Part shown: piece after piece, positions 1 to 64,000 of the stretch
Numbering within the stretch: the stretch's first letter is position 1
How the letters are laid out: each line of letters starts with the position of its first letter
DNA from: Geodermatophilus sp. DSM 44513
GTDB lineage: Bacteria; Actinomycetota; Actinomycetes; Mycobacteriales; Geodermatophilaceae
Assembly (NCBI RefSeq): GCF_032460525.1
Contig: NZ_CP135963.1
Span: 4,030,001-4,094,000, forward strand
Length of the DNA stretch: 64,000 nt
Direction of reading: 5' to 3'
Notes under the pieces: model-generated
What the model saw: only the letters and a program-made list of their open reading frames with translations
What the model was told of the DNA's origin: nothing
Databases searched by the model: none
Made by a program: the position numbers and the translations under genes

Positions 1-196
1 CGGTGTAGTCGACGTGCATAGCGAAGATGAACGCCGCTGGCTTGAGCTTCGGGGACGCGAAGCCGACCAGCACCGTGGGGTACTCGGCGGCCAGCAGGAA
101 GATGCCGAGGGACCGGTGCCGGGCCGCGTCCCGGGAAAGGTTGGCGACCTCTCGGTCGTACTTCACACGTGTGACCTGCGGATGTACCGCACCCAT
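1..196 (-). CDS. E2-like (UBC-fold) protein, N-terminal part only
   Basis: The reading frame begins at ATG 196, eight bases after the stop of the ubiquitin-like gene, and runs off the window edge. The 65 visible residues include LLAAEYPTVLVGFASP and then FIFAMHVDYT, a strand pattern like the start of the prokaryotic E2/UBC fold. The catalytic region would lie outside the window. The 8-nt spacing behind a Ubl that ends in Gly-Gly supports a conjugation operon. The E2 call is inferred from position and strand pattern; the frame and operon spacing are seen directly. It could instead be another partner of the Ubl. Confidence 0.5.
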   Translation of the reverse strand, partial: MGAVHPQVTRVKYDREVANLSRDAARHRSLGIFLLAAEYPTVLVGFASPKLKPAAFIFAMHVDYT

Positions 197-204
197 GGTC
201 AAGG

Positions 205-513
205 TCAGCCGCCGATGCCGGCGCGCAGGTTGAGGAACAGCTGGGCGTCGTCGGCGAGCTCGAGCTTCTTGATGTGGAGGGACAGATCGGTCAGCGGGGT
301 GCCGTCGGGGGCGCGCAGCTCCCAGTTCTCGATCGGCTGACCGGAGTTCTGGGTCTGCTCGAGGGCTCGGCCGGCGATCTCGAGCAGGGTCGGGTTGCCG
401 CGGAAGGTGACGACGGTGGCTGCACCGTTCACCACCACCACGACCAGAGACTCGCCCTTGTCAGCGGGGGGCTTGCCGCGATCGGACTGGTCGAACTTGG
501 CCAAGGTGACCAT
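205..513 (-). CDS. Ubiquitin-like protein with C-terminal Gly-Gly (DUF2604-like)
   Basis: A protein of about 102 residues with a beta-grasp-like pattern (ESLVVVVVNGAATVVTF, then LELADDAQLFLNLRAGIGG). It ends exactly in Gly-Gly before TGA, as a ready-to-conjugate ubiquitin-like modifier does. It resembles the DUF2604 prokaryotic Ubl group. The start is uncertain: an AAGGAG sequence abuts ATG 513 too closely, so TTG 504, nine bases from that site, may be used. The next gene on the same strand looks E2-like. The expected role is covalent attachment to a target or lipid within a bacterial ubiquitination-like system. E1 and JAB partners, if present, are beyond the window edge. Confidence 0.7.
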   Translation of the reverse strand: MVTLAKFDQSDRGKPPADKGESLVVVVVNGAATVVTFRGNPTLLEIAGRALEQTQNSGQPIENWELRAPDGTPLTDLSLHIKKLELADDAQLFLNLRAGIGG

Positions 514-663
514 CTCCTTCGGTTTGGCGGTGGTAGGTGCCTGCGGCCGGCGGCGCCCCGGGGGCGAGCGCAAGCCTCTCACACGGATTCCACTAGATCC
601 AGTGGGACTCGATGGGATGATTGGGCATACCGGACGGACGTGCGCGTGGCAAGCTGCACAGGT

Positions 664-1485
664 ATGACGTGGCGGCCGGTGAACACAGAGCAATGCCCCA
701 GGCCCGCGCAGTCGTGGTGGCCTGTCGGGGACTTCGGCGCCCTAGCAGACCCTCCTTCCATGCACGGCGGGGCTCAGTCCCCTGTTGCGTACCAGGAGGG
801 ACTGACACTTCCGAGGTTGGTCGTCTACACGGTGGCCACCGGAGGGCTTATTGACTTGCCCAGCGTCCCCAGTTCGGTCCGGCATGTGGCGGCAAATCAA
901 CTAGGTAGTAGGCAGCCGACGGTTCTCGTACTCGAGCTGGGGTCAGCGCGGTTCGAAGTGCAGACACTGCTGGAGATGCTCACACCGCTGGCCAGGGAGA
1001 TTCGCGCTGGGCGGTTCGGCGACGTGGTGCTTGTCGTGGCCACGACTCAGGAAAGTGTGGCGCGCATCGTCCGCATGGTCTCGGAAACCGAAGCTCTCCC
1101 CATGTACGTGACGCCATCAGCCGCCCAGGTCAAACATGCGCATCCCGCTGGCCGGCTGACCCCGACGGAGAAGGCGAGCCTGGAAGCCCTCGACTTCCTA
1201 GGGGGCCACGTCACCGTGAACAGGTTCGCGGCCGAGACGTCTCTGGAGTTGACGGCCGCGGGTAACCGCTTGAGCAACTTGGCCCGTCGTGGGTACGTCC
1301 TTCGCCTGCCTCGCTCGCGCCGAGAGGGTGACCTCTTCGTCAGCTTGGCGGCACTTCCAGGGCACGGCGAGGAAAACGTGCCTTCAATCGATGAGCGACT
1401 CATCCGCGTCTACAACGCTGAGCCCACCGGCGACTACGTCAGCCAGTCCGCAACTACTGCCGTGACTGTCAACTCTACGCCCTGA
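664..1485 (+). CDS. Winged-helix protein divergent from the Ubl gene
   Basis: About 273 residues from ATG 664. ATG 760 is an equally possible start because the first 50 residues look unstructured. The middle (VLVLELGSARFEVQTLL, then FGDVVLVVATTQESV) resembles an alpha/beta sensor domain. The C-terminal third (LTPTEKASLEALDFLGG, then ETSLELTAAGNRLSNL and RRGYVLRLP) reads as a MarR-like winged helix with a recognition helix and wing. No known family was recognised. It is transcribed away from the Ubl/E2-like operon and could regulate it or sense an associated signal; that link is inference from position only. Confidence 0.55.
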   Translation: MTWRPVNTEQCPRPAQSWWPVGDFGALADPPSMHGGAQSPVAYQEGLTLPRLVVYTVATGGLIDLPSVPSSVRHVAANQLGSRQPTVLVLELGSARFEVQTLLEMLTPLAREIRAGRFGDVVLVVATTQESVARIVRMVSETEALPMYVTPSAAQVKHAHPAGRLTPTEKASLEALDFLGGHVTVNRFAAETSLELTAAGNRLSNLARRGYVLRLPRSRREGDLFVSLAALPGHGEENVPSIDERLIRVYNAEPTGDYVSQSATTAVTVNSTP

Positions 1486-1573
1486 GCGGCGCCCAGAAGA
1501 CGGACACATGTCGTATGCGGGAGCGGTCTCCTCGTCGGACCATCTGGCCGCTGCTTGCCCTTGTGTTTGAGCT

Positions 1574-2494
1574 TTAGGTCATCCTGCTGTGGGCCGCGGC
1601 GATCCGGCCGGCTTCTGATCGAAGGGCTCGAAGGAGGGCGACCGCACCGGGGGACGGATCGGGCGCCGTCACCGCCACCACGGTGCGCTGCGGCGGGGTC
1701 GGTTCGTCGACTCCGAGAAGCGTCACGCCGGGCGGCACCGAGGCGGCCGCCACGCTCGGCACGACGGCGATGCCCAGCCCGGCGGCAACCAGTCCCAGCC
1801 GCGCCGGCCACTCTCTGACGGCGTAGGCGACCCGGGGCGTACCGGACGCGCCCGGCCATGCCCCCAGCAAGGGATCCCCGCCTCCCGCGTCACCCACCAC
1901 CCACGGTTCGTCCTCCAGCTCACCCAGGTCGACGACCGTCCGGCCCGCCAGCCGATGAGTCGTGGCGACCGCGACCATGAGTCGGCCCTGCAGGAGAACA
2001 GTGGACCGCAGACCCTCCAGGGAATGGGGCAGGTCAGGCCCCGTCGCGATGACCGCCAGCTGCAGACGCCCGGCCCGCACACGCCGAAGGTGGGTGGGCG
2101 TCGTCCCCTCGCGCAGGGTCACGGCCACGGCCGGGTGCGCGCGCCCCAGTCGGGCCAGTGCCCGCGGCACCAGCACCGCAAGAGCCGACGGGAAGGCGCC
2201 GATGGCGACCCGGCCCTCCAGACGGTCCCGCAGACCCGCCAGCTCGGACGTGACGGCCTCGACATCCCGCAGCAGCATCGCCGCGTGACGAAGCAGCGTC
2301 ACCCCGGCCTCAGTCGGCCGCACCCCACGGGGAAGGCGCTCGAACAGCTGCGCACCGGCCGCCGCTTCCATGGCGCCGACCTGGCGGGACACCGCTGACT
2401 GCGTATAGCCCAGTGAGTCGGCGGCCGCCGTGAACGAGCCCTGCGCCGCGACCTCCTGAACCACCCGCAGGCCGACCAACGTCAATTCAGCCAT
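1574..2494 (-). CDS. LysR-family transcriptional regulator
   Basis: 306 residues from ATG 2494, chosen because GGAGGGG lies about six bases upstream; longer in-frame starts lack this site. The N-terminal winged helix is typical of LysR (GSFTAAADSLGYTQSAVSRQV, followed by LFERLPRGVRPTEAG). The rest is a periplasmic-binding-protein-like effector domain ending AAHSRMT. It is divergent from an SDR gene across 140 bases that contain a T-N11-A palindrome, the usual arrangement for a LysR protein controlling its neighbour. The effector cannot be read from the sequence. Length and domain order are normal. Confidence 0.9.
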   Translation of the reverse strand: MAELTLVGLRVVQEVAAQGSFTAAADSLGYTQSAVSRQVGAMEAAAGAQLFERLPRGVRPTEAGVTLLRHAAMLLRDVEAVTSELAGLRDRLEGRVAIGAFPSALAVLVPRALARLGRAHPAVAVTLREGTTPTHLRRVRAGRLQLAVIATGPDLPHSLEGLRSTVLLQGRLMVAVATTHRLAGRTVVDLGELEDEPWVVGDAGGGDPLLGAWPGASGTPRVAYAVREWPARLGLVAAGLGIAVVPSVAAASVPPGVTLLGVDEPTPPQRTVVAVTAPDPSPGAVALLRALRSEAGRIAAAHSRMT

Positions 2495-2525
2495 CAGGCC
2501 CCCCTCCGCACGAGACATGTTCCGC

Positions 2526-2542
2526 CATGCGTATAAGGCATG
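2526..2542. promoter_or_regulatory. Candidate LysR operator
   Basis: CATGC and GCATG arms are separated by 7 bases, with an internal T-N11-A signature (T2528, A2540). It lies between the divergent LysR and SDR starts, where a LysR box is expected. Only the symmetry is seen; binding is inferred. Confidence 0.4.
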
Positions 2543-2634
2543 CCAACTGTGCGTGATCTTCGCTGGTCGCATCCCAGGGACCGCCTTAGCTTCGCGGGGG
2601 TCAGCACCCAGCACCACCGACGACGAGGCGTGAC

Positions 2635-3474
2635 GTGACCAAGACGTGGTTCATCACCGGCACTTCCAGTGGCTTCGGCCGAACCCTCACCGAGCTGCTG
2701 CTGGCGCGCGGCGACACCGTCGCCGCGACGCTCCGCACACCGCCGCGACTGGACGACCTGGCCACCCGCTACGGGGACCAACTGTGGGTTCAAGCCCTGG
2801 ACGTGACCGATACCGCACGGCTGCGGGAGGTCGTCGATGCAGCATTCGCCGACCTGGGCCGCATCGACGTGGTCGTCTCCAACGCGGGAAGCGGAGTCCT
2901 GGGGACAGCCGAAGAACTGAGCGACGCACACATCGAGAGCTCGATTGCCACCAACCTCACCGCCTCCATCCAGTTGGCCCGGGCGGTCGTACCGCACCTG
3001 CGGGCCCAGGGCGGCGGGCGCATCGTGCAGCTGTCGAGCATGGGCGGACACATCGCCTACCCGGGCTTCTCGCTCTACCACGCGACGAAGTGGGGCATCG
3101 AGGGCTTCTACGAGGCCTTCGCCCCGGAGGTCGAGCCGTTCGGCATTCGCACCACGCTGGTCGAGCCCGGGATGGTGCGCACCCCGTTCTTCGAGGCCGC
3201 CGTGCGAGAACCGGAACACCCGGCCTACGCCGGCAACCCGGCCATCACGCGCACCGACATCCCCCTGGAGCAGATGCCCGGCGACCAGGCGAAGGTCGCC
3301 GCCGCGATCATCGCCATCGGCGACCTCGAGCAGCCACCACGTCGCCAGCTCCTCGGCTCCGATGCCTACGCCCTGGTGAGGACGGCACTGCAGCAGCGGC
3401 TGGCCGCCGTGGATACGCAGCGCGCCGTCGCGCTGACGACCGACGTCGACGGCTTCTCCCCCACGGCGTCCTGA
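2635..3474 (+). CDS. Short-chain dehydrogenase/reductase (module 1, SDR-A)
   Basis: 279 residues from GTG 2635. The Rossmann motif TGTSSGFG near residue 8, the NAG motif (SNAGSG) and the catalytic YHATK (Tyr-x-x-x-Lys) are all present, so this should be an active classical NAD(P)H-dependent SDR. The region EPGMVRTPFFEAAV is the usual post-catalytic segment. The substrate is unknown. It is probably under the control of the divergent LysR and is followed 74 bases later by a second, frameshifted SDR. A close paralogue with the same gene order lies at 26880-27711. Confidence 0.92.
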   Translation: MTKTWFITGTSSGFGRTLTELLLARGDTVAATLRTPPRLDDLATRYGDQLWVQALDVTDTARLREVVDAAFADLGRIDVVVSNAGSGVLGTAEELSDAHIESSIATNLTASIQLARAVVPHLRAQGGGRIVQLSSMGGHIAYPGFSLYHATKWGIEGFYEAFAPEVEPFGIRTTLVEPGMVRTPFFEAAVREPEHPAYAGNPAITRTDIPLEQMPGDQAKVAAAIIAIGDLEQPPRRQLLGSDAYALVRTALQQRLAAVDTQRAVALTTDVDGFSPTAS

Positions 3475-3548
3475 GACCCCTCCGGCGCATCGCCTCACCC
3501 CGACGTCCGCGCTACCTACCGCCCCTTCACGCACCGAGGAACAACCCC

Positions 3549-4296
3549 ATGAACAGATTCGCGGACAGGACCGTCCTCGTCACGGCTCCGAGGCGCCCTC
3601 GGTAGCAACCTCGCGCGCCGCTTCGCGACCGAAGGCGCCCACGTCGTCCTCGGCGCGCGCCGGAAGGAGCAGGTTGCAGAGCTCCTTCACGAGCTCGGCG
3701 CCGACCGCGCACTGTTCGTCGAGCTGAACGTCACCGACGAACAGCAGTGGAACGACGCCGTCCGGGGCGCCGAAGATGCCTTCGGACCGGTGGCGGTCCT
3801 GGTCAACAACGCCGCTCGGGCGATTGTCGGCACGAGCATGTCGCTGACGACCGACGAGTTCCGAGAGGTGATGGACACCAACCTCGTCGGCACCTTCCTC
3901 GGCACCCGGGCTGTTGTGCCGTCCATGCGGCGTGCCGGTGGGGGCTGCATTGTCAACGTCAACTCCATCGCCGGCCTCGGCACCGCGGCCAGCCTCGCCG
4001 CCTACGGCACCAGCAAGTGGGCCATCCGCGGTCTGACCCGCATCGCAGCCAAAGAACTCGGCCGGGAGGGCATTCGCGTCAACGGCGTCCACCCCGGCGT
4101 CATCGAGACACCCCTCGCCTACGACCCAACGACCGGCAGGCTCAACGTCGGCGTGGAGGACCAGCCGATCCCTCGGCTCGCCGACGTGGACGAGGTCAGC
4201 ACATTGGTCCTGTTCGTGGCCTCGGACGATGCCGCCTACTCCACCGGCACTGAATTCGTTGCCGACGGCGGCTACCTACTCGGCCCCGTCGCGTGA
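3549..4296 (+). pseudogene. Short-chain dehydrogenase, frameshifted in the NAD(P) motif (module 1, SDR-B)
   Basis: ATG 3549 starts MNRFADRTVLVTA and hits TAG at about 3603. The rest of an SDR continues in the +1 frame from about 3590: LGSNLARRFATEG, VLVNNAARAIVG, catalytic YGTSKWA, and LVLFVASDDAAYSTGT near the C-terminus. Adding one G in each of two short G runs (near 3584-3593) restores a TGSGGALG-type glycine motif. Either the gene is dead or the run lengths are misread. If corrected it is a complete SDR of roughly 249 residues. The paralogue at 27732-28587 is damaged too. Confidence 0.75.
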
Positions 4297-4594
4297 GCCG
4301 GCCGAGGCAGCGATCCCCTCCTCGCGACGCTTCGTCGCTCGCTGCCTGCAGCAGTCGCGGTCCCCACTCGGGCGCAGCCGAGGGAACACCCCTTCCAATA
4401 CGCGGCGAGCCACCTCCTCGGAGAGGGCCTCGACAGCTCGAGCCCGCGAACGAAGGACGCCACAACGCCTACTGCGGCCGGACACCCTCCGCCCGACGCG
4501 CAAGAACGGCCCGGCCCCGCGCCGTCGCGGAGCTGGGCAGGAGTGCGGACATCTGTCCCTGAGCGGGCCGCTCCGGCGGGCAGCACTCGTCACA
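4297..4594. other. Non-coding or unassigned stretch
   Basis: About 300 bases between the frameshifted SDR and the small minus-strand gene. Open frames on both strands are arginine- and proline-rich shadows without recognisable domains. No RNA gene or repeat was seen. Confidence 0.5.
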
Positions 4595-4801
4595 TCACGG
4601 GACCCAGGCGAAGAAGAACTGCCATAGGTGGCCGTCCTGCCTCTCCAGGCGGAAATAGCCCCACCTGGCGGCGAACGTGCACTCCGGAATCGGAAAGTCC
4701 AGCGCCAGCCCGTGAGCCCGCGTTATTGCCTCGGCATCATCCTCGGCGTCGAACGTTTCGATCACGGTCAAGTTCCCGGCGAGCAGTCGGTAGCTCGGCA
4801 T
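4595..4801 (-). CDS. Small hypothetical protein, 68 residues
   Basis: ATG 4801 is preceded by GGGGAG seven bases upstream, which decides this start over a longer one at 4897. The protein has a compact alpha/beta pattern (MPSYRLLAGNLTVIETF, then DAEDDAEAITRAHGLAL) and ends in an aromatic-rich strand pair (GHLWQFFFAWVP). The pattern of a short strand, an acidic D-D-A-E-A-I helix and a following strand is common in small cytoplasmic proteins of unknown role. No function is assigned. It is isolated, with no close operon partner. Confidence 0.6.
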   Translation of the reverse strand: MPSYRLLAGNLTVIETFDAEDDAEAITRAHGLALDFPIPECTFAARWGYFRLERQDGHLWQFFFAWVP

Positions 4802-4909
4802 CGTGGCTCCCCGTAGCTGCTGTCGGGCAGCCGTCGGGAGCCACGTACGCACATCCGCGACGAGAGTCAGCGCTGACGCTTTAAGGTTGTAGTACACAGG
4901 GGCCTGGCG

Positions 4910-4940
4910 GCGCCGTCTCCACTGCCCTTGGAGGCGGCGC
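4910..4940. other. Strong hairpin in a gene-poor region
   Basis: GCGCCG-T-CTCCA pairs with TGGAG-G-CGGCGC around a 7-base loop, giving a 12-pair stem including one T/G wobble. No T tract follows, so it is not a classical terminator. It sits upstream of the small minus-strand gene. Confidence 0.5.
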
Positions 4941-5593
4941 CGTCCAGCGGAACCTAGGTGCTACCTGCGGGTATGCCGACACCTCCGAGATACTGTGAGC
5001 AGGGTCACAATTGTCCGGTCGACCCTGGGTGGGGCCCTCACCGAACCGCACGGCGGGTCGCGCCCTCGGAGCGCAGCCATGTGGCAGGGGCACGTAACAC
5101 CGCCGTCCGCCCCCGTGGGGCCGTGGTGTCCTCACGACGCACGCGCTACATGGCCGCGCCGGATCGGACTTCCTGCCCATGCGCGCGACTCGGGTGAATC
5201 CGCCGGCGCCTGGTTATCGGCGCTGGGGCCGCTCAGCAGCGGGCGGTTCAGGGGCACGGGTCCACCAAACCGCTCGGTTCAGGCGGCCAAAGGAGCAGCT
5301 GCCTGAACCGGGCTCGCGACCGTCGCCCAATGGACCGCTGCACAGTTCGAGAATCACCAGCCGGCTGGCGGCCAGCCCGACCGCCGATTCAGGGAGGCAT
5401 CGAGGGCGACGCCCATCGGCCCCGACTCCTCGATGACCCAGTCAACCGTCGCTGCCTCATTCCTGGCGCTCGGCCACACAGCGCAGCGGGGTCCCAGTCC
5501 AGGAGGAAGGCGAACTCCTCGGCGGCCAGCTCTGCGTGGGCCTGGCGGGCCTGAGCCTGGCCGTCTCGTGCAGCGGCCGCAGCCGCAGCCCTG
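4941..5593. other. Gene-poor stretch with CGGTTCAGG repeats
   Basis: No convincing gene. CGGTTCAGG occurs at 5244-5252 and again at 5275, where CGGTTCAGGC (5275-5284) faces its perfect inverse GCCTGAACCG (5301-5310) across 16 bases. The other open frames are low-complexity shadows. A minus-strand stretch around 5470-5570 reads AEEFAFLLDWDPAALCG in one frame and could be a decayed coding fragment. Confidence 0.4.
5275..5310. repeat. Perfect 10-bp inverted repeat
   Basis: CGGTTCAGGC and GCCTGAACCG are separated by 16 bases; a third, direct copy of the core (CGGTTCAGG) lies at 5244. It could be an operator cluster or a recombination site. It has no assigned owner. Confidence 0.5.
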
Positions 5594-6559
5594 TCATGTG
5601 CCGGGCTCCTCTCGTCGCCCTCGGGCGCTCACCGCGACGACCGCTCCGGCCAGGAGGACGGCCGCTCCCAGGATCTGCAGATGGGTGAATGACTCGCCCA
5701 GGAAAGCCGCGGACCCGGCCACACCGAACAGGGGCACGGCGAACATGGCCAGCGTGGCCGTGGTGGGGCTGAGCGAGCGCAGGGCGATCGAGTACATCAG
5801 GTAGGCCACTGCGGTCGGGCCCACTCCCAGATAGACGAGGTTCACCCATGCGACGGCCGGAATCGCCGACCAGTGGACCTGCACCGCGGCGGGCAGGGCC
5901 ACGACCGCCAGAGCGACGGCACCGGCCACGGTGGCGCAGGTGGTGGCCAGCAGGGCATCCAGGCCGGCGAGCACCCGCTTGGAGACGACGGTGTAACCGG
6001 CCCAGCAGGCGGCGCCGGCGACGAAGAGCAGATCCCCGAGCAGCCGCGCGGATCCTGCAGTGGCCTCGATGCCGGCGAAGAACAGTGCGGCGCCGCCGGC
6101 ACCGACCAGCAGTCCGGCTACTCGAGCCGGAGCCGGACGCTCCCGACCAGCCAGGACGAAGGCGGCCGCGGTGAATACCGGGGAGAGCACCGGCACCAGA
6201 ACCGCGCCGTCAGCGGCCGGCGCCAGCGACAGCCCCCAGAAGAACAACACGTTGTAGGCGAAGACCCCGAGCAGCCCGGCTGCCGCGGCCCGGACCAGCA
6301 AGCGCCGGGCACCGGGACGGGTGGGCTCGGCACCAGTGACCCGGCGGGCTCGAGCGAGGCGCAGCAGCACCAGCAGCACCAGCACGGCCGCGCCGATGCC
6401 GAACCGCAGCGCGGCGGCCAGGGAGTGCGGAACCTGCTCGACCACGACCTTGGAACTGGGAAAGGCGCTGCCGAAGAACACCATCGTCGCGGCCAGATAC
6501 AGCACGGAGACCACACGCGCCCGGCCGCGTTCGGGCATCGGTGCGACGGTGGCGCTCAC
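5594..6559 (-). CDS. EamA/DMT-family membrane transporter
   Basis: 321 residues with about ten hydrophobic helices arranged as two EamA repeats. The first opens with LYLAATMVFFGSAFPSSKV and the second with LLFVAGAACWAGYTVVSKRV; the end is LGAAVLLAGAVVAVSA. The family exports small metabolites such as amino acids and nucleosides by drug/metabolite exchange. Its ATG overlaps the stop of the upstream DUF2000 gene by four bases (ATGA), so the two are cotranscribed and probably act together. The AraC gene upstream is divergent and may control the pair. The substrate is unknown. Confidence 0.9.
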   Translation of the reverse strand: MSATVAPMPERGRARVVSVLYLAATMVFFGSAFPSSKVVVEQVPHSLAAALRFGIGAAVLVLLVLLRLARARRVTGAEPTRPGARRLLVRAAAAGLLGVFAYNVLFFWGLSLAPAADGAVLVPVLSPVFTAAAFVLAGRERPAPARVAGLLVGAGGAALFFAGIEATAGSARLLGDLLFVAGAACWAGYTVVSKRVLAGLDALLATTCATVAGAVALAVVALPAAVQVHWSAIPAVAWVNLVYLGVGPTAVAYLMYSIALRSLSPTTATLAMFAVPLFGVAGSAAFLGESFTHLQILGAAVLLAGAVVAVSARGRREEPGT

Positions 6560-6987
6560 GGATGCATCCGGGCGCCCTTGAATGCCTTGTCCACCGCCGC
6601 CCGCGGCCCGTGCACCGCCAGACCGACCAGATCCAGGTCCGCCCCGGGCACTGCCCGCACCGCTGCGCGGTTGTCCTCGTCCGCGCCGGTGCTGAACAGG
6701 TCCGCGGTGAACACCGCAATCGCCAGGCCGCGTTCGAGAGCTCGGGTGCGGGCACGGGACAGCAGGTCGCCCGGGCCGGTCAGAACCAGCACCGGCTGCC
6801 GGAACATCGGTAGGTAACCGGTGCCATCACCATCGGCATACGGCTGCCCGATCACCTCAGGGTCGGTGGCGGCGATACCGCTGGCCAGAAACGCGGTCAC
6901 GTTCAGGCGCTGCCAAGTGGCCAGATCCTCCCGCAGGAGGACAGCGATCTTCGTCGCCCAGCGAGGGGCCGGCTGCTTGCTTTCCAC
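6556..6987 (-). CDS. DUF2000 family protein
   Basis: About 143 residues from GTG 6987. The hallmark start of the family is visible: TKIAVLLREDLATWQRLNV, then TAFLASG. The end is LVGLAVHGPRAAVDKAFKG. DUF2000 proteins are small alpha/beta proteins of unknown function often found beside transporters and regulators. The overlap with the EamA gene (ATGA) suggests a translationally coupled pair. Upstream in-frame sequence is antisense to the AraC gene and was not included. Biochemical role unknown. Confidence 0.8.
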   Translation of the reverse strand: MESKQPAPRWATKIAVLLREDLATWQRLNVTAFLASGIAATDPEVIGQPYADGDGTGYLPMFRQPVLVLTGPGDLLSRARTRALERGLAIAVFTADLFSTGADEDNRAAVRAVPGADLDLVGLAVHGPRAAVDKAFKGARMHP

Positions 6988-7035
6988 GCCCTCAGAATCA
7001 CCCGGGCCGCACCCAGGGTCTTGTACGTTCCTGAC

Positions 7036-7917
7036 ATGGCAGCAGGTCGCGGGGCCGCAGCGGGCCGCGAGACCGCCGACGGCGACCGGGTCGTCGCCTG
7101 GCGCCCCCACGTCCCCGGCCTGACGGAGGTTCTCCATGCCTCCTTCACCGATCACGCCTACCCCTCGCACACCCACGCCGCCTGGACGCTGCTGATCGTC
7201 GACGCGGGCGCCATCCGATACGACCTGGACCGGCACGCCCATGGCGCCTGGAGATCGGGTGTGACACTGCTGCCGCCGGGCGTGCCGCACGACGGCCGGT
7301 CCGACACCCCTGAAGGCTTCCGCAAGCGGGTGCTGTACCTGGCGCCCGACACCCTCGGTGAGGACCGCATCGGCGCCGCAGTGGACCGGCCGGCCTTCGA
7401 CGACCACACGCTCAGACACCGCCTGTCTCAGCTGCACGCCGCACTGGCGTACCGCACCGAATCGCTGGAGGCCCACAGCCGGTTCGCCTTCGTCCTCGAG
7501 CGCCTGAGCCAGCACCTGACCGGCACCGTGGCCGCGCCACCGCAGGTGCGCGACGACGTCCTGGCCGACCGGCTGCGCGAACTCCTCGACGTCCGCACCA
7601 GCCAAGGCCTCACCCTCACCGAGGCCGGAGAAGTACTCGGGGCGCATCCCACACACCTGGTGCGCTCCTTCACCCGCCGCCACGGCCTGCCACCACACCG
7701 CTACCTGACCGGCCGGCGGATCGACCTCGCCCGCCGACTGCTGCTCGACGGAATGCCCGCCGCGCAGGTAGCCACCGCAGCCGGCTTCCACGACCAGGCC
7801 CACGTGACCCGACACTTCCGCCGCATGCTGGCCACCACTCCAGCCGCCTACGCACGGTCCCGCCCTGCCGTCCCGCTGAGAAAACGAGCCACCAGGACGT
7901 CGAAGCCACCGGCGTGA
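7036..7917 (+). CDS. AraC-family transcriptional regulator
   Basis: 293 residues from ATG 7036 (a TTG lies 15 bases earlier). The N-terminal cupin-like sensor contains HTHAAWTLLIVDAG and LLPPGVPHDGR. The C-terminal half has the two AraC helix-turn-helix motifs, LTLTEAGEVLGAHPTHLVRSF and MPAAQVATAAGFHDQAHVTR, followed by the usual GxxPxxY element (TTPAAYA). It is divergent from the DUF2000/EamA operon with only about 48 bases between starts, so it is the likely local regulator of that exporter. Confidence 0.92.
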   Translation: MAAGRGAAAGRETADGDRVVAWRPHVPGLTEVLHASFTDHAYPSHTHAAWTLLIVDAGAIRYDLDRHAHGAWRSGVTLLPPGVPHDGRSDTPEGFRKRVLYLAPDTLGEDRIGAAVDRPAFDDHTLRHRLSQLHAALAYRTESLEAHSRFAFVLERLSQHLTGTVAAPPQVRDDVLADRLRELLDVRTSQGLTLTEAGEVLGAHPTHLVRSFTRRHGLPPHRYLTGRRIDLARRLLLDGMPAAQVATAAGFHDQAHVTRHFRRMLATTPAAYARSRPAVPLRKRATRTSKPPA

Positions 7918-7981
7918 ACCGAGTGCAGCACCGCACCGACGATCGCCCGTAAGCGGATCCCTGACCGGGCAGCGCGTACGG

Positions 7982-8329
7982 CTACGGGTTTGGGTGCGCG
8001 CGTGTGGAGACGAGGTATTCGACGAAGGCGCGCACCGCACGCCATTCGGCTTCGGTGAGTTCAGCGAACAGCGGATCACCGTCCGGCGCGGTCGGTCGTG
8101 CCGGGATGAGATCCGGCGGGACGTAGCCGGCGAGGTCCATGAGGCGTGCGTACGGAACCTGAAGCGTATGGCTGAGCCGGTACAGGACCTTGGGGGACGG
8201 GCTGTTCACTTGGCCGTGCTCGAGCTTGTGCAGGTATGCGGTCGACATGCCAGCGTCACGGGCGACGTCGGCCAGCGAGCGGCGGGCCGCCTCGCGCGCA
8301 TCCCCGAGTTCACGCCCCATCGCCAGCAT
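7982..8329 (-). CDS. XRE-family HTH regulator
   Basis: 115 residues from ATG 8329, preceded by AAAGGA six bases upstream. The helix-turn-helix is clear: RRSLADVARDAGMSTAYLHKL followed by EHGQVNSPSPKVLYRLS. The C-terminal part (LTEAEWRAVRAFVEYLVS) is a short helical segment. It is divergent from a thioesterase-like gene, and the 44-bp gap contains a perfect 6-bp inverted repeat, so control of itself and that neighbour is likely. Confidence 0.88.
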   Translation of the reverse strand: MLAMGRELGDAREAARRSLADVARDAGMSTAYLHKLEHGQVNSPSPKVLYRLSHTLQVPYARLMDLAGYVPPDLIPARPTAPDGDPLFAELTEAEWRAVRAFVEYLVSTRAHPNP

Positions 8330-8356
8330 GCCGATCCTTTCATTGGGTGTACAACT

Positions 8357-8370
8357 TCTACTACAGTAGA
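8357..8370. promoter_or_regulatory. Candidate XRE operator
   Basis: TCTACT-AC-AGTAGA, a perfect inverted repeat with a 2-base spacer, ends three bases before the ATG of the plus-strand gene. The surrounding bases are AT-rich compared with the coding regions. There is no Shine-Dalgarno site before that ATG, so the message may be leaderless. Confidence 0.45.
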
Positions 8371-8373
8371 CGC

Positions 8374-9549
8374 ATGGAGGTCTGGACGGGCTCCGCCGAC
8401 GCCCCCCTTGACGAGACCTGGCCGGCCTTTCGGCCCGGCGCGGCGGTGACGCTGCGCGCGACACTCAGCGATCGCCTCGGCCAGCGCTGGGCCAGCGAGG
8501 TGGGCGCCGTCGCCGACCAGCGCGGCGCCGTGGCGCTGAATGCTTCAGTCGATGACGAGCCGGACGCGCTGATCTGGTCGATGGCTCTACAGCCGCCGCC
8601 TGGGCGCCCGCCGATGCCCTACGTCGACGCCTGCACCGACGGTCTGGAAGCGCTGGAGATCGAGTTGACCGCCGACGGTCGGCGCGGCCGCCTCCTTCGC
8701 CGACTCGTCGCTGCCGACATCGAAGTGACGGTCGTACAGGGGACCGGCTTCGCCGCGACCGTCTTCACGCCCGTGGAAGCCGCTCCGGACCGCTGGGCGC
8801 TGGCGCTTGGCGGCTCGGGCGGTGCGACGTCCTGGTCCTGGCAAGTCGCCGCCCTGCTGGCCGCCCATGGCCGCCGTGCGGCGGCCGTCGCCTACTTCGA
8901 TTGGTCCGGCCAACTCGGGCTGCCCCAGTCGATAACCGAGCTGCCGATCGAACTTGTCGTGCGCGCCGCCGCGGCGATCGATCCAGGCAGACGGCTCAGG
9001 GTCGACTTGATCGGCTTCTCCAAGGGCGCCGAGCTCGCGCTCAACGCCGCCAGCCGGCTCGAGCTCCCGCTGGCCACCGTCACCGCCGTGGCGCCCAGCT
9101 CGCACTCTTGGGAAGCCGCCACCAGTACACCCGACGGTAACCCGCGCGGCTCGTGGACCCAGCACGGCACCACGCTCCCCTTCCTACGCTTCAACGCTCC
9201 ACCCGACTTCTACGCTTCCTTCGACAAGACCAGCCTTGGTCCATTGCACGACCGCGCCCTCGACGGCACTGACGCCAAGCACCCCGCGCGTATACCCACG
9301 GAACGGATCACCGCACCGCTGCTGCTGGTCGCCGGCACCGAGGACAGCACCTGGCCCTCTGCCCGCATGACCGCCGGAATCGCAAGCACCCGAACCGACG
9401 CTCGCCAGCTGATCATCGACCGAGCAGGCCACACGATCACCCCGCCCGGACTGCCCGTCACCCCGCTCGATGGCCATCCCGCCGCCAATGCCCGCGCCAA
9501 CCGCGCCATGTGGCGCATACTCCAGCACCACCTCGCCCTTCCGAGCTGA
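8374..9549 (+). CDS. Acyl-CoA thioesterase/BAAT-family alpha/beta hydrolase
   Basis: 391 residues. The N-terminal beta domain (PAFRPGAAVTLRATLSD) and the C-terminal alpha/beta hydrolase domain match the thioesterase/bile-acid-CoA:amino-acid N-acyltransferase architecture. The nucleophile elbow is GFSKG near residue 214. The later acid and base are likely the Asp in GTEDSTWPS and the His in RAGHTI. Members cleave acyl-CoA or transfer acyl groups; a Ser nucleophile here favours hydrolysis. The start at ATG 8374 lies directly behind an inverted repeat and has no ribosome site. It is probably regulated by the divergent XRE gene. Confidence 0.85.
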   Translation: MEVWTGSADAPLDETWPAFRPGAAVTLRATLSDRLGQRWASEVGAVADQRGAVALNASVDDEPDALIWSMALQPPPGRPPMPYVDACTDGLEALEIELTADGRRGRLLRRLVAADIEVTVVQGTGFAATVFTPVEAAPDRWALALGGSGGATSWSWQVAALLAAHGRRAAAVAYFDWSGQLGLPQSITELPIELVVRAAAAIDPGRRLRVDLIGFSKGAELALNAASRLELPLATVTAVAPSSHSWEAATSTPDGNPRGSWTQHGTTLPFLRFNAPPDFYASFDKTSLGPLHDRALDGTDAKHPARIPTERITAPLLLVAGTEDSTWPSARMTAGIASTRTDARQLIIDRAGHTITPPGLPVTPLDGHPAANARANRAMWRILQHHLALPS

Positions 9550-9612
9550 ACCGCGCCGAGCGCCCTCGGCCCGCCTCGACCGAAGTTCGGTGGAGTGTCC
9601 AGGAGTGGTGGT

Positions 9613-10853
9613 CTCAGGGCGCGGTCGCAACACCCGCGGATTGATCATCGGAGAGTAGTGGGCCGATGACCTCGTCGGGCTTGAGCCAGCCGAGGGTCTT
9701 GCGGGGGCGGCCGTTGAGCTCGGCGGCGATGGCGGCGATGGCGGCGAGGTCGGCGGGGCTGTGCACGGACAGGTCGGTGCCTTTGGGCAGGTATTGGCGA
9801 AGCAGTCCGTTGGTGTTCTCGTTGGTGCCTCGTTGCCAGGGTGAATGTGGGTCGCAGAAGTAGATGGGCACATCGGCGGCGATGCTGATCTGCTTGTGGT
9901 TGCGCATTTCCAGGCCGTGGTCCCAGGTCAGCGACCGACGCAGGTGTTCGGGCAATCTGCCCATCGCTTCGACGGTGGCGTTGTGGAATGCGAGTGCGTC
10001 GTGCGAGCCGGGCAGGTGCAGCAGAATCAGGAAGCGCGTGCTGCGTTCGACCAGGGTGGCGACCGCGGAGCGGTTGTTCTTGCCCATCACGAAGTCGCCT
10101 TCCCAGTGGCCGGGGACGGCGCGGTCGGCGGCCTCGGCCGGCCGCTCGGAGATCATCACCTTGTCCGGGATGCGCCGGTCGGGATCGGCGCGGCCATCGA
10201 TCCGGCGGCGGGGTCGGCGCAGCGCCCGGCCCGTCCGCAGGCAGGTGTTCAGATCGCGGCGCAGCGCACCACGGCCCTGGATGAACAGCGCCTGGTAGAT
10301 CGTCTCGTGAGGGGCCCGCATCGATACATCGTCGGGAAGTCCAGCCGGAGCCGGGCGGCGATCTCCTCCGGTGACCAGCGCTTCTCCAGATCGGCGGTGA
10401 CGCGGGCGTGCAGAGCCGGATTCTCGAGCTTTCGCGGCCAGGCCGCCGCGCTCGCTTCTCGGCGGACAATTGCGCCGCCACTGCCCGGTACTGCCGCCCA
10501 TCAGAGGTGTTTCGATCAACCTCCCGACTGATGGTGGACACATTCCGGCCCAGTTGACCGGCGATGGCACGGAAAGTCATCTCGGCGGCCAGACCGCGAG
10601 AGATTTCCTCCCGCTCGGCCAACGACAGATACCGGCCGACTGGCTCGACCAGGCTGACAGGAGACACTCCGCCACACTCGCGGAACCACCGGAACTCCCG
10701 GTCGGCCGACACGCCGGCCCGCTTCGCGGCCTCCACCGTCGACAGGCCCTCGCGCACCCCTCGCCAGAACCCCCGCCGCAGATGCTGCAACTCAGCCGTC
10801 CTCGCCATGCCCTGACCCCCAGCCCAGTCAGGGTGTTGCGAGCACCCCCTGAG
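9613..10853. mobile_element. IS30-family-like insertion sequence
   Basis: Imperfect terminal repeats bound the element: CTCAGGGC at 9613-9620 continues to GCAACACCC at 9627-9635, facing GGGTGTTGCG to CCCCCTGAG at 10831-10853; 20 of 23 positions match. The transposase stop codon lies inside the left repeat. No clear target duplication was found. Length is about 1.24 kb, normal for IS30. Confidence 0.8.
9614..10808 (-). pseudogene. IS30-family transposase, two frame breaks
   Basis: ATG 10808 starts MARTAELQHLRRG. The N-terminal HTH (MTFRAIAGQLGRNVSTISREV) is intact. The frame breaks near 10450 and again near 10330; between these points the correct protein (ALHARVTADLEKRW, SPEEIAARLRL) is in a third frame. 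The catalytic half is intact from about 10320 down: the Asp in HWEGDFVMG, the Asp in WDHGLEM and the Glu in NENTNG form the DDE triad. As written it cannot make a full transposase, unless the two indels are sequence errors. Confidence 0.85.
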
Positions 10854-10894
10854 CGCGGGGATCCTGGTCGGTAGAGGCAGCTGCGCCGTTGAAC

Positions 10895-11446
10895 TCAGCG
10901 GTGGCCGTCCGTCTCGGCTGGGGTCTCCTCGGTGGGCGCTCGCCAGGGCTGCAGGGGGCCGGCGGCGCTCAGGATGCGCTGAGTGATGTCGCGGAGTTGC
11001 CGGCGCTGGGCTGCGGTCAAGGGCGTGAGGACCAGTTGCCGGACGGTCGCGACGTGCCCGGGCGTGGCCTGTTCGACCTTGCCCTGTCCGAGGTCGGTGA
11101 GGGTCGCCAGGGTGTACCGCCCGTCGGTCGGATCGGTCGTGCGGCGCACCCACTGCCGTCGCTCCAGGCGGGTGACGGCGCGCGACAGCTTGGTCAGCGA
11201 GCTGTTCGCGTAGCCCGCCAGCACGCTCAGGCGCAGGGTCCGGTCGGGGGCGGAGGAGAGCGCGTAGAGCAGGCCGTACTCGAAGTGCGTCAGACCGGCG
11301 TCACGCTGTACCTGGGCGTCCAGCAGGGCCGGCAACCACTCCAGCACCGTGGCCAGGCCGGACCAGGTGAGCAGCTCGTCACCCTCGAACCCGGCTGGGT
11401 CGGGAAGCTCACTCATCGTCGCCGACGGCGGAAGCAACGCATGCAC
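10895..11446 (-). CDS. MarR-family regulator
   Basis: 183 residues from ATG 11446, or 173 from ATG 11416; neither has a good ribosome site. The winged helix is clear: LSVLAGYANSSLTKLSRAVTR, then LERRQWVRRTTDPTDGR with the wing Asp/Arg. N- and C-terminal dimerisation helices are present. It is divergent from an SDR gene, and two copies of a TTGCTCAGGCAAGTCA element lie between them, the usual layout for a MarR repressor controlling itself and an enzyme. Confidence 0.9.
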   Translation of the reverse strand: MHALLPPSATMSELPDPAGFEGDELLTWSGLATVLEWLPALLDAQVQRDAGLTHFEYGLLYALSSAPDRTLRLSVLAGYANSSLTKLSRAVTRLERRQWVRRTTDPTDGRYTLATLTDLGQGKVEQATPGHVATVRQLVLTPLTAAQRRQLRDITQRILSAAGPLQPWRAPTEETPAETDGHR

Positions 11447-11460
11447 GCAGGCTAAGTCAG

Positions 11461-11505
11461 TTGCTCAGGCAAGTCACGTGTACCGTCACTTGCTCAGGCA
11501 AGTCA
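11461..11505. promoter_or_regulatory. Tandem MarR operators
   Basis: TTGCTCAGGCAAGTCA occurs at 11461-11476 and 11490-11505, start-to-start 29 bases. Each holds the quasi-palindrome TTGC-N4-GCAA, a common MarR half-site arrangement. The second copy ends 19 bases before the SDR start. Binding is inferred from symmetry and position. Confidence 0.6.
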
Positions 11506-11524
11506 GACGGCGAGGTAGGGGGAC

Positions 11525-12316
11525 ATGGATCTGCGGTTGAGGGGCAAGCGGGCGTTCATCAGTGGCTCGACGCGGGGCATCGGGTACGCCGTCGCCGGGG
11601 CGCTCGCGGCCGAGGGCGCTGCTGTCGTCCTCCACGGCCGCACGCCCGAAGGGGTTCAAGACGCTGTGAGCCGTCTGCAAGGGGAGGGGCACGGCGTCGA
11701 GGTGTCGGGTGTCGCCGGTGACGTCGCGGACGACGACCAGGTCGGCCGCCTGCTCGAGGCCGTCGGCGACGTCGACGTCCTGGTGAACAACGTCGGGGTC
11801 TTCGAGGTCAAGTCCTTCGCGGCGATCACGGACGAGGACTGGCGTCGCGTCGTCGACGTCAACCTGATGAGCGCCGTGCGGCTGTCGCGACAGCTGCTGC
11901 CGGGCATGCTCGCGCGGGGGTGGGGGCGCATCGTCATGGTGAGCAGCGAGTCGGGGGTCGACGTCCCGTCGGACATGATCCATTACGCGGTGACCAAGGC
12001 CGCGATGCTCGCACTGAGCAACGGTCTCGCCAAGCTGACCCGGGGCACCGAGGTCACGGTCAACACCGTCCTCGGGGGCCCGACGTACAGCGACGGCGTC
12101 GCGTCCGCCGTCCGCCACATCGCGGAGCTGCAAGGGCTGTCGGAGAAGGACATGAAGGCCGCCATCGCCGCGAGCAACACCACCTCGCTCGTACAGCGCT
12201 TCCTCGAGCCTGCCGAGCTAGCGAGCCTGATCACGTACCTCGCCAGCCCGCTCTCCTCGGCCACCAACGGCGGCGCGCTCCGCGCGGACGGGGGACGCCT
12301 GGTCCAAGTGCTCTGA
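11525..12316 (+). CDS. Short-chain dehydrogenase/reductase
   Basis: 263 residues. It has the glycine motif SGSTRGIG, NNVGVFE at the NNAG position, and YAVTKAAML as the catalytic Tyr-x-x-x-Lys, so an NADP-type Rossmann oxidoreductase is expected. The C-terminal LSSATNGGALRADGG is the typical fabG-like end. A longer insert before it (AELQGLSEKDMKAAIAASN) is seen in a subset of actinobacterial SDRs. It is probably repressed by the divergent MarR through the tandem operators. Substrate unknown. Confidence 0.92.
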   Translation: MDLRLRGKRAFISGSTRGIGYAVAGALAAEGAAVVLHGRTPEGVQDAVSRLQGEGHGVEVSGVAGDVADDDQVGRLLEAVGDVDVLVNNVGVFEVKSFAAITDEDWRRVVDVNLMSAVRLSRQLLPGMLARGWGRIVMVSSESGVDVPSDMIHYAVTKAAMLALSNGLAKLTRGTEVTVNTVLGGPTYSDGVASAVRHIAELQGLSEKDMKAAIAASNTTSLVQRFLEPAELASLITYLASPLSSATNGGALRADGGRLVQVL

Positions 12317-12644
12317 CCGCCTCCCTAGCGAGAGCCCGTCCCGCAAGCCGAACCTCTACCGACATGACCGCAAGGTCACAGTGGCCGGGGATCACCCGTC
12401 CCGCAGGGGATCCCCGAACGGTCTGTGACACGCGGGCACCTGCGACTGGAGGGTTCGCCCAGGCAGACGTCGCATGTCCACCGCCCCAGATTGTCAGTAG
12501 ATCCCGACCTGCCGTCGATCGCTCGTGCACCGATGGCTGATCCTCTGCGGGGACGCCGATCGGACGTGTGGCCGCGTCAGCTCACCAGGGCCGTCGACTG
12601 CGAGGCACGAGGCGTCGGAGGCCGTTCGAAAGGACTCAGTCGCC
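12317..12644. other. Intergenic stretch, nothing recognised
   Basis: About 330 bases between the convergent SDR and sigma-factor genes. Open frames are short shadows. No terminator with a T tract, no RNA gene and no repeat was found. Confidence 0.5.
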
Positions 12645-13598
12645 TCAGAGCGGTGTCCACGCGCCCAACTTGTCTGGGTTCCGGATAGCCCAGACTCGAT
12701 GAATGCGCTGCTTCGCCGTTTCGAGCGCGATGACAGCAAGCGTCGTGCCGTCTGCCTGCGCGACGAGGCCCGCTTCACCGTTGACGAGGGCCTCCCCGAT
12801 CTGCAGATTCGGTTGCCGGTCACGGACGCCCAGGAGGAATTCAGCGATGGAGGTGGCTGTCTCGATCGGTTCGACGGAAGCGCTCACCCGTCCGCCGCCG
12901 TCGGTGATTGCTGTCGCTTCTGGTGCCAGCAGCGCGATGAGGCCCGCTAGATCGCCCGTCTCCCAGGCTCTCTTGAAGGCCCGGACCACGGCCGCATGCT
13001 CAGAGCTCGGTGCGATGACCTGTCTCGAGGTATTGAGGCGTTGCCTGGCGGAGGAAGCCAGTTTGCGGCAGGCCTGTGGAGTACGTCCGACGATCTCGGA
13101 GACTTCGGTGAAGGAGTATCGGAAGACGTCGTGCAGGACGAAGGCGACGCGTTCGGCCGGTGTCATGGCTTCCAGGACGACCAGGACGGCCATCGATACG
13201 GACTCGTCGAGTGTCACCCGGTCGGCCGGATCGAGTTCGCCGCCGCAGGCTCGGTGGCTGGCCCACTGCCCGGCCTCCGGTACAGGTTCGGGCAGCCATT
13301 CCCCGACGTAGCGTTCCCGGCGGGAGCGAGCCGAGCGCAGCATGTCGAGGCAGATCCTGCAGACGACCTTGATAAGCCATCCTGATGGGGATTCGATCGC
13401 GGCCTGATCCTGCTCACTCAACCGGTACCAGCGGAGGTAGCCCTCTTGCACGGCGTCTTCGGCGTCCGCGACAGAGCCGAGGAGTCGATAGCTTAGGTTG
13501 ATCAGGAGTGTGCGCTCCGCTTTGACCGCTTCAAACCCGGGACTCTGCTCCGAGTCGTCGGCCTGGCGTGCGGGTCGCGCCGTGTCGTCTTTCCTCAT
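12645..13598 (-). CDS. ECF41-type sigma factor with SnoaL-like C-terminal domain
   Basis: 317 residues. Sigma region 2 is visible in AERTLLINLSYRLLGSVADA and region 4 in MTPAERVAFVLHDVFRYSF, then VSEIVGRTPQACRKLASSAR. The C-terminal 110 residues form a SnoaL/NTF2-like domain with TDGGGRVSA and a terminal NPDKL. Both motifs mark ECF41 factors, whose C-terminal extension tunes sigma activity in place of an anti-sigma factor. The next gene on the same strand, 33 bases upstream of this start, is a small monooxygenase. ECF41 genes usually sit by one small oxidoreductase, which is then the target. Confidence 0.9.
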   Translation of the reverse strand: MRKDDTARPARQADDSEQSPGFEAVKAERTLLINLSYRLLGSVADAEDAVQEGYLRWYRLSEQDQAAIESPSGWLIKVVCRICLDMLRSARSRRERYVGEWLPEPVPEAGQWASHRACGGELDPADRVTLDESVSMAVLVVLEAMTPAERVAFVLHDVFRYSFTEVSEIVGRTPQACRKLASSARQRLNTSRQVIAPSSEHAAVVRAFKRAWETGDLAGLIALLAPEATAITDGGGRVSASVEPIETATSIAEFLLGVRDRQPNLQIGEALVNGEAGLVAQADGTTLAVIALETAKQRIHRVWAIRNPDKLGAWTPL

Positions 13599-13631
13599 CC
13601 GTGTCCCCTTGAACCAGGTGTCGCCCGCACG

Positions 13632-13946
13632 TCAGCCCTGGTATTCGGCGACCATGAAGTACACGTTCGGGGCGGCCGTCGCCAAGGCCGCGGCGCGCTT
13701 GGCGTACTCGGCGGCGTCGGCATCGGCCTGGGTGGCCTGGACGTCCTCGACGCTGCGCCACTGCGCGTAGTTGACCACCTTGGTTCCGTCCTTGCTGGCA
13801 AGGATGCGCACCGAGAGGAACCCTGGTCGGTGCCGGATCACCTTCTCGGTGCCTTCCTTCAGGATGTCGACGACTGCCTGCTGCTTGGCCGGCTCGACGT
13901 CGATGACGTTGATGAAGGTGACCCCTGCGTGCGTGTCGGTGCTCAT
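13632..13946 (-). CDS. Antibiotic biosynthesis monooxygenase (ABM) domain protein
   Basis: 104 residues in the ABM ferredoxin-like fold: GVTFINVIDVEPAKQQAVVD, the PGFLSVRILASKDGTKV strand pair, and NYAQWRSVEDVQA. ABM proteins act as cofactor-free monooxygenases or heme-degrading proteins and are dimeric. The gene precedes the ECF41 sigma gene on the same strand, so the two are probably cotranscribed and the sigma factor may activate this promoter. The tandem TTGCGG repeat lies just upstream of the start region. Confidence 0.88.
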   Translation of the reverse strand: MSTDTHAGVTFINVIDVEPAKQQAVVDILKEGTEKVIRHRPGFLSVRILASKDGTKVVNYAQWRSVEDVQATQADADAAEYAKRAAALATAAPNVYFMVAEYQG

Positions 13947-13981
13947 GAGACTTCCTTTGCGTGTGAGGTGCCCTGACGTGA

Positions 13982-14007
13982 TTGCGGTTGCGGTTGCGGT
14001 TGCGGTT
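13982..14007. repeat. Hexanucleotide tandem repeat (TTGCGG)
   Basis: Four consecutive TTGCGG units and a partial fifth, in the gap between the ABM and cytochrome b genes. It could vary in copy number by slippage and so alter spacing upstream of the ABM start. Confidence 0.75.
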
Positions 14008-14042
14008 GGCGAGCGTTAGTCCCCGTTGGCGGCTCCTTGCTT

Positions 14043-15782
14043 CTAATCCCTGGGCTCTTGCGGTCTGCCGCCATCGAAAGGGCGTCCGGAACTTGTGAGC
14101 TCCCGGCCTGCCTCAGGCGCCGTCTCTTGTCCGTCGTCTCGCCGGTTGTCGAGCGCGATCGGGGAAGGCTGCTCGATGGGGGAGAAGAAGCCGCGGACGG
14201 CTCGGCGGGCGGTACCGACGTGGTTCATCCGCTTCGGCACCGGCGCGCCCCCGTACGCCAGTCGGCCGTGGCCGTGGTCGTCCACCGGCCCGAGGGGCTG
14301 GTGGACCTCGACGAACTGGCCGCTGGGCAGCCGTCGGATGACGCCGGTCTCGATGCCGTGCTCGAGCACCTCTCGGTCATGCCGCTGCAGCCCGAGGCAG
14401 AGGCGGTAGGTGACCGTGTAGGCGATCGGCGGCAGGACGATCAAGCCGATGCGGCCGGCCCAGATCATCGCGTTGAGGCTGAGGTGAAACTTGTCGGCGA
14501 TGACGTCGTTGCCGCCGCTGATGAGCAGCACCAGGTAGAAGGCCAATGCCATCGCGCCCAGAGACGTACGTACCGGCACGTCCCGGGGGCGCTGCAGTAG
14601 GTGGTGTGAGGCGGTGTCTCCGGTCAGCTTGCGCTCGATGAACGGGTAGAGCGCCAGGGCCGTGAAGAGGAGGCCCGGCAACACCACGGTCGGCCAGAAG
14701 GGCGCCGGGATGGTGTACCCGCCGGGCAGATTGATGTCCCAGGCCGGGAAGAGTCGGAGCGCCCCGTCGAGGAACATCACGTACCAGTCGGGTTGGGAGG
14801 CGGCCGACACGTGGGCGGGGTTGTACGGCCCCCACAGCCAGATGGGGTTGATCTGCACCAGCCCGGCCAGGGCGGCGCAGACGCCGAAGACGACGAAGAA
14901 GAGGCCGGTGGCCTTACCGGCGAAGGTCGGGAACAGCCGGTTGCCGACCACGTTGTGCTCGGTCCGCCCAGCGCCCGGGAACTGGCTGTGCTTCTGCTTG
15001 ACCAGGATCAGCAGGTGCAGGGCGATGAGCGCCAGCAGGATCGCCGGGATCAGCAACACATGAAGGATGTAGAGACGCCCGACGATGACTTCGCCCACGA
15101 AGTCTCCGTCGAAGACGGCCCAGTGCAACCAGGTACCGACAACCGGGATGGACAAGATGATTGCCGAGGCGATCCGCAGTCCCGTTCCCGACAGCAGGTC
15201 GTCGGGCATGGTGTACCCGGCGAAGCCCTCCAGAATGGCCAGCAGCAGGAGGACGACGCCGATCAACCAGTTGGTCTCGCGCGGCCGGCGGAACGCGCCG
15301 GTGAAGAAGACGCGCAGCAGATGGACGATGATCGCGGCGACGAACAACAGGGCTGACCAGTGGTGCACTTGCCGCATGAAAAGCCCGCCCCTGACATCGA
15401 ACGACAGGCGGAGCGTCGATTCGAAGGCGGCCGACATCTCCACGCCGCGCAACGGCGCGTACGACCCCTCGTAGACGACTTCCCGCATCGACGCGTCGAA
15501 GAAGAAGGTCAGGTACGTGCCGGACAACAGCAGGATGAGGAACGAGTAGAGCGCGATCTCCCCGAGCAGGAACGACCAGTGGTCGGGAAAGACCTTGTTC
15601 AGCATCCGGCGCAGCGGGCCGGCCACGATCAGCCGATCGTCGGCCTGGTGGGCCGCTTGGCCGAGCTTGGTACTCGGGACGCCCGGCGCGTTCGCTGTCG
15701 AAGTCATCGGCGCCGAGCCCGCTCGCCGACCCGAGGACGAGGTAGCCGGGTGGCCCTTGGTCGGCGCACCGGGCTTGTGCAT
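14043..15782 (-). CDS. qcrB: Cytochrome bc complex cytochrome b subunit (QcrB-like)
   Basis: 579 residues; ATG 15707 is an alternative start. Multiple membrane helices are present, with a heme-ligating His pair region ([14 protein letters not shown]) and a second helix [20 protein letters not shown]. The actinobacterial QcrB C-terminal extension follows the core. QcrB is the quinol-oxidising subunit of the bcc complex and normally sits in ctaE-qcrC-qcrA-qcrB; none of those partners is here. This is therefore an orphan, probably second, copy. It could substitute under stress or have a different partner, but this cannot be told from the sequence. Confidence 0.9.
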
Positions 15783-15830
15783 TCCACCGGGCTTTGGCCC
15801 TCCAGGTCGCTGCGGCAGGTGTCTCCGCCC

Positions 15831-15971
15831 CTATGACGAGACAGCGCCTCCAGATGTGAGGTGCATGGCGGAGAGCGGTCGCCTACTGCGCCGGAGGTTC
15901 AGCACAGCCACCGCACCGGCAGCCAAAGTGGAGGCGATGATGACGGCGAGGGCCGCGAGACTCCCACTCAC
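15831..15971 (-). CDS. Possible small membrane protein, 46 residues
   Basis: A short frame from GTG 15971 with one hydrophobic helix (SLAALAVIIASTLAAGAVAV) followed by the basic segment NLRRSRRP, consistent with an N-out/C-in single-pass peptide. It lies just upstream of the cytochrome b gene on the same strand. The start has no proper ribosome site, so this may be chance. Confidence 0.3.
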   Translation of the reverse strand: MSGSLAALAVIIASTLAAGAVAVLNLRRSRRPLSAMHLTSGGAVSS

Positions 15972-16607
15972 CCTGGCCCGGCCCAGAGGCTGACGAACCC
16001 GGCCGGAACATCTAAAGACTGGATCCCCGTCGCCGATCCCACTCGAACGACGTTCCACCAGAAGAACCCGCAACGGCCACGTTCGGGCGGACCGGGCAGC
16101 CAACCACCGGCGTCCCGCGGGGCGATCCCTCAGGGGGACGGTCCTCGAGCAGCCCGCCGATGGCCAGCCGTGTCGACAGCCGATTCCCTGCGGAACGACT
16201 TACGTCGCTGGCGCCACACGGGCCGGGTCCAACGACAGCCGCGACGAGGTGCCCGCGCCAACCCGGTCTCCGCGCAGCGGCCGCGACGTGCGTGGCCGGA
16301 CGCAGCTGGCAGAGCGCACCAATCCCGTGGCGGCCCGCCTCATCCAGGACCTCGGCATCGACCGTGCCCGCCGCGATGCAGGAGGGACGCTGACGCCTCA
16401 GATCCGGCGGATCCTCGGCCCGTGCGGAAGCTACGCCGGCCAGGCGGCCCCTGGCTATGACACCAGAGAATCTCGTCGGACACCGCTAAAGAACCAGACC
16501 GAGGCGGAAACGCGTGCCCAAGCCGTGTCTTCCGGCGCCGACCCGGCAAGATTGCCGTGGAGTGCCGGATCGTACCGGCGGGACGAGAGGGGCCAGACTT
16601 GCCGGTC
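15972..16607. other. Upstream region of the defence-like operon
   Basis: About 600 bases between divergent transcription units. No recognisable gene. One plus-strand frame around 16270-16450 (TQLAERTNPVAARLIQDLGI) looks protein-like but has no recognised domain. The operon promoter should lie in the last 200 bases; no confident -35/-10 pair was found. Confidence 0.4.
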
Positions 16608-17960
16608 ATGCCGCCAGAGGCACGTCGCGAACTCATCCGATCGGCGGTGGAGGCCTCTCGGATGGACCCGCACCGGGAGACTGAGCGCCTGCCATGGCGC
16701 GATGGCGACAGGGCGCTCCCTGTCGTCGAAGTCCCCCTCGCGGCGACGGTGCTGAACCCGCGCAGCCACCGCATCCGTGCGCAGCTGGAGTCTCACCCGC
16801 AGCGAGGAGTTGTCGACCAGGATCCTTTCGCCGACGACGCGCAGGATGTGCTGCGGGAAGTGCTGCGCGGTGGCCCGGCGGGCTCGGAGAGTGATGAGTA
16901 CAAGGCCATCCTGGCCAACCTCGCGGCCGAGGGTCAGCGCAACGCCGGAGTGATCACCGTGGAAGGCCTGCTGGTCAACGCCAACCGCCGGGCCACCGCG
17001 CTGAGCGACCTGGGGCGGGAGTACGTCCGGGTCGCCGTGCTCCCCGAGGACGCGGGACCGCGGGAGATCGACCAGATCGAGCTGCGCCTGCAGGTGCAGG
17101 AGGACTACAAGGAGCCCTACACCTTCACCAACCGGTTGGTCTTCGTCGAGGACTTCACGACGCTCTACGACTACAACGACGACCGGATCGCCGGGGAACT
17201 CCGCGTTGCGGTCAGCGACGTGGCTCGGATGCGCCGCAGTCTGGCCCTCATCCGGGATGCACAGCAGCGCGCCGGGGACGGGGTGCTGCCGTTGACCTTC
17301 TTCGACGACAAGGAACAGTCGCTCCGGGAACTCGACGACGCAGCGCAGCGGCTACGGGACGACGCCGAGGCCGTTGCCCGCCTGCGGGATGCCCGCCTGC
17401 TCTGCATGCTCGCCGAGCAAGGCTATGCCCGGCTGCGCAACGTCGACGAGGACTTCGTCGCCGAGTACCTCCACGTGCACCTGGAGGAGGACGAGGTGCT
17501 GCCGGCCGCGGTTGCGGCGATGAGCGCCCCGGTGGACGACCAACCCGAGCTCCCCGGCCTGGGCGAGCTGGAGGTGTTCGATGCCGGGGGAAGCGCAGCC
17601 GAGGATCTACTCGAGTTCACCCTGGCGGCCAAACGCGCCGGGCAGGTGGAGATCCCCCCAGCGGAGGACGGCGGACAGTCACAGGTCATCGACTGGGAAG
17701 ACGTGCACGGGCATCTGAGCGCCGTCGTCGAAAGTGCCACTTACGACGCGACGCTGGACCGGCAGGCCGCCAACCGGCTGCTCGCGCCGGCCAACTACCT
17801 GCGGCAGGCGAGCGAGAACGTGGTCCGGGCCGGACGAGCCCTCGACCGTGTCGAGAGCGACGCTGGCCTGGACCTGCACAAGCTCGCTGATCACTGCACC
17901 GACCTCGCCGACGCGGTACAGACGTTGAGCGACAAGATCGTCCGGCTGCAGTCCCGGTGA
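16608..17960 (+). CDS. ParB-like protein, first gene of a four-gene defence-like operon
   Basis: 450 residues from ATG 16608; an in-frame GTG at 16557 is possible. The N-terminal part resembles ParB/Srx-type nucleotide-binding domains: VPLAATVLNPRSHRI, then GLLVNANRRATALSDLG, the position of the ParB GxRR-like motif. The middle has an acidic segment (EDFVAEYLHVHLEEDEVL) and the C-terminus is helical and coiled-coil-like (ENVVRAGRALDRVESDAG). It overlaps the helicase gene by four bases (GTGA), so the two are coupled. ParB-like proteins in this context may act as CTP/ATP-dependent DNA-binding or nuclease subunits. The exact role is unknown. Confidence 0.7.
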   Translation: MPPEARRELIRSAVEASRMDPHRETERLPWRDGDRALPVVEVPLAATVLNPRSHRIRAQLESHPQRGVVDQDPFADDAQDVLREVLRGGPAGSESDEYKAILANLAAEGQRNAGVITVEGLLVNANRRATALSDLGREYVRVAVLPEDAGPREIDQIELRLQVQEDYKEPYTFTNRLVFVEDFTTLYDYNDDRIAGELRVAVSDVARMRRSLALIRDAQQRAGDGVLPLTFFDDKEQSLRELDDAAQRLRDDAEAVARLRDARLLCMLAEQGYARLRNVDEDFVAEYLHVHLEEDEVLPAAVAAMSAPVDDQPELPGLGELEVFDAGGSAAEDLLEFTLAAKRAGQVEIPPAEDGGQSQVIDWEDVHGHLSAVVESATYDATLDRQAANRLLAPANYLRQASENVVRAGRALDRVESDAGLDLHKLADHCTDLADAVQTLSDKIVRLQSR

Positions 17961-19849
17961 GCGCGCCGAACCCGCCTCTTCTTCAGATCAGCGCACGCGA
18001 CGTACCACCCGTCGTGGACGTGCGCCGAACCGACGGTGTACCCGATGCGCTCTGGTCGCAGGTCCTCGCGCACTGGGGAGCCAGCGGCACTCGGCCGAAC
18101 GAGCGGACGACGGTTGCCCAGCACCGCTTCCTCACCGATCTGGCCTGGCTGCCCCCCGCCCTGCGTCGATCCCGGGTGGGCATCACCTGGGACGACCGTG
18201 CCCGCGACCTCGTCTCGGCCGCCGGCTCGGAACGAGGCGAGCTGGCAGCGGCGCGCGACAGCACATCCCTGGACGCGGCGGCCGTCCGCAGCCGGCTGAC
18301 CGGGTCACGAATGAACCCCGATGTTCTGCAACCGTTCCAGCTCCGCGACCTGGGCCGGCTGCTCGCCCTGCCCCACGGCGCGAACTTCAGCGTGCCCGGA
18401 GCGGGCAAGACCGCGGTCACCTACGCGGTGTATGAGGCGGAACGCGCCGCCGGACGCGTCCAGCGGCTGCTCGTCGCCGGGCCGCTCTCCGCGTTCGAGG
18501 GGTGGCGGACCGAGGCGGCCCGGTGGCTGGCCCCGCCACCCACCATCGGCACCGTGGCCGCAGGGGAATGGCATACCGAGGTCCTGCTGGTGACCTACAA
18601 CCGGCTGCTGTCCTCCTACGAGGACATCGCGGCCTGGGTGGCGGCCCAGCCCACGCACGTGGTGCTCGACGAGGCCCACCGGGTCAAGCGTGGTCGCGGC
18701 GGCCAGTGGGGATCGGCCTCCCTGGACCTGGCCCGTCTCGCCGCCCGGCGGGACGTCCTCACCGGCACCCCCGCGCCGCACCACCCCCGCGACCTCGCCG
18801 CCCTCCTGGACTTCTGCTGGCCCGGACAGGGCAGGGCACTACTCCCCCAGCAGGCGTTCGCGGCCGTACCCCCAGCCAGCGCCATGCACGAGACCCAGGT
18901 CGCCGTCGCGCCGCTGTTCGCCCGCACCACCAAGGCAGAGCTGCACCTCCCCGAGATGGCCTTCACGGTTCAGCCGATCCCCCTGGACGGCCTGCAGGCG
19001 GAGATCTACGCCGCGCTGCGCAACCGGGCGGCGCAGCAGTTCGTGTCCACCGCGCAGGACCAGACCGCGTTCGCCCGCATGGGCCGCGTCGTGATGTACC
19101 TGCTGGAGGCCGCGACCAATCCGGCGCTGCTGGCTGCCGGCTCGGCCACCGGCGACCCCCTGCCCTTCCAGCATCCGCCCCTCGACATCCCACCCGGCAG
19201 CCGCCTCGCCGAACTCATCGCCGACTACGGGACGTACGAGACACCCCCCAAGTTCGCCGCGCTGGCCCAGATCGTGTCGGAGAACGCGGCCGCCACACCG
19301 CCCCGCAAGACGCTGGTCTGGTCGAACTTCGTGCGCAACCTCGAGCAACTGGCCAGCCGGGTGCTGCCGGCGCTCAACCCGGCCGTCGTGCACGGCGGCG
19401 TGCCGGCTGAGGTGCCGGCACGACCGGGCGGGCGCACCCGGGAGCAGGAGCTGCGGCGCTTCCGCCACGATCCCGACTGCACCGTTCTGCTGGCCAACCC
19501 CGCCGCGATGAGCGAAGGGGTAAGCCTGCACGACGTGTGCCACGAGGCCGTCTATCTCGACCGGACCTTCAACGCCGGCCAATATCTGCAGAGCCTGGAC
19601 CGGATCCACCGCCTCGGCCTGCCGCCCGGGACCAGGACCCAGGTGACGTTCCTGGTCACCAGCGGCACCGTCGACGAGACCGTGGATCGCCGCGTACGAG
19701 TGAAGGCCGAGCGGCTGAGCGCACTGCTCAATGACCCCGAGCTGACCACCTTCGCCCTGCCCGACGAGGACGACTACGGGCCGGTGCTCGACAACCGCGA
19801 CGACGCCGCAGCTCTGTTCGCCCACCTCCGCGGCCTCTCCCCACCATGA
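17957..19849 (+). CDS. SNF2/DEAD-like helicase, defence-type operon
   Basis: 630 residues. Walker A is VPGAGKT near residues 146-152, with VLDEAHRVK (DEAH) near 236-244. The second RecA lobe holds KTLVWSNFVRNLEQL, LLANPAAMSEGVSLHD and the arginine-finger motif QSLDRIHRLG near 550-565. This is a SNF2-family ATPase likely to translocate on double-stranded DNA. It overlaps both neighbours (GTGA upstream, ATGA downstream). A SNF2 helicase between a ParB-like protein, a nuclease-like protein and a methylase resembles restriction or DISARM-like logic, but this gene set does not match a system I can name. Confidence 0.88.
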   Translation: MSAPNPPLLQISARDVPPVVDVRRTDGVPDALWSQVLAHWGASGTRPNERTTVAQHRFLTDLAWLPPALRRSRVGITWDDRARDLVSAAGSERGELAAARDSTSLDAAAVRSRLTGSRMNPDVLQPFQLRDLGRLLALPHGANFSVPGAGKTAVTYAVYEAERAAGRVQRLLVAGPLSAFEGWRTEAARWLAPPPTIGTVAAGEWHTEVLLVTYNRLLSSYEDIAAWVAAQPTHVVLDEAHRVKRGRGGQWGSASLDLARLAARRDVLTGTPAPHHPRDLAALLDFCWPGQGRALLPQQAFAAVPPASAMHETQVAVAPLFARTTKAELHLPEMAFTVQPIPLDGLQAEIYAALRNRAAQQFVSTAQDQTAFARMGRVVMYLLEAATNPALLAAGSATGDPLPFQHPPLDIPPGSRLAELIADYGTYETPPKFAALAQIVSENAAATPPRKTLVWSNFVRNLEQLASRVLPALNPAVVHGGVPAEVPARPGGRTREQELRRFRHDPDCTVLLANPAAMSEGVSLHDVCHEAVYLDRTFNAGQYLQSLDRIHRLGLPPGTRTQVTFLVTSGTVDETVDRRVRVKAERLSALLNDPELTTFALPDEDDYGPVLDNRDDAAALFAHLRGLSPP

Positions 19850-20739
19850 CTGACAACGCGGCGCGCGAGCTGCCCGGCTGGCAGCAGGTCCGCGCCGCGG
19901 TCCGGCTCGCACCGGCGCTGGCGGGCTCCGTCAGCTCCCCTCGCGCGCGCCGAGAGATGTTCCGGCGCCTGCCCACGGGTGGACTCCTGGGCGTCGAGGA
20001 CCTGGCGGCCGGCGAGATGCTGCTCATCCGACTCCGGCTGCTCACCGAGGGCCCCGGCCCCGGGGAACTCGTCGCCGCGCCCGGCCTGACAGTGGTCGCC
20101 GCCCTGCCGCCGGACCAGGCCTGTGCCCTGGTCGTGCGCACACTCTTGACCGCTGACGCCGCGCCCTGGGCATCCGCGGCCATCACCGGCGGAACGCCCG
20201 ACTACACGGTTGTGCCAGAGGGCGCACGGCGTCTGCTCAACGGCCTGGATCCGGACGAACGCGAGGCCGCGTTGCTCGCCGCCGCCCGGCGCGCGGACCC
20301 CGAGGGCAGAGCGGCCGCTGGAGAGCGTGGCGAGGCGTTGGTCGTGCAGCGCGCTCAGGAGGAGCTGCAAGCCGCCGGGCGCCCGGACCTCGCCCGCCAG
20401 GTGCGCCAGGTCAGCGTCGTCTCCGACCAACTCGGCTACGACGTCACCGCGCCGACGTTGGACGGTCGTCACACCCGACGACTGGAGGTGAAGACGGCTG
20501 GCTCCGGGTTGCGCGTGCACCTGAGCCGCACGGAGGCCGACGTCGGAGCGTCCGACCCCGCCTGGGCGCTCGTCGTCTGCTGCGGCAGCGAGACGGGTGA
20601 ACACCTCGAACTCGCCGGCTGGTGCCGCGGCGTCGACCTGCTGCCCTTGCTGCCCATCGACCGGCATGCTCGGGGCCGCTGGGCCGACGTGGTACTCGCG
20701 CTGCCCTCCGGCCTGCTTCGCCCGGGACTCCCGGCGTAG
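19846..20739 (+). CDS. DUF3883-like protein, possible nuclease component
   Basis: 297 residues. The first half is helical with no recognised domain. The C-terminal half matches the DUF3883 pattern: GERGEALVVQRAQEELQAAG, then DQLGYDVTAPT and RRLEVKTAGSGLRVHLSRTE. The Glu of the helix, the Asp of GYDV and the E-V-K of LEVKT fit a PD-(D/E)XK-like core, which suggests DNA cleavage or DNA binding. It is translationally coupled to the helicase through ATGA. In restriction-like modules DUF3883 often accompanies helicases and methylases. Confidence 0.75.
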   Translation: MTDNAARELPGWQQVRAAVRLAPALAGSVSSPRARREMFRRLPTGGLLGVEDLAAGEMLLIRLRLLTEGPGPGELVAAPGLTVVAALPPDQACALVVRTLLTADAAPWASAAITGGTPDYTVVPEGARRLLNGLDPDEREAALLAAARRADPEGRAAAGERGEALVVQRAQEELQAAGRPDLARQVRQVSVVSDQLGYDVTAPTLDGRHTRRLEVKTAGSGLRVHLSRTEADVGASDPAWALVVCCGSETGEHLELAGWCRGVDLLPLLPIDRHARGRWADVVLALPSGLLRPGLPA

Positions 20740-20786
20740 AGGCCGCAACGACCCACGGCGGTTCTCACCAGGTGGCGCGTCTCACT

Positions 20787-20809
20787 GGGCCCGGGGACCC
20801 TCCGGGCCC
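20787..20809 (+). promoter_or_regulatory. GC-rich hairpin before the methylase gene
   Basis: GGGCCCGG and CCGGGCCC form a perfect 8-pair stem around a 7-base loop, ending 13 bases before GTG 20823. No T tract follows. It may attenuate or uncouple methylase translation from the upstream genes. Confidence 0.5.
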
Positions 20810-20822
20810 TAACGTAGCTACC

Positions 20823-22769
20823 GTGACCGAAGGGGAGGGCCGCAGCTCGCTACGGCACTTCGACGTCGCAGCCGTCGAGGCACAGGCACGCGCGGAGTCC
20901 CGCAACCGGGAACGTGTGGTCCCGCTCGTCAGTCTCTACCGGTGGTGGGCACGGCGGACCGATGCGGTGACCGGAGCGCTGCTCGATGCCTACGCAGTCG
21001 ACCATCCAGGTCGGCTGCACGTCGCAGACCCCTTCGCTGGCGGCGGAGCGACCGCGCTCGCCGCGCTCCGGCGCGGGCACCGGGTCTACGCCCAAGACAT
21101 CAACCCGTGGGCGGCAGGCGGACTTCGACTGCTGCTCGGCATGCCGAGCCCCCGCGAGGTCGACGTCGCCATCCACGAGCTGAGCAGGAAGGCGCCGGCG
21201 CTGCTCGCGGACGCGTACGCCACCCACCTCAGCGACGGCACCGCCGCGCAGCTCGCGCACACCCTGCGCGTGGCAGTAACGAGCTGCGCCGAATGCGGAC
21301 ACGAGCAGAAGCTCTTCCCCCACGCGCTCGTCAGCCTGACCGTTCGCCGCGACTGCGGCGGTGACCACAAGCCGGCCTGGCTCGCCTGCCGCCGAGGTCA
21401 CCTGTGGCGCGCTGACGACGCCACCCACTCCTGGCCGTGCCCCACCTGCCGGGAACTCGTCGATCCTGCCGCGGGCTACACCGCCGGCCGGCGGGTGAGC
21501 TGCACCGGCTGCGGATCGGAACGCACGCTTGCCGAGCGGCTCAGCACCGGTGCACGCTGGGAACCTGTCCTGGTCGAACGGGTCGCCGGACGACGACGGG
21601 AGCTCGGGCCGCCGACCGACCGGGAGAAGACCCAGGCCGCCGATGACAGCTGGACCCCCGGTCGAACCCTGGGCGCGGTCCCAGCCGACGGCGTGGAGAC
21701 GCGGGTCTTGCACGTGCACGGCTTCCGTCAGTGGGAGGACCTCTACCCCGCCCGCCAGCGCGTCCTCCTCGAGCGACTCCTGAACGCCGCCGCCTCCAGC
21801 GGACGACCAGGCCCGGGCAGGGACGCCGTCGTCCTGGCGGTCACCGGGGCCACCGAGATGGCGGGGCTCGTCTCACGCTGGGACCGCTACTACCTCAAGT
21901 CCTACGAAGGCATGGCCGGGCACCGCTTCAGCCTCACCACCCTCGCCGCCGAACCGCATGTCTGGGGCGCCGGCAGCGGTCGCGGCACCATCCAACGGCG
22001 CTTGGCCGCGCTGTCTCGGTCCGCGCGGTGGTGGGCCGAGTCCCCGCGGCAGCCGCAGCGGCACCGCGGACGCCGGCCGACCGTCGTCTGCGCCGATTCA
22101 CGCGTCATGGACCTGCCCGACCGCAGCGTCGACCTCGTGCTCACCGACCCGCCGTACCACGATGACGTGCAGTACGGCGAGCTGTCCCTGCCTCTGCGGG
22201 CGTGGGCCGGCCTATCCCTGCAATCCCTCGACGGAGAGACCGTCGCCGGCGTCGGTGATCCGGGCCAATACCGACGTCTGCTCACAGAGGTGCTGCGAGA
22301 AGCGGCTCGTGTCCTCACCCGCGACGGCCACCTCGTGCTGACCTACGCGAACCGCTCCCCCGCCGCCTGGATCGACTGCCTCGCCGCACTCCAGGCCGCT
22401 GGGTTTCGCACGGTGGGCGCGCTCACCGTGCACGCCGAGAACGAGACCGACGCCGCCAAGCGTGGCCGCCGGGCCTGCAGCCGCGACCTGGTCCTGGACC
22501 TCGTCGCCGACGCTGGCCGACGCCGGGGTCCTGCCGAGCGACTCCCGGCCTGGGCACCACCGTCGCTTCTCACACCCGGCGACGACGAGCGTGGCTTTCT
22601 CGCCGCGGTCGCCGTCCACGCCCTGCGGGTAGGCGCGCTGGAGGAAGGGTGGGAGGAAGACGCGGCGCGGACGCTGTCATCCCATCCGTTCGCTCGCCCG
22701 GCCGCAGGCTCCGATGTTGATGTGCCCTTGGTCGGCGATCCTTCCTGGACGCGCAGCGCCCCGGCCTAG
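20823..22769 (+). CDS. DNA methyltransferase with zinc ribbons (DUF1156-like)
   Basis: 648 residues from GTG 20823. The SAM-binding motif is DPFAGGGATALAAL near residues 69-82, with QDINPWA after it. Several CxxC pairs (CAECGHEQK, CPTCRELVD, CTGCGSERT) form zinc ribbons near residues 150-230. The catalytic motif is LTDPPYHDDVQYGELS near 440. DPPY indicates an amino-methyltransferase making N6-methyladenine or N4-methylcytosine. The order of SAM motif, zinc ribbons and DPPY is that of DUF1156-type methylases in defence loci. It is 83 bases downstream of the DUF3883-like gene, the only spaced junction in the operon. It probably marks self DNA. Confidence 0.88.
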   Translation: MTEGEGRSSLRHFDVAAVEAQARAESRNRERVVPLVSLYRWWARRTDAVTGALLDAYAVDHPGRLHVADPFAGGGATALAALRRGHRVYAQDINPWAAGGLRLLLGMPSPREVDVAIHELSRKAPALLADAYATHLSDGTAAQLAHTLRVAVTSCAECGHEQKLFPHALVSLTVRRDCGGDHKPAWLACRRGHLWRADDATHSWPCPTCRELVDPAAGYTAGRRVSCTGCGSERTLAERLSTGARWEPVLVERVAGRRRELGPPTDREKTQAADDSWTPGRTLGAVPADGVETRVLHVHGFRQWEDLYPARQRVLLERLLNAAASSGRPGPGRDAVVLAVTGATEMAGLVSRWDRYYLKSYEGMAGHRFSLTTLAAEPHVWGAGSGRGTIQRRLAALSRSARWWAESPRQPQRHRGRRPTVVCADSRVMDLPDRSVDLVLTDPPYHDDVQYGELSLPLRAWAGLSLQSLDGETVAGVGDPGQYRRLLTEVLREAARVLTRDGHLVLTYANRSPAAWIDCLAALQAAGFRTVGALTVHAENETDAAKRGRRACSRDLVLDLVADAGRRRGPAERLPAWAPPSLLTPGDDERGFLAAVAVHALRVGALEEGWEEDAARTLSSHPFARPAAGSDVDVPLVGDPSWTRSAPA

Positions 22770-22854
22770 CCTGTCGTGGCCCGACGGCCGCTGGCCGAAC
22801 GGCGGATCGGACACCAGATCCAGGGCCACCAGCACTCTCCCCGGACTTTCAAGG

Positions 22855-23781
22855 TCATGAGGTCCAGGCGCGGGTGGCCGGGACCCACCGAGCCGTATCC
22901 GGCACGGTTGCTCCGTCGAGCAGCGGGTCGGCGAACCGGAAGGTGGCCTCCAGAAGTTCGTCGAACTGGTCGGGCAGCCGGTCCTGCAGGTGCTGGCGAT
23001 CGCGCCACCGGCGGTAACGGGTCTGCCCGAGTGCGGCGTAGCCGTCGAGCAACTCGCGCAGCGGATGCAGGTCCGCGCCGCGATGACGGGCCACCAACAG
23101 CATGGCTTCCCGGGCAGCCCGGGCGTCGAAGACATGTGCGCCGGTCAGCAGGAAGATGTCGCCGAAGTCCCGCCAACGCGTGCTCGCCGTACCGCGCTGA
23201 GCGGCGGTGACCACCTTCTCGGCAAGCACCATGGGGATCGGATATCCCAGCAGGTCGATCTCACCGCCCAGCAGGCGCGGCACGTGCACCGTCTGGGGCG
23301 CCGGCCAGATCGGGTCGCCGACGTTGACATCGACGTGGAAGGTCTCGTTGGCGGTGGCGAGCCGGGCACGCAAGGTGACTCGCACGCCGCTGTACTCGTC
23401 CTCGTCCCGGATCGACTCGGCGTGGACATCGGAGATGTCGAACTCGAGTCCGTCGTCCTCGCCGGAGGGCAGGACGATCTGGGCCACGTCGACGACCAGC
23501 TGGCGAACGTGCTCGACCTCCCGGGACTGAGCCAGCGCGGCGAAGTCGATGTCGGCGGTCGGGCGGCGCAGATCGTAGGCGGCCAGCAGCACGCCCCCCT
23601 TGAGGACGAGGTGGCGGGCGTGCGGCGACGCGGCAAGCCGGGCGAGGAACCCTTCCAGCGCGTACAGCCGCAGGTACTCGGCGGTGGCGCGGCCTGCCTT
23701 CTTGGCTTCCGACCGCAGATCCAGGTAGGCGCGTCCATCGGTGGTAGCTCGGGTGGCGTTGGCACGGCGCGGCCCGGTCAC
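22855..23781 (-). CDS. abiEii: AbiEii-type nucleotidyltransferase toxin
   Basis: 308 residues from GTG 23781. The nucleotidyltransferase core is visible: LVLKGGVLLAAYDLRRPTADIDF near residues 57-80 (KGG and the DxD pair), FDISDVHAE and FHVDVNVGDP, then PMVLAEKVVTAAQRG. AbiEii proteins are type IV toxins that transfer nucleotides and cause abortive infection. The start overlaps the AbiEi stop by four bases, so the pair is coupled. It converges on the methylase gene, placing a second defence unit next to the four-gene operon. Confidence 0.88.
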   Translation of the reverse strand: MTGPRRANATRATTDGRAYLDLRSEAKKAGRATAEYLRLYALEGFLARLAASPHARHLVLKGGVLLAAYDLRRPTADIDFAALAQSREVEHVRQLVVDVAQIVLPSGEDDGLEFDISDVHAESIRDEDEYSGVRVTLRARLATANETFHVDVNVGDPIWPAPQTVHVPRLLGGEIDLLGYPIPMVLAEKVVTAAQRGTASTRWRDFGDIFLLTGAHVFDARAAREAMLLVARHRGADLHPLRELLDGYAALGQTRYRRWRDRQHLQDRLPDQFDELLEATFRFADPLLDGATVPDTARWVPATRAWTS

Positions 23782-24350
23782 AGCAGGACCTCCAGCGCCT
23801 GCCGCAGCGACGAGGTCGCTCGAGGAAAGGACTTTGCGACGCGGAGCAGCTCGACCGGCTGTCCGCCGCGGCGCAGCCAGCGGCGCAACGCTTCGTAGGC
23901 CAGATCCGGGCCGAGCGCGCCGCGCAGACGGAACGCGTCGACGATGGTGCGCGGAGCGTTGTAGAGGCCGATCTCCGTGTCGTCGTCGATCGTCAATAGG
24001 TCACGGCCGACGTGGAAGGTCTCCGTCGCAAAGCTGTGCCAGCGGACCGGAACGTCGACGTGCGGATGCCACGTTCCGCGTGGCAGCGCGACATCGTGTT
24101 CCAACGGGATGGTGTCGGTCAGCCGGTGTTCGGCCAGAGCTGAGGTCAGGCAGAGGGTGGCTTGGGGGGCTCGTTGGGCGATGGTGACGAGGTCAAGGTC
24201 AGCCAAGGGAGCGCTCGTTCGGCGGTACAGTCCGCGACCGATCGCTTCGACCGCCCCGCGGTCCCGCAGCCGATACAGCTCGTGCTTGGTCAGGCCTGCT
24301 GCGCGCGCCTGCGAGTAGGTGAACGTCGCTGGCAGATCGCCGCCGGTCAT
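23778..24350 (-). CDS. abiEi: AbiEi-type antitoxin/regulator
   Basis: 190 residues. The N-terminal winged helix (FTYSQARAAGLTKHELYRLRD, then GRGLYRR) is the repressor domain of the AbiEi antitoxin. The rest is the alpha/beta antitoxin domain (TLCLTSALAEHRLTDTIP, NAPRTIVDAFRLRG). AbiEi represses its own operon and neutralises AbiEii. The region just upstream of its ATG is unusually AT-rich for this window and is the likely operon promoter. Normal length. Confidence 0.88.
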   Translation of the reverse strand: MTGGDLPATFTYSQARAAGLTKHELYRLRDRGAVEAIGRGLYRRTSAPLADLDLVTIAQRAPQATLCLTSALAEHRLTDTIPLEHDVALPRGTWHPHVDVPVRWHSFATETFHVGRDLLTIDDDTEIGLYNAPRTIVDAFRLRGALGPDLAYEALRRWLRRGGQPVELLRVAKSFPRATSSLRQALEVLL

Positions 24351-24539
24351 CGGATCCCCTCGGAACTAATCCACACAGATAGGGATCAACTGTAAAGGAA
24401 AGTTCCGCGATGGGCGGTGACCGGAGCCAGCGTGGACTGGATAGCCCACCGCTACTACCAGGCGCCCCCGCAACTCACCGGCACGTCGTGATTCGCAATC
24501 GCCCGGCACCCCAACTGGGGGGTCAGCCGACCGATACTC

Positions 24540-25579
24540 CACAGGCCATCGTTGAGCTGGACGAGGTTCAGGTGTCACGGATCGTAAGGTGCCAAGCCGG
24601 GTCCGAGCAGCGTGAGCTGCGGCCGGTCGCAGTCCGGGTCCCACCAGTCGGCGAGTCGCGGTCCAGTTACTCCAGGTCGGTCTCGACCCGCTTCCGCAGT
24701 TCTGCCGGGGCCCGGCGGGCCAGTTCCTCCACGTCCTCAGCAGTGGCCGTCGACACGCCCAGATAGGAGGCAGTCGCCTGCGGCAGTACCGAGTCGGGCA
24801 CGGCCGGCGTCCATGGGGTCTGGGCCTCCTCCCCCGAGGGTTCCCGCACCCTGGGTCACGGCCGGTATCGGGCTCGCGCGGCCGGGTGACGTGGGCGAGC
24901 AGGGAGCCGACGGCATTGGTGTAGGCCTGCCAGGGTTGCTCACCGGCAGTGGCGGGGATCGCCTCGTCTTCTGCGTCGCGTTCGAAGGCCAGCAGTGCGG
25001 CGATGTCGGCGGCCTCCTGTGCGGTGAGCTGGCGGCCCAGCAGGGTCAGCTCCAGTTTGGGGACGAGCAGTTGGCCGTCGTCGGTCAACGTGAGCTCCCA
25101 ACCCCCTGGCGCGCTGGCCGTCTCCTTGTCGAGCAGGACGGCCACCGCGCTACGGCCACTACGCTCGGACACCGCGGCAGTCAACACCGCCAGATCCCCG
25201 CTCTCGTCTCCCGCACCCGGTGCGACGAGCAGCACCTCCGGCATCCAGGAGTGCCCTGCGGTCGCGTGCAACCGGCCGTCCAGGACGCCGGCCTGCTCCA
25301 CGTCGGGCCGGATCGGGTTGTCTCGGAGCCGGGTATGCAGCGAGGCCGCAACGGAGCCAAGGTTCTCCACGTGCGTGACCCGTGCCCCCACCTGGCGAAA
25401 CGAAGAGCAGCTGGCAACGGCGCGGGCCGAGGCAGCCCCGGTGACCGAGGCCGGGCGGTCGATCCCCACCGGGTATCGGCCGACCGATATGCCCTCGACT
25501 CGTAGCTCACGATGGATCCCCGGGGTCGCGTAGTAGGCGAATCGTCCGTGCCGCAGCCGGATCTGGCGATCAGCTCCAA
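24540..25579 (-). pseudogene. Remnant of a BTAD/SARP-type large regulatory protein
   Basis: Fragments of one protein are spread over several minus-strand frames: SVAASLHTRLRDNPI, TLTDDGQLLVPKLELTLLG, ALLAFERDAEDEAIPATAG, then after a frame change DSVLPQATASYLGVSTATAED, and after another WWDPDCDRPQLTLLGP. This order matches the middle of actinobacterial BTAD (bacterial transcriptional activation domain) proteins, usually about 1000 residues. The N-terminal and C-terminal parts are missing and the sequence stops near 24590. A dead fragment, with no predicted product. Confidence 0.6.
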
Positions 25580-25685
25580 GGTGATGGGTGCGCGCTGTTG
25601 GACAACCGTGCTGCCTGGCTTGCCTCAGCGCTGACCCCGCCCGGCCAGCCGCTCGTGCTCCGCGAGGACAGCCGCCGCGACGCGG

Positions 25686-26318
25686 TCAGCGTCGCCGCAG
25701 CAGCGGAAGCAGGATCTCGTCGACGACGACGGTGACCACCGCGGAGTCCAGCGGCTGCCCGGTCACTGCCCACCGCTGGAGGAGGATGCCCGGCCCCGCT
25801 TCGGCCGCCATCCAGGCGCCTGTTCCCGGTCGCAGCTCTCGCCGGTCCACGGCGCGGTCGATGACCTCAGTGAAGGCTTCCTGCCAGCGGGCCAGCGGCC
25901 CCTGCCGGAAGACCTCGGCCAGCGTGGGTTCATGGTGCAGCGCGCCAAGCAGGGTCCGGCTCGCCCGGCCAGAGGGGCCGGCGAGGACCTCGGCGAGGGA
26001 GTGCAGAAGGACCAGGAGATCCTCACGCAGGCAGCCGGTGTCGGGTCGGGCCAGCTCGTCGGCGGTGGCATCGTCGATGACGCTCAGCAGCAGATCACCC
26101 TTGCTGGCCCAGCGCCGGTAGATCGTGGCCTTACCCACCCCGGCCGCGGCGGCGACGGCATCCATAGTCAGACCGCAGTAGCCGGCCTCTGCCAAGACCT
26201 GCAGCGCGGCGACCTTGATCGCATCATCACGGGAGGGGTCGCGTGGGCGCCCCACGGAAGGGCGCTGACACGCCTGATCTCGTGCCCGGGAGGGCTGGAA
26301 GGCATCGTGGCCAGGCAC
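25686..26318 (-). CDS. TetR-family regulator
   Basis: 210 residues. The HTH is LTMDAVAAAAGVGKATIYRRW. The C-terminal ligand domain contains LHSLAEVLAGPSGRASRTLLG and EPTLAEVFRQGPLARWQEAF. The first 20 residues are probably not part of the protein, and GTG or ATG codons within them could be used. A close paralogue lies at 40756-41421, sharing the HTH and the RGPMARW-type segment. It lies about 0.5 kb from the damaged SDR module and may once have controlled it. Confidence 0.88.
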   Translation of the reverse strand: MPGHDAFQPSRARDQACQRPSVGRPRDPSRDDAIKVAALQVLAEAGYCGLTMDAVAAAAGVGKATIYRRWASKGDLLLSVIDDATADELARPDTGCLREDLLVLLHSLAEVLAGPSGRASRTLLGALHHEPTLAEVFRQGPLARWQEAFTEVIDRAVDRRELRPGTGAWMAAEAGPGILLQRWAVTGQPLDSAVVTVVVDEILLPLLRRR

Positions 26319-26576
26319 GGCGGCCGACCGTAGCCGCAGCGTTGCTGTGGCGCTACCCGCTCACCGGAAAGAATGACGCGCCGCCGGCGCCCGGAGTGGA
26401 GCTGTTCGGGTACCGGCATCCGACCACGGCTCCGCACAGCCGCCACGACATCGTCGAAAAGGACCCGCGGTCACAGAGCTCCACAAGCACCCGACCAGCT
26501 CTGTCCGCCTCAACCAGGCTGCCGCAGCACCCGCCACCCGCGGGGCCGACTGGGGCACGCTGTCGCCGAACTGCGG

Positions 26577-26744
26577 TCAGCGCCACGCGCTGGCTGTCCG
26601 GGCGAACAGGGCCGCGCCCAGCTCCCGCTCCAGGCGGATCTGTTCGCCCACCGACTGCTGACTCACGTGCATGCGTTCGGCGGCCCGGCGGAAGTGCAGT
26701 TCCTCGGCCACCGTGAGTACGTACTCGAGTTGACGCAGCTCCAC
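26577..26744 (-). pseudogene. LysR-family regulator remnant
   Basis: From GTG 26744 the frame reads VELRQLEYVLTVAEELHFRRA, then RMHVSQQSVGEQI, a LysR winged helix, and stops after ALFARTASAWR. In the next frame the sequence continues SQRVALTAVRRQRAPVG, the normal LysR segment, and then decays by about 26450. It is frameshifted just after the recognition helix. It is divergent from an SDR gene, mirroring the intact LysR at 1574-2494, though the two HTH sequences are of different subfamilies. Confidence 0.7.
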
Positions 26745-26879
26745 CGGACCCTCGCATCGACAGGCTGGACCTGTGGAACGTACCGGACGTCGTCGTTGAT
26801 GCCGCCGCCGTGCACTGGCTGACTCGAGACCGAGCAGGAGCGCGACCGAGCGCTCTCGTCCCGATCCTGGAGGCCGACC

Positions 26880-27711
26880 ATGAGGACCCGGTTCATCACC
26901 GGCGCATCCCGCGGCTTCGGCCGCGAGGTCACGGAGCAGCTCCTGGCCCGCGGCAACCGCGTCGCCGCCACGCTGCGCCGGTCCGAGCAGCTCGCCGACC
27001 TCACCGCGGTGCACGGCGACCGGTTGCGGGTTCGCCGGCTCGACGTCACCGACACCGCCCAGCTGCGGGCCGTGGTTGACGCCGCCTTCGCCGAGCTGGG
27101 ACGGGTCGACGTCGTGGTGTCCAACGTCGGCTACGGGGTGTTCGGCGCGGCCGAGGAGCTCACCGACGACGACCAGATCGACGCACTGCTCGCCACCAAC
27201 CTGACCGCCGCTATCCAGCTGGCGCGGACCGTCGTACCGCACCTGCGCGCCCAGGGCGGCGGGCGGATCCTGCAGGTCTCCAGCATGGGCGCGCACCTCG
27301 GCTTTCCGACCTTCTCGCTCTACCACGCCACCCAATGGGGCATCGAGAGGTTCTACGAGGCTTTCGCCCCCGAAGTGGAGCCCTTCGGCATCCGCACCAC
27401 GCTGGTCGAACCCGGGATGATCCGCACCTCGTTCTACTACGCCGCCGAGCGCACCCCGGTCCACCCGGCCTACGCCGATCACCCGGGGGACGGCCCGCGG
27501 CACGATCCCGGTCGAGAGCATGCCCGGCGACCTGAGCAAGGTCGTCGCAGCCATGATCAACGTTGCGGAGGCCGGCGACCCGCCGCGACGGCTGCTGCTC
27601 GGATCGGACGCCTACCGGCTCGTGCACGCCGCCCCCACCGACCGACTCGCTGCCTACGAGGCGCAGCGCGAGGCGGCGCTGTCCACCGACGTTGACGCCG
27701 CCGCGCGTTGA
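26880..27711 (+). pseudogene. Short-chain dehydrogenase with late frameshift (module 2, SDR-A)
   Basis: ATG 26880 begins MRTRFITGASRGFGREV. The NAG-like motif is SNVGYG and the active site YHATQWGIERFY has Gln in place of the usual Lys of YxxxK. Frame is lost in a run of five G at 27485-27489. The true C-terminus (MPGDLSKVVAAMINVAE to TDVDAAAR) resumes one frame over and ends at 27711. Removing one G restores a protein colinear with the SDR at 2635. The Lys-to-Gln change would be a real loss of function, independent of the frameshift. Confidence 0.8.
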
Positions 27712-27731
27712 AGCGTTGAGAAGAGGAGGTC

Positions 27732-28587
27732 ATGGGCGGAGAGCGATTCCAGGGCAGGATCGTCGTCGTCACCGGCGCCGCCGGACCCTTCGGCAGCGAG
27801 CTCGTTCGGCGGTTCGCCGTCGAGGGAGCAGGCGTCGTGGCCGGAGCCCGCGGGAAGGACCAGGTCGCCGCGCTGGTCGCCGAGATCGGCGGACAACGCG
27901 CTGTCGCCGCGACGCTTGACGTCACCAGCACCAGCGACTGGGCCAGCACCGTCGCGCTCGCCGAGGACACCTTCGGGCCGGTGTCGGTACTGGTCAACAA
28001 CGCGGCCCGCGCGATCCCCGACACCATCGCGCGGCTCGGCGCCAAGCCGCTGCGTGAGGTGCTCGAGACGAACCTCGTCGGTCCCTGACTCGCCATCCGC
28101 GCCGTCGCGCTGTCCATGCGGAGCGGCGGAGGCAGGTCGAGCGTGAACGTCAACTCGACCGCAGGCCTGGCCGCGGTGCCCCCGCTCGCGACCTACGCGA
28201 CGAGCAAGTGGGCGCTGCACGGGCTGACCCGGACCGCCGCCAGGGAACTCGCGCCCGACCACATCCGGGTCAACGGTTTCCACCCGGCGATCGTGGACAC
28301 TCCCCCTGGCCCACGACGAGGACGGCGAGCTGCACGTCGACATGCACACCGCAGCCATACCCCAGCTCGCCACGGTCCCCGAGGTCTGCACCTACATCCT
28401 CTTCCTCGCCTCCGACGACGCCTCGTTCTCCACCAGTACCGAACTGGTGGCAGACGGCGGCTCGATGCCCGGCCCGGTTCAGCCTGCGCCCTTGCCGCTG
28501 CCACCCTGGCGAGCTCACCGACGTACGCGGAAGAGCAGGCCGTACAGCCCCAACACACGCCGTGCCGGCAGTCGCCCGTACCGCTGA
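27732..28587 (+). pseudogene. Short-chain dehydrogenase with nonsense codon and frameshift (module 2, SDR-B)
   Basis: ATG 27732 begins MGGERFQGRIVVVTGAAGPFG; the glycine motif and SVLVNNAARAI are intact. The frame meets TGA near 28087, then continues LAIRAVALSMRSGG with the catalytic YATSKWAL. A second break is a C run at 28302-28306, after which LAHDEDGELHVDMHT to LVADGGSMPGPV continues. This is the counterpart of the SDR at 3549, so the whole A-B pair is duplicated. At least one lesion (TGA) is not a simple run-length change. Unlikely to be functional. Confidence 0.8.
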
Positions 28588-28941
28588 ACCTGGTCGTCAC
28601 CTGCCTCGAAGATCTCGCGAGCACCTCGTTGCTGAGGAGAAGCCGGGACCGTGGGCACCGGTTCACCCGAGGTGGCCGTCGCTGCCAGTTCAGGGTGGGC
28701 CTGCGACCTCGGGTTCAAGCCCCTCGGCCGGTGCTTGTAAGTGCTGCGGAGCTCCGCTCCGGATGCCGATGGCTGGCAAGCTTGCGTAGCAGGTTCTCCA
28801 GCGTGGGGTGCAGGCCGGTGAGCGCCAGGAGCGACGGGTGCTTGCCCGTCGCAGTGGGAGTCGCACACAAGGCGCCAGCCGGACCCCGGTAGCGGGCGAA
28901 CACGATTTTAAGTGCTCCGCGGCAGACGGCGGAAATAGATT
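28588..28941. other. Intergenic stretch at the edge of the secondary-metabolite cluster
   Basis: About 350 bases with no recognisable gene or RNA. Base composition becomes more AT-rich towards the phosphopantetheinyl transferase end, marking the left edge of the foreign-looking block. Confidence 0.45.
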
Positions 28942-29655
28942 TCAAGGCAAGATGTTGTCTAGGAAGACGGGGCGTACGTAGTGCGTAGAAGCCACTGAGA
29001 CGATGGCATCGTCTACATCCATACGTTGAAGGCGCACTCGTTGATTGTTGTCACTCACATATACCTCACCGGTTGGCTCCGGCGCTGCGCGATGTGCTGC
29101 TTCATGGATCAGGTCCGCTAGCCCTCCGGCACCGACTTTCACGAGCGCCTCGGCGCGCGTAATTGTTTCGATACTCGGATTCGACAGTCCAGACGAGCGC
29201 AGGTCACGAACACGCGGACTACGGGCCGAGGCGAGAACATCTACACCAATACGTCCGGGGCCGACGCCGGCGGCGACGACTCCTTGATCGTGGGACCATG
29301 AGACATCAAAGTTGCTGGGATTAGGGATAGCTGGTCGCCCGTGGCGACCTCCACAGACGTCACAGAGCTGGTGGATCTCGTACTCCGTTGCCGGTGCGCC
29401 ATGGAGAAAGCCCATGAGAAGAAGGCCGACCATGCGAGCCGCGGTGAAGTCGTCGCGATCCTGCTTCCTGACGAGTTGACGGCGGCGCGCTTCGTCGGCT
29501 GGGGGCAACAGGCGGTCGTCGACCGCCTCCAGCACCTCATCGCTTCGCGCAACGACGACGAGGGCGCCGGCCGACGCGCGTCCGAGGCTGTCGCGGCGAT
29601 CACCGAGTCGTCGCAAGCGAGTCGTGGAGTATCGGCTGGCCGAAGACGTACTCAA
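28942..29655 (-). CDS. 4'-phosphopantetheinyl transferase (Sfp-type)
   Basis: 237 residues from TTG 29655; a second TTG near 29616 would reduce the 56-base overlap with the CAR gene. Sfp-family features are CDVCGGRHGRPAI, FDVSWSHDQGVVAAGV, the Mg-binding GRIGVDVLA and, weakly, RAEALVKVGAGG in place of WxxKEAxxK. It would transfer phosphopantetheine from CoA to the carrier domain of the CAR encoded directly upstream, a pairing that most CARs require. The weak last motif may mean a narrow or reduced activity. It is the last gene of the regulator-CAR-PPTase operon. Confidence 0.8.
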   Translation of the reverse strand: MSTSSASRYSTTRLRRLGDRRDSLGRASAGALVVVARSDEVLEAVDDRLLPPADEARRRQLVRKQDRDDFTAARMVGLLLMGFLHGAPATEYEIHQLCDVCGGRHGRPAIPNPSNFDVSWSHDQGVVAAGVGPGRIGVDVLASARSPRVRDLRSSGLSNPSIETITRAEALVKVGAGGLADLIHEAAHRAAPEPTGEVYVSDNNQRVRLQRMDVDDAIVSVASTHYVRPVFLDNILP

Positions 29656-32600
29656 GGTCTTCGACGCACTTCATGAGAAAGGCGGAGGTCAAGCTGGAAA
29701 CCGTGACGCGCGATCCTGTGGCGGACAGTGCGGCGGCAAACTCCGAAGACCCGATGAGGGATCCGTACGACGGTTCCTCTGGTCGCGAGAGACCGTCCAG
29801 CAAGGGAAGCACCGAAGCGCGCTTGTCGTCCTCATCGAAAGCATTCAGCGCGGCGGCGAATCGGTGCATCCAGTCACCGTACGACTCGATTCGAGTCAGC
29901 GGCACACCCATGTCGATGAGCCATTTGACCATCCGGTCCAGGGACACGCCGTCGTCAAACGGATTCACCAGGTGGTACGTGGCGAGCGTCTCCCGCTGAC
30001 GTCTAAGCGTCACCGCAGTGATGGCTTGGGCGACGACGTCGACGGGCAACCCGTCGTAGTGCGCACGGTCACCATCGTGACTATAGAAGGACGAAGGGGC
30101 CAAGCCCGTACGGACCAGGCTGTACAGAAGGCGCGTGAAGGTATCCGGGACGTTGATCTGCCCGCGGTAACTTGAGTGAGCCAGGATCATGCTCGCCCGG
30201 AAGACGGTGACAGGGAGGCCGTAACGCTCGTGGGCATCACGCAGGAGCGCCTCGCCCGCCCACTTCGTGGTGGCGTACCCATCTACGATCCCGCCCGTGG
30301 CCTGGACCTCCGGGAGCGCGCGGCGTATGTCCGAGAGCTCATCGAGCGGTGACGAGGCTCCTGTAAGGAGTGCCGTGGCAATGCTCGACATGAACGTCAT
30401 CGGCTTGAGCGAGTCCGTGACGGCCAGCCGGATGACTTCGGCGGTGCCGCTGACGTTTGCGGCGAAGAGTTCTCGGTAGGGCAATGCGTGATTCACCATC
30501 GCCCCGGCGTGCACGATCTCTGTGAGGTCGCCGGCAAGACGTTCCCAGGTCTGGTCGTCCAGTCCCAGCCGAGCCTCGGAGAGGTCTCCGGCGATCACGT
30601 CGAGGTTGGCGCTGAGTTCGTCGAACTCGGCGAGCAGTGAATCCGACGTTGAGAACGCCTTTCGCAGTCGATCCCGGGCGGCGGCATCATTGCTCGCGCG
30701 GATCAAGCACGCCACGCGATGATCGGTTCCCTCGAACTTGCGCAACCATTCGAGACACAGGAACCGCCCGAGATAGCCGCTCGCTCCGGTGATGAGAACC
30801 GACTTGGCTGCCTGCGGTGCCTCAGACGAGCCCGGCGCGGCCAGGTCATCCTTCATGAACCGTGGGAGCGTGAGATCGGTTGCGTGAAGTCGCTGAGGGT
30901 CCGTGCCGTGGATCTCCTCAAAGGAGGCCGAGTCTCGCCCCGACAGCCGTTTGGCATCGATGTACTCGGCCAGGTCCCGGATGTCATAGGACTCGCTGGC
31001 CACCGTATCGACGGACACGCGGATGCCGTAGATTTGTTCAAGAAGCCGGGACAGGTAGACGGCGGTGAGCGAGTCCCCGCCGAGGTTTCGGAATTTGGCA
31101 GTTTCCGCGATGTCCTCAGGATCGCTCTGAAGCGACACGGCGATTGCGCGGCGCAGGGTCGTGACGGTCTCTTCCTCGGCCCCGTGGGAGCGCAGCCAGT
31201 CAAGTAGCTCGTCACGTCCGGACTGGAGCTGCTGATACAACGTCGCCAGTCGCGGTCCGTATTTCTCCGTCAGGCGGGGGCGCACCAGCTTGCGATGGTC
31301 GGAGAGTAGGCCGTTCGATTCGCTGAACGGTTCGAACTCGACGAGGACCGCGCTCGGGATCTCGTAGGAATTCAGGCTCTCGTCAGCGGCCACCTTTCGG
31401 AACTCGTGCAGTATCCGAGTCTGGATGGCCGCTACGTCGTCGGCGAGTTCGGTGCGCAGCTGGTCCGAGGGGACGGCAACACCCACGATCGATGATTCAT
31501 CGCTTTGACCGTAGAGAAAGGTTTGACGAATGGACTTGCTTCCTGCGATGTATGTGGCTTCCAGCGAGGGTAGGGCGACGAACTCCCCTTGCGAGAGCTT
31601 GATGATGGCATTCTTGCGGTCGATGATCCGTACCCGGCCGTCACTGTCCACCGCCGCTATATCGCCCGTTCGGTAGTATCCGTCGTCGGTGAAGATCTCG
31701 CGATTAAGTTCGGGCTGACTGAAGTAGCCCGGGACCGTTGAGGTGCTCTTGACGAGCAGTTCGCCTCTGGCGTCGGGCCGATCGGAGGTGAAGTACCCGA
31801 GCTCTGGAACGTCCTGGAGCTTGTAGTCGATTACCGGTGGACTCAGGAACCTGCCGTCAGCGAGAACCCCGCCAATCTCGGTTGTCCCGTAAAGTTCGTG
31901 CAGCTCGATTCCGAGCAGGGACTCGATGAAGTTCTTGAGCTCTGCCGAGACGGGGGCGGACGTGCAGCTGGCCCATTGAACATTGCCGCCCAGGATGCCT
32001 TTGCGCATCTCCGCGAGCACGCCCGCCGCATCGGCTTTGCTGTCGACCGCTGTGCTGCCTGAGGGTGTCGCTGTGGCGTGGAGCCGGCGCTGGTACTCCT
32101 GATGGAGGAGTTCGCAGACCCGTGGCACCAAGGACAGTTCTGTTGGCCGAGCGAGGCTGAGATCCTCGAAGAAACTCGATAGGTTCGTCGTCGACGCGAA
32201 GTAGGTCACACCGCCGCGAGCCAGCGTGCTCCTCACCGATGAGTGGCCGGCTACGTGACTCATCGGCATGTAGTGGAAGTTCGCGATGTCAGTCTCCTCC
32301 GCGAAGAACTCCGACCAGCCTTCTCCGCCCCACATCTCTGCGACGAGCCGTTCGGTATACATCGCACCCTTGGGTGTGCCCGTGCTGCCGGAGGTGTACA
32401 TGAGCATGGCGAGGTCATCGTCCTTGCCGTTGTGCGTCAGTCCGGACACGTACTCGCCGTTCTCGATGTCGAGGGTCTCCGGCGAGATCGAGATCTGTTG
32501 GGCAAGCGCTTCGACAGCGCGGCGATGCTCTGGCTCGCCGCCGCGGTAGTCGAGGATGATGAGTCGTTCCACGGTCGGGTGACTCGCGAGCAACCGGGCC

Positions 32601-33019
32601 GCGCGTTCGAGCAGTGCGACGGTGGCTGCCAGAGCGCGGGGCTCCGTTTCCGTGATGATCGCGCTCTGCTGTTCGTGTGTACCGCTGGTCTGCAGCGGAA
32701 CCGTGGTGATGCCTGCGAGATTGCAGGCGAAGTCGACTGTGGTGAAGTCAATGCTGGCGAACCCCAGGAGGGCCACCCGGTCCCCCGGCCGGATCGACGA
32801 GTGGTCCTCGTGCTCCCTGGTCTCACCTTGAAGCTGGGCGGCCACCGATCCGACGCGCTTTCCGAGTGCGCTGTAGGTCAGGGTTTCGTAGGCGTCGAGG
32901 ACGCGACCATCCTTGCGGCGTATCTCTTCGCTGGTGCTCGGGATGGGACGTCGCTCTGCCAACGCGGGACGTTCGGCGAAATGATCGAACGCGGACATCA
33001 TTGTGGACTTGAGGCGCAT
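29600..33019 (-). CDS. car: Carboxylic acid reductase (A-PCP-R, stand-alone)
   Basis: 1139 residues, the usual CAR length. The adenylation domain spans about 1-620 (YTSGSTGTPKGAM near 208-220, then ELYGTTEIGG and YRTGDIAAVDSDGRV). The carrier domain has LGGDSLTAVYLSRLL near 646-660. The reductase domain has LITGASGYLGRFL near 735 and the catalytic YATTKWAGEALL near 912. CARs activate a free acid with ATP, load it on the phosphopantetheine arm and reduce it with NADPH to the aldehyde. The start ATG 33019 follows GGAG nine bases upstream, inside the 3' end of the regulator gene. With phzCDE opposite, DHHA or a derivative is the prime substrate candidate. Confidence 0.92.
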   Translation of the reverse strand: MRLKSTMMSAFDHFAERPALAERRPIPSTSEEIRRKDGRVLDAYETLTYSALGKRVGSVAAQLQGETREHEDHSSIRPGDRVALLGFASIDFTTVDFACNLAGITTVPLQTSGTHEQQSAIITETEPRALAATVALLERAARLLASHPTVERLIILDYRGGEPEHRRAVEALAQQISISPETLDIENGEYVSGLTHNGKDDDLAMLMYTSGSTGTPKGAMYTERLVAEMWGGEGWSEFFAEETDIANFHYMPMSHVAGHSSVRSTLARGGVTYFASTTNLSSFFEDLSLARPTELSLVPRVCELLHQEYQRRLHATATPSGSTAVDSKADAAGVLAEMRKGILGGNVQWASCTSAPVSAELKNFIESLLGIELHELYGTTEIGGVLADGRFLSPPVIDYKLQDVPELGYFTSDRPDARGELLVKSTSTVPGYFSQPELNREIFTDDGYYRTGDIAAVDSDGRVRIIDRKNAIIKLSQGEFVALPSLEATYIAGSKSIRQTFLYGQSDESSIVGVAVPSDQLRTELADDVAAIQTRILHEFRKVAADESLNSYEIPSAVLVEFEPFSESNGLLSDHRKLVRPRLTEKYGPRLATLYQQLQSGRDELLDWLRSHGAEEETVTTLRRAIAVSLQSDPEDIAETAKFRNLGGDSLTAVYLSRLLEQIYGIRVSVDTVASESYDIRDLAEYIDAKRLSGRDSASFEEIHGTDPQRLHATDLTLPRFMKDDLAAPGSSEAPQAAKSVLITGASGYLGRFLCLEWLRKFEGTDHRVACLIRASNDAAARDRLRKAFSTSDSLLAEFDELSANLDVIAGDLSEARLGLDDQTWERLAGDLTEIVHAGAMVNHALPYRELFAANVSGTAEVIRLAVTDSLKPMTFMSSIATALLTGASSPLDELSDIRRALPEVQATGGIVDGYATTKWAGEALLRDAHERYGLPVTVFRASMILAHSSYRGQINVPDTFTRLLYSLVRTGLAPSSFYSHDGDRAHYDGLPVDVVAQAITAVTLRRQRETLATYHLVNPFDDGVSLDRMVKWLIDMGVPLTRIESYGDWMHRFAAALNAFDEDDKRASVLPLLDGLSRPEEPSYGSLIGSSEFAAALSATGSRVTVSSLTSAFLMKCVEDLEYVFGQPILHDSLATTR

Positions 33020-33951
33020 AGGTTAGAACTCCATGGAAGACTGTGGTGATTTGGGACTGTCGAGTTCTGGAAGAGCCACCCACCGCTTGTCGACCGAGGG
33101 ACCTGGTGCACGGAGCTGTTTGGGAGGAGGCTGAGCGCGTCCCGCGTCGCGTCGTCGTTCGGCGTGTAGACCTCAAGGCGATGGTCCGGCGACTCCGGTT
33201 GCAGCCAAACCTGATAGTCGACGTCCAAAGCTCCAAGGGTGGGGTGGGAAAGGACCATGTTGCCGACGGCGCAGTCCGCGACGTCACCTTCGGCCCAGAG
33301 ACTTGCGAAGTCGCTACTCTTCATTGAGAGTTCGCCGATGAGTTCGGCTAATCTCGCGTCACGGGGGTACCGACCGGAGGTCAAGCGGAGATAAGCCACG
33401 TGTACGCGGGCAAGTTCTTCCCAATTGCTGTAAAGGTCGCGCGTTAGGGGGTCGAGGAAGAATGACCTTGGAACCGACGGACGACGATGGATATCCATAG
33501 GCGCTTCGAAAGGGATGTGCTCGAAAAGCAATTCGCGTGCAGAGCGATTCCATGCGAGGATGTCGCCGCGACGGCCCAAGACGACGGCCGGAATAGTCTC
33601 ATGCAGGGATTTGTATAAGGAGAGCACCCGCCGATGGGGTTTTTCGGGGGACTCCCGAATCATTCGCGACGGCGAGTGCGAGTTGGCCAAGTTATACAGG
33701 TGCGTTCGTTCAGCGTCGTCGAGTCTCATGACTGAGGCCAGCGCGTCGAGCACCTGCAGCGACGCAGTCCCGGCCTGGTCCTGCTCGATCCTCGTGTAGT
33801 ACCCGACACTGACTCCGGCAAGACGCGCCAGCTCTTCACGACGCAGACCGGGCACCCGTCGGGGCGCGCTTCCAGAAGCTAGGCCGATCGATGCTGGATT
33901 GGTCTTGTCCCGTCTCGTCTTCAGAAAGCTGCCCAGAGTCTCGCCTTTCAT
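32998..33951 (-). CDS. XRE-family regulator with MmyB-like ligand domain
   Basis: 317 residues from ATG 33951. The N-terminal HTH (VPGLRREELARLAGVSVGYYTRI, then EQDQAGTASLQVLDALA) is typical of the MmyB/MLTR group. The C-terminal PAS-like MmyB domain follows (VLGRRGDILAWNRSARELL, then WEELARVHVAYLRLTSGRYP). Such regulators bind a small molecule, often near biosynthetic or reductase genes. The stop lies 22 bases inside the CAR gene, so the two are coupled. It faces the divergent exporter/phzCDE operon and is the likely pathway-specific regulator of both sides. Confidence 0.9.
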   Translation of the reverse strand: MKGETLGSFLKTRRDKTNPASIGLASGSAPRRVPGLRREELARLAGVSVGYYTRIEQDQAGTASLQVLDALASVMRLDDAERTHLYNLANSHSPSRMIRESPEKPHRRVLSLYKSLHETIPAVVLGRRGDILAWNRSARELLFEHIPFEAPMDIHRRPSVPRSFFLDPLTRDLYSNWEELARVHVAYLRLTSGRYPRDARLAELIGELSMKSSDFASLWAEGDVADCAVGNMVLSHPTLGALDVDYQVWLQPESPDHRLEVYTPNDDATRDALSLLPNSSVHQVPRSTSGGWLFQNSTVPNHHSLPWSSNLCASSPQ

Positions 33952-34116
33952 GTCTCTCACGCTACTCGGACTGGTCGGTCTCTGTAGGGGTGAAGGTATC
34001 CCTGTCAGGTGCACCCAGCGCGAGAGTGTGGACGCGAGGATCTGGCCAGACGACGGGACGACGGGCCTCGTTGCCGAGGATGTCCGCGACGCGAGCGCGG
34101 CCCGCCGGGCACGGCT

Positions 34117-34184
34117 GGGTACACCTCTCGCGGATACCCGCGCGCGTTGTACCCACCGCATGAGTACTCAAGGTTGTGGCCTTG
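34117..34184. promoter_or_regulatory. Divergent promoter region with three symmetric elements
   Basis: Between the regulator and exporter starts lie GGGTACA (34117) facing TGTACCC (34148-34154), the perfect 10-bp palindrome TGAGTACTCA at 34161-34170, and CAAGG-TTGTGG-CCTTG at 34169-34184. The palindrome is the best operator candidate for the MmyB-type regulator. Symmetry is seen; function is inferred. Confidence 0.45.
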
Positions 34185-34216
34185 TTGTGCCCTAGCCGGT
34201 CTCCAAGCATGGGGCC

Positions 34217-35719
34217 ATGGATGTAAATCAGCTGACCAGCAGAGACAAAACCGCCTTCGCTCCACCAAGGTCATGGTGGGGATTAATCGCGACCCTCGGC
34301 CCAGTGCTTGTGGTAGCCATGGACGGATCAATTCTTTTCTTGGCGATGCCGAGCATCGATGAGGCGATCCAGCCCACCACGGACCAGAGCCTTTGGATTC
34401 TCGACATTTACGGCTTCGCCGTGGGCTCGCTGCTCATTACCTTCGGCAATCTGGGCGACCGATTCGGCAGAAAGAGGCTCCTCCTCATCGGCGCCACGGT
34501 CTTCGGCGTGGGATCATTGTGCGGAGCCTTCTCTCCTACTCCTGAACTGCTCATTGCTTCCCGTGCACTGATGGGCCTGGGCGGCGCGACACTGCTGCCC
34601 TCGTGCCTCGCCGTCATCAGTGAATTGTTCGAGAACCCTGCTCAGCGGGCCCGGGCGATCGGGATTTTCGCGGCCACATTCGCCGCGGGGTTTGTGATCG
34701 GGCCGATCGTCGGCGGTGTATTGCTGAATCACTTGTGGTGGGGTTCGGTTTTCCTCATCAACATCCCGGTCATCGTTCTGTTCCTGTGCCTAGCGCCCAT
34801 TCTCCTCAAGGAAGTCCACGGATCTCGGCCGGGAAAGATTGACTTGCTCAGCGTCATCCTGTCCGCCGTGGGTCTCCTCCTCGCGATTTATGGGGTGAAG
34901 CACGCTGCCACCTACGGCCTCGACTGGCTGAGCGCCACGCTGATCGTTGTCGGTGTTTTCATCCTCGCCGTGTTCATCCTTCGGCAGAAGCGCCTGGCGT
35001 TGCCGCTGCTTGATATCGCTCTGTTCAAGGAGCACGTCTTCGCAGTCGCGATCTTGACCGGCCTCCTCTCGCTCTTCGTGTGGTCGGCCGCCGCGTACTT
35101 GAGCATGACCTACCTGCAGTCCGTCCTCGGCTTCTCGGTACTCACCGCTGCGGTCCTCGCGGTCCCGGGCGCGATCATCCTCACGCTCTCCAGCGTGCTG
35201 ACCCCGCGCCTCGTCGAACGAGTAGGCGCTCGGAAGGCGCTGATTATCTGCCACTTTTCCATGGCCATGGGCATGCTGCTGCTTCTCTTCACCAATGAGA
35301 CGACGGGGTCAATCTTCTACATCGCCTCGACCGTGGTAGCCGGCGTGGGATTCGGCATCTCCTTCAGCCTCGTCGCCGATACGGCCGTGGGGGCGGTCCC
35401 TGAGTCGCGCGCCGGTGCCGCTGGCGCGATCGCGGAAACCAGCAACGAGCTCGGCAACGCACTCGGCATCGCCTTGCTCGGATCACTCTTGACCGTGATC
35501 TTTCGCGCCACGTATCCCGGCGATGAGACCGGCATCGGCGAAGTCGTGGACGGGCCTGGCGTGGGATCGGCCGCCTTTGAACAGGCGCAATCCGCGTTCC
35601 TTAACGGATTTCACTCCGTCGCCGCCGTCGCGGCAGTCATCTGCATCGGGCTGGGCATCCTCGCCATCCGATGGATTTACAAGCCTTCCGGGGCGCAGCG
35701 CCAGGCGTCGTCGTCCTGA
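34217..35719 (+). CDS. MFS exporter, DHA2 (14-helix) type
   Basis: 500 residues with about 14 hydrophobic helices. The DHA2 signature features are LPSIDEAIQ-like (MPSIDEAIQPTTDQSLW), GDRFGRKRLLLIG and SRALMGLGGATLLPS. This EmrB/QacA-like group exports drugs and natural products by proton antiport. It is first in the plus-strand unit with phzC, phzD and phzE and shares a divergent promoter region with the pathway regulator, so self-resistance or product export is the likely job. Confidence 0.93.
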   Translation: MDVNQLTSRDKTAFAPPRSWWGLIATLGPVLVVAMDGSILFLAMPSIDEAIQPTTDQSLWILDIYGFAVGSLLITFGNLGDRFGRKRLLLIGATVFGVGSLCGAFSPTPELLIASRALMGLGGATLLPSCLAVISELFENPAQRARAIGIFAATFAAGFVIGPIVGGVLLNHLWWGSVFLINIPVIVLFLCLAPILLKEVHGSRPGKIDLLSVILSAVGLLLAIYGVKHAATYGLDWLSATLIVVGVFILAVFILRQKRLALPLLDIALFKEHVFAVAILTGLLSLFVWSAAAYLSMTYLQSVLGFSVLTAAVLAVPGAIILTLSSVLTPRLVERVGARKALIICHFSMAMGMLLLLFTNETTGSIFYIASTVVAGVGFGISFSLVADTAVGAVPESRAGAAGAIAETSNELGNALGIALLGSLLTVIFRATYPGDETGIGEVVDGPGVGSAAFEQAQSAFLNGFHSVAAVAAVICIGLGILAIRWIYKPSGAQRQASSS

Positions 35720-35818
35720 TCGCGGGCGTGGCAGGCCGCTTGCCGCGCGTTCGCGCACCACACCTCGGTAGCAGGCATCGGAACACGCTCCATCACTTTG
35801 CCACTGGAAGGGGATCAA

Positions 35819-37003
35819 ATGATAAGCATCGACACTGTAAGCAGAGAAGCTTTCGAAGACACGCGACGCGCCATCGGCGCACTCCCGGCACATCAGCAGC
35901 CGATCTGGCGTGACGACGACGCCCGAGACGAGGCAATCTCGTCGCTGGAGCGGTCTGTACCGCTCGTCTCGGAGTCGGAGATCGCCGAGCTCAAGGACAG
36001 CTTGCGGGCCGTCGCGACCGGTAACGCGTTCCTGCTCCAGGCCGGCGATTGCGCCGAGCCGATGACGGACACGTCTTCCAGTGTCGTAGAGAACAAGGCG
36101 CAGGCCCTCGACGTCATGAGCCGGATGCTGGAGCGCAGAACCCACGCCCCGGTGGTGCGCGTCGGCCGCATCGCGGGGCAGTTCGCCAAGCCGCGCTCGC
36201 AGTCGCACGAAACGGTCGGCGGCTCCCTGATCCCGACCTACCGCGGATCACTGGTGAACGATCCGTACCCCTCGGCCAGAGCACGAGTACACGAACCGGA
36301 ACGGCTCGTACGCGCGCGAGCGGCAGCCGAGGTCATCACGCAGCAGCTGCGGTGTAGAGGCGGCGAGAGGATCTGGACAAGTCATGAAGCGCTTGTCCTC
36401 GACTACGAGCTACCGCAGATCCGGCCCACCTCCGACGGGAGGGCCATGTTGAGGTCTGCGCACACGATCTGGGTCGGCGCACGAACGAGCCAGCTCGACC
36501 ACGCCCACGTGGCTCTGGCCGCCAGCATCATCAACCCCGTCGGATGCAAGGTCTCCGCAGGCACCACCCCGGACGACCTGGTCTCCCTCGCGAACGTCAT
36601 CAACCCGAATCGCGAGACCTGCAAGCTGATGCTGATCGCGCGCATGGGCGCATCGGTCGATCGGCTTCCCGCACTGATGAGTGCGGTGAAGCGGGAAGGC
36701 CATCCAGCGATCTGGCTCTGCGACCCGATGCACGGGAACACGCGGACGGCAGCGGACGGGCGGAAGACCCGGTACCTGGAGGCCATCAAGAACGAGCTCA
36801 TGGGGTTCCAGCAGGCCGCTCGTGGCACCGGGGTCATCGCGGGAGGAGCCCACCTGGAGACGACCATCGACGACGTCAAGGAGTGTCTGATCAATGTTCA
36901 GGACGTTCGCGAAGGTCACGACCCGTACACCAGCCTCTGCGATCCGCGCCTGACCATCCGGCAAGCCGTCGAGGTGCTGTCCCACTGGGATAGCGGAGCA
37001 TAA
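35819..37003 (+). CDS. phzC: Class II DAHP synthase (PhzC-like)
   Basis: 394 residues from ATG 35819; AAGGGG lies about seven bases upstream, so the upstream TTG at 35798 was rejected. Class II (plant-type) motifs include LQAGDCAEPMTD, RIAGQFAKPRSQ, SAHTIWVGART and WLCDPMHGNT. It condenses phosphoenolpyruvate with erythrose 4-phosphate to DAHP. Dedicated copies in biosynthetic clusters raise shikimate flux to chorismate. phzD starts two bases after its stop, which means one message and possibly coupled translation. Confidence 0.92.
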   Translation: MISIDTVSREAFEDTRRAIGALPAHQQPIWRDDDARDEAISSLERSVPLVSESEIAELKDSLRAVATGNAFLLQAGDCAEPMTDTSSSVVENKAQALDVMSRMLERRTHAPVVRVGRIAGQFAKPRSQSHETVGGSLIPTYRGSLVNDPYPSARARVHEPERLVRARAAAEVITQQLRCRGGERIWTSHEALVLDYELPQIRPTSDGRAMLRSAHTIWVGARTSQLDHAHVALAASIINPVGCKVSAGTTPDDLVSLANVINPNRETCKLMLIARMGASVDRLPALMSAVKREGHPAIWLCDPMHGNTRTAADGRKTRYLEAIKNELMGFQQAARGTGVIAGGAHLETTIDDVKECLINVQDVREGHDPYTSLCDPRLTIRQAVEVLSHWDSGA

Positions 37004-37005
37004 CC

Positions 37006-37671
37006 ATGGCCAACATCTACTGGGATCAGGCGCAGACCATCCGCTATGACACCCCGCAGCCGCATGAGTATCCCGAGCCGGTCGTTGAGTGGCACGCGTC
37101 GTCAAGCCGGTCCGCACTGCTGGTTCACGACATGCAGCGCTATTTCCTGCAACGCTTCGACGCTCAGAGCCAACCCGCCGCGGACCTCGTCCAGAACATC
37201 GAGCGAGCGATCACGGCGGCTCGCCGACTTGGCATACCGGTCATCTACACGGCTCAACCGGGAAGCATGACTCCCGAACAGCGTGGGCTCCTGAAGGACT
37301 TCTGGGGCCCGGGAATGGCCGTGTCACCCGAACACCGCCGTGTCGTGGACCGTCTCGCGCCGAGCTCTGCGGACCTGGTGCTAGACAAATGGCGCTACTC
37401 AGCGTTCGCCCGATCCCCGCTGGGAGATCACCTCCGAAGCATCGACAGGGACCAGCTCGTCATCTGTGGCATCTACGCACACGTCGGTGTGCTCGCCACG
37501 GCGCTCGACTCATACACAAGGGACATCGAAACCTTCGTACTCGCCGATGCCGTCGCGGATTTCGACCGCACGCAGCATCTCAGCGCGCTCGAGTACATAG
37601 CCCGCACATCCGCGCGGGTGGTCCCCACTGCAACGATCCTCAACGAATGGGAACATGGCGATGAAGGCTAA
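37006..37671 (+). CDS. phzD: Isochorismatase-family ADIC hydrolase (PhzD-like)
   Basis: 221 residues. The catalytic Asp lies in ALLVHDMQRYFL (about residue 42), Lys in LDKWRYSAF (about 128), and the nucleophile position is GIYAHVG (155-161), where PhzD enzymes lack the cysteine of classical isochorismatase-type hydrolases. The family hydrolyses the enol-pyruvyl ether of 2-amino-2-deoxyisochorismate to give DHHA plus pyruvate. All catalytic features match PhzD rather than EntB. It overlaps phzE by 17 bases. Confidence 0.92.
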   Translation: MANIYWDQAQTIRYDTPQPHEYPEPVVEWHASSSRSALLVHDMQRYFLQRFDAQSQPAADLVQNIERAITAARRLGIPVIYTAQPGSMTPEQRGLLKDFWGPGMAVSPEHRRVVDRLAPSSADLVLDKWRYSAFARSPLGDHLRSIDRDQLVICGIYAHVGVLATALDSYTRDIETFVLADAVADFDRTQHLSALEYIARTSARVVPTATILNEWEHGDEG

Positions 37672-39424
37672 TCGGAACGATTCATTCGCGCTGATCATGA
37701 AGAGCGGCGTCGTACATTACTACGCCGGCGAATCCGCCCTCTTCGACGACCTCGAACAAGCACAAGCCGAATCCGATGAACTGATCCTCGCGGTTCCGTT
37801 CCGCCAAGCACTCTGGGGCGATCGGCCCATGTCCGGTCCGGAACGCTCAGCGCGCCGGCACGTGTCCGCAATCCGCGTACGCGACCACGAAGAGTCGACC
37901 GTCGACGAGTTCCTTCAGGCGGGAGAGGCGACGCCGACCCGGCTTGTTGACGGACACTTCGACGTCGACGATGACGAGTATGCGCAGCGAGTCCGCGCCG
38001 TTGTACACAACGAGATCCGGGCCGGCCATGGCTCCAACTTCGTGCTGCACCGCACGTACAGAGGCCGGATCACGTCTCGGGACGCGGAGACAGAAATGTC
38101 GATCTATCGTTCCCTGCTCCGCGTTGAAGCAGGGTCCTACTGGACGTTCCTGATCCACTTCCCGGACCACAGCCTGATCGGCGCCAGTCCCGAGATGCAC
38201 CTGCGACGCAGCACCGACGGGCTGACGACCATGAACCCGATCTCGGGAACTTACCGATATCCGAACGGCGGGCCCGACGAGCGCTCCCTGCGGGACTTTC
38301 TCCAGAACCCCAAAGAGCGGAACGAGCTTTACATGGTCGCTGATGAAGAGCTGAAGATAATGTCCGACCTGTGCGACGAACGACCCTGGATCTCTGAGCC
38401 GAACCTGCGGTTCATGTCCAACCTCGCTCATACCGAGTACTTCATCCACGGTTATAGCTCACTCCCGTGGACTGCCGCTCTGCACCGCTCCCTCGTCGCC
38501 CCCACGGTCCTTGGTAGCCCGCTCGAATCTGCGTTCCGCATGGCCCAACGGAACGACTTGAGTCCGCGAAACTACCTGGGCGGGGTACTGGCACACGTTG
38601 CAGAAGGCACCGACCTGAGCTTCGACTCCGCCATCCTCATTCGAACGGCCCTAGTCGAAACCACCGGCGAAGTCTCAATCCCGGTCGGATCGACGATCGT
38701 CAGAGACTCCGACCCAGCCCTTGAAGCAGCCGAGACAATCGCGAAAGCGTCTGGAGTGCTGGCAGCATTCTCCCGCCGGAACGACGACGCGCTTCGTTCC
38801 ATGGCGAACGAGCTCCTGGAGCAAAGGGCGAACGACGTAGCTGAGTTCTGGATGATGCAGACCGATCACCACGCTCTTGACGGCGTGATCCCGAAGGAAC
38901 TCAACGCGCTGGTCGTTGACCACGAGGATCGCTTCACCGGCATGCTCGCCGCTCACCTAAAGTCCTTAGGACTCAACGTGTCCGTGATCACCGAGAGTCC
39001 AACGCTGGAGCAACTCGCGAACGTTCACCTACTCGTCCTCGGCCCAGGACCCGGAGACCCGAACGATGAGTCCGATCCACGGATCGCGTCCGCGCGGGAA
39101 CTGGCCCGGTGGGTGGTTGAGACACGAAAGATCCCCACTCTCGCCGTATGTCTCTCTCATCAGCTGATCTGCCGAGAACTCGGCCTCGACGTCAGGCGCC
39201 TCCCGCGGCCAAACCAGGGAAGCCAAAGGAACATATCGCTCTTCGGTGATGCCGTGCGTGTCGGTTTCTACAACTCATTCAGCGCATACATTGACGGGGC
39301 GAGCAATCCTGGACTGGACGTGGCATACGACGATGCCACGATGGAAGTCTATGCGGTGAAAACAGACGGCATTGTCGGACTACAGTTCCACCCGGAGTCA
39401 ATCCTGAGCGTTGACGGGGCCTAG
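37655..39424 (+). CDS. phzE: Anthranilate-synthase-like ADIC synthase fused to glutaminase (PhzE-like)
   Basis: 589 residues. The chorismate-binding half has SPEMHLRR, PISGTYRYP, and SPRNYLGGVLA; the C-terminal class I glutamine amidotransferase has GPGPGDP, LAVCLSHQL (Cys near 498) and LQFHPESILS (His/Glu near 579-581). PhzE turns chorismate and glutamine-derived ammonia into ADIC. The gene ends at TAG 39422-39424 where homologues continue. A further 16 sense codons, starting VLRKSVLSLLSK, remain in frame to a TGA at 39473. So a CAG-to-TAG change probably trimmed the last helix. All catalytic residues are kept. Confidence 0.92.
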   Translation: MAMKANRNDSFALIMKSGVVHYYAGESALFDDLEQAQAESDELILAVPFRQALWGDRPMSGPERSARRHVSAIRVRDHEESTVDEFLQAGEATPTRLVDGHFDVDDDEYAQRVRAVVHNEIRAGHGSNFVLHRTYRGRITSRDAETEMSIYRSLLRVEAGSYWTFLIHFPDHSLIGASPEMHLRRSTDGLTTMNPISGTYRYPNGGPDERSLRDFLQNPKERNELYMVADEELKIMSDLCDERPWISEPNLRFMSNLAHTEYFIHGYSSLPWTAALHRSLVAPTVLGSPLESAFRMAQRNDLSPRNYLGGVLAHVAEGTDLSFDSAILIRTALVETTGEVSIPVGSTIVRDSDPALEAAETIAKASGVLAAFSRRNDDALRSMANELLEQRANDVAEFWMMQTDHHALDGVIPKELNALVVDHEDRFTGMLAAHLKSLGLNVSVITESPTLEQLANVHLLVLGPGPGDPNDESDPRIASARELARWVVETRKIPTLAVCLSHQLICRELGLDVRRLPRPNQGSQRNISLFGDAVRVGFYNSFSAYIDGASNPGLDVAYDDATMEVYAVKTDGIVGLQFHPESILSVDGA

Positions 39425-39499
39425 GTGCTGCGGAAGTCGGTCCTCTCGCTGCTGTCGAAGACGACTTGCTCATGAATCCGGATGGCCCGAGATCAGCTC

Positions 39500-39524
39500 C
39501 AAGACGATGCCTGGCATCGTCTTG
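39500..39524 (+). terminator. Hairpin after phzE
   Basis: CAAGACGATGC and GCATCGTCTTG form a perfect 11-pair stem with a CTG loop, about 25 bases past the in-frame TGA that would end a read-through phzE. No T tract follows, as is common for terminators in high-GC genomes. It probably closes the exporter-phzCDE unit. Confidence 0.6.
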
Positions 39525-39755
39525 ATCGAATGGCGCACCGGCGAGGAGCCCCCCTTGCAGCTGTCATAATGGGAGGGAGCATCAACAGCAAAACGGCCGA
39601 GGATGAGACCCGACCCAGCCAGTATGGGCAGCTTTCGACGCGCCGGGACGTCGATAAGCCGGTCCGCTCAGTTGAAAGGGCCGTTCCAAGACACACCCGA
39701 AGCGACACGCGTCAATCAGCAGCTTTGACGCGCTCCCGGGAGCCACCCTCACTGG

Positions 39756-40076
39756 GTGACCCCAGAGCGGCTTCCTATCGGACCACACCCACCGCGGCAA
39801 TCCGTCGAGAACCACAAAGCACTTGTCGACCAGTTCCGACGCATGGCCCTCTATCTGGAGACGGCCGCGGTGCTCGAGCAACAGGCCAAACGATGTCAGT
39901 CCAGCGCTGGCAGTGTGCTCCTGTGCGAGTGCGCCCAACAGTGCCGCAGGGAGGCCGCCCGCATCCGGGACTGCCTGGCTGCACAGGGTGTGACACTGAG
40001 CCATCTCCCGCAGCCGGCCGTAAGGCACCGTCACGTCAACCCGGAGCCCGGTTCACTCGCTGCGGCAGATCAGTGA
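39756..40076 (+). CDS. Hypothetical protein, cysteine-bearing helical
   Basis: Up to 106 residues from GTG 39756. The core (HKALVDQFRRMALYLETAAV, LLCECAQQCRREAARIRDCL) is amphipathic helix with four Cys, which looks like genuine protein rather than shadow. The N-terminal 15 residues and the start are uncertain and no ribosome site was found. No family recognised. It lies between phzE and lsr2 with no clear partner. Confidence 0.4.
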   Translation: MTPERLPIGPHPPRQSVENHKALVDQFRRMALYLETAAVLEQQAKRCQSSAGSVLLCECAQQCRREAARIRDCLAAQGVTLSHLPQPAVRHRHVNPEPGSLAAADQ

Positions 40077-40203
40077 AGGCCGCGGGACCAGACGTTTGAC
40101 CTGTTCACAGGGCCCAAGGCACCCCATGGAGCCGCCGCCCTTGCCGGGTTAACGCGCAGTGGGCTCCCGGACCACAGAGACCGGCCTACCGCTGACCGTC
40201 TGC

Positions 40204-40536
40204 TCAGTTAGCGGCTTCGTAGGCCTCGATGACGCTGCCCGGCACGCGACCCCGCTCCGAGACGGCAAGTCCGTTCTCTCGTGCCCAGGCGCGGATTGCG
40301 GCGGTGTCTCTCCCACTGCGCCCCCCACGACGAGCGAACTTGGCCGTCCGCCCCACCTTCCGAGCGGCCCCGACGTAACGATTGACGGCCTGACGCAAAG
40401 CGTCGGCATTGTCCCTGCTGAGGTCGATCTCATACGACGTACCGTCCAAGGCAAAGCTGACCGTCTGCGCCTGACCATCCGGCAAGGGTTCACCGGTGAG
40501 GTCGTCCACGACCACGACCTGCATCTTCTGTGCCAT
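40204..40536 (-). CDS. lsr2: Lsr2 nucleoid-associated silencer
   Basis: 110 residues. The N-terminal dimerisation part is MAQKMQVVVVDDLTGE and the C-terminal DNA-binding part is AIRAWARENGLAVSERGRVP, ending SVIEAYEAAN. The RGR element (usual form RGR-I/V-P) inserts into the minor groove of AT-rich DNA. Lsr2 is the actinobacterial H-NS counterpart and silences acquired AT-richer genes. Here it stands about 0.7 kb from the lower-GC biosynthetic block, which makes it a plausible silencer of that block. It may be a second copy rather than the housekeeping one. Confidence 0.93.
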   Translation of the reverse strand: MAQKMQVVVVDDLTGEPLPDGQAQTVSFALDGTSYEIDLSRDNADALRQAVNRYVGAARKVGRTAKFARRGGRSGRDTAAIRAWARENGLAVSERGRVPGSVIEAYEAAN

Positions 40537-40755
40537 ACCACTCCTCTGAACGTCAGATATCGACTTGGGACGTTACCCGCCGCCTCGCGCAATGCTCCCG
40601 TGCGGCCCGACCCACGGCCTTCTCCACCGCCCCGCTCGGCAACGATCAACGAAGCAATTGGACGCCCTGCTCGAACGCCCCACGGAATGCCGCGTGTCGG
40701 GACGGTCCGCGACGCCTGAAACTGACCCGCTCGCGACGAAGTGTCCGACGAAGTG

Positions 40756-41421
40756 TCAGAGCCGCCGAAGCAACGGCATCATGACCTCGTCGACCACGGC
40801 AACGGCCAAGCCCCCGTCGATCTCCATGCCGCTGATCATCCAGCGGAGCAGGAAGATGGCCGGCCCTGCCTCGGCAGGCAGCGACGTCACACCGCTCGGT
40901 GCGAGCTCGCCGCGGGCCACGGCACGCTCGAGAACCGTCACGAAGGCTTCCGCCCAGCGCGCCATGGGTCCTCGCCGAAAGGCCGCCTCCAGCGCCGGCT
41001 CCTGATTCATGACGCCGAGGAGGGCACGACTGGCGCTCCCTCCCGGCCCCGCGAGGACACCGGCGAGCGAGCTCAGGAGGACGACAAGATCATCCCGCAG
41101 CGAACCCGAGTCCGGGACTACGAGCGTCTCGTCGCTAGCCGTGTCGATCACACTCACCAGCAAGTCGGCTTTGGACGGCCAGCGTCGGTAGATCGTCGCC
41201 TTGCTGACCCCCGCCGTGGTGGCAACCGCGTCCATGGTCAGTCCCGGGTAGCCGACTTCCGCCAGCACTTCCAGGACAGCTGCCTGGATCGCCCGGTCCA
41301 GCGATGGGTCCAGTCGACGCCGTCGGGGTCGAGCGCCGACCGTGGGGATGCCCCAGGACAGGCTGCTCGGCCGGCGCGGTGACACTGAGTCACCGTAACC
41401 AGCGGACGACGTGACTGACAA
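40756..41421 (-). CDS. TetR-family regulator (paralogue of the one at 25686)
   Basis: 221 residues. HTH LTMDAVATTAGVSKATIYRRW, followed by the ligand domain with LSSLAGVLAGPGGSASRALLG and FRRGPMARWAEAF. The first 35 residues are probably non-native leader; an internal start is possible. It is clearly related to the TetR protein at 25686-26318 along the full length, so the two loci share an ancestor. It is divergent from a TetR-like/FliG operon and may control it. Target unknown. Confidence 0.88.
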   Translation of the reverse strand: MSVTSSAGYGDSVSPRRPSSLSWGIPTVGARPRRRRLDPSLDRAIQAAVLEVLAEVGYPGLTMDAVATTAGVSKATIYRRWPSKADLLVSVIDTASDETLVVPDSGSLRDDLVVLLSSLAGVLAGPGGSASRALLGVMNQEPALEAAFRRGPMARWAEAFVTVLERAVARGELAPSGVTSLPAEAGPAIFLLRWMISGMEIDGGLAVAVVDEVMMPLLRRL

Positions 41422-41591
41422 GATCGCCAGCGAAGGGAGGCGCCGATGCTCCCGTCAGGAGTCTCAGGTCAGCGAAACGATCCCGTAGAGGGAACTCCCG
41501 CGTTTCCCCTGGGGTCTCTACCGTCCGACGGACACCGCAGCGCGGGGCGACACCAGCCGACGGCCAGCGTACCGGGGGGAGGGGCGGCGAC

Positions 41592-42209
41592 ATGAGCGAG
41601 GTTTTCAGCTGGCAGTCCCCCAGCTCCTGGCTCGTCCTCAACGCCGTGCTCGACACCTTGGCCGAACTGGGCTGCGCCGGCCTGACCACGGATGAGGTCA
41701 AGCTCCGCGCCGGAGCCGCCGGTCCCGGCCTCGGGGACTCCCCCGACCTCGACGCCCTGGTGATCATCGCCCTTGAGCGGGTGCAGCTGTTCCCGGCGCC
41801 CGAGCCGACGGGAGATCTCGCGCAGGATCTCCGCACCCTGCTGGAGCCGTGGCGCACCGCGCCGAGCAGGGAGGAGCGCGTCGTGGCCGCGGTCTTGAGC
41901 GCCGCGATCTGGAGTGCGCGGCTGAAGGTCGCGGTCCATGAATCACTCGACCGACCCTTGATGCACGCCGTCTCCGCGGTCGTCGCGCGCGCCGGCGCGC
42001 ACGGGCACATTCCGGACCACGCTGTCCAGACCCTGTGCTGGCTTCTGCGCGGCCTGTTGCTCGACCGGCTGCGTTCCCGCCCCCGGACGGCGATCGACAT
42101 CGACCGCCTCGTCGACTTCCTGGTCGCCGGACTGCAGACCAAGGCGGCAGTCACGGTCCATGCGCGGCCCCCACTGGTCGGCGAGCCGCTGACGGAGACG
42201 CCGGTGTGA
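41592..42209 (+). CDS. TetR-like protein with degenerate HTH, coupled to fliG
   Basis: 205 residues. The opening VLNAVLDTLAELGCAGLTTDEV resembles a TetR HTH, but the turn and recognition helix (KLRAGAAGPGLGD) are not the canonical T-x-Y-x-x-F form, so DNA binding may be lost. The later part (TLLEPWRTAPSREERVVAAV, then LKVAVHESLDRPLMHAVSAV) is a TetR C-terminal helical domain. The stop overlaps the GTG of FliG (GTGA), which is tight coupling. A regulator joined to a motor protein gene is unusual. Confidence 0.7.
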   Translation: MSEVFSWQSPSSWLVLNAVLDTLAELGCAGLTTDEVKLRAGAAGPGLGDSPDLDALVIIALERVQLFPAPEPTGDLAQDLRTLLEPWRTAPSREERVVAAVLSAAIWSARLKVAVHESLDRPLMHAVSAVVARAGAHGHIPDHAVQTLCWLLRGLLLDRLRSRPRTAIDIDRLVDFLVAGLQTKAAVTVHARPPLVGEPLTETPV

Positions 42210-43279
42210 CCGTGGCAGACGTCACGGAGGTGCCAGAGCAGGTCGCGCTGCCACCCCTCTCAGCGACACCTCGGCCGTCGCAGAGAACATCCGGTCTGCG
42301 CAAGGCGGCGCTCTTCCTCGCACAGATGAGCACGGAGGAGGCCGGTCAGATCGTCGCCCACCTGCGGCCGTGGGACGTCGAGATGCTGACCGCCGAACTG
42401 GTGCAGCTCGGCGCCGCGGAGTCCGCCGAGATCGACGACGTCATGCACGAACTCCACGCGCTGCTACGGGGCGGTCAGCTGTACCGCAGCGGCGGTGAGG
42501 AGTTCACCCGCGAGATCCTCGCGGCCGGCTTCGGCAGCGTGCGCGCCGACGAGCTGCTGGCCCGGGTGAACGCCGCCTACACCGAAATGCCGTTCGCCTC
42601 GCTAGGCAATGCCGACGTCCGCCAGCTGGCCACCTTCCTCAAAGACGAGCACCCCCAGGTCATCGCGCTGGTCCTGGCACACCTGAGCGCCGCCCAGGCG
42701 GTCGAGATCCTGTCGGTATTCCTGCCCGACCAGCAGGCCGCGGTCGCGCACCGCGTCGCCGCCATGGACCGCACCTCGCCGGAGATGGTCCGCCTCGTCG
42801 AGGACGAGCTCAGCCGCCGGATGGGCTCCCTGCTGCACGAGGACATGACCACCGCCGGCGGCGTGGACGCCCTGGTGGAGATCATCAACCGCTCACCGCG
42901 GCCCACCGAGCGCTCCATCCTCGAATGGCTGGACAACACCGACCCGGAACTGGCCGCGCAGGTGCGCGATCAGATGTTCCTCTTCGAGGACATCGTCACC
43001 ATCGACGACCGGTCCCTGCAGCAGGTGCTGCGGGAGGTCGAAGTCAACGACCTAGCCACCGCGCTGAAGGGTGCCCGGCCCGACGTCCGCCACAAAGTGA
43101 TCCGCAACCTCTCTCAGCGCGCCGCCGAGAACCTGGCCGAGGAGCTCGAGCTGCTCGGCCCGGTCCGCGCCCGCACGGTCGAGGAGGCCCAGATCGAGGT
43201 TGTCGGCATCATCCGTGGAATGGAAGCCTCGGGCGTGCTGACCATCAACCGCGGAGGTGATGAGGAATTGATCTGTTGA
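42206..43279 (+). CDS. fliG: Flagellar motor switch protein FliG
   Basis: 357 residues from GTG 42206. It has the three FliG domains: N-terminal (LRKAALFLAQMSTEEAGQI), the middle ARM-M domain with the EHPQ motif (LKDEHPQVIALVLAHL), and the C-terminal torque domain (LFEDIVTIDDRSLQQVLREV, then KVIRNLSQRAAENL). FliG couples MotA/B ion flow to rotor torque and binds FliM and FliF. No other flagellar gene is nearby. FliG is usually in a flagellar operon, so this is either a second copy or one displaced from its cluster. A GGDEF-EAL gene follows 208 bases later. Confidence 0.93.
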   Translation: MTVADVTEVPEQVALPPLSATPRPSQRTSGLRKAALFLAQMSTEEAGQIVAHLRPWDVEMLTAELVQLGAAESAEIDDVMHELHALLRGGQLYRSGGEEFTREILAAGFGSVRADELLARVNAAYTEMPFASLGNADVRQLATFLKDEHPQVIALVLAHLSAAQAVEILSVFLPDQQAAVAHRVAAMDRTSPEMVRLVEDELSRRMGSLLHEDMTTAGGVDALVEIINRSPRPTERSILEWLDNTDPELAAQVRDQMFLFEDIVTIDDRSLQQVLREVEVNDLATALKGARPDVRHKVIRNLSQRAAENLAEELELLGPVRARTVEEAQIEVVGIIRGMEASGVLTINRGGDEELIC

Positions 43280-43487
43280 CGCAGAGTTGTCTGCCCGCGG
43301 CCCTATGCGAACGGACCGTTTCCGGACCACGCACGCTTGGGTCGACATACCGCACTCCCGCGACCTCAGCGCCTCAGCTATCCCGCCTCGCCCATCCCGG
43401 GGCGTCCGCACGCGAAAGCGCGCCTCAGTTCCCGCGCAGCGCAACCGATAAGCAGAACGAATATGTGTCAAGAAAAGGAAGAAGCCC

Positions 43488-45656
43488 ATGCCGTGGCAAC
43501 TAAGCGCAGCAGGCGGTGGCGTCATCGCAGTTGCTTATTTCGCCATCGCGGTGGCCATCTTCCGGCCCCTGGCCCGTACCGGCCAGCTGCGGTCCAACCG
43601 ACTGGGAACTGCCACCGGTCTGATCTTCTTCTCCTGCGGCGTCGGCCATGCCATCCATGCGGCGCACCTGCTGCCGCTCCCCGGCGTCGAGGCGCACCAC
43701 CTGCACATGCTGCGCGCCAGCCTGCCCTGGCATGACACGCTCTGGATGCTGCTGACCGCCGCGGTCGCCGTCTACTACTGGTCCCTGCGCCGCACCTACG
43801 GGGCCCTACTGGGCGGCGCGGCCCTGTTCGCCGACCTCAAGGAGAAGGAGGCGGCGCTGTCGGCCAACCGGCAGCTGCTGGCCGAGCGCACCACGGCGCT
43901 GGATTCCCTGGCCGTCTCCGAAGGGCGATTCCGGTCCGCATTCGCCGACGCCCCCACCGGAATGGCCCTGATGAGCCTCGCACCCGCCGAGCGGGGCCGG
44001 TTCCTGGAGACCAACGCCGCCCTCGGCCGCATCGTCGGCCGATCCGCCGCCCGGCTGGAGCGGCTCACGGTCGACGACCTCGCCCATCCCGACCACCGCG
44101 CAGGGCTGCGCACGGCGGTCGAGCAGCTGGCCGCCGGCGAGGTCGCCCACCACCTGGTGCAGCAACGCTATGTGCACGCCAACGGCGAAGTGGTATGGGC
44201 CGACACCAGCATCTCGGTGGTCCACGACACGGCCGGGCAGCCGGTGCACGGCGTCCTGCAGCTGGTCGACGTCACCGGCCGCCGCCAGGCCGAGGAGTTG
44301 CTCGCCCACCACGCCCTGCACGACAGCCTGACCGGTATGCCCAACCGCCGCCTGCTCCAGGACCGGCTGGAACAGGCCCTGACCCGAGCCCGCCGCCACC
44401 GCACGACGGTGGCGGTGCTGTTCGTCGACCTCGACCAGTTCAAGACAGTGAACGACTCGGCCGGCCACAGTGTCGGCGATGAGCTGCTGCGGGTTGCCGC
44501 CGAGCGGCTGTCCGGCCGCCTGCGCGCCGTAGACAGCGCCGCCCGGTTCGGCGGCGACGAGTTCGTCGTCGTGTGCGAAGAGATCAGCAGCGACCATGAG
44601 CTGCTGGTCATCGCCGACCGCCTGCTGGCCACCATGGCCAAGCCGTTCCGCGTCGGCGACCAGGAGTTCACCCTCGGCGCCAGCATCGGCATCGCGGTCT
44701 CCCCGTCGGGCCACGACAGCGCCGAGGCGCTGCTCCGCGACGCCGACCTGGCGATGTACGAGGCCAAGGACCGGGGCCGCGGCGGCTACGTCGTCTTCGA
44801 CGGCGCGCTGCGCGGCGCGCTGGAGCTGCGCCAGCAGGTGGAGGCCGACCTGCGCCTGGCCATCGACCGCGGCGAGCTGCGCCTGCTCTACCAGCCGGTG
44901 GTCGACATCCAGTCCGGAGACGTGACCGGGGTCGAGGCACTCGTCCGCTGGGAGCATCCCACCCGCGGGATGCTCGCCCCGGACGAGTTCATCCCCGTCG
45001 CCGAGGACACCGGCCTCGTCGTCCCGATCGGCAACTGGGTGCTGCACGAAGCGTGCCGCCAGCTACAGGAATGGCGGCGCGGCTCGGGTCTGGCACTGAC
45101 GATGGCGGTCAACGTGTCGGCCCGTCAGCTCAGCGACTGCCGCTTTCCCGACATCGTCGCCGCCGTCCTGAGCGACAGCGGCGCCGACCCGGCCACCGTG
45201 TGCCTGGAGCTCACCGAGACAGCCCTGCTCGACGCCACCGAGGCCACCGCCGCCACCCTGCAGGGCCTGGGCGAGCTGGGCGTGCGGCTGGCCCTGGACG
45301 ACTTCGGCACCGGATTCTCGTCCTTGACGTTCCTGAAACGCTTCCCCATCGACGTGGTCAAGGTGGACCGGTCCTTTGTGCGCGATGTCGCCGTTGACCC
45401 CGAGGACGCCGCCATCGTCGCCGCCGTCATCAACCTCGGGCGGTCCCTCAACCTGGAGACCGTCGCCGAGGGCATCGAAACCGCCGAGCAGCTTGCCTGC
45501 ATCCGCCGGTTCGGCTGCCAATTCGCCCAGGGCTACCTGTTCTCCCCTGCGTGCCCTCCCGACGACGTGCCCGCCCTCCTCGGGCAACGGAAGCGGGCCC
45601 GCATCCGGCGGACACCCGAGGCGGCGACCTCAGCTCGGACCACGTCGGCGTCCTAG
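43488..45656 (+). CDS. Membrane-bound PAS-GGDEF-EAL protein (c-di-GMP turnover)
   Basis: 722 residues. Several N-terminal membrane helices (AAGGGVIAVAYFAIAVAIF and VGHAIHAAHLLPLPGV), a PAS domain around 140-265 (FRSAFADAPTGMALM), then GGDEF with ARFGGDEFVVV near 350, and EAL with GVEALVRWEHPTRG near 480 plus LALDDFGTGFSSLTFL. Both catalytic signatures are intact, so it could make and degrade c-di-GMP, controlled by the PAS sensor. It lies 208 bases after fliG on the same strand. The pairing suggests control of motility, as c-di-GMP often slows flagella. Confidence 0.93.
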   Translation: MPWQLSAAGGGVIAVAYFAIAVAIFRPLARTGQLRSNRLGTATGLIFFSCGVGHAIHAAHLLPLPGVEAHHLHMLRASLPWHDTLWMLLTAAVAVYYWSLRRTYGALLGGAALFADLKEKEAALSANRQLLAERTTALDSLAVSEGRFRSAFADAPTGMALMSLAPAERGRFLETNAALGRIVGRSAARLERLTVDDLAHPDHRAGLRTAVEQLAAGEVAHHLVQQRYVHANGEVVWADTSISVVHDTAGQPVHGVLQLVDVTGRRQAEELLAHHALHDSLTGMPNRRLLQDRLEQALTRARRHRTTVAVLFVDLDQFKTVNDSAGHSVGDELLRVAAERLSGRLRAVDSAARFGGDEFVVVCEEISSDHELLVIADRLLATMAKPFRVGDQEFTLGASIGIAVSPSGHDSAEALLRDADLAMYEAKDRGRGGYVVFDGALRGALELRQQVEADLRLAIDRGELRLLYQPVVDIQSGDVTGVEALVRWEHPTRGMLAPDEFIPVAEDTGLVVPIGNWVLHEACRQLQEWRRGSGLALTMAVNVSARQLSDCRFPDIVAAVLSDSGADPATVCLELTETALLDATEATAATLQGLGELGVRLALDDFGTGFSSLTFLKRFPIDVVKVDRSFVRDVAVDPEDAAIVAAVINLGRSLNLETVAEGIETAEQLACIRRFGCQFAQGYLFSPACPPDDVPALLGQRKRARIRRTPEAATSARTTSAS

Positions 45657-45673
45657 ATGTACCGGTTCCAAGG

Positions 45674-46622
45674 TCAATGGTCGTAGGCGATCAGTGATCG
45701 TGGGACTGGGGCGCCGATGTGGTCGTTGTGCCAGCTCGCGGCGGTGAGGGCCAGCACGCGTTGCAGGATGCGGACCCAGACGCCGGTCGGGGTGCGTGCG
45801 CCGTGTCGTTCGAGGTCGAGCTGGCCTTCGAAGGTGTCGTTGATCGACTCGATCACCTGCCGCAGCGGCCTTGAACAAGCGTGCCCCCAGCCGGGGCGGC
45901 TCACCGACGCGGGCGGAGCGCAGCAGCGGGATGCCGGTGCCGGTCAGCTTGGCTTCGAACTCGCGGCCGTAGTACTGCCGGTCGGCGATCACCGTCTGCC
46001 GGACCCGGCCGGCGGTGATCGTGGGATCGGCGGCCAGCATGCCCAGCAGCACCTCACGTTCGTCGGCCTTGGCGCCGGAGAGGGCGAACCCGACCGGCAG
46101 CCCGTGCAGGCTGCACAGCAGGTGCAGCCGCAGTCCCCGGAAGTAGCGGGAGTGGCTGGCGCAGTAGCCGTACTCGGCCCAGCCGGCCAGCGCCGAGCGG
46201 TGCAACCGTCTCCCGCGACCGGGCGCACTCCACCGGCGTGAAGTCGACCACCCACACGTCATCGGCCCAGAGGCTGGTGTCGCGAGCCAGCACCCCGATC
46301 AGCCAGCACAGCGTCTCGGCCAGGGCGCGCAGCCGCTGTTGTAGCCCGGCTGCTGGGGCAGATGGGGAAACAGAGGCCGCAGCTGGGTGCGGGCGTAGCG
46401 CAGCCAGCGAGCCTCGCTGGTGCGCCCCAGCAGCGCCTGCATCACCGCCAGGGTCACCAGTTCGGCATCGGTCAGCCGCGGTGCGATCCCGACCGGCGGG
46501 CGGGCCGGGGCACGCTCGGGCGCGGCCTTCAGCAGATCGTCGGTGCGTACATAGAGTGCCGTGGCGAGGGTGTCCAGATCGGCGTCCACGAGGACCTCCG
46601 AGGTTCGACGTGGGGTCAGCAA
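45674..46622 (-). pseudogene. IS982-like transposase, several frame breaks
   Basis: The N-terminus from 46622 is MLTPRRTSEVLVDADLDTLA and runs to LPQQPGYN near 46330. The protein then continues in other frames: RLRALAETLCWLIGVLARDT, LAGWAEYGYCASHSRYFRG, and finally RQVIESINDTFEGQLDLERH to RSLIAYDH near 45674. At least three frameshifts. The order and length match IS982-type transposases of actinobacteria. The DDE region is split between frames. No clear terminal repeats were found. A decayed element. Confidence 0.75.
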
Positions 46623-46714
46623 CGCCGAGACTGGGCACCTTCGGCCGCTCTTCAGGTCATGCCACGCCGAGCCCCGACCCCTTGGGATCGGTCATCCAGC
46701 GACCAAGGGTCGCT

Positions 46715-46757
46715 AGACGTTGAAGCGGAACATTGACCCGTGGCCAGTTGACCAGCG
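46715..46757 (+). repeat. Two-part repeat, copy 1 (AGACGTTGAAGCGGAAC ... GTTGACCAGCG)
   Basis: The 17-mer at 46715-46731 and the 11-mer at 46747-46757 recur in the same order and strand at 60091-60107 and 60153-60163. The sequence between the two parts differs in length and content. Neither copy lies in a recognised gene. Confidence 0.6.
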
Positions 46758-47333
46758 GGAACACACCGACGTGCTGCTTGACCTGGGAAAACACCTCTCG
46801 GCATTTCCCGTTGTCTCCGGTGGATTCTCGTCCTCCTGTGGCAGCCATGTGGCATTGAGGGCGTCGCCGTCTTCCCCGCGGAGACCCGGCCCGCCAGTCC
46901 GGGGGCGCCCCGCCCGCCGCCTCGGGCGACGGGCGGGGCCTGTGTCGGTGGCCTGCGGCCGGCGGCTACCGGACCCTTCAGGGGGTGACGTAGCCGGGCG
47001 GCGGGTGACCTCGCCGACGCGGTGCAGGGTGTCAGCTCGGGGTCGTCGGCATGGTTGCCCCGTCCACAGGTGGCCTGTCCGTCCACAGGCTGGTTGAGGT
47101 GCCAGGCACGTCCCGAGCGCAAAGGTCCGGAGCGGTCCTACATGGTGCGCCGCAGGTCGCCCGGGGACATAGACTGAACCGGCGTCCCCGTCACGGCCGA
47201 CTGACGGGTTGGGCGAGCGCCGGTGGCTGTGGCCCCGCGAGTGCTCGCCAGCGATTCCACCTGAGGACCCATCGGGTCCGACGTGTTGGACCAATGCTGG
47301 TCGGCCGGACGGACCAACGGACGGGGCGGAGCA
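46758..47333. other. Unassigned stretch before the nuclease pair
   Basis: About 575 bases with only shadow frames. It should contain the promoter of the following two-gene unit. No RNA gene or repeat other than the two-part repeat at its left edge was found. Confidence 0.45.
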
Positions 47334-48611
47334 TTGAGCGAGGGCCTGCCGGACTTCAAGGCCGGACTGCGCTGCCACGACGTGCACGCCGGTCTGCGGA
47401 ACGTGGACCCCAACAGCGCCACCCTGACCCCGCTGGCGGACACCCGCATGGTGGGCATGGCAGCCAGCCTCGCCTCGCTGATCCGGGGGCAGGACGTCGT
47501 CTCCGACGGCGAGGCCCTGAAGACGATCGTCGCCGAGCAGCTCGACATCAGCCCGTACGCCTTCGCGCCCGTCGTGGAGACGCTGGAGCGGGCCGGGATG
47601 GTGGACGACGTCAAGCGCCGCGGACAGAAGATCGTCAGCTTCACCGAGAACGTCCCCTTCCACCAGAACCTCTACGACCGCCTGGGTGAGTCGTGGCGCG
47701 AACACGAGCCGAGCCAGCTGGAGCAGGAGATGCTCGCGGTGGTGGACCGCCTCGCCGCCTCTCCGGTGCCGGCGGAGGAGCTGGAGAACGAGCTCGGGCT
47801 CGATCGCGGCGACATCCCTCGCCTGCTCGAGGTCGGCAAGGCGTCGGAGCTGATCAAGGGCGTGACCCTCATCGACGGCGAGGTGCTCTACTCGCCGTTC
47901 TTCGGATTCGAGAACCCCGAGCTGCTCGCCTCGCTGCTGGAGACCCATGGCTCTGGCCGGGTGGCCGAGGACCTCGCCGCCGTCCGGGCTCACCAGGGGC
48001 TGCCCCTCGACGACTCCGCTTATCCCGCGCTCGCCGACGCCATCAGCCGGGGCTTCATCCTGGCGCCGTCGGTGACCACCCCGGCCGGGCGGGAGCAGCC
48101 CTTCGCGGCGCTGCCCTACCTGCCTGACCCGAGCCTGCTGACGGTCCGGAAGACGGTGCTGGAGAAGGCCCTCGCGGTGCTGGCGTGCGTGCGCTGCGGT
48201 GAACACTTCGGGGGCGCGACCAAGACGCTGTTCCCCGCCCGCGTCCTGACCGCGCTGCTCGACCCGAACCGGAACCACCAGCTCAGCCCGCACAGCTCGC
48301 ACAAGCGGCAGTACCAGATGCTCTACCGGATGCAGATCGTCGACTTCGTGCCCTCGGGCAACTGGGTCTCGCCGAAGCTCATCGTCACAGACGACAACGT
48401 GGAGGCCGTCCGACTCGCCCGCGACCTGCTCACGTACGGCGAGCCGCTCGAGGACCGGGCCGGCGACGACGAGGCCAGGGGCCTGCTGTCGCTGAACTCC
48501 CCGTACCAGGCGCCGCTGCAGACGGTGAGCCGTCGCCGGGAGCAGAAGACGATGAGCGACAAGGAGTACCGGGCCATGATGGACGCGGCGATGGGACGGG
48601 CGGCCCTGTGA
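47334..48611 (+). CDS. Winged-helix protein, first gene of a nuclease pair
   Basis: 425 residues from TTG 47334; the start is weakly supported and a later GTG is possible. The N-terminal part reads as winged helix (IVAEQLDISPYAFAPVVETLE, then RAGMVDDVKRRGQKIVSF), and a second wHTH-like unit follows (MLAVVDRLAASPVPAEELEN). The C-terminal part has CVRCGEHFGGATKTL, a CxxC half-ribbon, and a basic end. No known family was recognised. The stop overlaps the nuclease gene by four bases (GTGA), so the products likely form one system, with this one as the DNA-binding or sensing partner. Confidence 0.65.
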   Translation: MSEGLPDFKAGLRCHDVHAGLRNVDPNSATLTPLADTRMVGMAASLASLIRGQDVVSDGEALKTIVAEQLDISPYAFAPVVETLERAGMVDDVKRRGQKIVSFTENVPFHQNLYDRLGESWREHEPSQLEQEMLAVVDRLAASPVPAEELENELGLDRGDIPRLLEVGKASELIKGVTLIDGEVLYSPFFGFENPELLASLLETHGSGRVAEDLAAVRAHQGLPLDDSAYPALADAISRGFILAPSVTTPAGREQPFAALPYLPDPSLLTVRKTVLEKALAVLACVRCGEHFGGATKTLFPARVLTALLDPNRNHQLSPHSSHKRQYQMLYRMQIVDFVPSGNWVSPKLIVTDDNVEAVRLARDLLTYGEPLEDRAGDDEARGLLSLNSPYQAPLQTVSRRREQKTMSDKEYRAMMDAAMGRAAL

Positions 48612-49783
48612 GCGAGCTGGACCTCGGCCTGAAGGTCGCCTCCCGCCGCCTCCTGTGGCGCATGGGATTCACCACGCGCGTCGACGTCCCGCTGCGGGCG
48701 TTCGTGCCCCCGCGAGCCAGCGGCACCCGCTCGGGGCCCCGCTACGAGACCTACACGGACCTAGATGTGCTCGGGCTCGCCGTCAGCCCAGGGTTCGCGC
48801 TGCGGACCGTCATCGCGGACTGCAAGACCACCCAGCGCGGTTCGACCGAGCGCATGTTCTGGGTCCGGGGGGTCTCGGACTTCTTCGCCGCCGACGACGC
48901 GTGGATGGTCCGAGCCGGCGGGGTGACGGCGGCCTCACGACAACTGGCCGGCCGTCTCGGCATCTCGGTGCTCGAACCGACCGACGTCGCCCGGCTGGAG
49001 GAGTACCACCCGACCGACCTGAACCTCGACAGCGGGCCCCTGGCGCTCCTCTTCGACCAGGAGCGCGTGGCCGGATACATGAAGGCGTTCACGACCCTCG
49101 ACAAGAAGCTGGAGCGACTTGTCGAGTACCGCCAATTCGACTACTGGGTGTACGAGGAGCACCGCAACCTGCTCCAGGTCGTCGCTCACCTCCGACAGGC
49201 CAACCAGCACCTGGACCCGCGGCAGCCGGCGCACCGCGCCCTCTTCATGGACTGCGCGTGGCTGTACGCGCTCTCCCTCGCCCACGCCGCCCAGCATGTG
49301 CGGGCCGTCCACGTCACCGACGTCGACACGGCCCTGCAGCAGTACCTGTTCGGTGGACAGATGGCGCTGCAGGAGAAGCAGCACCTCGCCGCCGTCCTGC
49401 AGCGCCTCGCCCCGAAGGGCGCGGAGGCCAGCACCACCGACGGCGTGCTGCCGGACTGGTACCCGCGGCTGCTCGAGCTGCTGACGCGGCATCTGCGGCG
49501 TCCCGCTGTCATCAACGACGAACTCCGCTACGCCGAGTGGGTCGCCGAGGCGCAGCTCGCCAAAGACACCTCCACGCTTGTCCAGGTCTTCGGCCCAGCG
49601 TTCGATCCACTGGCAGCCAAGCTGCTGGCCGACGTGTGCGGATTCCTCGTCACAATGGCCGGCCTCGACCCGGACTTCCGTGCATTCGCGCGAAGCGTGG
49701 CAGCCCAGCCGGACGCCCCCGCCGGCGGGCCGTCGACAAGCTCGGCAGCAACCGAAGAGGCGCCGAACCCCGGCAAAGACTAG
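48608..49783 (+). CDS. PD-(D/E)XK nuclease-like protein
   Basis: 391 residues. The N-terminal domain has the nuclease pattern YTDLDVLGLAVSPGFA with the acidic Asp, then VIADCKTTQRGSTER, where the D-x-K of DCK is the catalytic pair (about residues 70-73). The rest is alpha-helical (LTLLFDQERVAGYMKAF-like, then YWVYEEHRNLLQVVAHL) with no known domain. It is coupled to the upstream winged-helix gene. The combination suggests a two-gene restriction or defence unit; that is inference from architecture, because no methylase is adjacent. Confidence 0.7.
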   Translation: MSELDLGLKVASRRLLWRMGFTTRVDVPLRAFVPPRASGTRSGPRYETYTDLDVLGLAVSPGFALRTVIADCKTTQRGSTERMFWVRGVSDFFAADDAWMVRAGGVTAASRQLAGRLGISVLEPTDVARLEEYHPTDLNLDSGPLALLFDQERVAGYMKAFTTLDKKLERLVEYRQFDYWVYEEHRNLLQVVAHLRQANQHLDPRQPAHRALFMDCAWLYALSLAHAAQHVRAVHVTDVDTALQQYLFGGQMALQEKQHLAAVLQRLAPKGAEASTTDGVLPDWYPRLLELLTRHLRRPAVINDELRYAEWVAEAQLAKDTSTLVQVFGPAFDPLAAKLLADVCGFLVTMAGLDPDFRAFARSVAAQPDAPAGGPSTSSAATEEAPNPGKD

Positions 49784-50003
49784 CCGTAAGCACGGGCTGG
49801 AACATCGCCGCAGCAGGGCACGACGGAGCCGGTGCCCAGGCCACCACACGGCTCGTCCGCCCCGCGAGTCGAGACGGACGAGCCGCAATGGCGGTGGCGC
49901 GGCGGCCGAGGGCGACCCGACTCTCGGACGGCCCGACGGCCCTGCGGAAGGAGTTCGCGAACGGCATGGCGCAGCCCATCCGCGTGGTCGCCCCGGAAGT
50001 CGC

Positions 50004-50606
50004 TCAAGCCACGGAGTCGAAGGCTCCCTCCAAGTCAGTAGCCCCCGCGTCCGGGCGGTAGTGGCCGCTGATCGGTCCGGCCGGGTCCGTCCCCAGTTCG
50101 TTGCCGCAGTGGCTGGACACCCACTCACCCGGCCCGAAGGTGGGCCGCCAGGTCTCGAGGTCGTAGCTCTCTCCGGTGGCGAACCAGGCCGCACCGAAGT
50201 GCTGGTGGCACTCGAGCTGGTCATAAATCGTGTCGGCGCGCCCCCCGTAGAGCCCGCCGACGCAGTCCTGGACGGCGTGCCACATGGCGATGGTGGCGCC
50301 GTTCGGATCGACAGCGACGCGGCTCTCGCCCTTGGGTGTGACGCTGATCTTCTGATGGCCGTCGGCCCAGTCCTCGACCTGGATCTCCTGGACGAACTGG
50401 CTCTCCCCGCAGTACGGCACCCAGGCCGCGGCGCTCGGCGCATTGAGCAACACGACACCAGGGACGGTGATCAGGGCCGCGCCAGCGGCCGTGGCCCAGC
50501 GGGACCGCGACCGGCTGGCGGAAGCATCGCCGGCGGCCACGCGTTCGGCGCTGGTGGTGGGCGACTGCGCGGTGCGACCGCGACTCGTACCTCGGATCAT
50601 CGACAT
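50004..50606 (-). CDS. Secreted DUF2599-domain protein
   Basis: 200 residues from ATG 50606, behind GGAAGG. A signal peptide is clear: basic SRSRSRWATAA, then a hydrophobic core (LITVPGVVLLNAPSAAA) and probable cleavage before WVPYCGE near residue 61. The mature part has the DUF2599 features IYDQLECHQHFGA, YDLETWRP and a late Cys (SHCGNEL), which suggests disulphide bonds. The family is extracellular and of unknown role in actinobacteria. An HTH gene is divergent from it. Confidence 0.75.
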   Translation of the reverse strand: MSMIRGTSRGRTAQSPTTSAERVAAGDASASRSRSRWATAAGAALITVPGVVLLNAPSAAAWVPYCGESQFVQEIQVEDWADGHQKISVTPKGESRVAVDPNGATIAMWHAVQDCVGGLYGGRADTIYDQLECHQHFGAAWFATGESYDLETWRPTFGPGEWVSSHCGNELGTDPAGPISGHYRPDAGATDLEGAFDSVA

Positions 50607-50739
50607 CCTGTGACCGCCTTCCTGACGGGCTGGTGGGTACGTCCCAGAAAACAAGCCGCGATGCGCACCGGGCCAGCCCGGCGGCGGGCCAACCATGGGC
50701 CAACCAGCGGTCAGGGATGGGGCGACAAGGAGGGCCGTG

Positions 50740-51327
50740 AAGGGACACCCCCGAGAGCTTCCCGACCTGCCGTCGACATGGAGCGCCTTTGGACACGAGT
50801 TGGCGGGGCTGCGCGCGGCTAAGCGACTCACCCAACGGCAAGTCGCGTTGGCGTCGGGCGGCCAGATCTCGAAGTCGTCGTTGCAGCGATACGAGCAGGG
50901 CGAACCGCTGCCTTGGGAGAAGGCGGCTGTTCTGGACTCCATCTATGCCTGCCGCGGATGGGCCACGGCAGGCGTCGCGCATCTCGCGGCTGCGAGCTGG
51001 AAATGGCGTCCCGGCACCGCCGACACCTTCTTTGTGCACCGTTGGCCGGCTGAAGTCAGCGGCTGGGTATGGATCGGCGTCTTGCCGGAGCCAAGGGCAG
51101 CCGATCAACCGCACACCCTGTCACTGAGGTGGGGCCCCTGGAGCCGGCAAGTGCGCGAGCCCGTGCCGGCCGCGGGACTGGCCCTGTGCACCGGAAAGGA
51201 CGTCGACGGAGACGGGCGCGCTGCGCCCTGTCACGTAACCAGCAGTCGGAAGGTGTCCGTGCTCTTCGGCGTCCACAAGCCGCCTCCCGAGCTGCGCTCC
51301 ATCGACGTTCGTGACGGCTGGACCTGA
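50740..51327 (+). CDS. XRE-like HTH protein with beta-rich C-terminus
   Basis: 195 residues from GTG 50740, decided by AAGGAGG just upstream. The HTH is LRAAKRLTQRQVALASGGQISKS. The C-terminal half (WKWRPGTADTFFVHRW, then GWVWIGVLPEPRAA and LSLRWGPWSRQV) is strand-rich with many Trp and resembles a small-ligand or saccharide-binding sandwich, not assigned to a family. It is divergent from the secreted DUF2599 gene by about 130 bases, so it may regulate it. Confidence 0.75.
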   Translation, partial: KGHPRELPDLPSTWSAFGHELAGLRAAKRLTQRQVALASGGQISKSSLQRYEQGEPLPWEKAAVLDSIYACRGWATAGVAHLAAASWKWRPGTADTFFVHRWPAEVSGWVWIGVLPEPRAADQPHTLSLRWGPWSRQVREPVPAAGLALCTGKDVDGDGRAAPCHVTSSRKVSVLFGVHKPPPELRSIDVRDGWT

Positions 51328-51567
51328 CTTGGCGGCACAGCGCCCGGACGGCCTGATTCGAGCCGTCCACCCACCCGATAGGCCATTGCCTCGGCGACGC
51401 CCTGCACAGTCCCGCCGACGTCGCTGGTGACCGACATGCCCAGCGAGAGCAGCGGTCTACCTGGCACGTGGTCGCGCATGACTTCTCAGGTCGAGTGGCC
51501 GGGCTCTCCTAGCGGTTCACTCCGACGCGCGGAGGTGTGGCCTCCGACGGCGGGGCACGATGAGGTC

Positions 51568-51768
51568 ATGCCATTGATGAAGAACCCGGTGATCACAAAG
51601 GCGTGGCGACACAAGGGAGAGACCGGAAAAATCCACTACATAGCCAAGCGGGCCGACGGTACGACCCGACACTTGCTCGTGAACGAGGGCAACGCGCTGT
51701 ACGACATCCTCGAGGACCATCTGGCGGCCATTGGGTATACGGGCCCTGCCTCCGCAGAGGAGCACTAA
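51568..51768 (+). CDS. Small hypothetical protein, 66 residues
   Basis: From ATG 51568, or 51577 where the spacing to GAGG is better. The sequence TKAWRHKGETGKIHYIAKRA, then LLVNEGNALYDILEDHLAAI, is a compact strand-helix protein with no recognised family. It stands alone between the HTH gene and the ClgR-like gene. Confidence 0.55.
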   Translation: MPLMKNPVITKAWRHKGETGKIHYIAKRADGTTRHLLVNEGNALYDILEDHLAAIGYTGPASAEEH

Positions 51769-52011
51769 CTCGACAGGCCCCGAGTTGGCTCGGGTGGTCC
51801 GCGCAGCCGGCGGTGCATCGCGGGCGCGCCATGGTGAGTCACACCAAACGGCGGACCATCTCGCCCACCAGGTCAGCGGCGATCGATGCAGTCATGCCGA
51901 TAGGTAGGTGCCCTCGACAGGGTCACTCGTCACGCATCGGGCCTGCAACAGCAACCGGGTCAGCCGGGGAACGCTCCCCGAGCGGAGAGAGCCAGTCCAG
52001 CATGGCAGGGT

Positions 52012-52293
52012 GTGGTCGTGCTGCTGCGGGAAGTTATTGGGCGGATCCTGCGCCGAGTTCGCCTGGGACAGGGCCGGACGTTGCGCGATGTGGCGGGAGC
52101 CGCGGGCGTCTCGATGGGCCACTTGTCGGAGGTCGAGCGCGGGCGCAAGGAGCCTTCGTCTGAGCTGCTCGCTGCCATTTGTCGGGCGCTCGGTCTAGAG
52201 CTGACCGAGCTTCTCGGAGCTGCGCTGAGGGAGCTGACCGGCCGGCGTCCACGCGTCGAACTGCGCCGATGTGACCTTGTCCTGGCCGCCTGA
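52012..52293 (+). CDS. ClgR-like XRE regulator
   Basis: 93 residues from GTG 52012, with GTG 52018 as an alternative. [20 protein letters not shown], then [20 protein letters not shown] and [17 protein letters not shown] form the XRE HTH closely resembling ClgR-type proteins of actinobacteria, which control Clp proteolysis and stress genes. The match is strong in the HTH, but the protein may be a paralogue, since the housekeeping ClgR normally sits by other genes. The metallo-beta-lactamase-fold gene follows 66 bases later. Confidence 0.8.
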
Positions 52294-52359
52294 TGGGCCG
52301 GATCACCTTGTAGCGAAAGTCGTCTTTACCGCCCCGGTCATGGCTCTAACGTCGCGGTT

Positions 52360-53055
52360 GTGGATCTCACCGAAGTCGCACCCGGCCTGCACCTGCTGCC
52401 GCTGGGGATCAGCAACGCCTACCTCTGGCGCAGCACCATGGGCGCGACGCTGATCGACACGGGGCCACCGGGGAGCGGCCCGGCGATCCGGGGCGCCCTG
52501 CAGCACCTCGGCGTACCGCCTGAGGAGTTGCGGCAGATAGTCCTCACCCATTTCCACGACGACCATGCCGGTTCCGCGGCGGAGGTGGCCGGCTGGTCCG
52601 GCGCACAGGTCATAGTCGGAGCCGGTGACGCCGCGTTCGTCCGCGGGGAGCGGTCAGGTCCGCCGCCGACCTTCACGCCAGCAGAGGAGCAACTGCACGC
52701 TGTCGTAGCGGCTGACCTGCAACCTGCACCCGCATGTGGGGTCGACCGAGAAGTCACCGACCAAGACGTCCTCGACCTTGGCGATGACGCCATCGTGCTG
52801 TCGGTTCCGGGCCACACGCCCGGAAGCATCGCCCTGCATGTACCTGCAGCCGGCCTCTTGATCACGGGTGACACCATCGCCGAGCACCAAGGACAGGTCG
52901 TCCTGGGGCCGTTCAACATCGACCGCGACGCTGCTTGGCAATCCCTGCAGCAACTGGCTGAGCTCGATGTCGAGGTCGCGTGCTTCGGCCATGGCGAGCC
53001 AGTGATCGGCTCCGCCTCTTCGGCACTCCGCCGGGCCATCGACCCGTTCGGCTGA
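52360..53055 (+). CDS. Metallo-beta-lactamase-fold hydrolase
   Basis: 231 residues from GTG 52360. The metal motif THFHDDHAG is at residues 63-71, with further ligands in VPGHTPGSIALH and LITGDTIAEH, and the end HGEPVIG. Two metals (usually Zn) activate water for hydrolysis. Glyoxalase II-like and lactonase-like members share these motifs; nothing decides the substrate. It follows the ClgR-like gene on the same strand and could be cotranscribed. Confidence 0.9.
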   Translation: MDLTEVAPGLHLLPLGISNAYLWRSTMGATLIDTGPPGSGPAIRGALQHLGVPPEELRQIVLTHFHDDHAGSAAEVAGWSGAQVIVGAGDAAFVRGERSGPPPTFTPAEEQLHAVVAADLQPAPACGVDREVTDQDVLDLGDDAIVLSVPGHTPGSIALHVPAAGLLITGDTIAEHQGQVVLGPFNIDRDAAWQSLQQLAELDVEVACFGHGEPVIGSASSALRRAIDPFG

Positions 53056-53430
53056 TTCTGCTGCTCCAGGCGGCCTGCGCCCAATGGCATGAACCTGGAC
53101 CTAGTGGCGCGGCCGCCGGCGGGGATTCGCTCATCGCCCTGCCGCCCCGCAGGATCGTCTGCGGAGAGGTGGTCGGCGACCAGGTCCAGGACGAGGTGAG
53201 TCGCAGCGGTCCGGCGCCGATCTGGGTGCGTGACCATGTGAACGGCCGTGGCCGGCAGCGGCAAGCCGGAAAGCGGCTGTGAGAGCTGTTGGTGGAGGCG
53301 GTCCTGACGGTGAGCTGGGCCAGGATGGTGAGGCGGCGCTGCGGCAGGACAGCAGGGGGCCTCTTCGCCGTCGTCCTGGCGCTCTTCGCCCTCCGGCAGC
53401 GGGCCAGGCCGTCAGGCATAGGTTGAGCGG
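53056..53430. other. Intergenic stretch, nothing recognised
   Basis: About 375 bases with only shadow frames. It should hold the promoter of the RelA/SpoT-LOTUS gene. No RNA gene, repeat or terminator with T tract was found. Confidence 0.5.
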
Positions 53431-54525
53431 GTGCCAGCTGGGAACCCCCGCGTCAGCCGCGCCGCCGCACCCGCGGGGGGGCGCCGCCGCCCGCCGACGA
53501 TCCCGTTCGGCTTCGACGACTTCGAAGCCTGGTACGCCGACCACTGCCGCGCTCTGCTCGAGCCGGCACGACAGACCTTCGTGCGTTTGCTCGAGGAGCA
53601 GCTCCGGCAGGGTGTTAGCGAGCTCGACCGCCACCGAGTGCGGGTGTCCGACAGCAGGGTCAAGGAGCCCCTGCGCGTCTGGTCCAAGCTCCAGAAGCCG
53701 CAGTACCGTTCCCAGGCCAAGGCACCGGCGGACGTGCCGGCGCTCATCGACGACCTCGTCGGGGTTCGGATCGTCTGCAACAACCTTTCCGACATCGCCA
53801 TGGTCCAGGCCATGCTCGCCGACCTGCCCGGCAGCGACGGGCTCCCAGGGTTCGGGATGGCGGCCGAGCAGGGGTCGGAGAAGCGTTACGTCGACGCGCC
53901 TAAGGACTCCGGCTACCGGGCCTTCCACGTCAATTTGGTCACTCAGGTTCCGGGGCTGTCCGGCCTGACTCCTGTGCGAGGCGAGTTGCAGGTCAGGACT
54001 TTGCTGCAGGACGGCTGGGGTGAGCTCACGCATGAGGACACGTACAAGCCTGGCGTTCAGCTCCCTCCCCTGGTCACGACGCTTGCGCGGCGGATGGCCG
54101 ACCTGCTGGCGACAGTCGACGATCTGGCCCAAGACCTCCGGCTCGAGCTCGACCGGCTAGCGCAGAGCGCCGTCGAGGACGCCGTAGAGGCGCCTTCGGC
54201 CTCCGCTGAGCCGACGGCAGATCAGCCAGCAAGCGCGCCGGACGCTGCCGGGGCAGCGTCGCCTGCTCTTGTCATGGCCGAGACGGCGAGGATCGTGTCC
54301 GAGCTAACCCAGCCGGCGTCGCTGGCGTCTATCGCCGCGTTGCTGCAAGGGCTGTTCGGCACGGCGTTGCGGGACGGGTGGGCCGGCCACGGCTCGTTCA
54401 AGGCGCTGCTCGTCGCTGCGGTCCCGGGCGTGCAGATCGTCAAGGTCGGACCTGGATACGTCGTGCCGCCTGGCGCCCAGCCCTCACCAGGGTGGCCCCA
54501 GGCCCTCCGCGACGTGCTGCCGTGA
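53431..54525 (+). CDS. RelA/SpoT-type synthetase fused to a LOTUS (OST-HTH) domain
   Basis: 364 residues. The nucleotidyl transfer core is intact: RVKEPLRVWSKL near 76-87, DDLVGVRIVCNN near 107-118, KDSGYRAFHVNLV near 158-170, and ELQVRTLLQDGWGELTHEDT near 185-204. No hydrolase domain is present, so it is a small-alarmone-synthetase-type protein. After a linker, residues about 297-355 (SIAALLQGLFGTALRDGW, HGSFKALLVAAVPG, VVPPG) match the LOTUS/OST-HTH fold, which binds RNA and is rare with RelA/SpoT. A DUF6615-like gene follows 414 bases later. A stress or defence role is inferred. Confidence 0.85.
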   Translation: MPAGNPRVSRAAAPAGGRRRPPTIPFGFDDFEAWYADHCRALLEPARQTFVRLLEEQLRQGVSELDRHRVRVSDSRVKEPLRVWSKLQKPQYRSQAKAPADVPALIDDLVGVRIVCNNLSDIAMVQAMLADLPGSDGLPGFGMAAEQGSEKRYVDAPKDSGYRAFHVNLVTQVPGLSGLTPVRGELQVRTLLQDGWGELTHEDTYKPGVQLPPLVTTLARRMADLLATVDDLAQDLRLELDRLAQSAVEDAVEAPSASAEPTADQPASAPDAAGAASPALVMAETARIVSELTQPASLASIAALLQGLFGTALRDGWAGHGSFKALLVAAVPGVQIVKVGPGYVVPPGAQPSPGWPQALRDVLP

Positions 54526-54939
54526 TCGAGACCAAGTCCCGTAAGGGCCGGTAGCCGTAGCACCGGCGCGGGCAGACGACTCGCGATCCCGGCGGTGGCA
54601 CCTCCTGGGTCGGTGGACTCGTGGGCGGTGTCCACAGTTCAGGCGCAGAGCGTTCGTGTCGGGGCCGCGCCGAGCCGGAAGTCTGAGAAATGCGCGGCCG
54701 CACCGCGCCCAGCGTTGTCTTCACACGAACGACCGGCGACGCTCAACGACCTTCTGCCTGTGCCGATCTGGGGGGCAGGCCGACGAGCTGGCTGGGACGG
54801 GGATGTACGACTACTTCTGGTGGGCCTCAGCGATGGCGCGCATGGACACGCGTGACTCGATAGCAGGAGTGCACGAGCTGAGCGTCCGCTTGGCGCATCG
54901 CTTGGTCGCGCCCCTGAAGAGGTCACGACCTTCAACCTC
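54526..54939. other. Unassigned gap, possibly the lost N-terminus of the next gene
   Basis: The frame of the next gene is open from about 54856 without a start codon. A separate frame contains MYDYFWWASAMARMDTRD and HELSVRLAHRL, which could be the beginning of the same protein if one indel were present. This cannot be settled from the sequence alone. Confidence 0.4.
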
Positions 54940-55716
54940 ATGCGCCGCCTGGCGAGCACTCACGCTCGGCGGGGCGGGTCATTCGCCGCGTCCTTGCACT
55001 CGCGGCGACTGGAGGGAGGCGACCGACGCCGCGGCATCCTGCCGAGCGGAGCAGATCTCCAGTTGGCAGTCGAAGTGTCATCGGGTCGATGGGCTCATCT
55101 CGTGCTCCAGGCGAAGAGGCTGGACGCCACGACCGGGACCTACAGGGAGTGGAAAAGATGGCAGGTGGACGCCCTTCGCCTTTGGGCATCCACGCACGGC
55201 CGGCCTGTTCCCGGCATGCTCCTCTACAACACCGCCACGACGCCGTTCACGTCGCCCGGCTCCCGCGGCAGGGTGGTGCAGGGCGCGTGCTGCTCGAGCC
55301 CGTTGGTTTGCCACGGGTGGACGTGGCCAAAGTGGACGCTGCCGGACCGCCGTTCACCTCTGGCGATCAGCCTGTGCCTGTTTCCCACCGGCGTGGGGAC
55401 GCTGCCGGCGCCCCTCTCGGGGGACGGGCCACCAGCATCAGCGGTCAACGCCCACGCGATGCCACTGGAGTGCATCTTCTGCCCCGGAGCCCCACGCGCT
55501 CTCCACTTGGCGCCGACGCCGCCGGCATGGGCAGAGGACCTCCTCGACCGCAGGCCAGACGCAGACTGGCCAGACGCCGGCACCTCGAGGGACGTCGTCG
55601 CAGACGACCAGCCCGACGAAGTAGACGAGCCGGAGATCACGGCCGAGTCGTGGACGCCCCGCTATTCCCTGGTGCTCGACTTCGTGCCGAACCGCTACGA
55701 CCCCGACCCGGACTAG
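54940..55716 (+). CDS. DUF6615-like protein, nuclease-like core
   Basis: 258 residues from ATG 54940; no ribosome site precedes it, and an upstream start may be lost. The middle has GADLQLAVEVSSGRWAHLVL followed by QAKRLDATTGTYREW, an acidic pair and a Q-x-K strand as in DUF6615/PD-(D/E)XK-like folds, then GMLLYNTATTPF. The C-terminus is acidic and proline-rich. The family is uncharacterised and often in defence contexts. It follows the RelA/SpoT-LOTUS gene on the same strand, so the two may act together. Confidence 0.6.
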   Translation: MRRLASTHARRGGSFAASLHSRRLEGGDRRRGILPSGADLQLAVEVSSGRWAHLVLQAKRLDATTGTYREWKRWQVDALRLWASTHGRPVPGMLLYNTATTPFTSPGSRGRVVQGACCSSPLVCHGWTWPKWTLPDRRSPLAISLCLFPTGVGTLPAPLSGDGPPASAVNAHAMPLECIFCPGAPRALHLAPTPPAWAEDLLDRRPDADWPDAGTSRDVVADDQPDEVDEPEITAESWTPRYSLVLDFVPNRYDPDPD

Positions 55717-55775
55717 CTCAACGCCCCCACGACGAACTGATCGGTGTGCCGACGCCCGCCATGGACGAACCGCCT

Positions 55776-56712
55776 AGGCCCTGTCCTGGCGATCTTGCAT
55801 CGGTGTGATTCAGGCTTGGTCCGTGGTCGGCCGACATGAACTCACCGACGCCGCCTGGGCCCGGATCGAGCCGCTGCTGCCGGCGACCGGTGGTCGGGGT
55901 GGGCGGTGGCGCGATCACCGGCAGGTGATCAACGGCATCCTGTGGCAGGCCAAGACCGGCGTGCCGTGGCGGGATCTGCCCGAGCGCTACGGGCCGTGGA
56001 AGACCGTGCACGAGCGGCTGCGCAAGTGGACCGCCGATGGCACCTGGGACCGCATCCTCACCCAGGTGGTAGTCAAGGATGACGCCGTCAGCGTGGTGGA
56101 GTGGACGATCAGCGTGGACTCCTCCTCAGTTCGGGCGCACCAGCACGCCGCTGGCGCCCGGAAAAAGGGGGCTGCAGCGACCCGGTCGAGGCGCTCGCCG
56201 TTGACGGCGAGGCGCTCGGCCGCTCCCGGGGCGGGCTGACCAGCAAGATCCATCTGGCCGTGGATGGGCGTGGGCTGCCGCTGTCGGTGCTCTGCACGCC
56301 CGGTCAGGCCGGGGACAACCCGCAGCTGCTGCCCTTGCTCGACGGGATCCGGGTGCCCCGCGTCGGCCCCGGGCGGCCGCGCAAGCGCCCCGATCACCTG
56401 ATCGCTGACAAGGCCTACTCCCATCCCTCCACCCGACGGGCGCTGCGCCGCCGCGGGATCGCGCACACGATCCCGGAGAAGCGCGACCAGCGGGCGCACC
56501 GGCGCTCCCGAGGGTCGGCCGGCGGGCGACCGCCGAAGTTCGACCGCGACCGATACAAGCAGCGCAACGTCGTCGAGCGGTGCTTCAACCGGCTCAAGCA
56601 GTTCCGCGCCCTGGCCACCCGCTACGCCAAGCGGGCCGCCTACTACCGGGCCACGCTGCTGCTGGTCAGCGCGGTGCTCTGGCTCCGCGCATGATCCGCG
56701 GGACAGGCCCTA
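55776..56712. mobile_element. IS5-family insertion sequence (IS427-like)
   Basis: Short inverted ends are present: CCTAGGCCCTGTCC at 55773-55786 faces GGACAGGCCCTAGG at 56701-56714 with one mismatch. CTA flanks both sides as a likely target duplication. The transposase inside appears intact apart from one apparent programmed shift. This looks like the youngest element in the window. Confidence 0.8.
55805..56694 (+). CDS. IS5-family transposase, two frames joined by a -1 shift
   Basis: The first frame (GTG 55805: SVVGRHELTDAAWARIEPLL, then PWRDLPERYGPWKTVHERLR and the catalytic VDSSSVRAHQ) runs to 56239. The second frame, one base back, carries GLTSKIHLAVDGRGLPLSV, LIADKAYSH and NVVERCFNRLKQFRAL with the remaining DDE residues. 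The switch is at the AAAAAGGGGG-type slippery run near 56161-56171, where IS427-group elements use a programmed -1 shift. So this is probably functional rather than broken. Confidence 0.8.
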
Positions 56713-56815
56713 GGAGCGCAGGCAAGCAACCGCCCTGCCCTCGGCTGTAGCCCGTTCTGGCTGACGGGGTCGGCGTTCGCCCACCGGCGGCCGAAGCTGG
56801 CATTAGCCTCGACGC

Positions 56816-57566
56816 GTGCCCCGCCGGACGCAGCGCGCTGCCGATCCGGCGCAGGTTCCGGCCCGGCCGAGCCGGATCCCGGGGCGCCCTGCCGGCGTGG
56901 AGGACGACCACAAGGTCGCGGGCATGATCCGCGCCATTGAGGCTGGCGTCCCGATCACGCAGGCGTGCCTCTACTCCGGGATGTCTGAGCGCGCCCACTT
57001 CCGCGCCATGGGAGCTGGAGAGCGGGCCGAAGTGCTGGCCGCCGAAGGCGCCCGGCTTACCGGGCGGCAGGAGGCGTACCGCCGCTATCGGACTCGGGTC
57101 CTTGAGGCCCGCGCCAAGGTAGCCGTGGTCAATGTGGCGCTGGTGGCGAGCCGCGGCCGGTGGGCAGTTGATCGAGGAGACTCACCGCCGATACCGCGAC
57201 CCAGAGACCGGCGAGATGGTCAGCGAGACCCGGAAGAAGTTCGCGTCCGGGGACTGGCGGGCGGCAAAGTGGCTGCTCGAGGCCAGCTTCCGCGGCGAGT
57301 TCGGCCGGGAACAGCTGGCCACGGTGGGACTCACCGAAAGGGGCGGCGGCCCGGTCGAGGTCGGCAGCGACGAGGTGCTGCGGTCAATCAGCGACCGGCT
57401 GCACGCCTTTCAGCGGCAGCACGCCCACCTCCCAAAGGAGAGTGGGAAGGTGGCGTCCTCATCGGACCGCAGCGGTGGCCTCGACGTCGACGCGGTGGTC
57501 GATGTCGCACAGCCGGGCTCCGGAGCGGATCTCAGCCAGGTAGGCCTTCAGCGCCGCTGTGCGTGA
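56816..57566 (+). pseudogene. Terminase-small-subunit-like phage remnant, frameshifted
   Basis: The first frame (MPRRTQRAADPAQVPARP, then DDHKVAGMIRAIEAGVPITQ and SGMSERAHFRAMGAGERAEV) continues to KVAVVNVALVAS near 57155, then switches frame to GGQLIEETHRRYRDPETGEM and KKFASGDWRAAKWLLEASF. Together this looks like a phage terminase small subunit or related HTH packaging protein. One frame break near 57160. The tail overlaps the MerR gene on the other strand. No other phage gene is nearby. Confidence 0.55.
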
Positions 57567-57872
57567 CTCGGCTTCGCTAACGAGCACCTCGGCGATCCGG
57601 GCCCAGTCGTGCGGCTGAGGGTCTTCCGGCAGGTCCCTGAGCACATCGGCGATCTCGCGCACGGTCAGCCCGACTCGCTGCGCCACCTTGGCGACCTTGA
57701 TCCTGCAGGCCGCATTGTCGTCGAATCGCCGCTGGTCGCCAGCCGTGCGGTGGGCCACGACCAGGCCGTGCTTCTCGTAGAAGCGGACGGCGGAGGGAGC
57801 GACTCCGGTGGCGGCGGCGACGTCGCTGACGGTCATCGTGAAGCCGGACGGGGCCAACGCGGAGAGAGTCAC
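57459..57872 (-). CDS. MerR-family regulator
   Basis: 137 residues from GTG 57872; ATG 57836 is an alternative. The HTH and wing are VSDVAAATGVAPSAVRFYEK, then HGLVVAHRTAGDQRRF. The helix KVAKVAQRVGLTVREIADVL follows. The metal- or redox-sensing cysteine cluster of SoxR is absent; only isolated Cys occur (AACRIK, RLCDID). It is divergent from an FMN-reductase gene, with a near-palindrome between them, so it probably activates that gene. Confidence 0.85.
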   Translation of the reverse strand: MTLSALAPSGFTMTVSDVAAATGVAPSAVRFYEKHGLVVAHRTAGDQRRFDDNAACRIKVAKVAQRVGLTVREIADVLRDLPEDPQPHDWARIAEVLVSEAESRTAALKAYLAEIRSGARLCDIDHRVDVEATAAVR

Positions 57873-57902
57873 CTCACCATGGTGACGTACAGGTCGCCTT
57901 GA

Positions 57903-57920
57903 CTTCAACATATGTTCAAG
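57903..57920. promoter_or_regulatory. MerR-type near-palindrome
   Basis: CTTCAACAT followed by ATGTTCAAG, 18 bases with one mismatched pair, overlaps the promoter region between the MerR and FMN-reductase genes. A TTGACT sequence lies at 57899-57904. It contains an ATG (57912), which argues that the true gene start is downstream. Confidence 0.5.
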
Positions 57921-57935
57921 GCCGAACGTGGCGGC

Positions 57936-58553
57936 ATGACCTCATCGAAGATGCTCGACCCGGATGCTGACGAGGCCGCCGCTACCAGTCCTGGAGAGCC
58001 GCTGAGGCTGGCCGTCCTCACGGCCAGCGTCCGCGCCGACCGCATCGGACGGACGCTCACCGACTGGGCCGCCGGCCGAGCCGACGCGACCGGCGCCGTC
58101 GTCGACCTCATCGACCTCGCTGAGTGCCCGCTGCCGTCCGATGACCTGCTGCAGCCCGGCGGGGGCCCGCGTTCCTCGATCGCGGAGCGCGTCGAGCGCG
58201 CCGACGGGTACGTGATCGTGACCCCCGAGTACAACCACAGCTATCCAGCCACCCTGAAGCGCGCGATCGACTGGCACTACGCCGAGTGGATGTTCAAGGC
58301 GGCCACGGTCCTGTCCTACGGCGCGCAGGGCGGCCTTCTCGCCACCGAGCACCTGCGCGGTGTCTTCGCCGAGCTCCACGTGGTCACCACCCGTCGGGCG
58401 GTGGGCCTGAGGGCGCCGTGGGAGGACGTCGACGAGGGCGAGTTCGTGCCGCCACCCGGGGTGGACAAGGCGTTCGACGAGGCGCTGGGCGAGCTGGCCT
58501 GGTGGGCCGACGTGCTTCGGTCCGCGCGCCGCGAGCGCCCGTTCCAGCGGTGA
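57936..58553 (+). CDS. NADPH-dependent FMN reductase
   Basis: 205 residues from ATG 57936; an earlier in-frame ATG at 57912 lies inside the palindrome. The flavodoxin-like fold is visible: RLAVLTASVRADRIGRTLTD, then DGYVIVTPEYNHSYPATLK (the FMN-binding PEYNxS motif) and SYGAQGGLLATEHLRGVF. It reduces FMN or quinones with NAD(P)H. It overlaps the MFS gene by four bases (GTGA), so the two are cotranscribed, and it is probably under the divergent MerR. Detoxification of a redox-active compound with export is a reasonable reading. Confidence 0.9.
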   Translation: MTSSKMLDPDADEAAATSPGEPLRLAVLTASVRADRIGRTLTDWAAGRADATGAVVDLIDLAECPLPSDDLLQPGGGPRSSIAERVERADGYVIVTPEYNHSYPATLKRAIDWHYAEWMFKAATVLSYGAQGGLLATEHLRGVFAELHVVTTRRAVGLRAPWEDVDEGEFVPPPGVDKAFDEALGELAWWADVLRSARRERPFQR

Positions 58554-60058
58554 GCGCGGCGCAGGCGGGCATGGACGCCCGCGCACGGGTGATCGGCCTC
58601 GTCCTCGCCCTGGGTGGCCTGATGGTCACCGTCGACACGACAGTCACCCTCGTGGCCGTCCCCGCGATGGTGGCGGACCTCGACTCCACCCTCCCGGCGA
58701 TCCAGTGGGTCACCACCGGCTACCTGCTCGGCGTCGTCGCGGTGATCCCGCTCGCCGGGTGGGCAGCGAACCGATTCGGCGCCCGCCGGGTCTACGTGAC
58801 CGCCCTGGTCGTCTTCACCGTGGCGTCGGTGTTCGCCGGCCTCGCGTGGAACGCCGGATCGCTGACCGCCGCGCGCGTGCTGCAGGGCCTCGGCGGCGGC
58901 TTGCTCAACCCGGTGGGCCAGGCGATCGGCCTGCGATCGGTCCCCCGCGAAGCCCGAGGACGGCTGATGAGCTTGCTCGGCCTGCCCGTGGTGATCGGCC
59001 CGGTCCTCGGGCCGCCCCTTGCCGGATGGCTGGTCGACGCCGCCTCGTGGCGCTGGATCTTCCTGATCAACGTGCCCGTCGGGGTTGCCGCCGTCGTCCT
59101 GTGCCTTCGCCTGCTGCCGCGCCAGCCGGCCGACCGGGCCGGATCTGTGGCCATCGACTGGTTGGGTCTCACCCAGTTGTCCGGCGGCGCGGTGTTGGTC
59201 GTCCTGGGCTGCACGCTCATCGGCGAGACCGGGTCCCTCACCTGGTCGGCCGCCGGCGTGCTCGCCTTGGGGCTGCTGCTGGCAGTCACCTTCGTCGTCC
59301 GCGCCCTGCGGGTCCCCGATCCGCTGGTGCACCTGCGACTGCTCAAGCATCCGCCGCTGGCCGGCGGGATCCTGGTGCTGGTCTGCTTCGGCGCGGCCTA
59401 CTTCGGCGCCATGTCGATCCTGCCGATCTTCGTGCAGGCCGTGCGCGGCGATCCGGCCATCACGGCCGGCATGATCGGCATCCCGCAGGCGCTGGCCGTC
59501 GGGATGACGCTGCAGGTCGCCACCCGGCTGGTGGACCGAGTGCCGCCCCGGCGGATCGTGCTGACCGGAGTGATTCTGGGTGCGCTCGGCTCGCTCGCTC
59601 TCCTGGCGGCGACGGCGACCAACGCCGCTTATCCGGTGATCGCGGCAGCCACGGTCGTCGTCGGCGTCGGCTCGGGCGCGACCTTGATGCCGACGATGAC
59701 GGCCGCCGTCCGCGACCTCGAGGGCAGTGACACCCCCCGCGGGACCACCCTGCTCGCGCTGGCGTAACAGCTCGCCAGCGCAATAGGGGTGGCCGTCGTC
59801 GCCACCACGCTCACCCTGCTCGTGGCGGCCCGGACGCCTGAGATGGGCGGGGCCACGGGCGACGGCGGCGTCGCCGGGATGGTGGCGCTCGACGCCGACG
59901 CTCGCGCAGCGGCCACCTCACAACTGGCCGGCGCAGTGGGATGGACGTACGCGGTCCCGCTCGTACTCATGGGGCTCAGTGCCGTCGCGGCCGTCGTCGG
60001 GCTCCGGCGGCGGGCGCCGAGCCCCGACGAGCCGGCGCGGGCCGAAGCGACCTCGTGA
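58550..60058 (+). pseudogene. MFS multidrug exporter interrupted by a stop codon
   Basis: From GTG 58550 the protein reads AAQAGMDARARVIGLVLALG with about 14 hydrophobic helices and DHA2-type features (GWAANRFGARRVYVTALVVF, then ARVLQGLGGGLLNPVG). TAA at 59765-59767 ends it after TLLALA. The same frame goes on with QLASAIGVAVVATTLTLLVA and two or three more helices to 60058. A single C-to-T change (CAA to TAA) is the simplest cause. The truncated protein of 405 residues would lack the last helices, so export is doubtful. Confidence 0.85.
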
Positions 60059-60090
60059 GCGTCGCTGACCTGCACAGAGGGCCAGGAGTC

Positions 60091-60163
60091 AGACGTTGAA
60101 GCGGAACGTTTCGAGCGTGATTGAGCGATCTTGGACGTGGACGGAAACCGCTGTTGACCAGCG
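60091..60163 (+). repeat. Two-part repeat, copy 2
   Basis: AGACGTTGAAGCGGAAC at 60091-60107 and GTTGACCAGCG at 60153-60163 match the copy at 46715-46757 in order and strand, with 45 instead of 15 bases between the parts. It lies in a gene-free gap. Confidence 0.6.
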
Positions 60164-60513
60164 CTTTTATGGTTGGAGCCCGATGGTCGTCGACGGGCTG
60201 GAATGAGATTCTTGTGGACTGAGTGTTGCCTGACGTCCACGCGCTCGGGCGTGTCGAACAGGGCGAATCGCGTCGGCGCGAGGGAGCTGCTCTGGGCTCT
60301 GGCGGTGGCACGCGGATAGCTGGTCTCGGCTGTGGCGTGTGTCATGCACCTTGACGCGTGGGCTTGCTTCGCTCACCGACGAACGTGAGTTCGTTTCCAC
60401 GGCACCATCGACGTCGCCTCGATCAAGTCTGGCTTGGCGCCCCAGTCAACCAAGATCCGCTAGACAGGCCTCCTCCGCGCGGTGAGCGTCGGGACGGCGC
60501 GAGCCGGTCAGTA
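60164..60513. other. Intergenic stretch, nothing recognised
   Basis: About 350 bases between the repeat and the GntR gene, with only shadow frames on both strands. No RNA gene or further repeat was found. Confidence 0.45.
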
Positions 60514-61362
60514 CTACCCTGCGGCATCTCGCTGATCGGCGGTCCTGAACGACACGGACGCCGGTCCGGCTTCCGCGGGGATGTCTAGGACCGGCATCCT
60601 CTCGGCATCTGCGTCGGCCAGCGCGCGCTGCTGCATCTCGTGCAGATAGGAGAAGTGCTGCTCGAAGGCGGCCGTCGCGGCCTCCGCGTCGCGGTCCCGG
60701 ATGCCCTCGTACATCGCCCAGTGCTGATCAGCGATGCAGTCCCGCCGGAGTTCCTTGAGAAGCAGCCGGTTGGTTCTCGGACGAACCAGGTGAACGGCGG
60801 TCATAGCCAGCTCGAGAATGCTGTTCTTGGCCGACTTGCTGACGGCGGTGTGGAACTCGACATCCGTGGCCAGCCACGCGTCCTCGCCGAGTGTGGGATC
60901 CCGTGAGGTCTCGATCGGTCGCCGCATGGCACTGAGATCCTCTTCGGTCCTATGCAGCGCCGCCAACGCCACGCATTCGCGCTCCAGTACATGACGAGCG
61001 TGCTGCACCTCGGCCAGTGAGATGTTACCGGCGCGAAACCACAGGCCGATCTGTTCGCCGATCCGTTCGGCCAGCTCGCCGGCTCGCGGTGTGGTCACGA
61101 AGGTGCCGCCGGTGGCACCGCGTGTCGAGGTCACCAAGTTGCTCGCCGCCAAGGTCCTGATCGCCTCGCGCACAGTCCCTCGGGAGACGCCGAAGTCCTG
61201 CGCGAGCTGCTGTTCGCTCGGCAGGCGGTCCCCGGACCGCAGCCGGCCGTCGATGATCGCCGCGCGGAGCTGGTCGACGACCTGGCCGGCCGCGGTCCGT
61301 ACGAAGACCGGTTGGACGGCCAGGACCTCGGCCGCAGCGGGGGTCTCCCGGTGGCGCTCCAC
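60514..61362 (-). CDS. GntR-family regulator, FadR-type
   Basis: 282 residues. The winged helix is QVVDQLRAAIIDGRLRSGDR, then LPSEQQLAQDFGVSRGTVREA and IRTLAASNLV. The C-terminal FCD domain is helical, with candidate metal-binding residues in DVEFHTAVSKSAKN and the His near HWAMYEGIRDRDA. FadR-type GntR proteins repress catabolic genes until a small acid binds. It is divergent from an amidase and an NCS1 permease, the expected target unit. Confidence 0.9.
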   Translation of the reverse strand: MERHRETPAAAEVLAVQPVFVRTAAGQVVDQLRAAIIDGRLRSGDRLPSEQQLAQDFGVSRGTVREAIRTLAASNLVTSTRGATGGTFVTTPRAGELAERIGEQIGLWFRAGNISLAEVQHARHVLERECVALAALHRTEEDLSAMRRPIETSRDPTLGEDAWLATDVEFHTAVSKSAKNSILELAMTAVHLVRPRTNRLLLKELRRDCIADQHWAMYEGIRDRDAEAATAAFEQHFSYLHEMQQRALADADAERMPVLDIPAEAGPASVSFRTADQRDAAG

Positions 61363-61568
61363 AGCAGGACATTACCACTCAACAAAAGTCCGACCTTTGA
61401 CCTCAAAGGCTTGACGTATGCCAGACGCCACACCTAGCTTTCGCCACACGTGTCGTCGATCGGCTGAAGGAGGTGCGCCATGGCGTCCCCACCGGCAACG
61501 CCGGCTCCCTCAGGGAGCGCAGGTCCGGGTCCGCGCAACCAGCCGATCGTGGCGCCGAGCAGTGAATC

Positions 61569-63116
61569 GTGACCGCCGCGCTCCACGCCAGGATGCGGAC
61601 GTGTCCGTCACCGCATCCCGATCGGGACCTGTCCGTGTTCCCCGTTGAGCAAGCGCCCTTCGCATCGATCGACGCAATTCACGCCGCCTACCTCCGCGGC
61701 GAGCTGTCGGCGGAAGTTCTCGTCGAGGTGTGCCTCGCGCGGATCGACCGGTTCGACCGACAAGGGCCAGGCATCAACGCCGTCACGGTGCAGAACCCCG
61801 AGGCGCTCCGCACCGCCCGGCGCCTGGACGAGGACTTGCGCCGCGGCCGGCCTATTGGGCGGTTGCACGGGATCCCCGTCCTGGTCAAGGACCAAATCGA
61901 GACGGCGGGGATCGAGACCACGTTCGGCTCGGCTGCCATGCGGGGCTACGTGCCGGATCGGGACGCCACCGTGGTCACCCGTCTGGCGTCCGCCGGCGCG
62001 ATCGTGTTGGCCAAGAGCGCGATGCCCGACTTCGCGGCATCGTGGTTCTCGTTGTCCTCGCGCACAGGGCACACCCGATGCCCGTGGAACCTAGAGCGTG
62101 ATGCCGGCGGATCAAGCAGCGGCTCGGCGGCCGGGGTCGCGGCCGGTTTCGCTCCGATCGCCATCGGCGAGGACACGGGCGGCTCGGTTCGGATCCCGGC
62201 GGCCTACAACAACCTCGTCGGCGTCCGGGTGACCACCGGGCTGGTGAGCCGGTCGGGGATGGCCCCGCTGGTGGCGAGCCAGGACACCGCGGGGCCGATC
62301 ACCCGCACGGTCGCGGACGCGGCCACCGTGCTCGACGTGCTGGTGGGCTTCGACCCCGCGGATCCGGCCACGCGTGCATGTCTTCGTCCGGACGTCGCCC
62401 GTGGTGGCTACCGAGCGGCGCTCCGGCCCGCAGCCCTGCGGGGCGCCCGGCTCGGCCTCCTGGCCGAGGCTCTGGCGGGCGTCGACGATGAAACCACCTC
62501 GCCGGTGAGCCGCGTTTTCGCGGCTGCGCTCTCAAGGCTCGAGGACTGCAAGGCGATCGTCGTGCCCGTCTCAGTGGAGGACCTGGCTGACCGTCTGCAG
62601 GAAACGTCGCTATACCTGTACCGCTCGCGGTCGGACATCGACGACTTTCTGTCCCGCCGGCCGGTTCCGTTCCGGGACGTCGCCTCCATCGTCCGCGCAG
62701 GACTCTTCGACCAGAGCCTCGACCTGCTGCGCGCAATTGCCGAGTGCGACCCCGAGCCGGCCGAGCTACGCAAGCGGGAGGCGGCGCAGCAGGACCTGCG
62801 GGCGCGGCTCGTCGGAGTGATGCAGGCCCACGAGCTCGACGCCCTCTGCTTTCCCACCACGCCGGGAATCGCACCGACGTCGGAGGAGCTCCGGCGGGGG
62901 GATGTGCGGACGCAGAGCTTTCGCACGAACACCATCGTCGCCGCGCAGTCCGGGCTACCCGCGATCACCGTCCCGGCCGGGCTGACCAGCCTGGGGATCC
63001 CCGTCGGACTGGAACTGATCGGCCGGCCCTTCAGCGAACGGAGCCTGCTCAGCCTCGCGTCCGGTGTCGAGGCCGCGAGTTCGTCACCCGTCGTGCCGCC
63101 CACCACCCCTTGTTAG
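61569..63116 (+). CDS. Amidase signature enzyme
   Basis: 515 residues from GTG 61569; GTG 61635 is also possible. The catalytic Ser-cisSer-Lys triad is visible: Lys in GIPVLVKDQIETAG (107), cis-Ser in AGGSSSGSAAG (about 182) and Ser in EDTGGSVRIPAA (206). It hydrolyses an amide to acid plus ammonia. The C-terminus has the expected PAITVPAGLTSLGIPVGLEL. The 3' neighbour is an NCS1 permease 21 bases later, and the upstream divergent gene is GntR. Uptake and hydrolysis of an amide or cyclic ureide is a fair reading; the substrate is unknown. Confidence 0.92.
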   Translation: MTAALHARMRTCPSPHPDRDLSVFPVEQAPFASIDAIHAAYLRGELSAEVLVEVCLARIDRFDRQGPGINAVTVQNPEALRTARRLDEDLRRGRPIGRLHGIPVLVKDQIETAGIETTFGSAAMRGYVPDRDATVVTRLASAGAIVLAKSAMPDFAASWFSLSSRTGHTRCPWNLERDAGGSSSGSAAGVAAGFAPIAIGEDTGGSVRIPAAYNNLVGVRVTTGLVSRSGMAPLVASQDTAGPITRTVADAATVLDVLVGFDPADPATRACLRPDVARGGYRAALRPAALRGARLGLLAEALAGVDDETTSPVSRVFAAALSRLEDCKAIVVPVSVEDLADRLQETSLYLYRSRSDIDDFLSRRPVPFRDVASIVRAGLFDQSLDLLRAIAECDPEPAELRKREAAQQDLRARLVGVMQAHELDALCFPTTPGIAPTSEELRRGDVRTQSFRTNTIVAAQSGLPAITVPAGLTSLGIPVGLELIGRPFSERSLLSLASGVEAASSSPVVPPTTPC

Positions 63117-63137
63117 CCGACCTACCGGAGGCCCTGC

Positions 63138-64000
63138 ATGTCCACGTCCGAGACGCCTGATGCCGTCATCAACGAGGAGTACCACTCCACGCCCGTGCCA
63201 TTGGCGGGCCGGCTGGGCTTCGGCCAGCCGGCCTGGGTGTGGTCCGGTTTCGGGATCGCCTTCATCTGCGCGGTGATCGGCGGCACGATCCAGCAGGGAC
63301 TCGGAACGGTAGAGGCGATCCTTGCGATCATCGCCGGCAACGTCATCCTGTTCGTCTACGCGTCGGCTCTCGGCTACGCCAGCGGCAAGTGGGGGTTGAA
63401 CTTCCCGCTGACGGTCCGAGCAGTGTTCGGCGGCCGCGGCTCGATCATCCCCATCGTGATCCTCGCCGCCCTGGTGACCGGGTGGTTCAGCTTCCACACA
63501 TGGCTGACCGCCGACATCATCAAGGTTGCCTTCACCATCGAGTCAGGCGTCGGGGTGGCGCTCATCGCGCTTGCGGTGGGGGTGATCTATGCGGTGCCCG
63601 TGATCTTCGGCATCAAGTCGATGGCGCTGGTGCGTCAGATCGCCATTCCGGCGATGGTCCTGTTCGTCGTCTACTACCTCGTCACCAAGGTCGTCCCGGC
63701 CGGCTCCGCACTGTTCGAGTCCACTGGTGACGGCTCGATGTCCTTCCTGACGGGCGTCGGGATCGCCTGGGCGACGTACGCGGTCAGCGGCACCATGACC
63801 GGCGACATCGTCCGCTACACCCGCACGGGGGGGCAGGCCGTCGGGGTCACCGCGGTCGCTTTCCTCTTCAGCAACGCCCCCTTCATGATCCTGGGCGCAC
63901 TCTTCTCCGCGGCGATCGACGACCCGACAGTGCCCTACTTCCTTGACTCCGACAGCATGACGGTCCTCATCCCGCTCGCGGCCATCGCGATCCTGAGCAC
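63138..64000 (+). CDS. NCS1 permease (cytosine/allantoin type), cut by window end
   Basis: About 287 residues are visible from ATG 63138, with GGAGG eight bases upstream. Features of the NCS1 family are LAGRLGFGQPAWVWSGFGIA, LALGYASG-like (SALGYASGKWGLNFPLTV), WFSFHTWLTADI and GDIVRYTRTGGQAV. About eight hydrophobic helices are visible so far out of the usual twelve. The family takes up nucleobases, hydantoins and allantoin by cation symport. It follows the amidase by 21 bases, so both are probably one operon for an amide- or ureide-type nutrient. Confidence 0.9.
   Translation, partial: MSTSETPDAVINEEYHSTPVPLAGRLGFGQPAWVWSGFGIAFICAVIGGTIQQGLGTVEAILAIIAGNVILFVYASALGYASGKWGLNFPLTVRAVFGGRGSIIPIVILAALVTGWFSFHTWLTADIIKVAFTIESGVGVALIALAVGVIYAVPVIFGIKSMALVRQIAIPAMVLFVVYYLVTKVVPAGSALFESTGDGSMSFLTGVGIAWATYAVSGTMTGDIVRYTRTGGQAVGVTAVAFLFSNAPFMILGALFSAAIDDPTVPYFLDSDSMTVLIPLAAIAILS

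Follow-up and report, generated by a model that had tools for sequence, protein, structure and literature searches.

What product is made from a bacterial locus in which the phenazine genes phzC, phzD and phzE lie beside a carboxylic acid reductase (CAR) gene? Such a locus is present in the window, which is the whole stretch of 64,000 nucleotides of Geodermatophilus sp. DSM 44513 analyzed here (contig NZ_CP135963.1, positions 4,030,001 to 4,094,000). The cassette covers window positions 28,942-39,424 and consists of seven genes in two divergent operons. Its GC content is 60-66% against 68-73%, forming a low-GC island. The features are as follows.

28942..29655, minus strand: phosphopantetheinyl transferase (PPTase), divergent Sfp/AASDHPPT-type (PF01648-bearing weak homologues, invariant residues, predicted fold)
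29600..33019, minus strand: CAR, A-PCP-R, 1139 aa (Pfam; 5msc, E 7e-290; key residues)
32998..33951, minus strand: MmyB-type regulator, HTH_31 and MLTR_LBD (Pfam; probable start, conserved in three genera)
33952..34216, no strand: divergent promoter region, candidate operator (conserved blocks in a three-genus alignment)
34217..35719, plus strand: MFS exporter, DHA2 type (Pfam, NCBIfam; export role putative)
35819..37003, plus strand: phzC, class-II DAHP synthase (PF01474, E 8e-114)
37006..37671, plus strand: phzD, ADIC hydrolase of the isochorismatase family (1nf9 PhzD, E 1e-59)
37655..39424, plus strand: phzE, ADIC synthase, chorismate-binding and amidotransferase (3r74 PhzE, E 4e-112)

All seven genes were found where the earlier note had placed them, with open reading frames and recognizable families; two of the starts were revised. 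An ATG conserved in three genera puts the probable start of the regulator at 33951 rather than 34161, and phzC probably starts at the ATG 35819. The PPTase may instead start at the GTG 29535, which would shorten it. The reported phzC, phzD, phzE and exporter were confirmed by Pfam (class-II DAHP synthase, isochorismatase, chorismate-binding plus GATase, and MFS_1). The divergent operon, read as a regulator, a stand-alone CAR and a PPTase, was likewise borne out by Pfam domains, residues and predicted fold.

The ORF 39482-40099 was rejected as a gene; it has no Pfam or NCBIfam family and its third codon positions are low in GC. Decayed duplicates of cassette genes were also sought in the flanks and rejected (best protein match, E 0.08). 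A single 23-base DNA match of 96% was seen in that search, without explanation. Scanning the window for Rfam families and tRNAs gave no matches, and PADLOC gave none for six of the seven cassette proteins (all but the MFS protein).

The CAR possesses AMP-binding, PP-binding and NAD_binding_4 domains. Its best solved relative is 5msc, presumably the CAR of Nocardia iowensis (E 7e-290), and the alignment spans residues 2-1124, that is, the A-PCP-R order. In NcCAR, His237, Glu433, Ser595, Tyr844 and Lys848 are essential (available text of PMC5826065). Their counterparts, paired by motif without a joint alignment, are all present: H255, E479 (LSQGEF), S650, Y915 and K919 (GYATTKWAGE). The score against the NCBIfam model NF041592 was 1228.8 bits (residues 2-1124; next family, 292) and falls short of its cut-off of 1300, which is a naming rule and not a criterion of mechanism. 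The pocket positions match those of ordinary Streptomyces CARs; DHHA and other acids were not separable by them, and no clear DHHA signature was seen. In the CAR tree, the close PhzE-linked CARs form one clade (18 rows, 17 distinct proteins; support 1.0), marked by T353, E375 and G383, and the remaining PhzE-linked CARs sit in different CAR lineages. E375 is missing in three remote PhzE-linked CARs. It is shared by the nearest outside CARs, from Myceligenerans, which have no linked PhzE among the matches listed. No relative of the CAR was found in the viral contigs searched.

Neither Pfam nor NCBIfam gave a match to the PPTase at E 0.001. Its weak homologues bear PF01648, and D139, E169 and K173 are invariant across 22 sequences. 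We take these to be the Asp, Glu and Lys that bind Mg and CoA in Sfp-type PPTases. When the AlphaFold model (pLDDT 80.6) was searched by Foldseek, all 50 listed PDB matches were PPTases or AcpS, including 2cg5, 4mrt and PptT, with a best TM of about 0.5. Since the weak homologues, the invariant residues and the predicted fold agree, we assign the protein as a PPTase. The PPTase gene, from its TTG start, runs across the CAR stop, and this neighborhood suggests phosphopantetheinylation of the CAR by this protein.

The regulator ORF and the start of the CAR gene share 22 nt. The regulator is 81% identical to those of loci L002 (Pseudarthrobacter) and L003 (Microbacterium) and is divergent from the phz operon at all three loci. 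In the promoter region, the three-genus alignment revealed the conserved blocks GGTATCCC-N5-GGTGCACCC and GGTACACC-N6-GGATACCC. With one mismatch allowed, the count of GGTNNACC was reached in 94 of 1000 shuffles for the window, 5 for Pseudarthrobacter sp. NamE5 and 148 for Microbacterium; the promoter region has 4 matches, and as many as 8 occur in other 265-bp segments of the window. The positions of GGTNNACC are conserved, but its enrichment over shuffles is weak, and it is a tentative candidate for an operator motif. The MFS protein is 83% identical in L002 and L003. Its best NCBIfam scores were to LfrA, QepA and SmvA, each below its cut-off, and its neighborhood points to a role in export.

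PhzE aligns with 3r74 over residues 37-588, with a chorismate-binding domain followed by an amidotransferase. In PhzD, D42 and K128 align with D38 and K122 of 1nf9, and GIYAHVGV is also aligned. We take Asp38 and Lys122 to be catalytic, and Gly to replace the nucleophilic Cys of the wider family. The sequence of such a synthase gives no indication of whether ADIC or anthranilate is its product (available text of PMC5958127). Here, the adjoining phzD argues for ADIC.

A search for co-occurrence of PhzE and CAR found the gene set elsewhere. A Pseudarthrobacter plasmid carries all seven genes in the same order, and Microbacterium carries six of the seven in another order, with a different PPTase that has no detectable relation to that of the window (BLASTP E 4.5). 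A PPTase is kept in the cassette although the protein itself has been swapped. This recurrence, in Microbacterium with another PPTase, shows that the gene set is not due to chance. The last ~37 residues of the Microbacterium CAR are unaligned, and the 3′ end of its gene runs into a transposase gene; therefore, this copy may be clipped. At the same locus (L003), 15439-16701 was rejected as a cluster gene because an ISL3 transposase gene lies on the opposite strand. Close PhzE and close CAR appear together on seven contigs besides that of the window, one being the Pseudarthrobacter plasmid, as judged from equal contig sizes among the matches listed. Thirteen of the 21 close PhzE proteins had no CAR partner among the matches listed. 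PhzE and CAR diverge in step: across nine pairs r is 0.84, and P is 5e-5, the lowest value attainable with 20,000 permutations. PhzE occurs in 113 of 394 genomes of the class and 93 of 397 of the order, and no CAR was found in 38 other PhzE neighborhoods. In the plasmid collection, 214 records had a PhzE match and 1014 a CAR-like match; none among the best 30 of each had both.

In genome G353 (L051/L052), less than 8 kb holds phzC, phzD, phzE and a CAR, all on the same strand, with an MFS gene near by; phzF, phzB and phzG were absent among the scanned ORFs and no PPTase was seen. In contrast to the cassette, a PucR-type regulator encoded on the opposite strand sits between phzE and CAR, a methyltransferase and a SAM synthetase are added, and the CAR is of another lineage. 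Since CARs of other lineages lie near phzCDE elsewhere, one with a methyltransferase, the pairing may have arisen more than once.

The reading that we favor, with moderate confidence, is a small, self-contained, horizontally moving cassette in which PhzCDE make DHHA and the CAR reduces it to an aldehyde, so that the phenazine trunk gains a reductive side branch. In keeping with their family chemistry, PhzC would supply the shikimate pathway, PhzE would turn chorismate into ADIC, and PhzD would hydrolyze ADIC to DHHA. The CAR, armed by the cassette PPTase, would adenylate the DHHA carboxylate with ATP and load it onto its carrier domain. Release with NADPH would give (5S,6S)-6-amino-5-hydroxycyclohexa-1,3-diene-1-carbaldehyde; this or its derivative would be exported by the MFS protein, and the regulator may control both operons.

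In one alternative, a host SDR aromatizes DHHA in the way proposed for Lim4, and the CAR acts on 3-hydroxyanthranilate (or anthranilate), so that 2-amino-3-hydroxybenzaldehyde is the product. Aromatic acids are usual CAR substrates, and the genome has 52 SDR matches, all below the cut-off, which could include a DHHA oxidizer. A chorismate/DHHA route to 3-hydroxyanthranilate is also known (available text of PMC5958127). However, the scanned ORFs of the gene set shared by three genera include no DHHA dehydrogenase (Lim4/EntA-like SDR), and the genome has no EntA-type protein over the TIGR04316 cut-off of 300 bits, the best score being 148.7; among 14 control genomes, 2 exceed it. We consider this reading quite improbable. 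Two SDR genes next to the island were rejected as the dehydrogenase: 26880-27695 is intact, and 27762-28301 has an in-frame stop; the two are part of the high-GC flank, and the scanned ORFs that adjoin L002 and L003 include no SDR. Much less probable is an ordinary phenazine cluster with phzF, phzB and phzG elsewhere in the genome and a CAR that decorates a phenazine carboxylate. The earlier note had claimed that phzF, phzA/B and phzG are absent. Near by this holds, also just outside the cassette: no match exceeded the cut-off in the scanned ORFs that surround the window, L002 and L003 cassettes. In the genome, one unlinked PhzF-family gene was found at 1.03 Mb, 3 Mb from the cassette; however, the family is common, being matched in 11 of 14 control genomes, E. 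coli among them. PHZA_PHZB was unmatched, as in all 14 control genomes, so that this control is silent and a genome-wide absence of phzA/B does not follow. PhzG belongs to the PNPOx superfamily, and a protein next to the Microbacterium cassette matched PNPOx_N weakly (21.7 bits; cut-off, 28.1).

The CAR and PPTase might instead use an acid from elsewhere in the cell, with DHHA as a separate end product or a co-substrate (for example, forming an imine or ester with the aldehyde). The general character of the pocket, the different lineages of other PhzE-linked CARs and the nearest outside CARs without a listed PhzE link agree with this. It is nevertheless unlikely, given how closely PhzE and CAR are inherited together within the close clade and the overlap of CAR with a regulator gene that faces the phz operon at all three loci. 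That the genes are chance neighbors after insertion of an island, with no common pathway, is strongly disfavored. In its favor, only this genome within its genus has a PhzE match at E 1e-40, and the cassette genes therefore arrived together in one insertion; against chance stand the gene set in three genera and the co-divergence of PhzE and CAR.

Returning to reduction of DHHA, a dedicated reductive branch is likely because the set is conserved over genera. Neither the gene set common to the three genera nor, over the family cut-off, the genome has a DHHA dehydrogenase; DHHA is therefore the sole acid that the cassette makes on its own, which favors it over 3-hydroxyanthranilate. The aldehyde of DHHA or a DHHA-derived acid that the earlier note had predicted agrees with the conservation and the missing dehydrogenase; we infer DHHA as the substrate, and the pocket residues do not single it out. 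More tentatively, the cassette may be a pared-down version of the phenazine pathway, with the CAR in place of PhzF/B/G. The chiral amino-hydroxy-cyclohexadiene aldehyde could self-condense head-to-tail through amine and aldehyde, to an eight-membered dinitrogen ring compared with the six-membered phenazine ring, or aromatize to 2-aminobenzaldehyde or 3-hydroxybenzaldehyde. The result would be a small, undescribed class of exported products.

The cassette is common to soil bacteria of several genera and probably yields a reactive amino-aldehyde in place of a phenazine. If so, the phenazine trunk has an exit by reduction to an aldehyde-level product with only seven genes, a set that fits one expression construct and moves between genera. 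The operon would also fix the natural substrate of a CAR as an ortho-amino acid, of use to biocatalysis; such acids are thought to be poorly handled by CARs. Furthermore, the cassette would be a false positive in screens that use phzE to mark phenazine producers (available text of PMC3111181).

The phenazine core operon phzA/B-C-D-E-F-G has PhzC, PhzD and PhzE in common with the cassette, 3r74 and 1nf9 being the top solved relatives, whereas the cassette has a CAR and a PPTase, and phzF, phzB and phzG were not found near by. GriC/GriD, the aryl acid reductase of grixazone biosynthesis, likewise acts within a cluster and converts an amino-hydroxy-aromatic acid into an aldehyde; its acid and genes differ from those of the cassette. 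To our knowledge, characterized CARs have not been described as phz-linked. The bacterial CARs 5msc and 5msp, the latter presumably from Segniliparus rugosus, share the A-PCP-R order over the full length, whereas the cassette CAR has its own clade, tied to PhzE. The five essential residues are also common (available text of PMC5826065). In lentzeacin pyrazine formation in Lentzea, a CAR-like monomodular enzyme is proposed to release amino-aldehydes that self-condense; its substrates are amino acids, and the available text of PMC8658869 does not mention phzCDE. In the limazepine chorismate/DHHA pathway (Lim3-Lim6; tilivalline is presumed alike), the dehydrogenase Lim4 is proposed to aromatize DHHA to 3-hydroxyanthranilate for an NRPS (available text of PMC5958127). 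A DAHP synthase, an ADIC synthase and an ADIC hydrolase leading to a non-phenazine product are common to both, whereas the cassette has a stand-alone CAR and neither dehydrogenase nor NRPS. As the earlier note had supposed, no described cluster with this gene set was found in the open-access literature. The cassette is a variant within the chorismate/DHHA clusters.

Two divergent operons were found at positions 28,942-39,424 of the window:

28,942-29,655, minus strand: small protein, putative phosphopantetheinyl transferase (PPTase), overlapping the CAR stop
29,600-33,019, minus strand: carboxylic acid reductase (CAR; Pfam), its start overlapping the regulator by 22 nt
32,998-33,951, minus strand: MmyB-type regulator (Pfam)
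34,217-39,424, plus strand: MFS exporter, phzC, phzD and phzE (Pfam), phzD and phzE overlapping

The gene set named in the earlier note (phzC, phzD, phzE, exporter, MmyB-type regulator and CAR) is present, as judged by Pfam domains and the closest solved structures, which are 5msc for CAR, 3r74 for PhzE and 1nf9 for PhzD. The residues that CARs require according to PMC5826065 were located by motif in the window CAR (H255, E479, S650, Y915 and K919). Its score against NCBIfam NF041592 was 1228.8 bits, below the naming cut-off of 1300.

No Pfam or NCBIfam match at E 0.001 was obtained for the small protein. A protein search with it returned 21 proteins, its own entry included; seven of the weaker relatives carry PF01648, and one of these, from Leifsonia aquatica, is named 4'-phosphopantetheinyl transferase. 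D139, E169 and K173 are invariant across 22 aligned sequences. The first matches of the AlphaFold model (pLDDT 80.6, pTM 0.78) were human AASDHPPT, Sfp and PPTases of mycobacteria, with a best E of 1e-8 and a TM of about 0.5. Judging from alignment and model, the small protein is a divergent PPTase, in line with the PPTase that had been noted beside the CAR. The namesake partner of AASDHPPT is likewise an A-PCP reductase-type enzyme. A family of divergent PPTases without a precomputed Pfam domain (P0248-P0258) was also observed; two positions beyond the first Asp, the close members have Leu (GVDVL) and P0258 has Gln, where Glu stands in others.

Plasmid pE5100 of Pseudarthrobacter sp. NamE5 possesses all seven genes in the same order as the window, with identities of 50% (PPTase), 74% (CAR), 81% (regulator), 83% (MFS), 67% (PhzC), 81% (PhzD) and 76% (PhzE). 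In Microbacterium sp. TNHR37B, the regulator, MFS and PhzCDE genes keep the window's order, the CAR (62% identity) is placed downstream of phzE, and a canonical Sfp-type PPTase, with no detectable similarity to the window's, adjoins the regulator at the other end. The end of this CAR gene is overlapped by a transposase gene of the ISL3 family, and about 37 residues at the end of the protein fail to align, so the copy may be clipped. When flanking ORFs were scanned for Pfam content, no further gene was common to the three loci. Beside the Microbacterium PPTase (308-5184 of that locus) are genes for an acyl-CoA dehydrogenase, a cytochrome P450 and, with a match below cut-off, a PNPOx-like protein, possibly local tailoring genes.

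The 265-bp interval between regulator and exporter contains blocks that are conserved across the three genera, apart from one or two changes in each. As written in the window, GGTATCCC-N5-GGTGCACCC lies close to the regulator, while GGTACACC-N6-GGATACCC lies closer to the exporter. These blocks are a candidate operator; a simple count of the motif was not convincing.

Co-occurrence of PhzE and CAR across actinobacterial genomes had been proposed as a check in the earlier note. Among the best 120 of 3412 database matches, 21 PhzE proteins, the window's included, share at least 62% identity (named members: Pseudarthrobacter, Oerskovia paurometabola, Brevibacterium casei); the next is Micromonospora sp. 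NPDC057141 at 53%, followed by 47% and less. Among the best 120 of 3794 CAR matches the break is less sharp, identity descending to 56%, then 50% (Micromonospora sp. NPDC057141) and 48%. In the matches listed, seven close-clade contig sizes besides the window's appear for both proteins (227930, the Pseudarthrobacter plasmid; 12959, 17472, 13925, 15163, 13555 and 8862), and from equal size we infer one contig. Two further PhzE contigs (14384, 21754) match PPTase relatives in size. Thus a CAR partner is visible for 8 of the 21 close PhzE proteins among these matches; the other 13 may have a partner out of sight, since each cluster is represented by its longest contig alone and three of those contigs are below 6.2 kb. 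Outside the close clade, sizes are shared in Micromonospora (110404) and in Nocardia noduli (34785).

In an order sample of 397 genomes, PhzE occurred in 93 (E 1e-100) and CAR in 57 (E 1e-250); by eye, four genomes had both (the window's, G123, G353 and G404), and the genes were neighbours in the window's and G353. In a class sample of 394 genomes (PhzE in 113 at E 1e-90, CAR in 10 at E 1e-270), the genome of the window alone had both. CAR was absent from the 38 other PhzE neighbourhoods examined (mostly best-scoring, up to 20 kb, some few clipped at contig ends), which comprised 18 of 22 places in the genus of G166, presumably Nocardia, 17 of 105 order places besides the window's and 3 of 126 class places. 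In the genus of G126, which we take to be Micromonospora, three CAR genes were found in 3 of 146 genomes, and PhzE was absent from both of the neighbourhoods examined.

In G353, presumably a member of Pseudonocardiaceae, the minus strand carries phzC, phzD and phzE and, about 4 kb further on, a CAR (48-50% identity; region C1:2640000-2675000). A PucR-type regulator on the opposite strand stands between them; a methyltransferase and a SAM synthetase directly follow the CAR. The phzC side holds a transposase gene and genes for an acyl-CoA-dehydrogenase-like flavoprotein, a MarR regulator and an MFS protein with 25% identity to that of the window; no PPTase was seen in the region. This is perhaps a second aldehyde-type DHHA cluster (DHHA being the acid from PhzD). 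Between G353 and N. noduli, identity is 63% for PhzE but only 52% for CAR.

Over twelve PhzE-CAR pairs (window, Microbacterium, the seven contigs of shared size, Micromonospora, N. noduli and G353) the identity matrices correlated with r 0.92, and over the nine close pairs among them with r 0.84; P was 5e-5 both times, the lowest value that 20,000 permutations can give. A midpoint-rooted tree built from 120 CARs placed the close CARs linked to PhzE in one clade with support 1.0; it has 18 rows, two of them for the NamE5 protein. Since the CARs of Micromonospora, N. noduli and G353 fall outside this clade and apart from one another, the linkage may have arisen several times, CARs may have been exchanged, or some remote pairs may be chance neighbours.

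The window's genome is one contig of 4,628,844 bases. The cassette lies on a low-GC island: GC is 60-66% across 29-40 kb of the window, against 68-73% in the flanking DNA and 67% at the 40-41 kb edge. PhzE matches at E 1e-40 occurred in 6 of 112 genomes of the family, the window's being the only one of its genus; the other five showed 39-44% identity. In the window's genome PhzE has one full-length match and four partial ones (29-34% identity), and at E 1e-30 CAR has a single match. Left neighbours of the island include SDRs and regulators; right neighbours include TetR and FliG. No tRNA was found in the 64 kb. As side observations, an SDR match at the left edge (27762-28301) has one in-frame TGA and is probably a decayed flank gene, and FliG (all three domains, 42035-43279) adjoins an EAL/GGDEF protein. 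A 23-base stretch at the phzC end (36943-36965) is repeated right of phzE (40464-40486, 96% identity), with no longer match around it. An AbiEii-type nucleotidyltransferase (22855-23781, minus strand) and an AbiEi-like antitoxin ORF (23778-24350) form a probable type IV toxin-antitoxin pair.

In the proposed pathway, PhzC would draw more flux into the shikimate pathway, and PhzE with PhzD would form DHHA, as Lim6 and Lim5 were shown to do in vitro (PMC5958127). Since sequence, according to the same paper, does not reveal why PhzE, unlike anthranilate synthase, stops at ADIC, the PhzE assignment draws on the adjoining PhzD. The shared gene set contains no Lim4- or EntA-type dehydrogenase, and TIGR04316 had no match over cut-off in the window's genome (52 below, best 148.7 of 300 bits); therefore, DHHA is the acid made by the cassette. 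The CAR, armed by the PPTase, would then convert it to 6-amino-5-hydroxycyclohexa-1,3-diene-1-carbaldehyde. By chemical reasoning, this could lose water to give 2-aminobenzaldehyde, lose ammonia to give 3-hydroxybenzaldehyde, or self-condense to a dimer. PhzE and PhzD keep the ring hydroxyl although TrpE supplies anthranilate, which argues that the product needs it.

Against the predicted aldehyde of DHHA, the CAR pocket did not show a DHHA code. Three positions, T353, E375 and G383, set the close CARs apart. Of these, E375 occurs in 25 of 25 close rows (window, NamE5, Microbacterium and P0128-P0149, including two fragments, one protein twice and a Myceligenerans group outside the 18-row clade) versus 1 of 96 others, P0156, a fragment 62% identical. 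E375 is lacking in the remote PhzE-linked CARs and present in those of Myceligenerans, for which no PhzE is visible among the matches listed. By comparison with PheA, the phenylalanine-adenylating domain, E375 may face the adenine, not the acid.

In searches of open-access PMC, no paper was found that joins CAR with phzE and a gene cluster, or CAR with DHHA and an aldehyde; the sole paper on CAR with 3-hydroxyanthranilic acid and a gene cluster was unrelated, and no such cluster appeared among the titles and openings of abstracts listed by broader searches. The earlier statement that no such cluster is described is therefore provisional, MIBiG and subscription journals lying outside these searches. 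The available part of a Brevibacterium comparison reports only ordinary phzGFEDCB clusters (PMC5719810). Since the late genes phzF, phzB and phzG are missing among the ORFs scanned around it, the cassette is not a phenazine cluster; we class it as a variant of the chorismate/DHHA kind.
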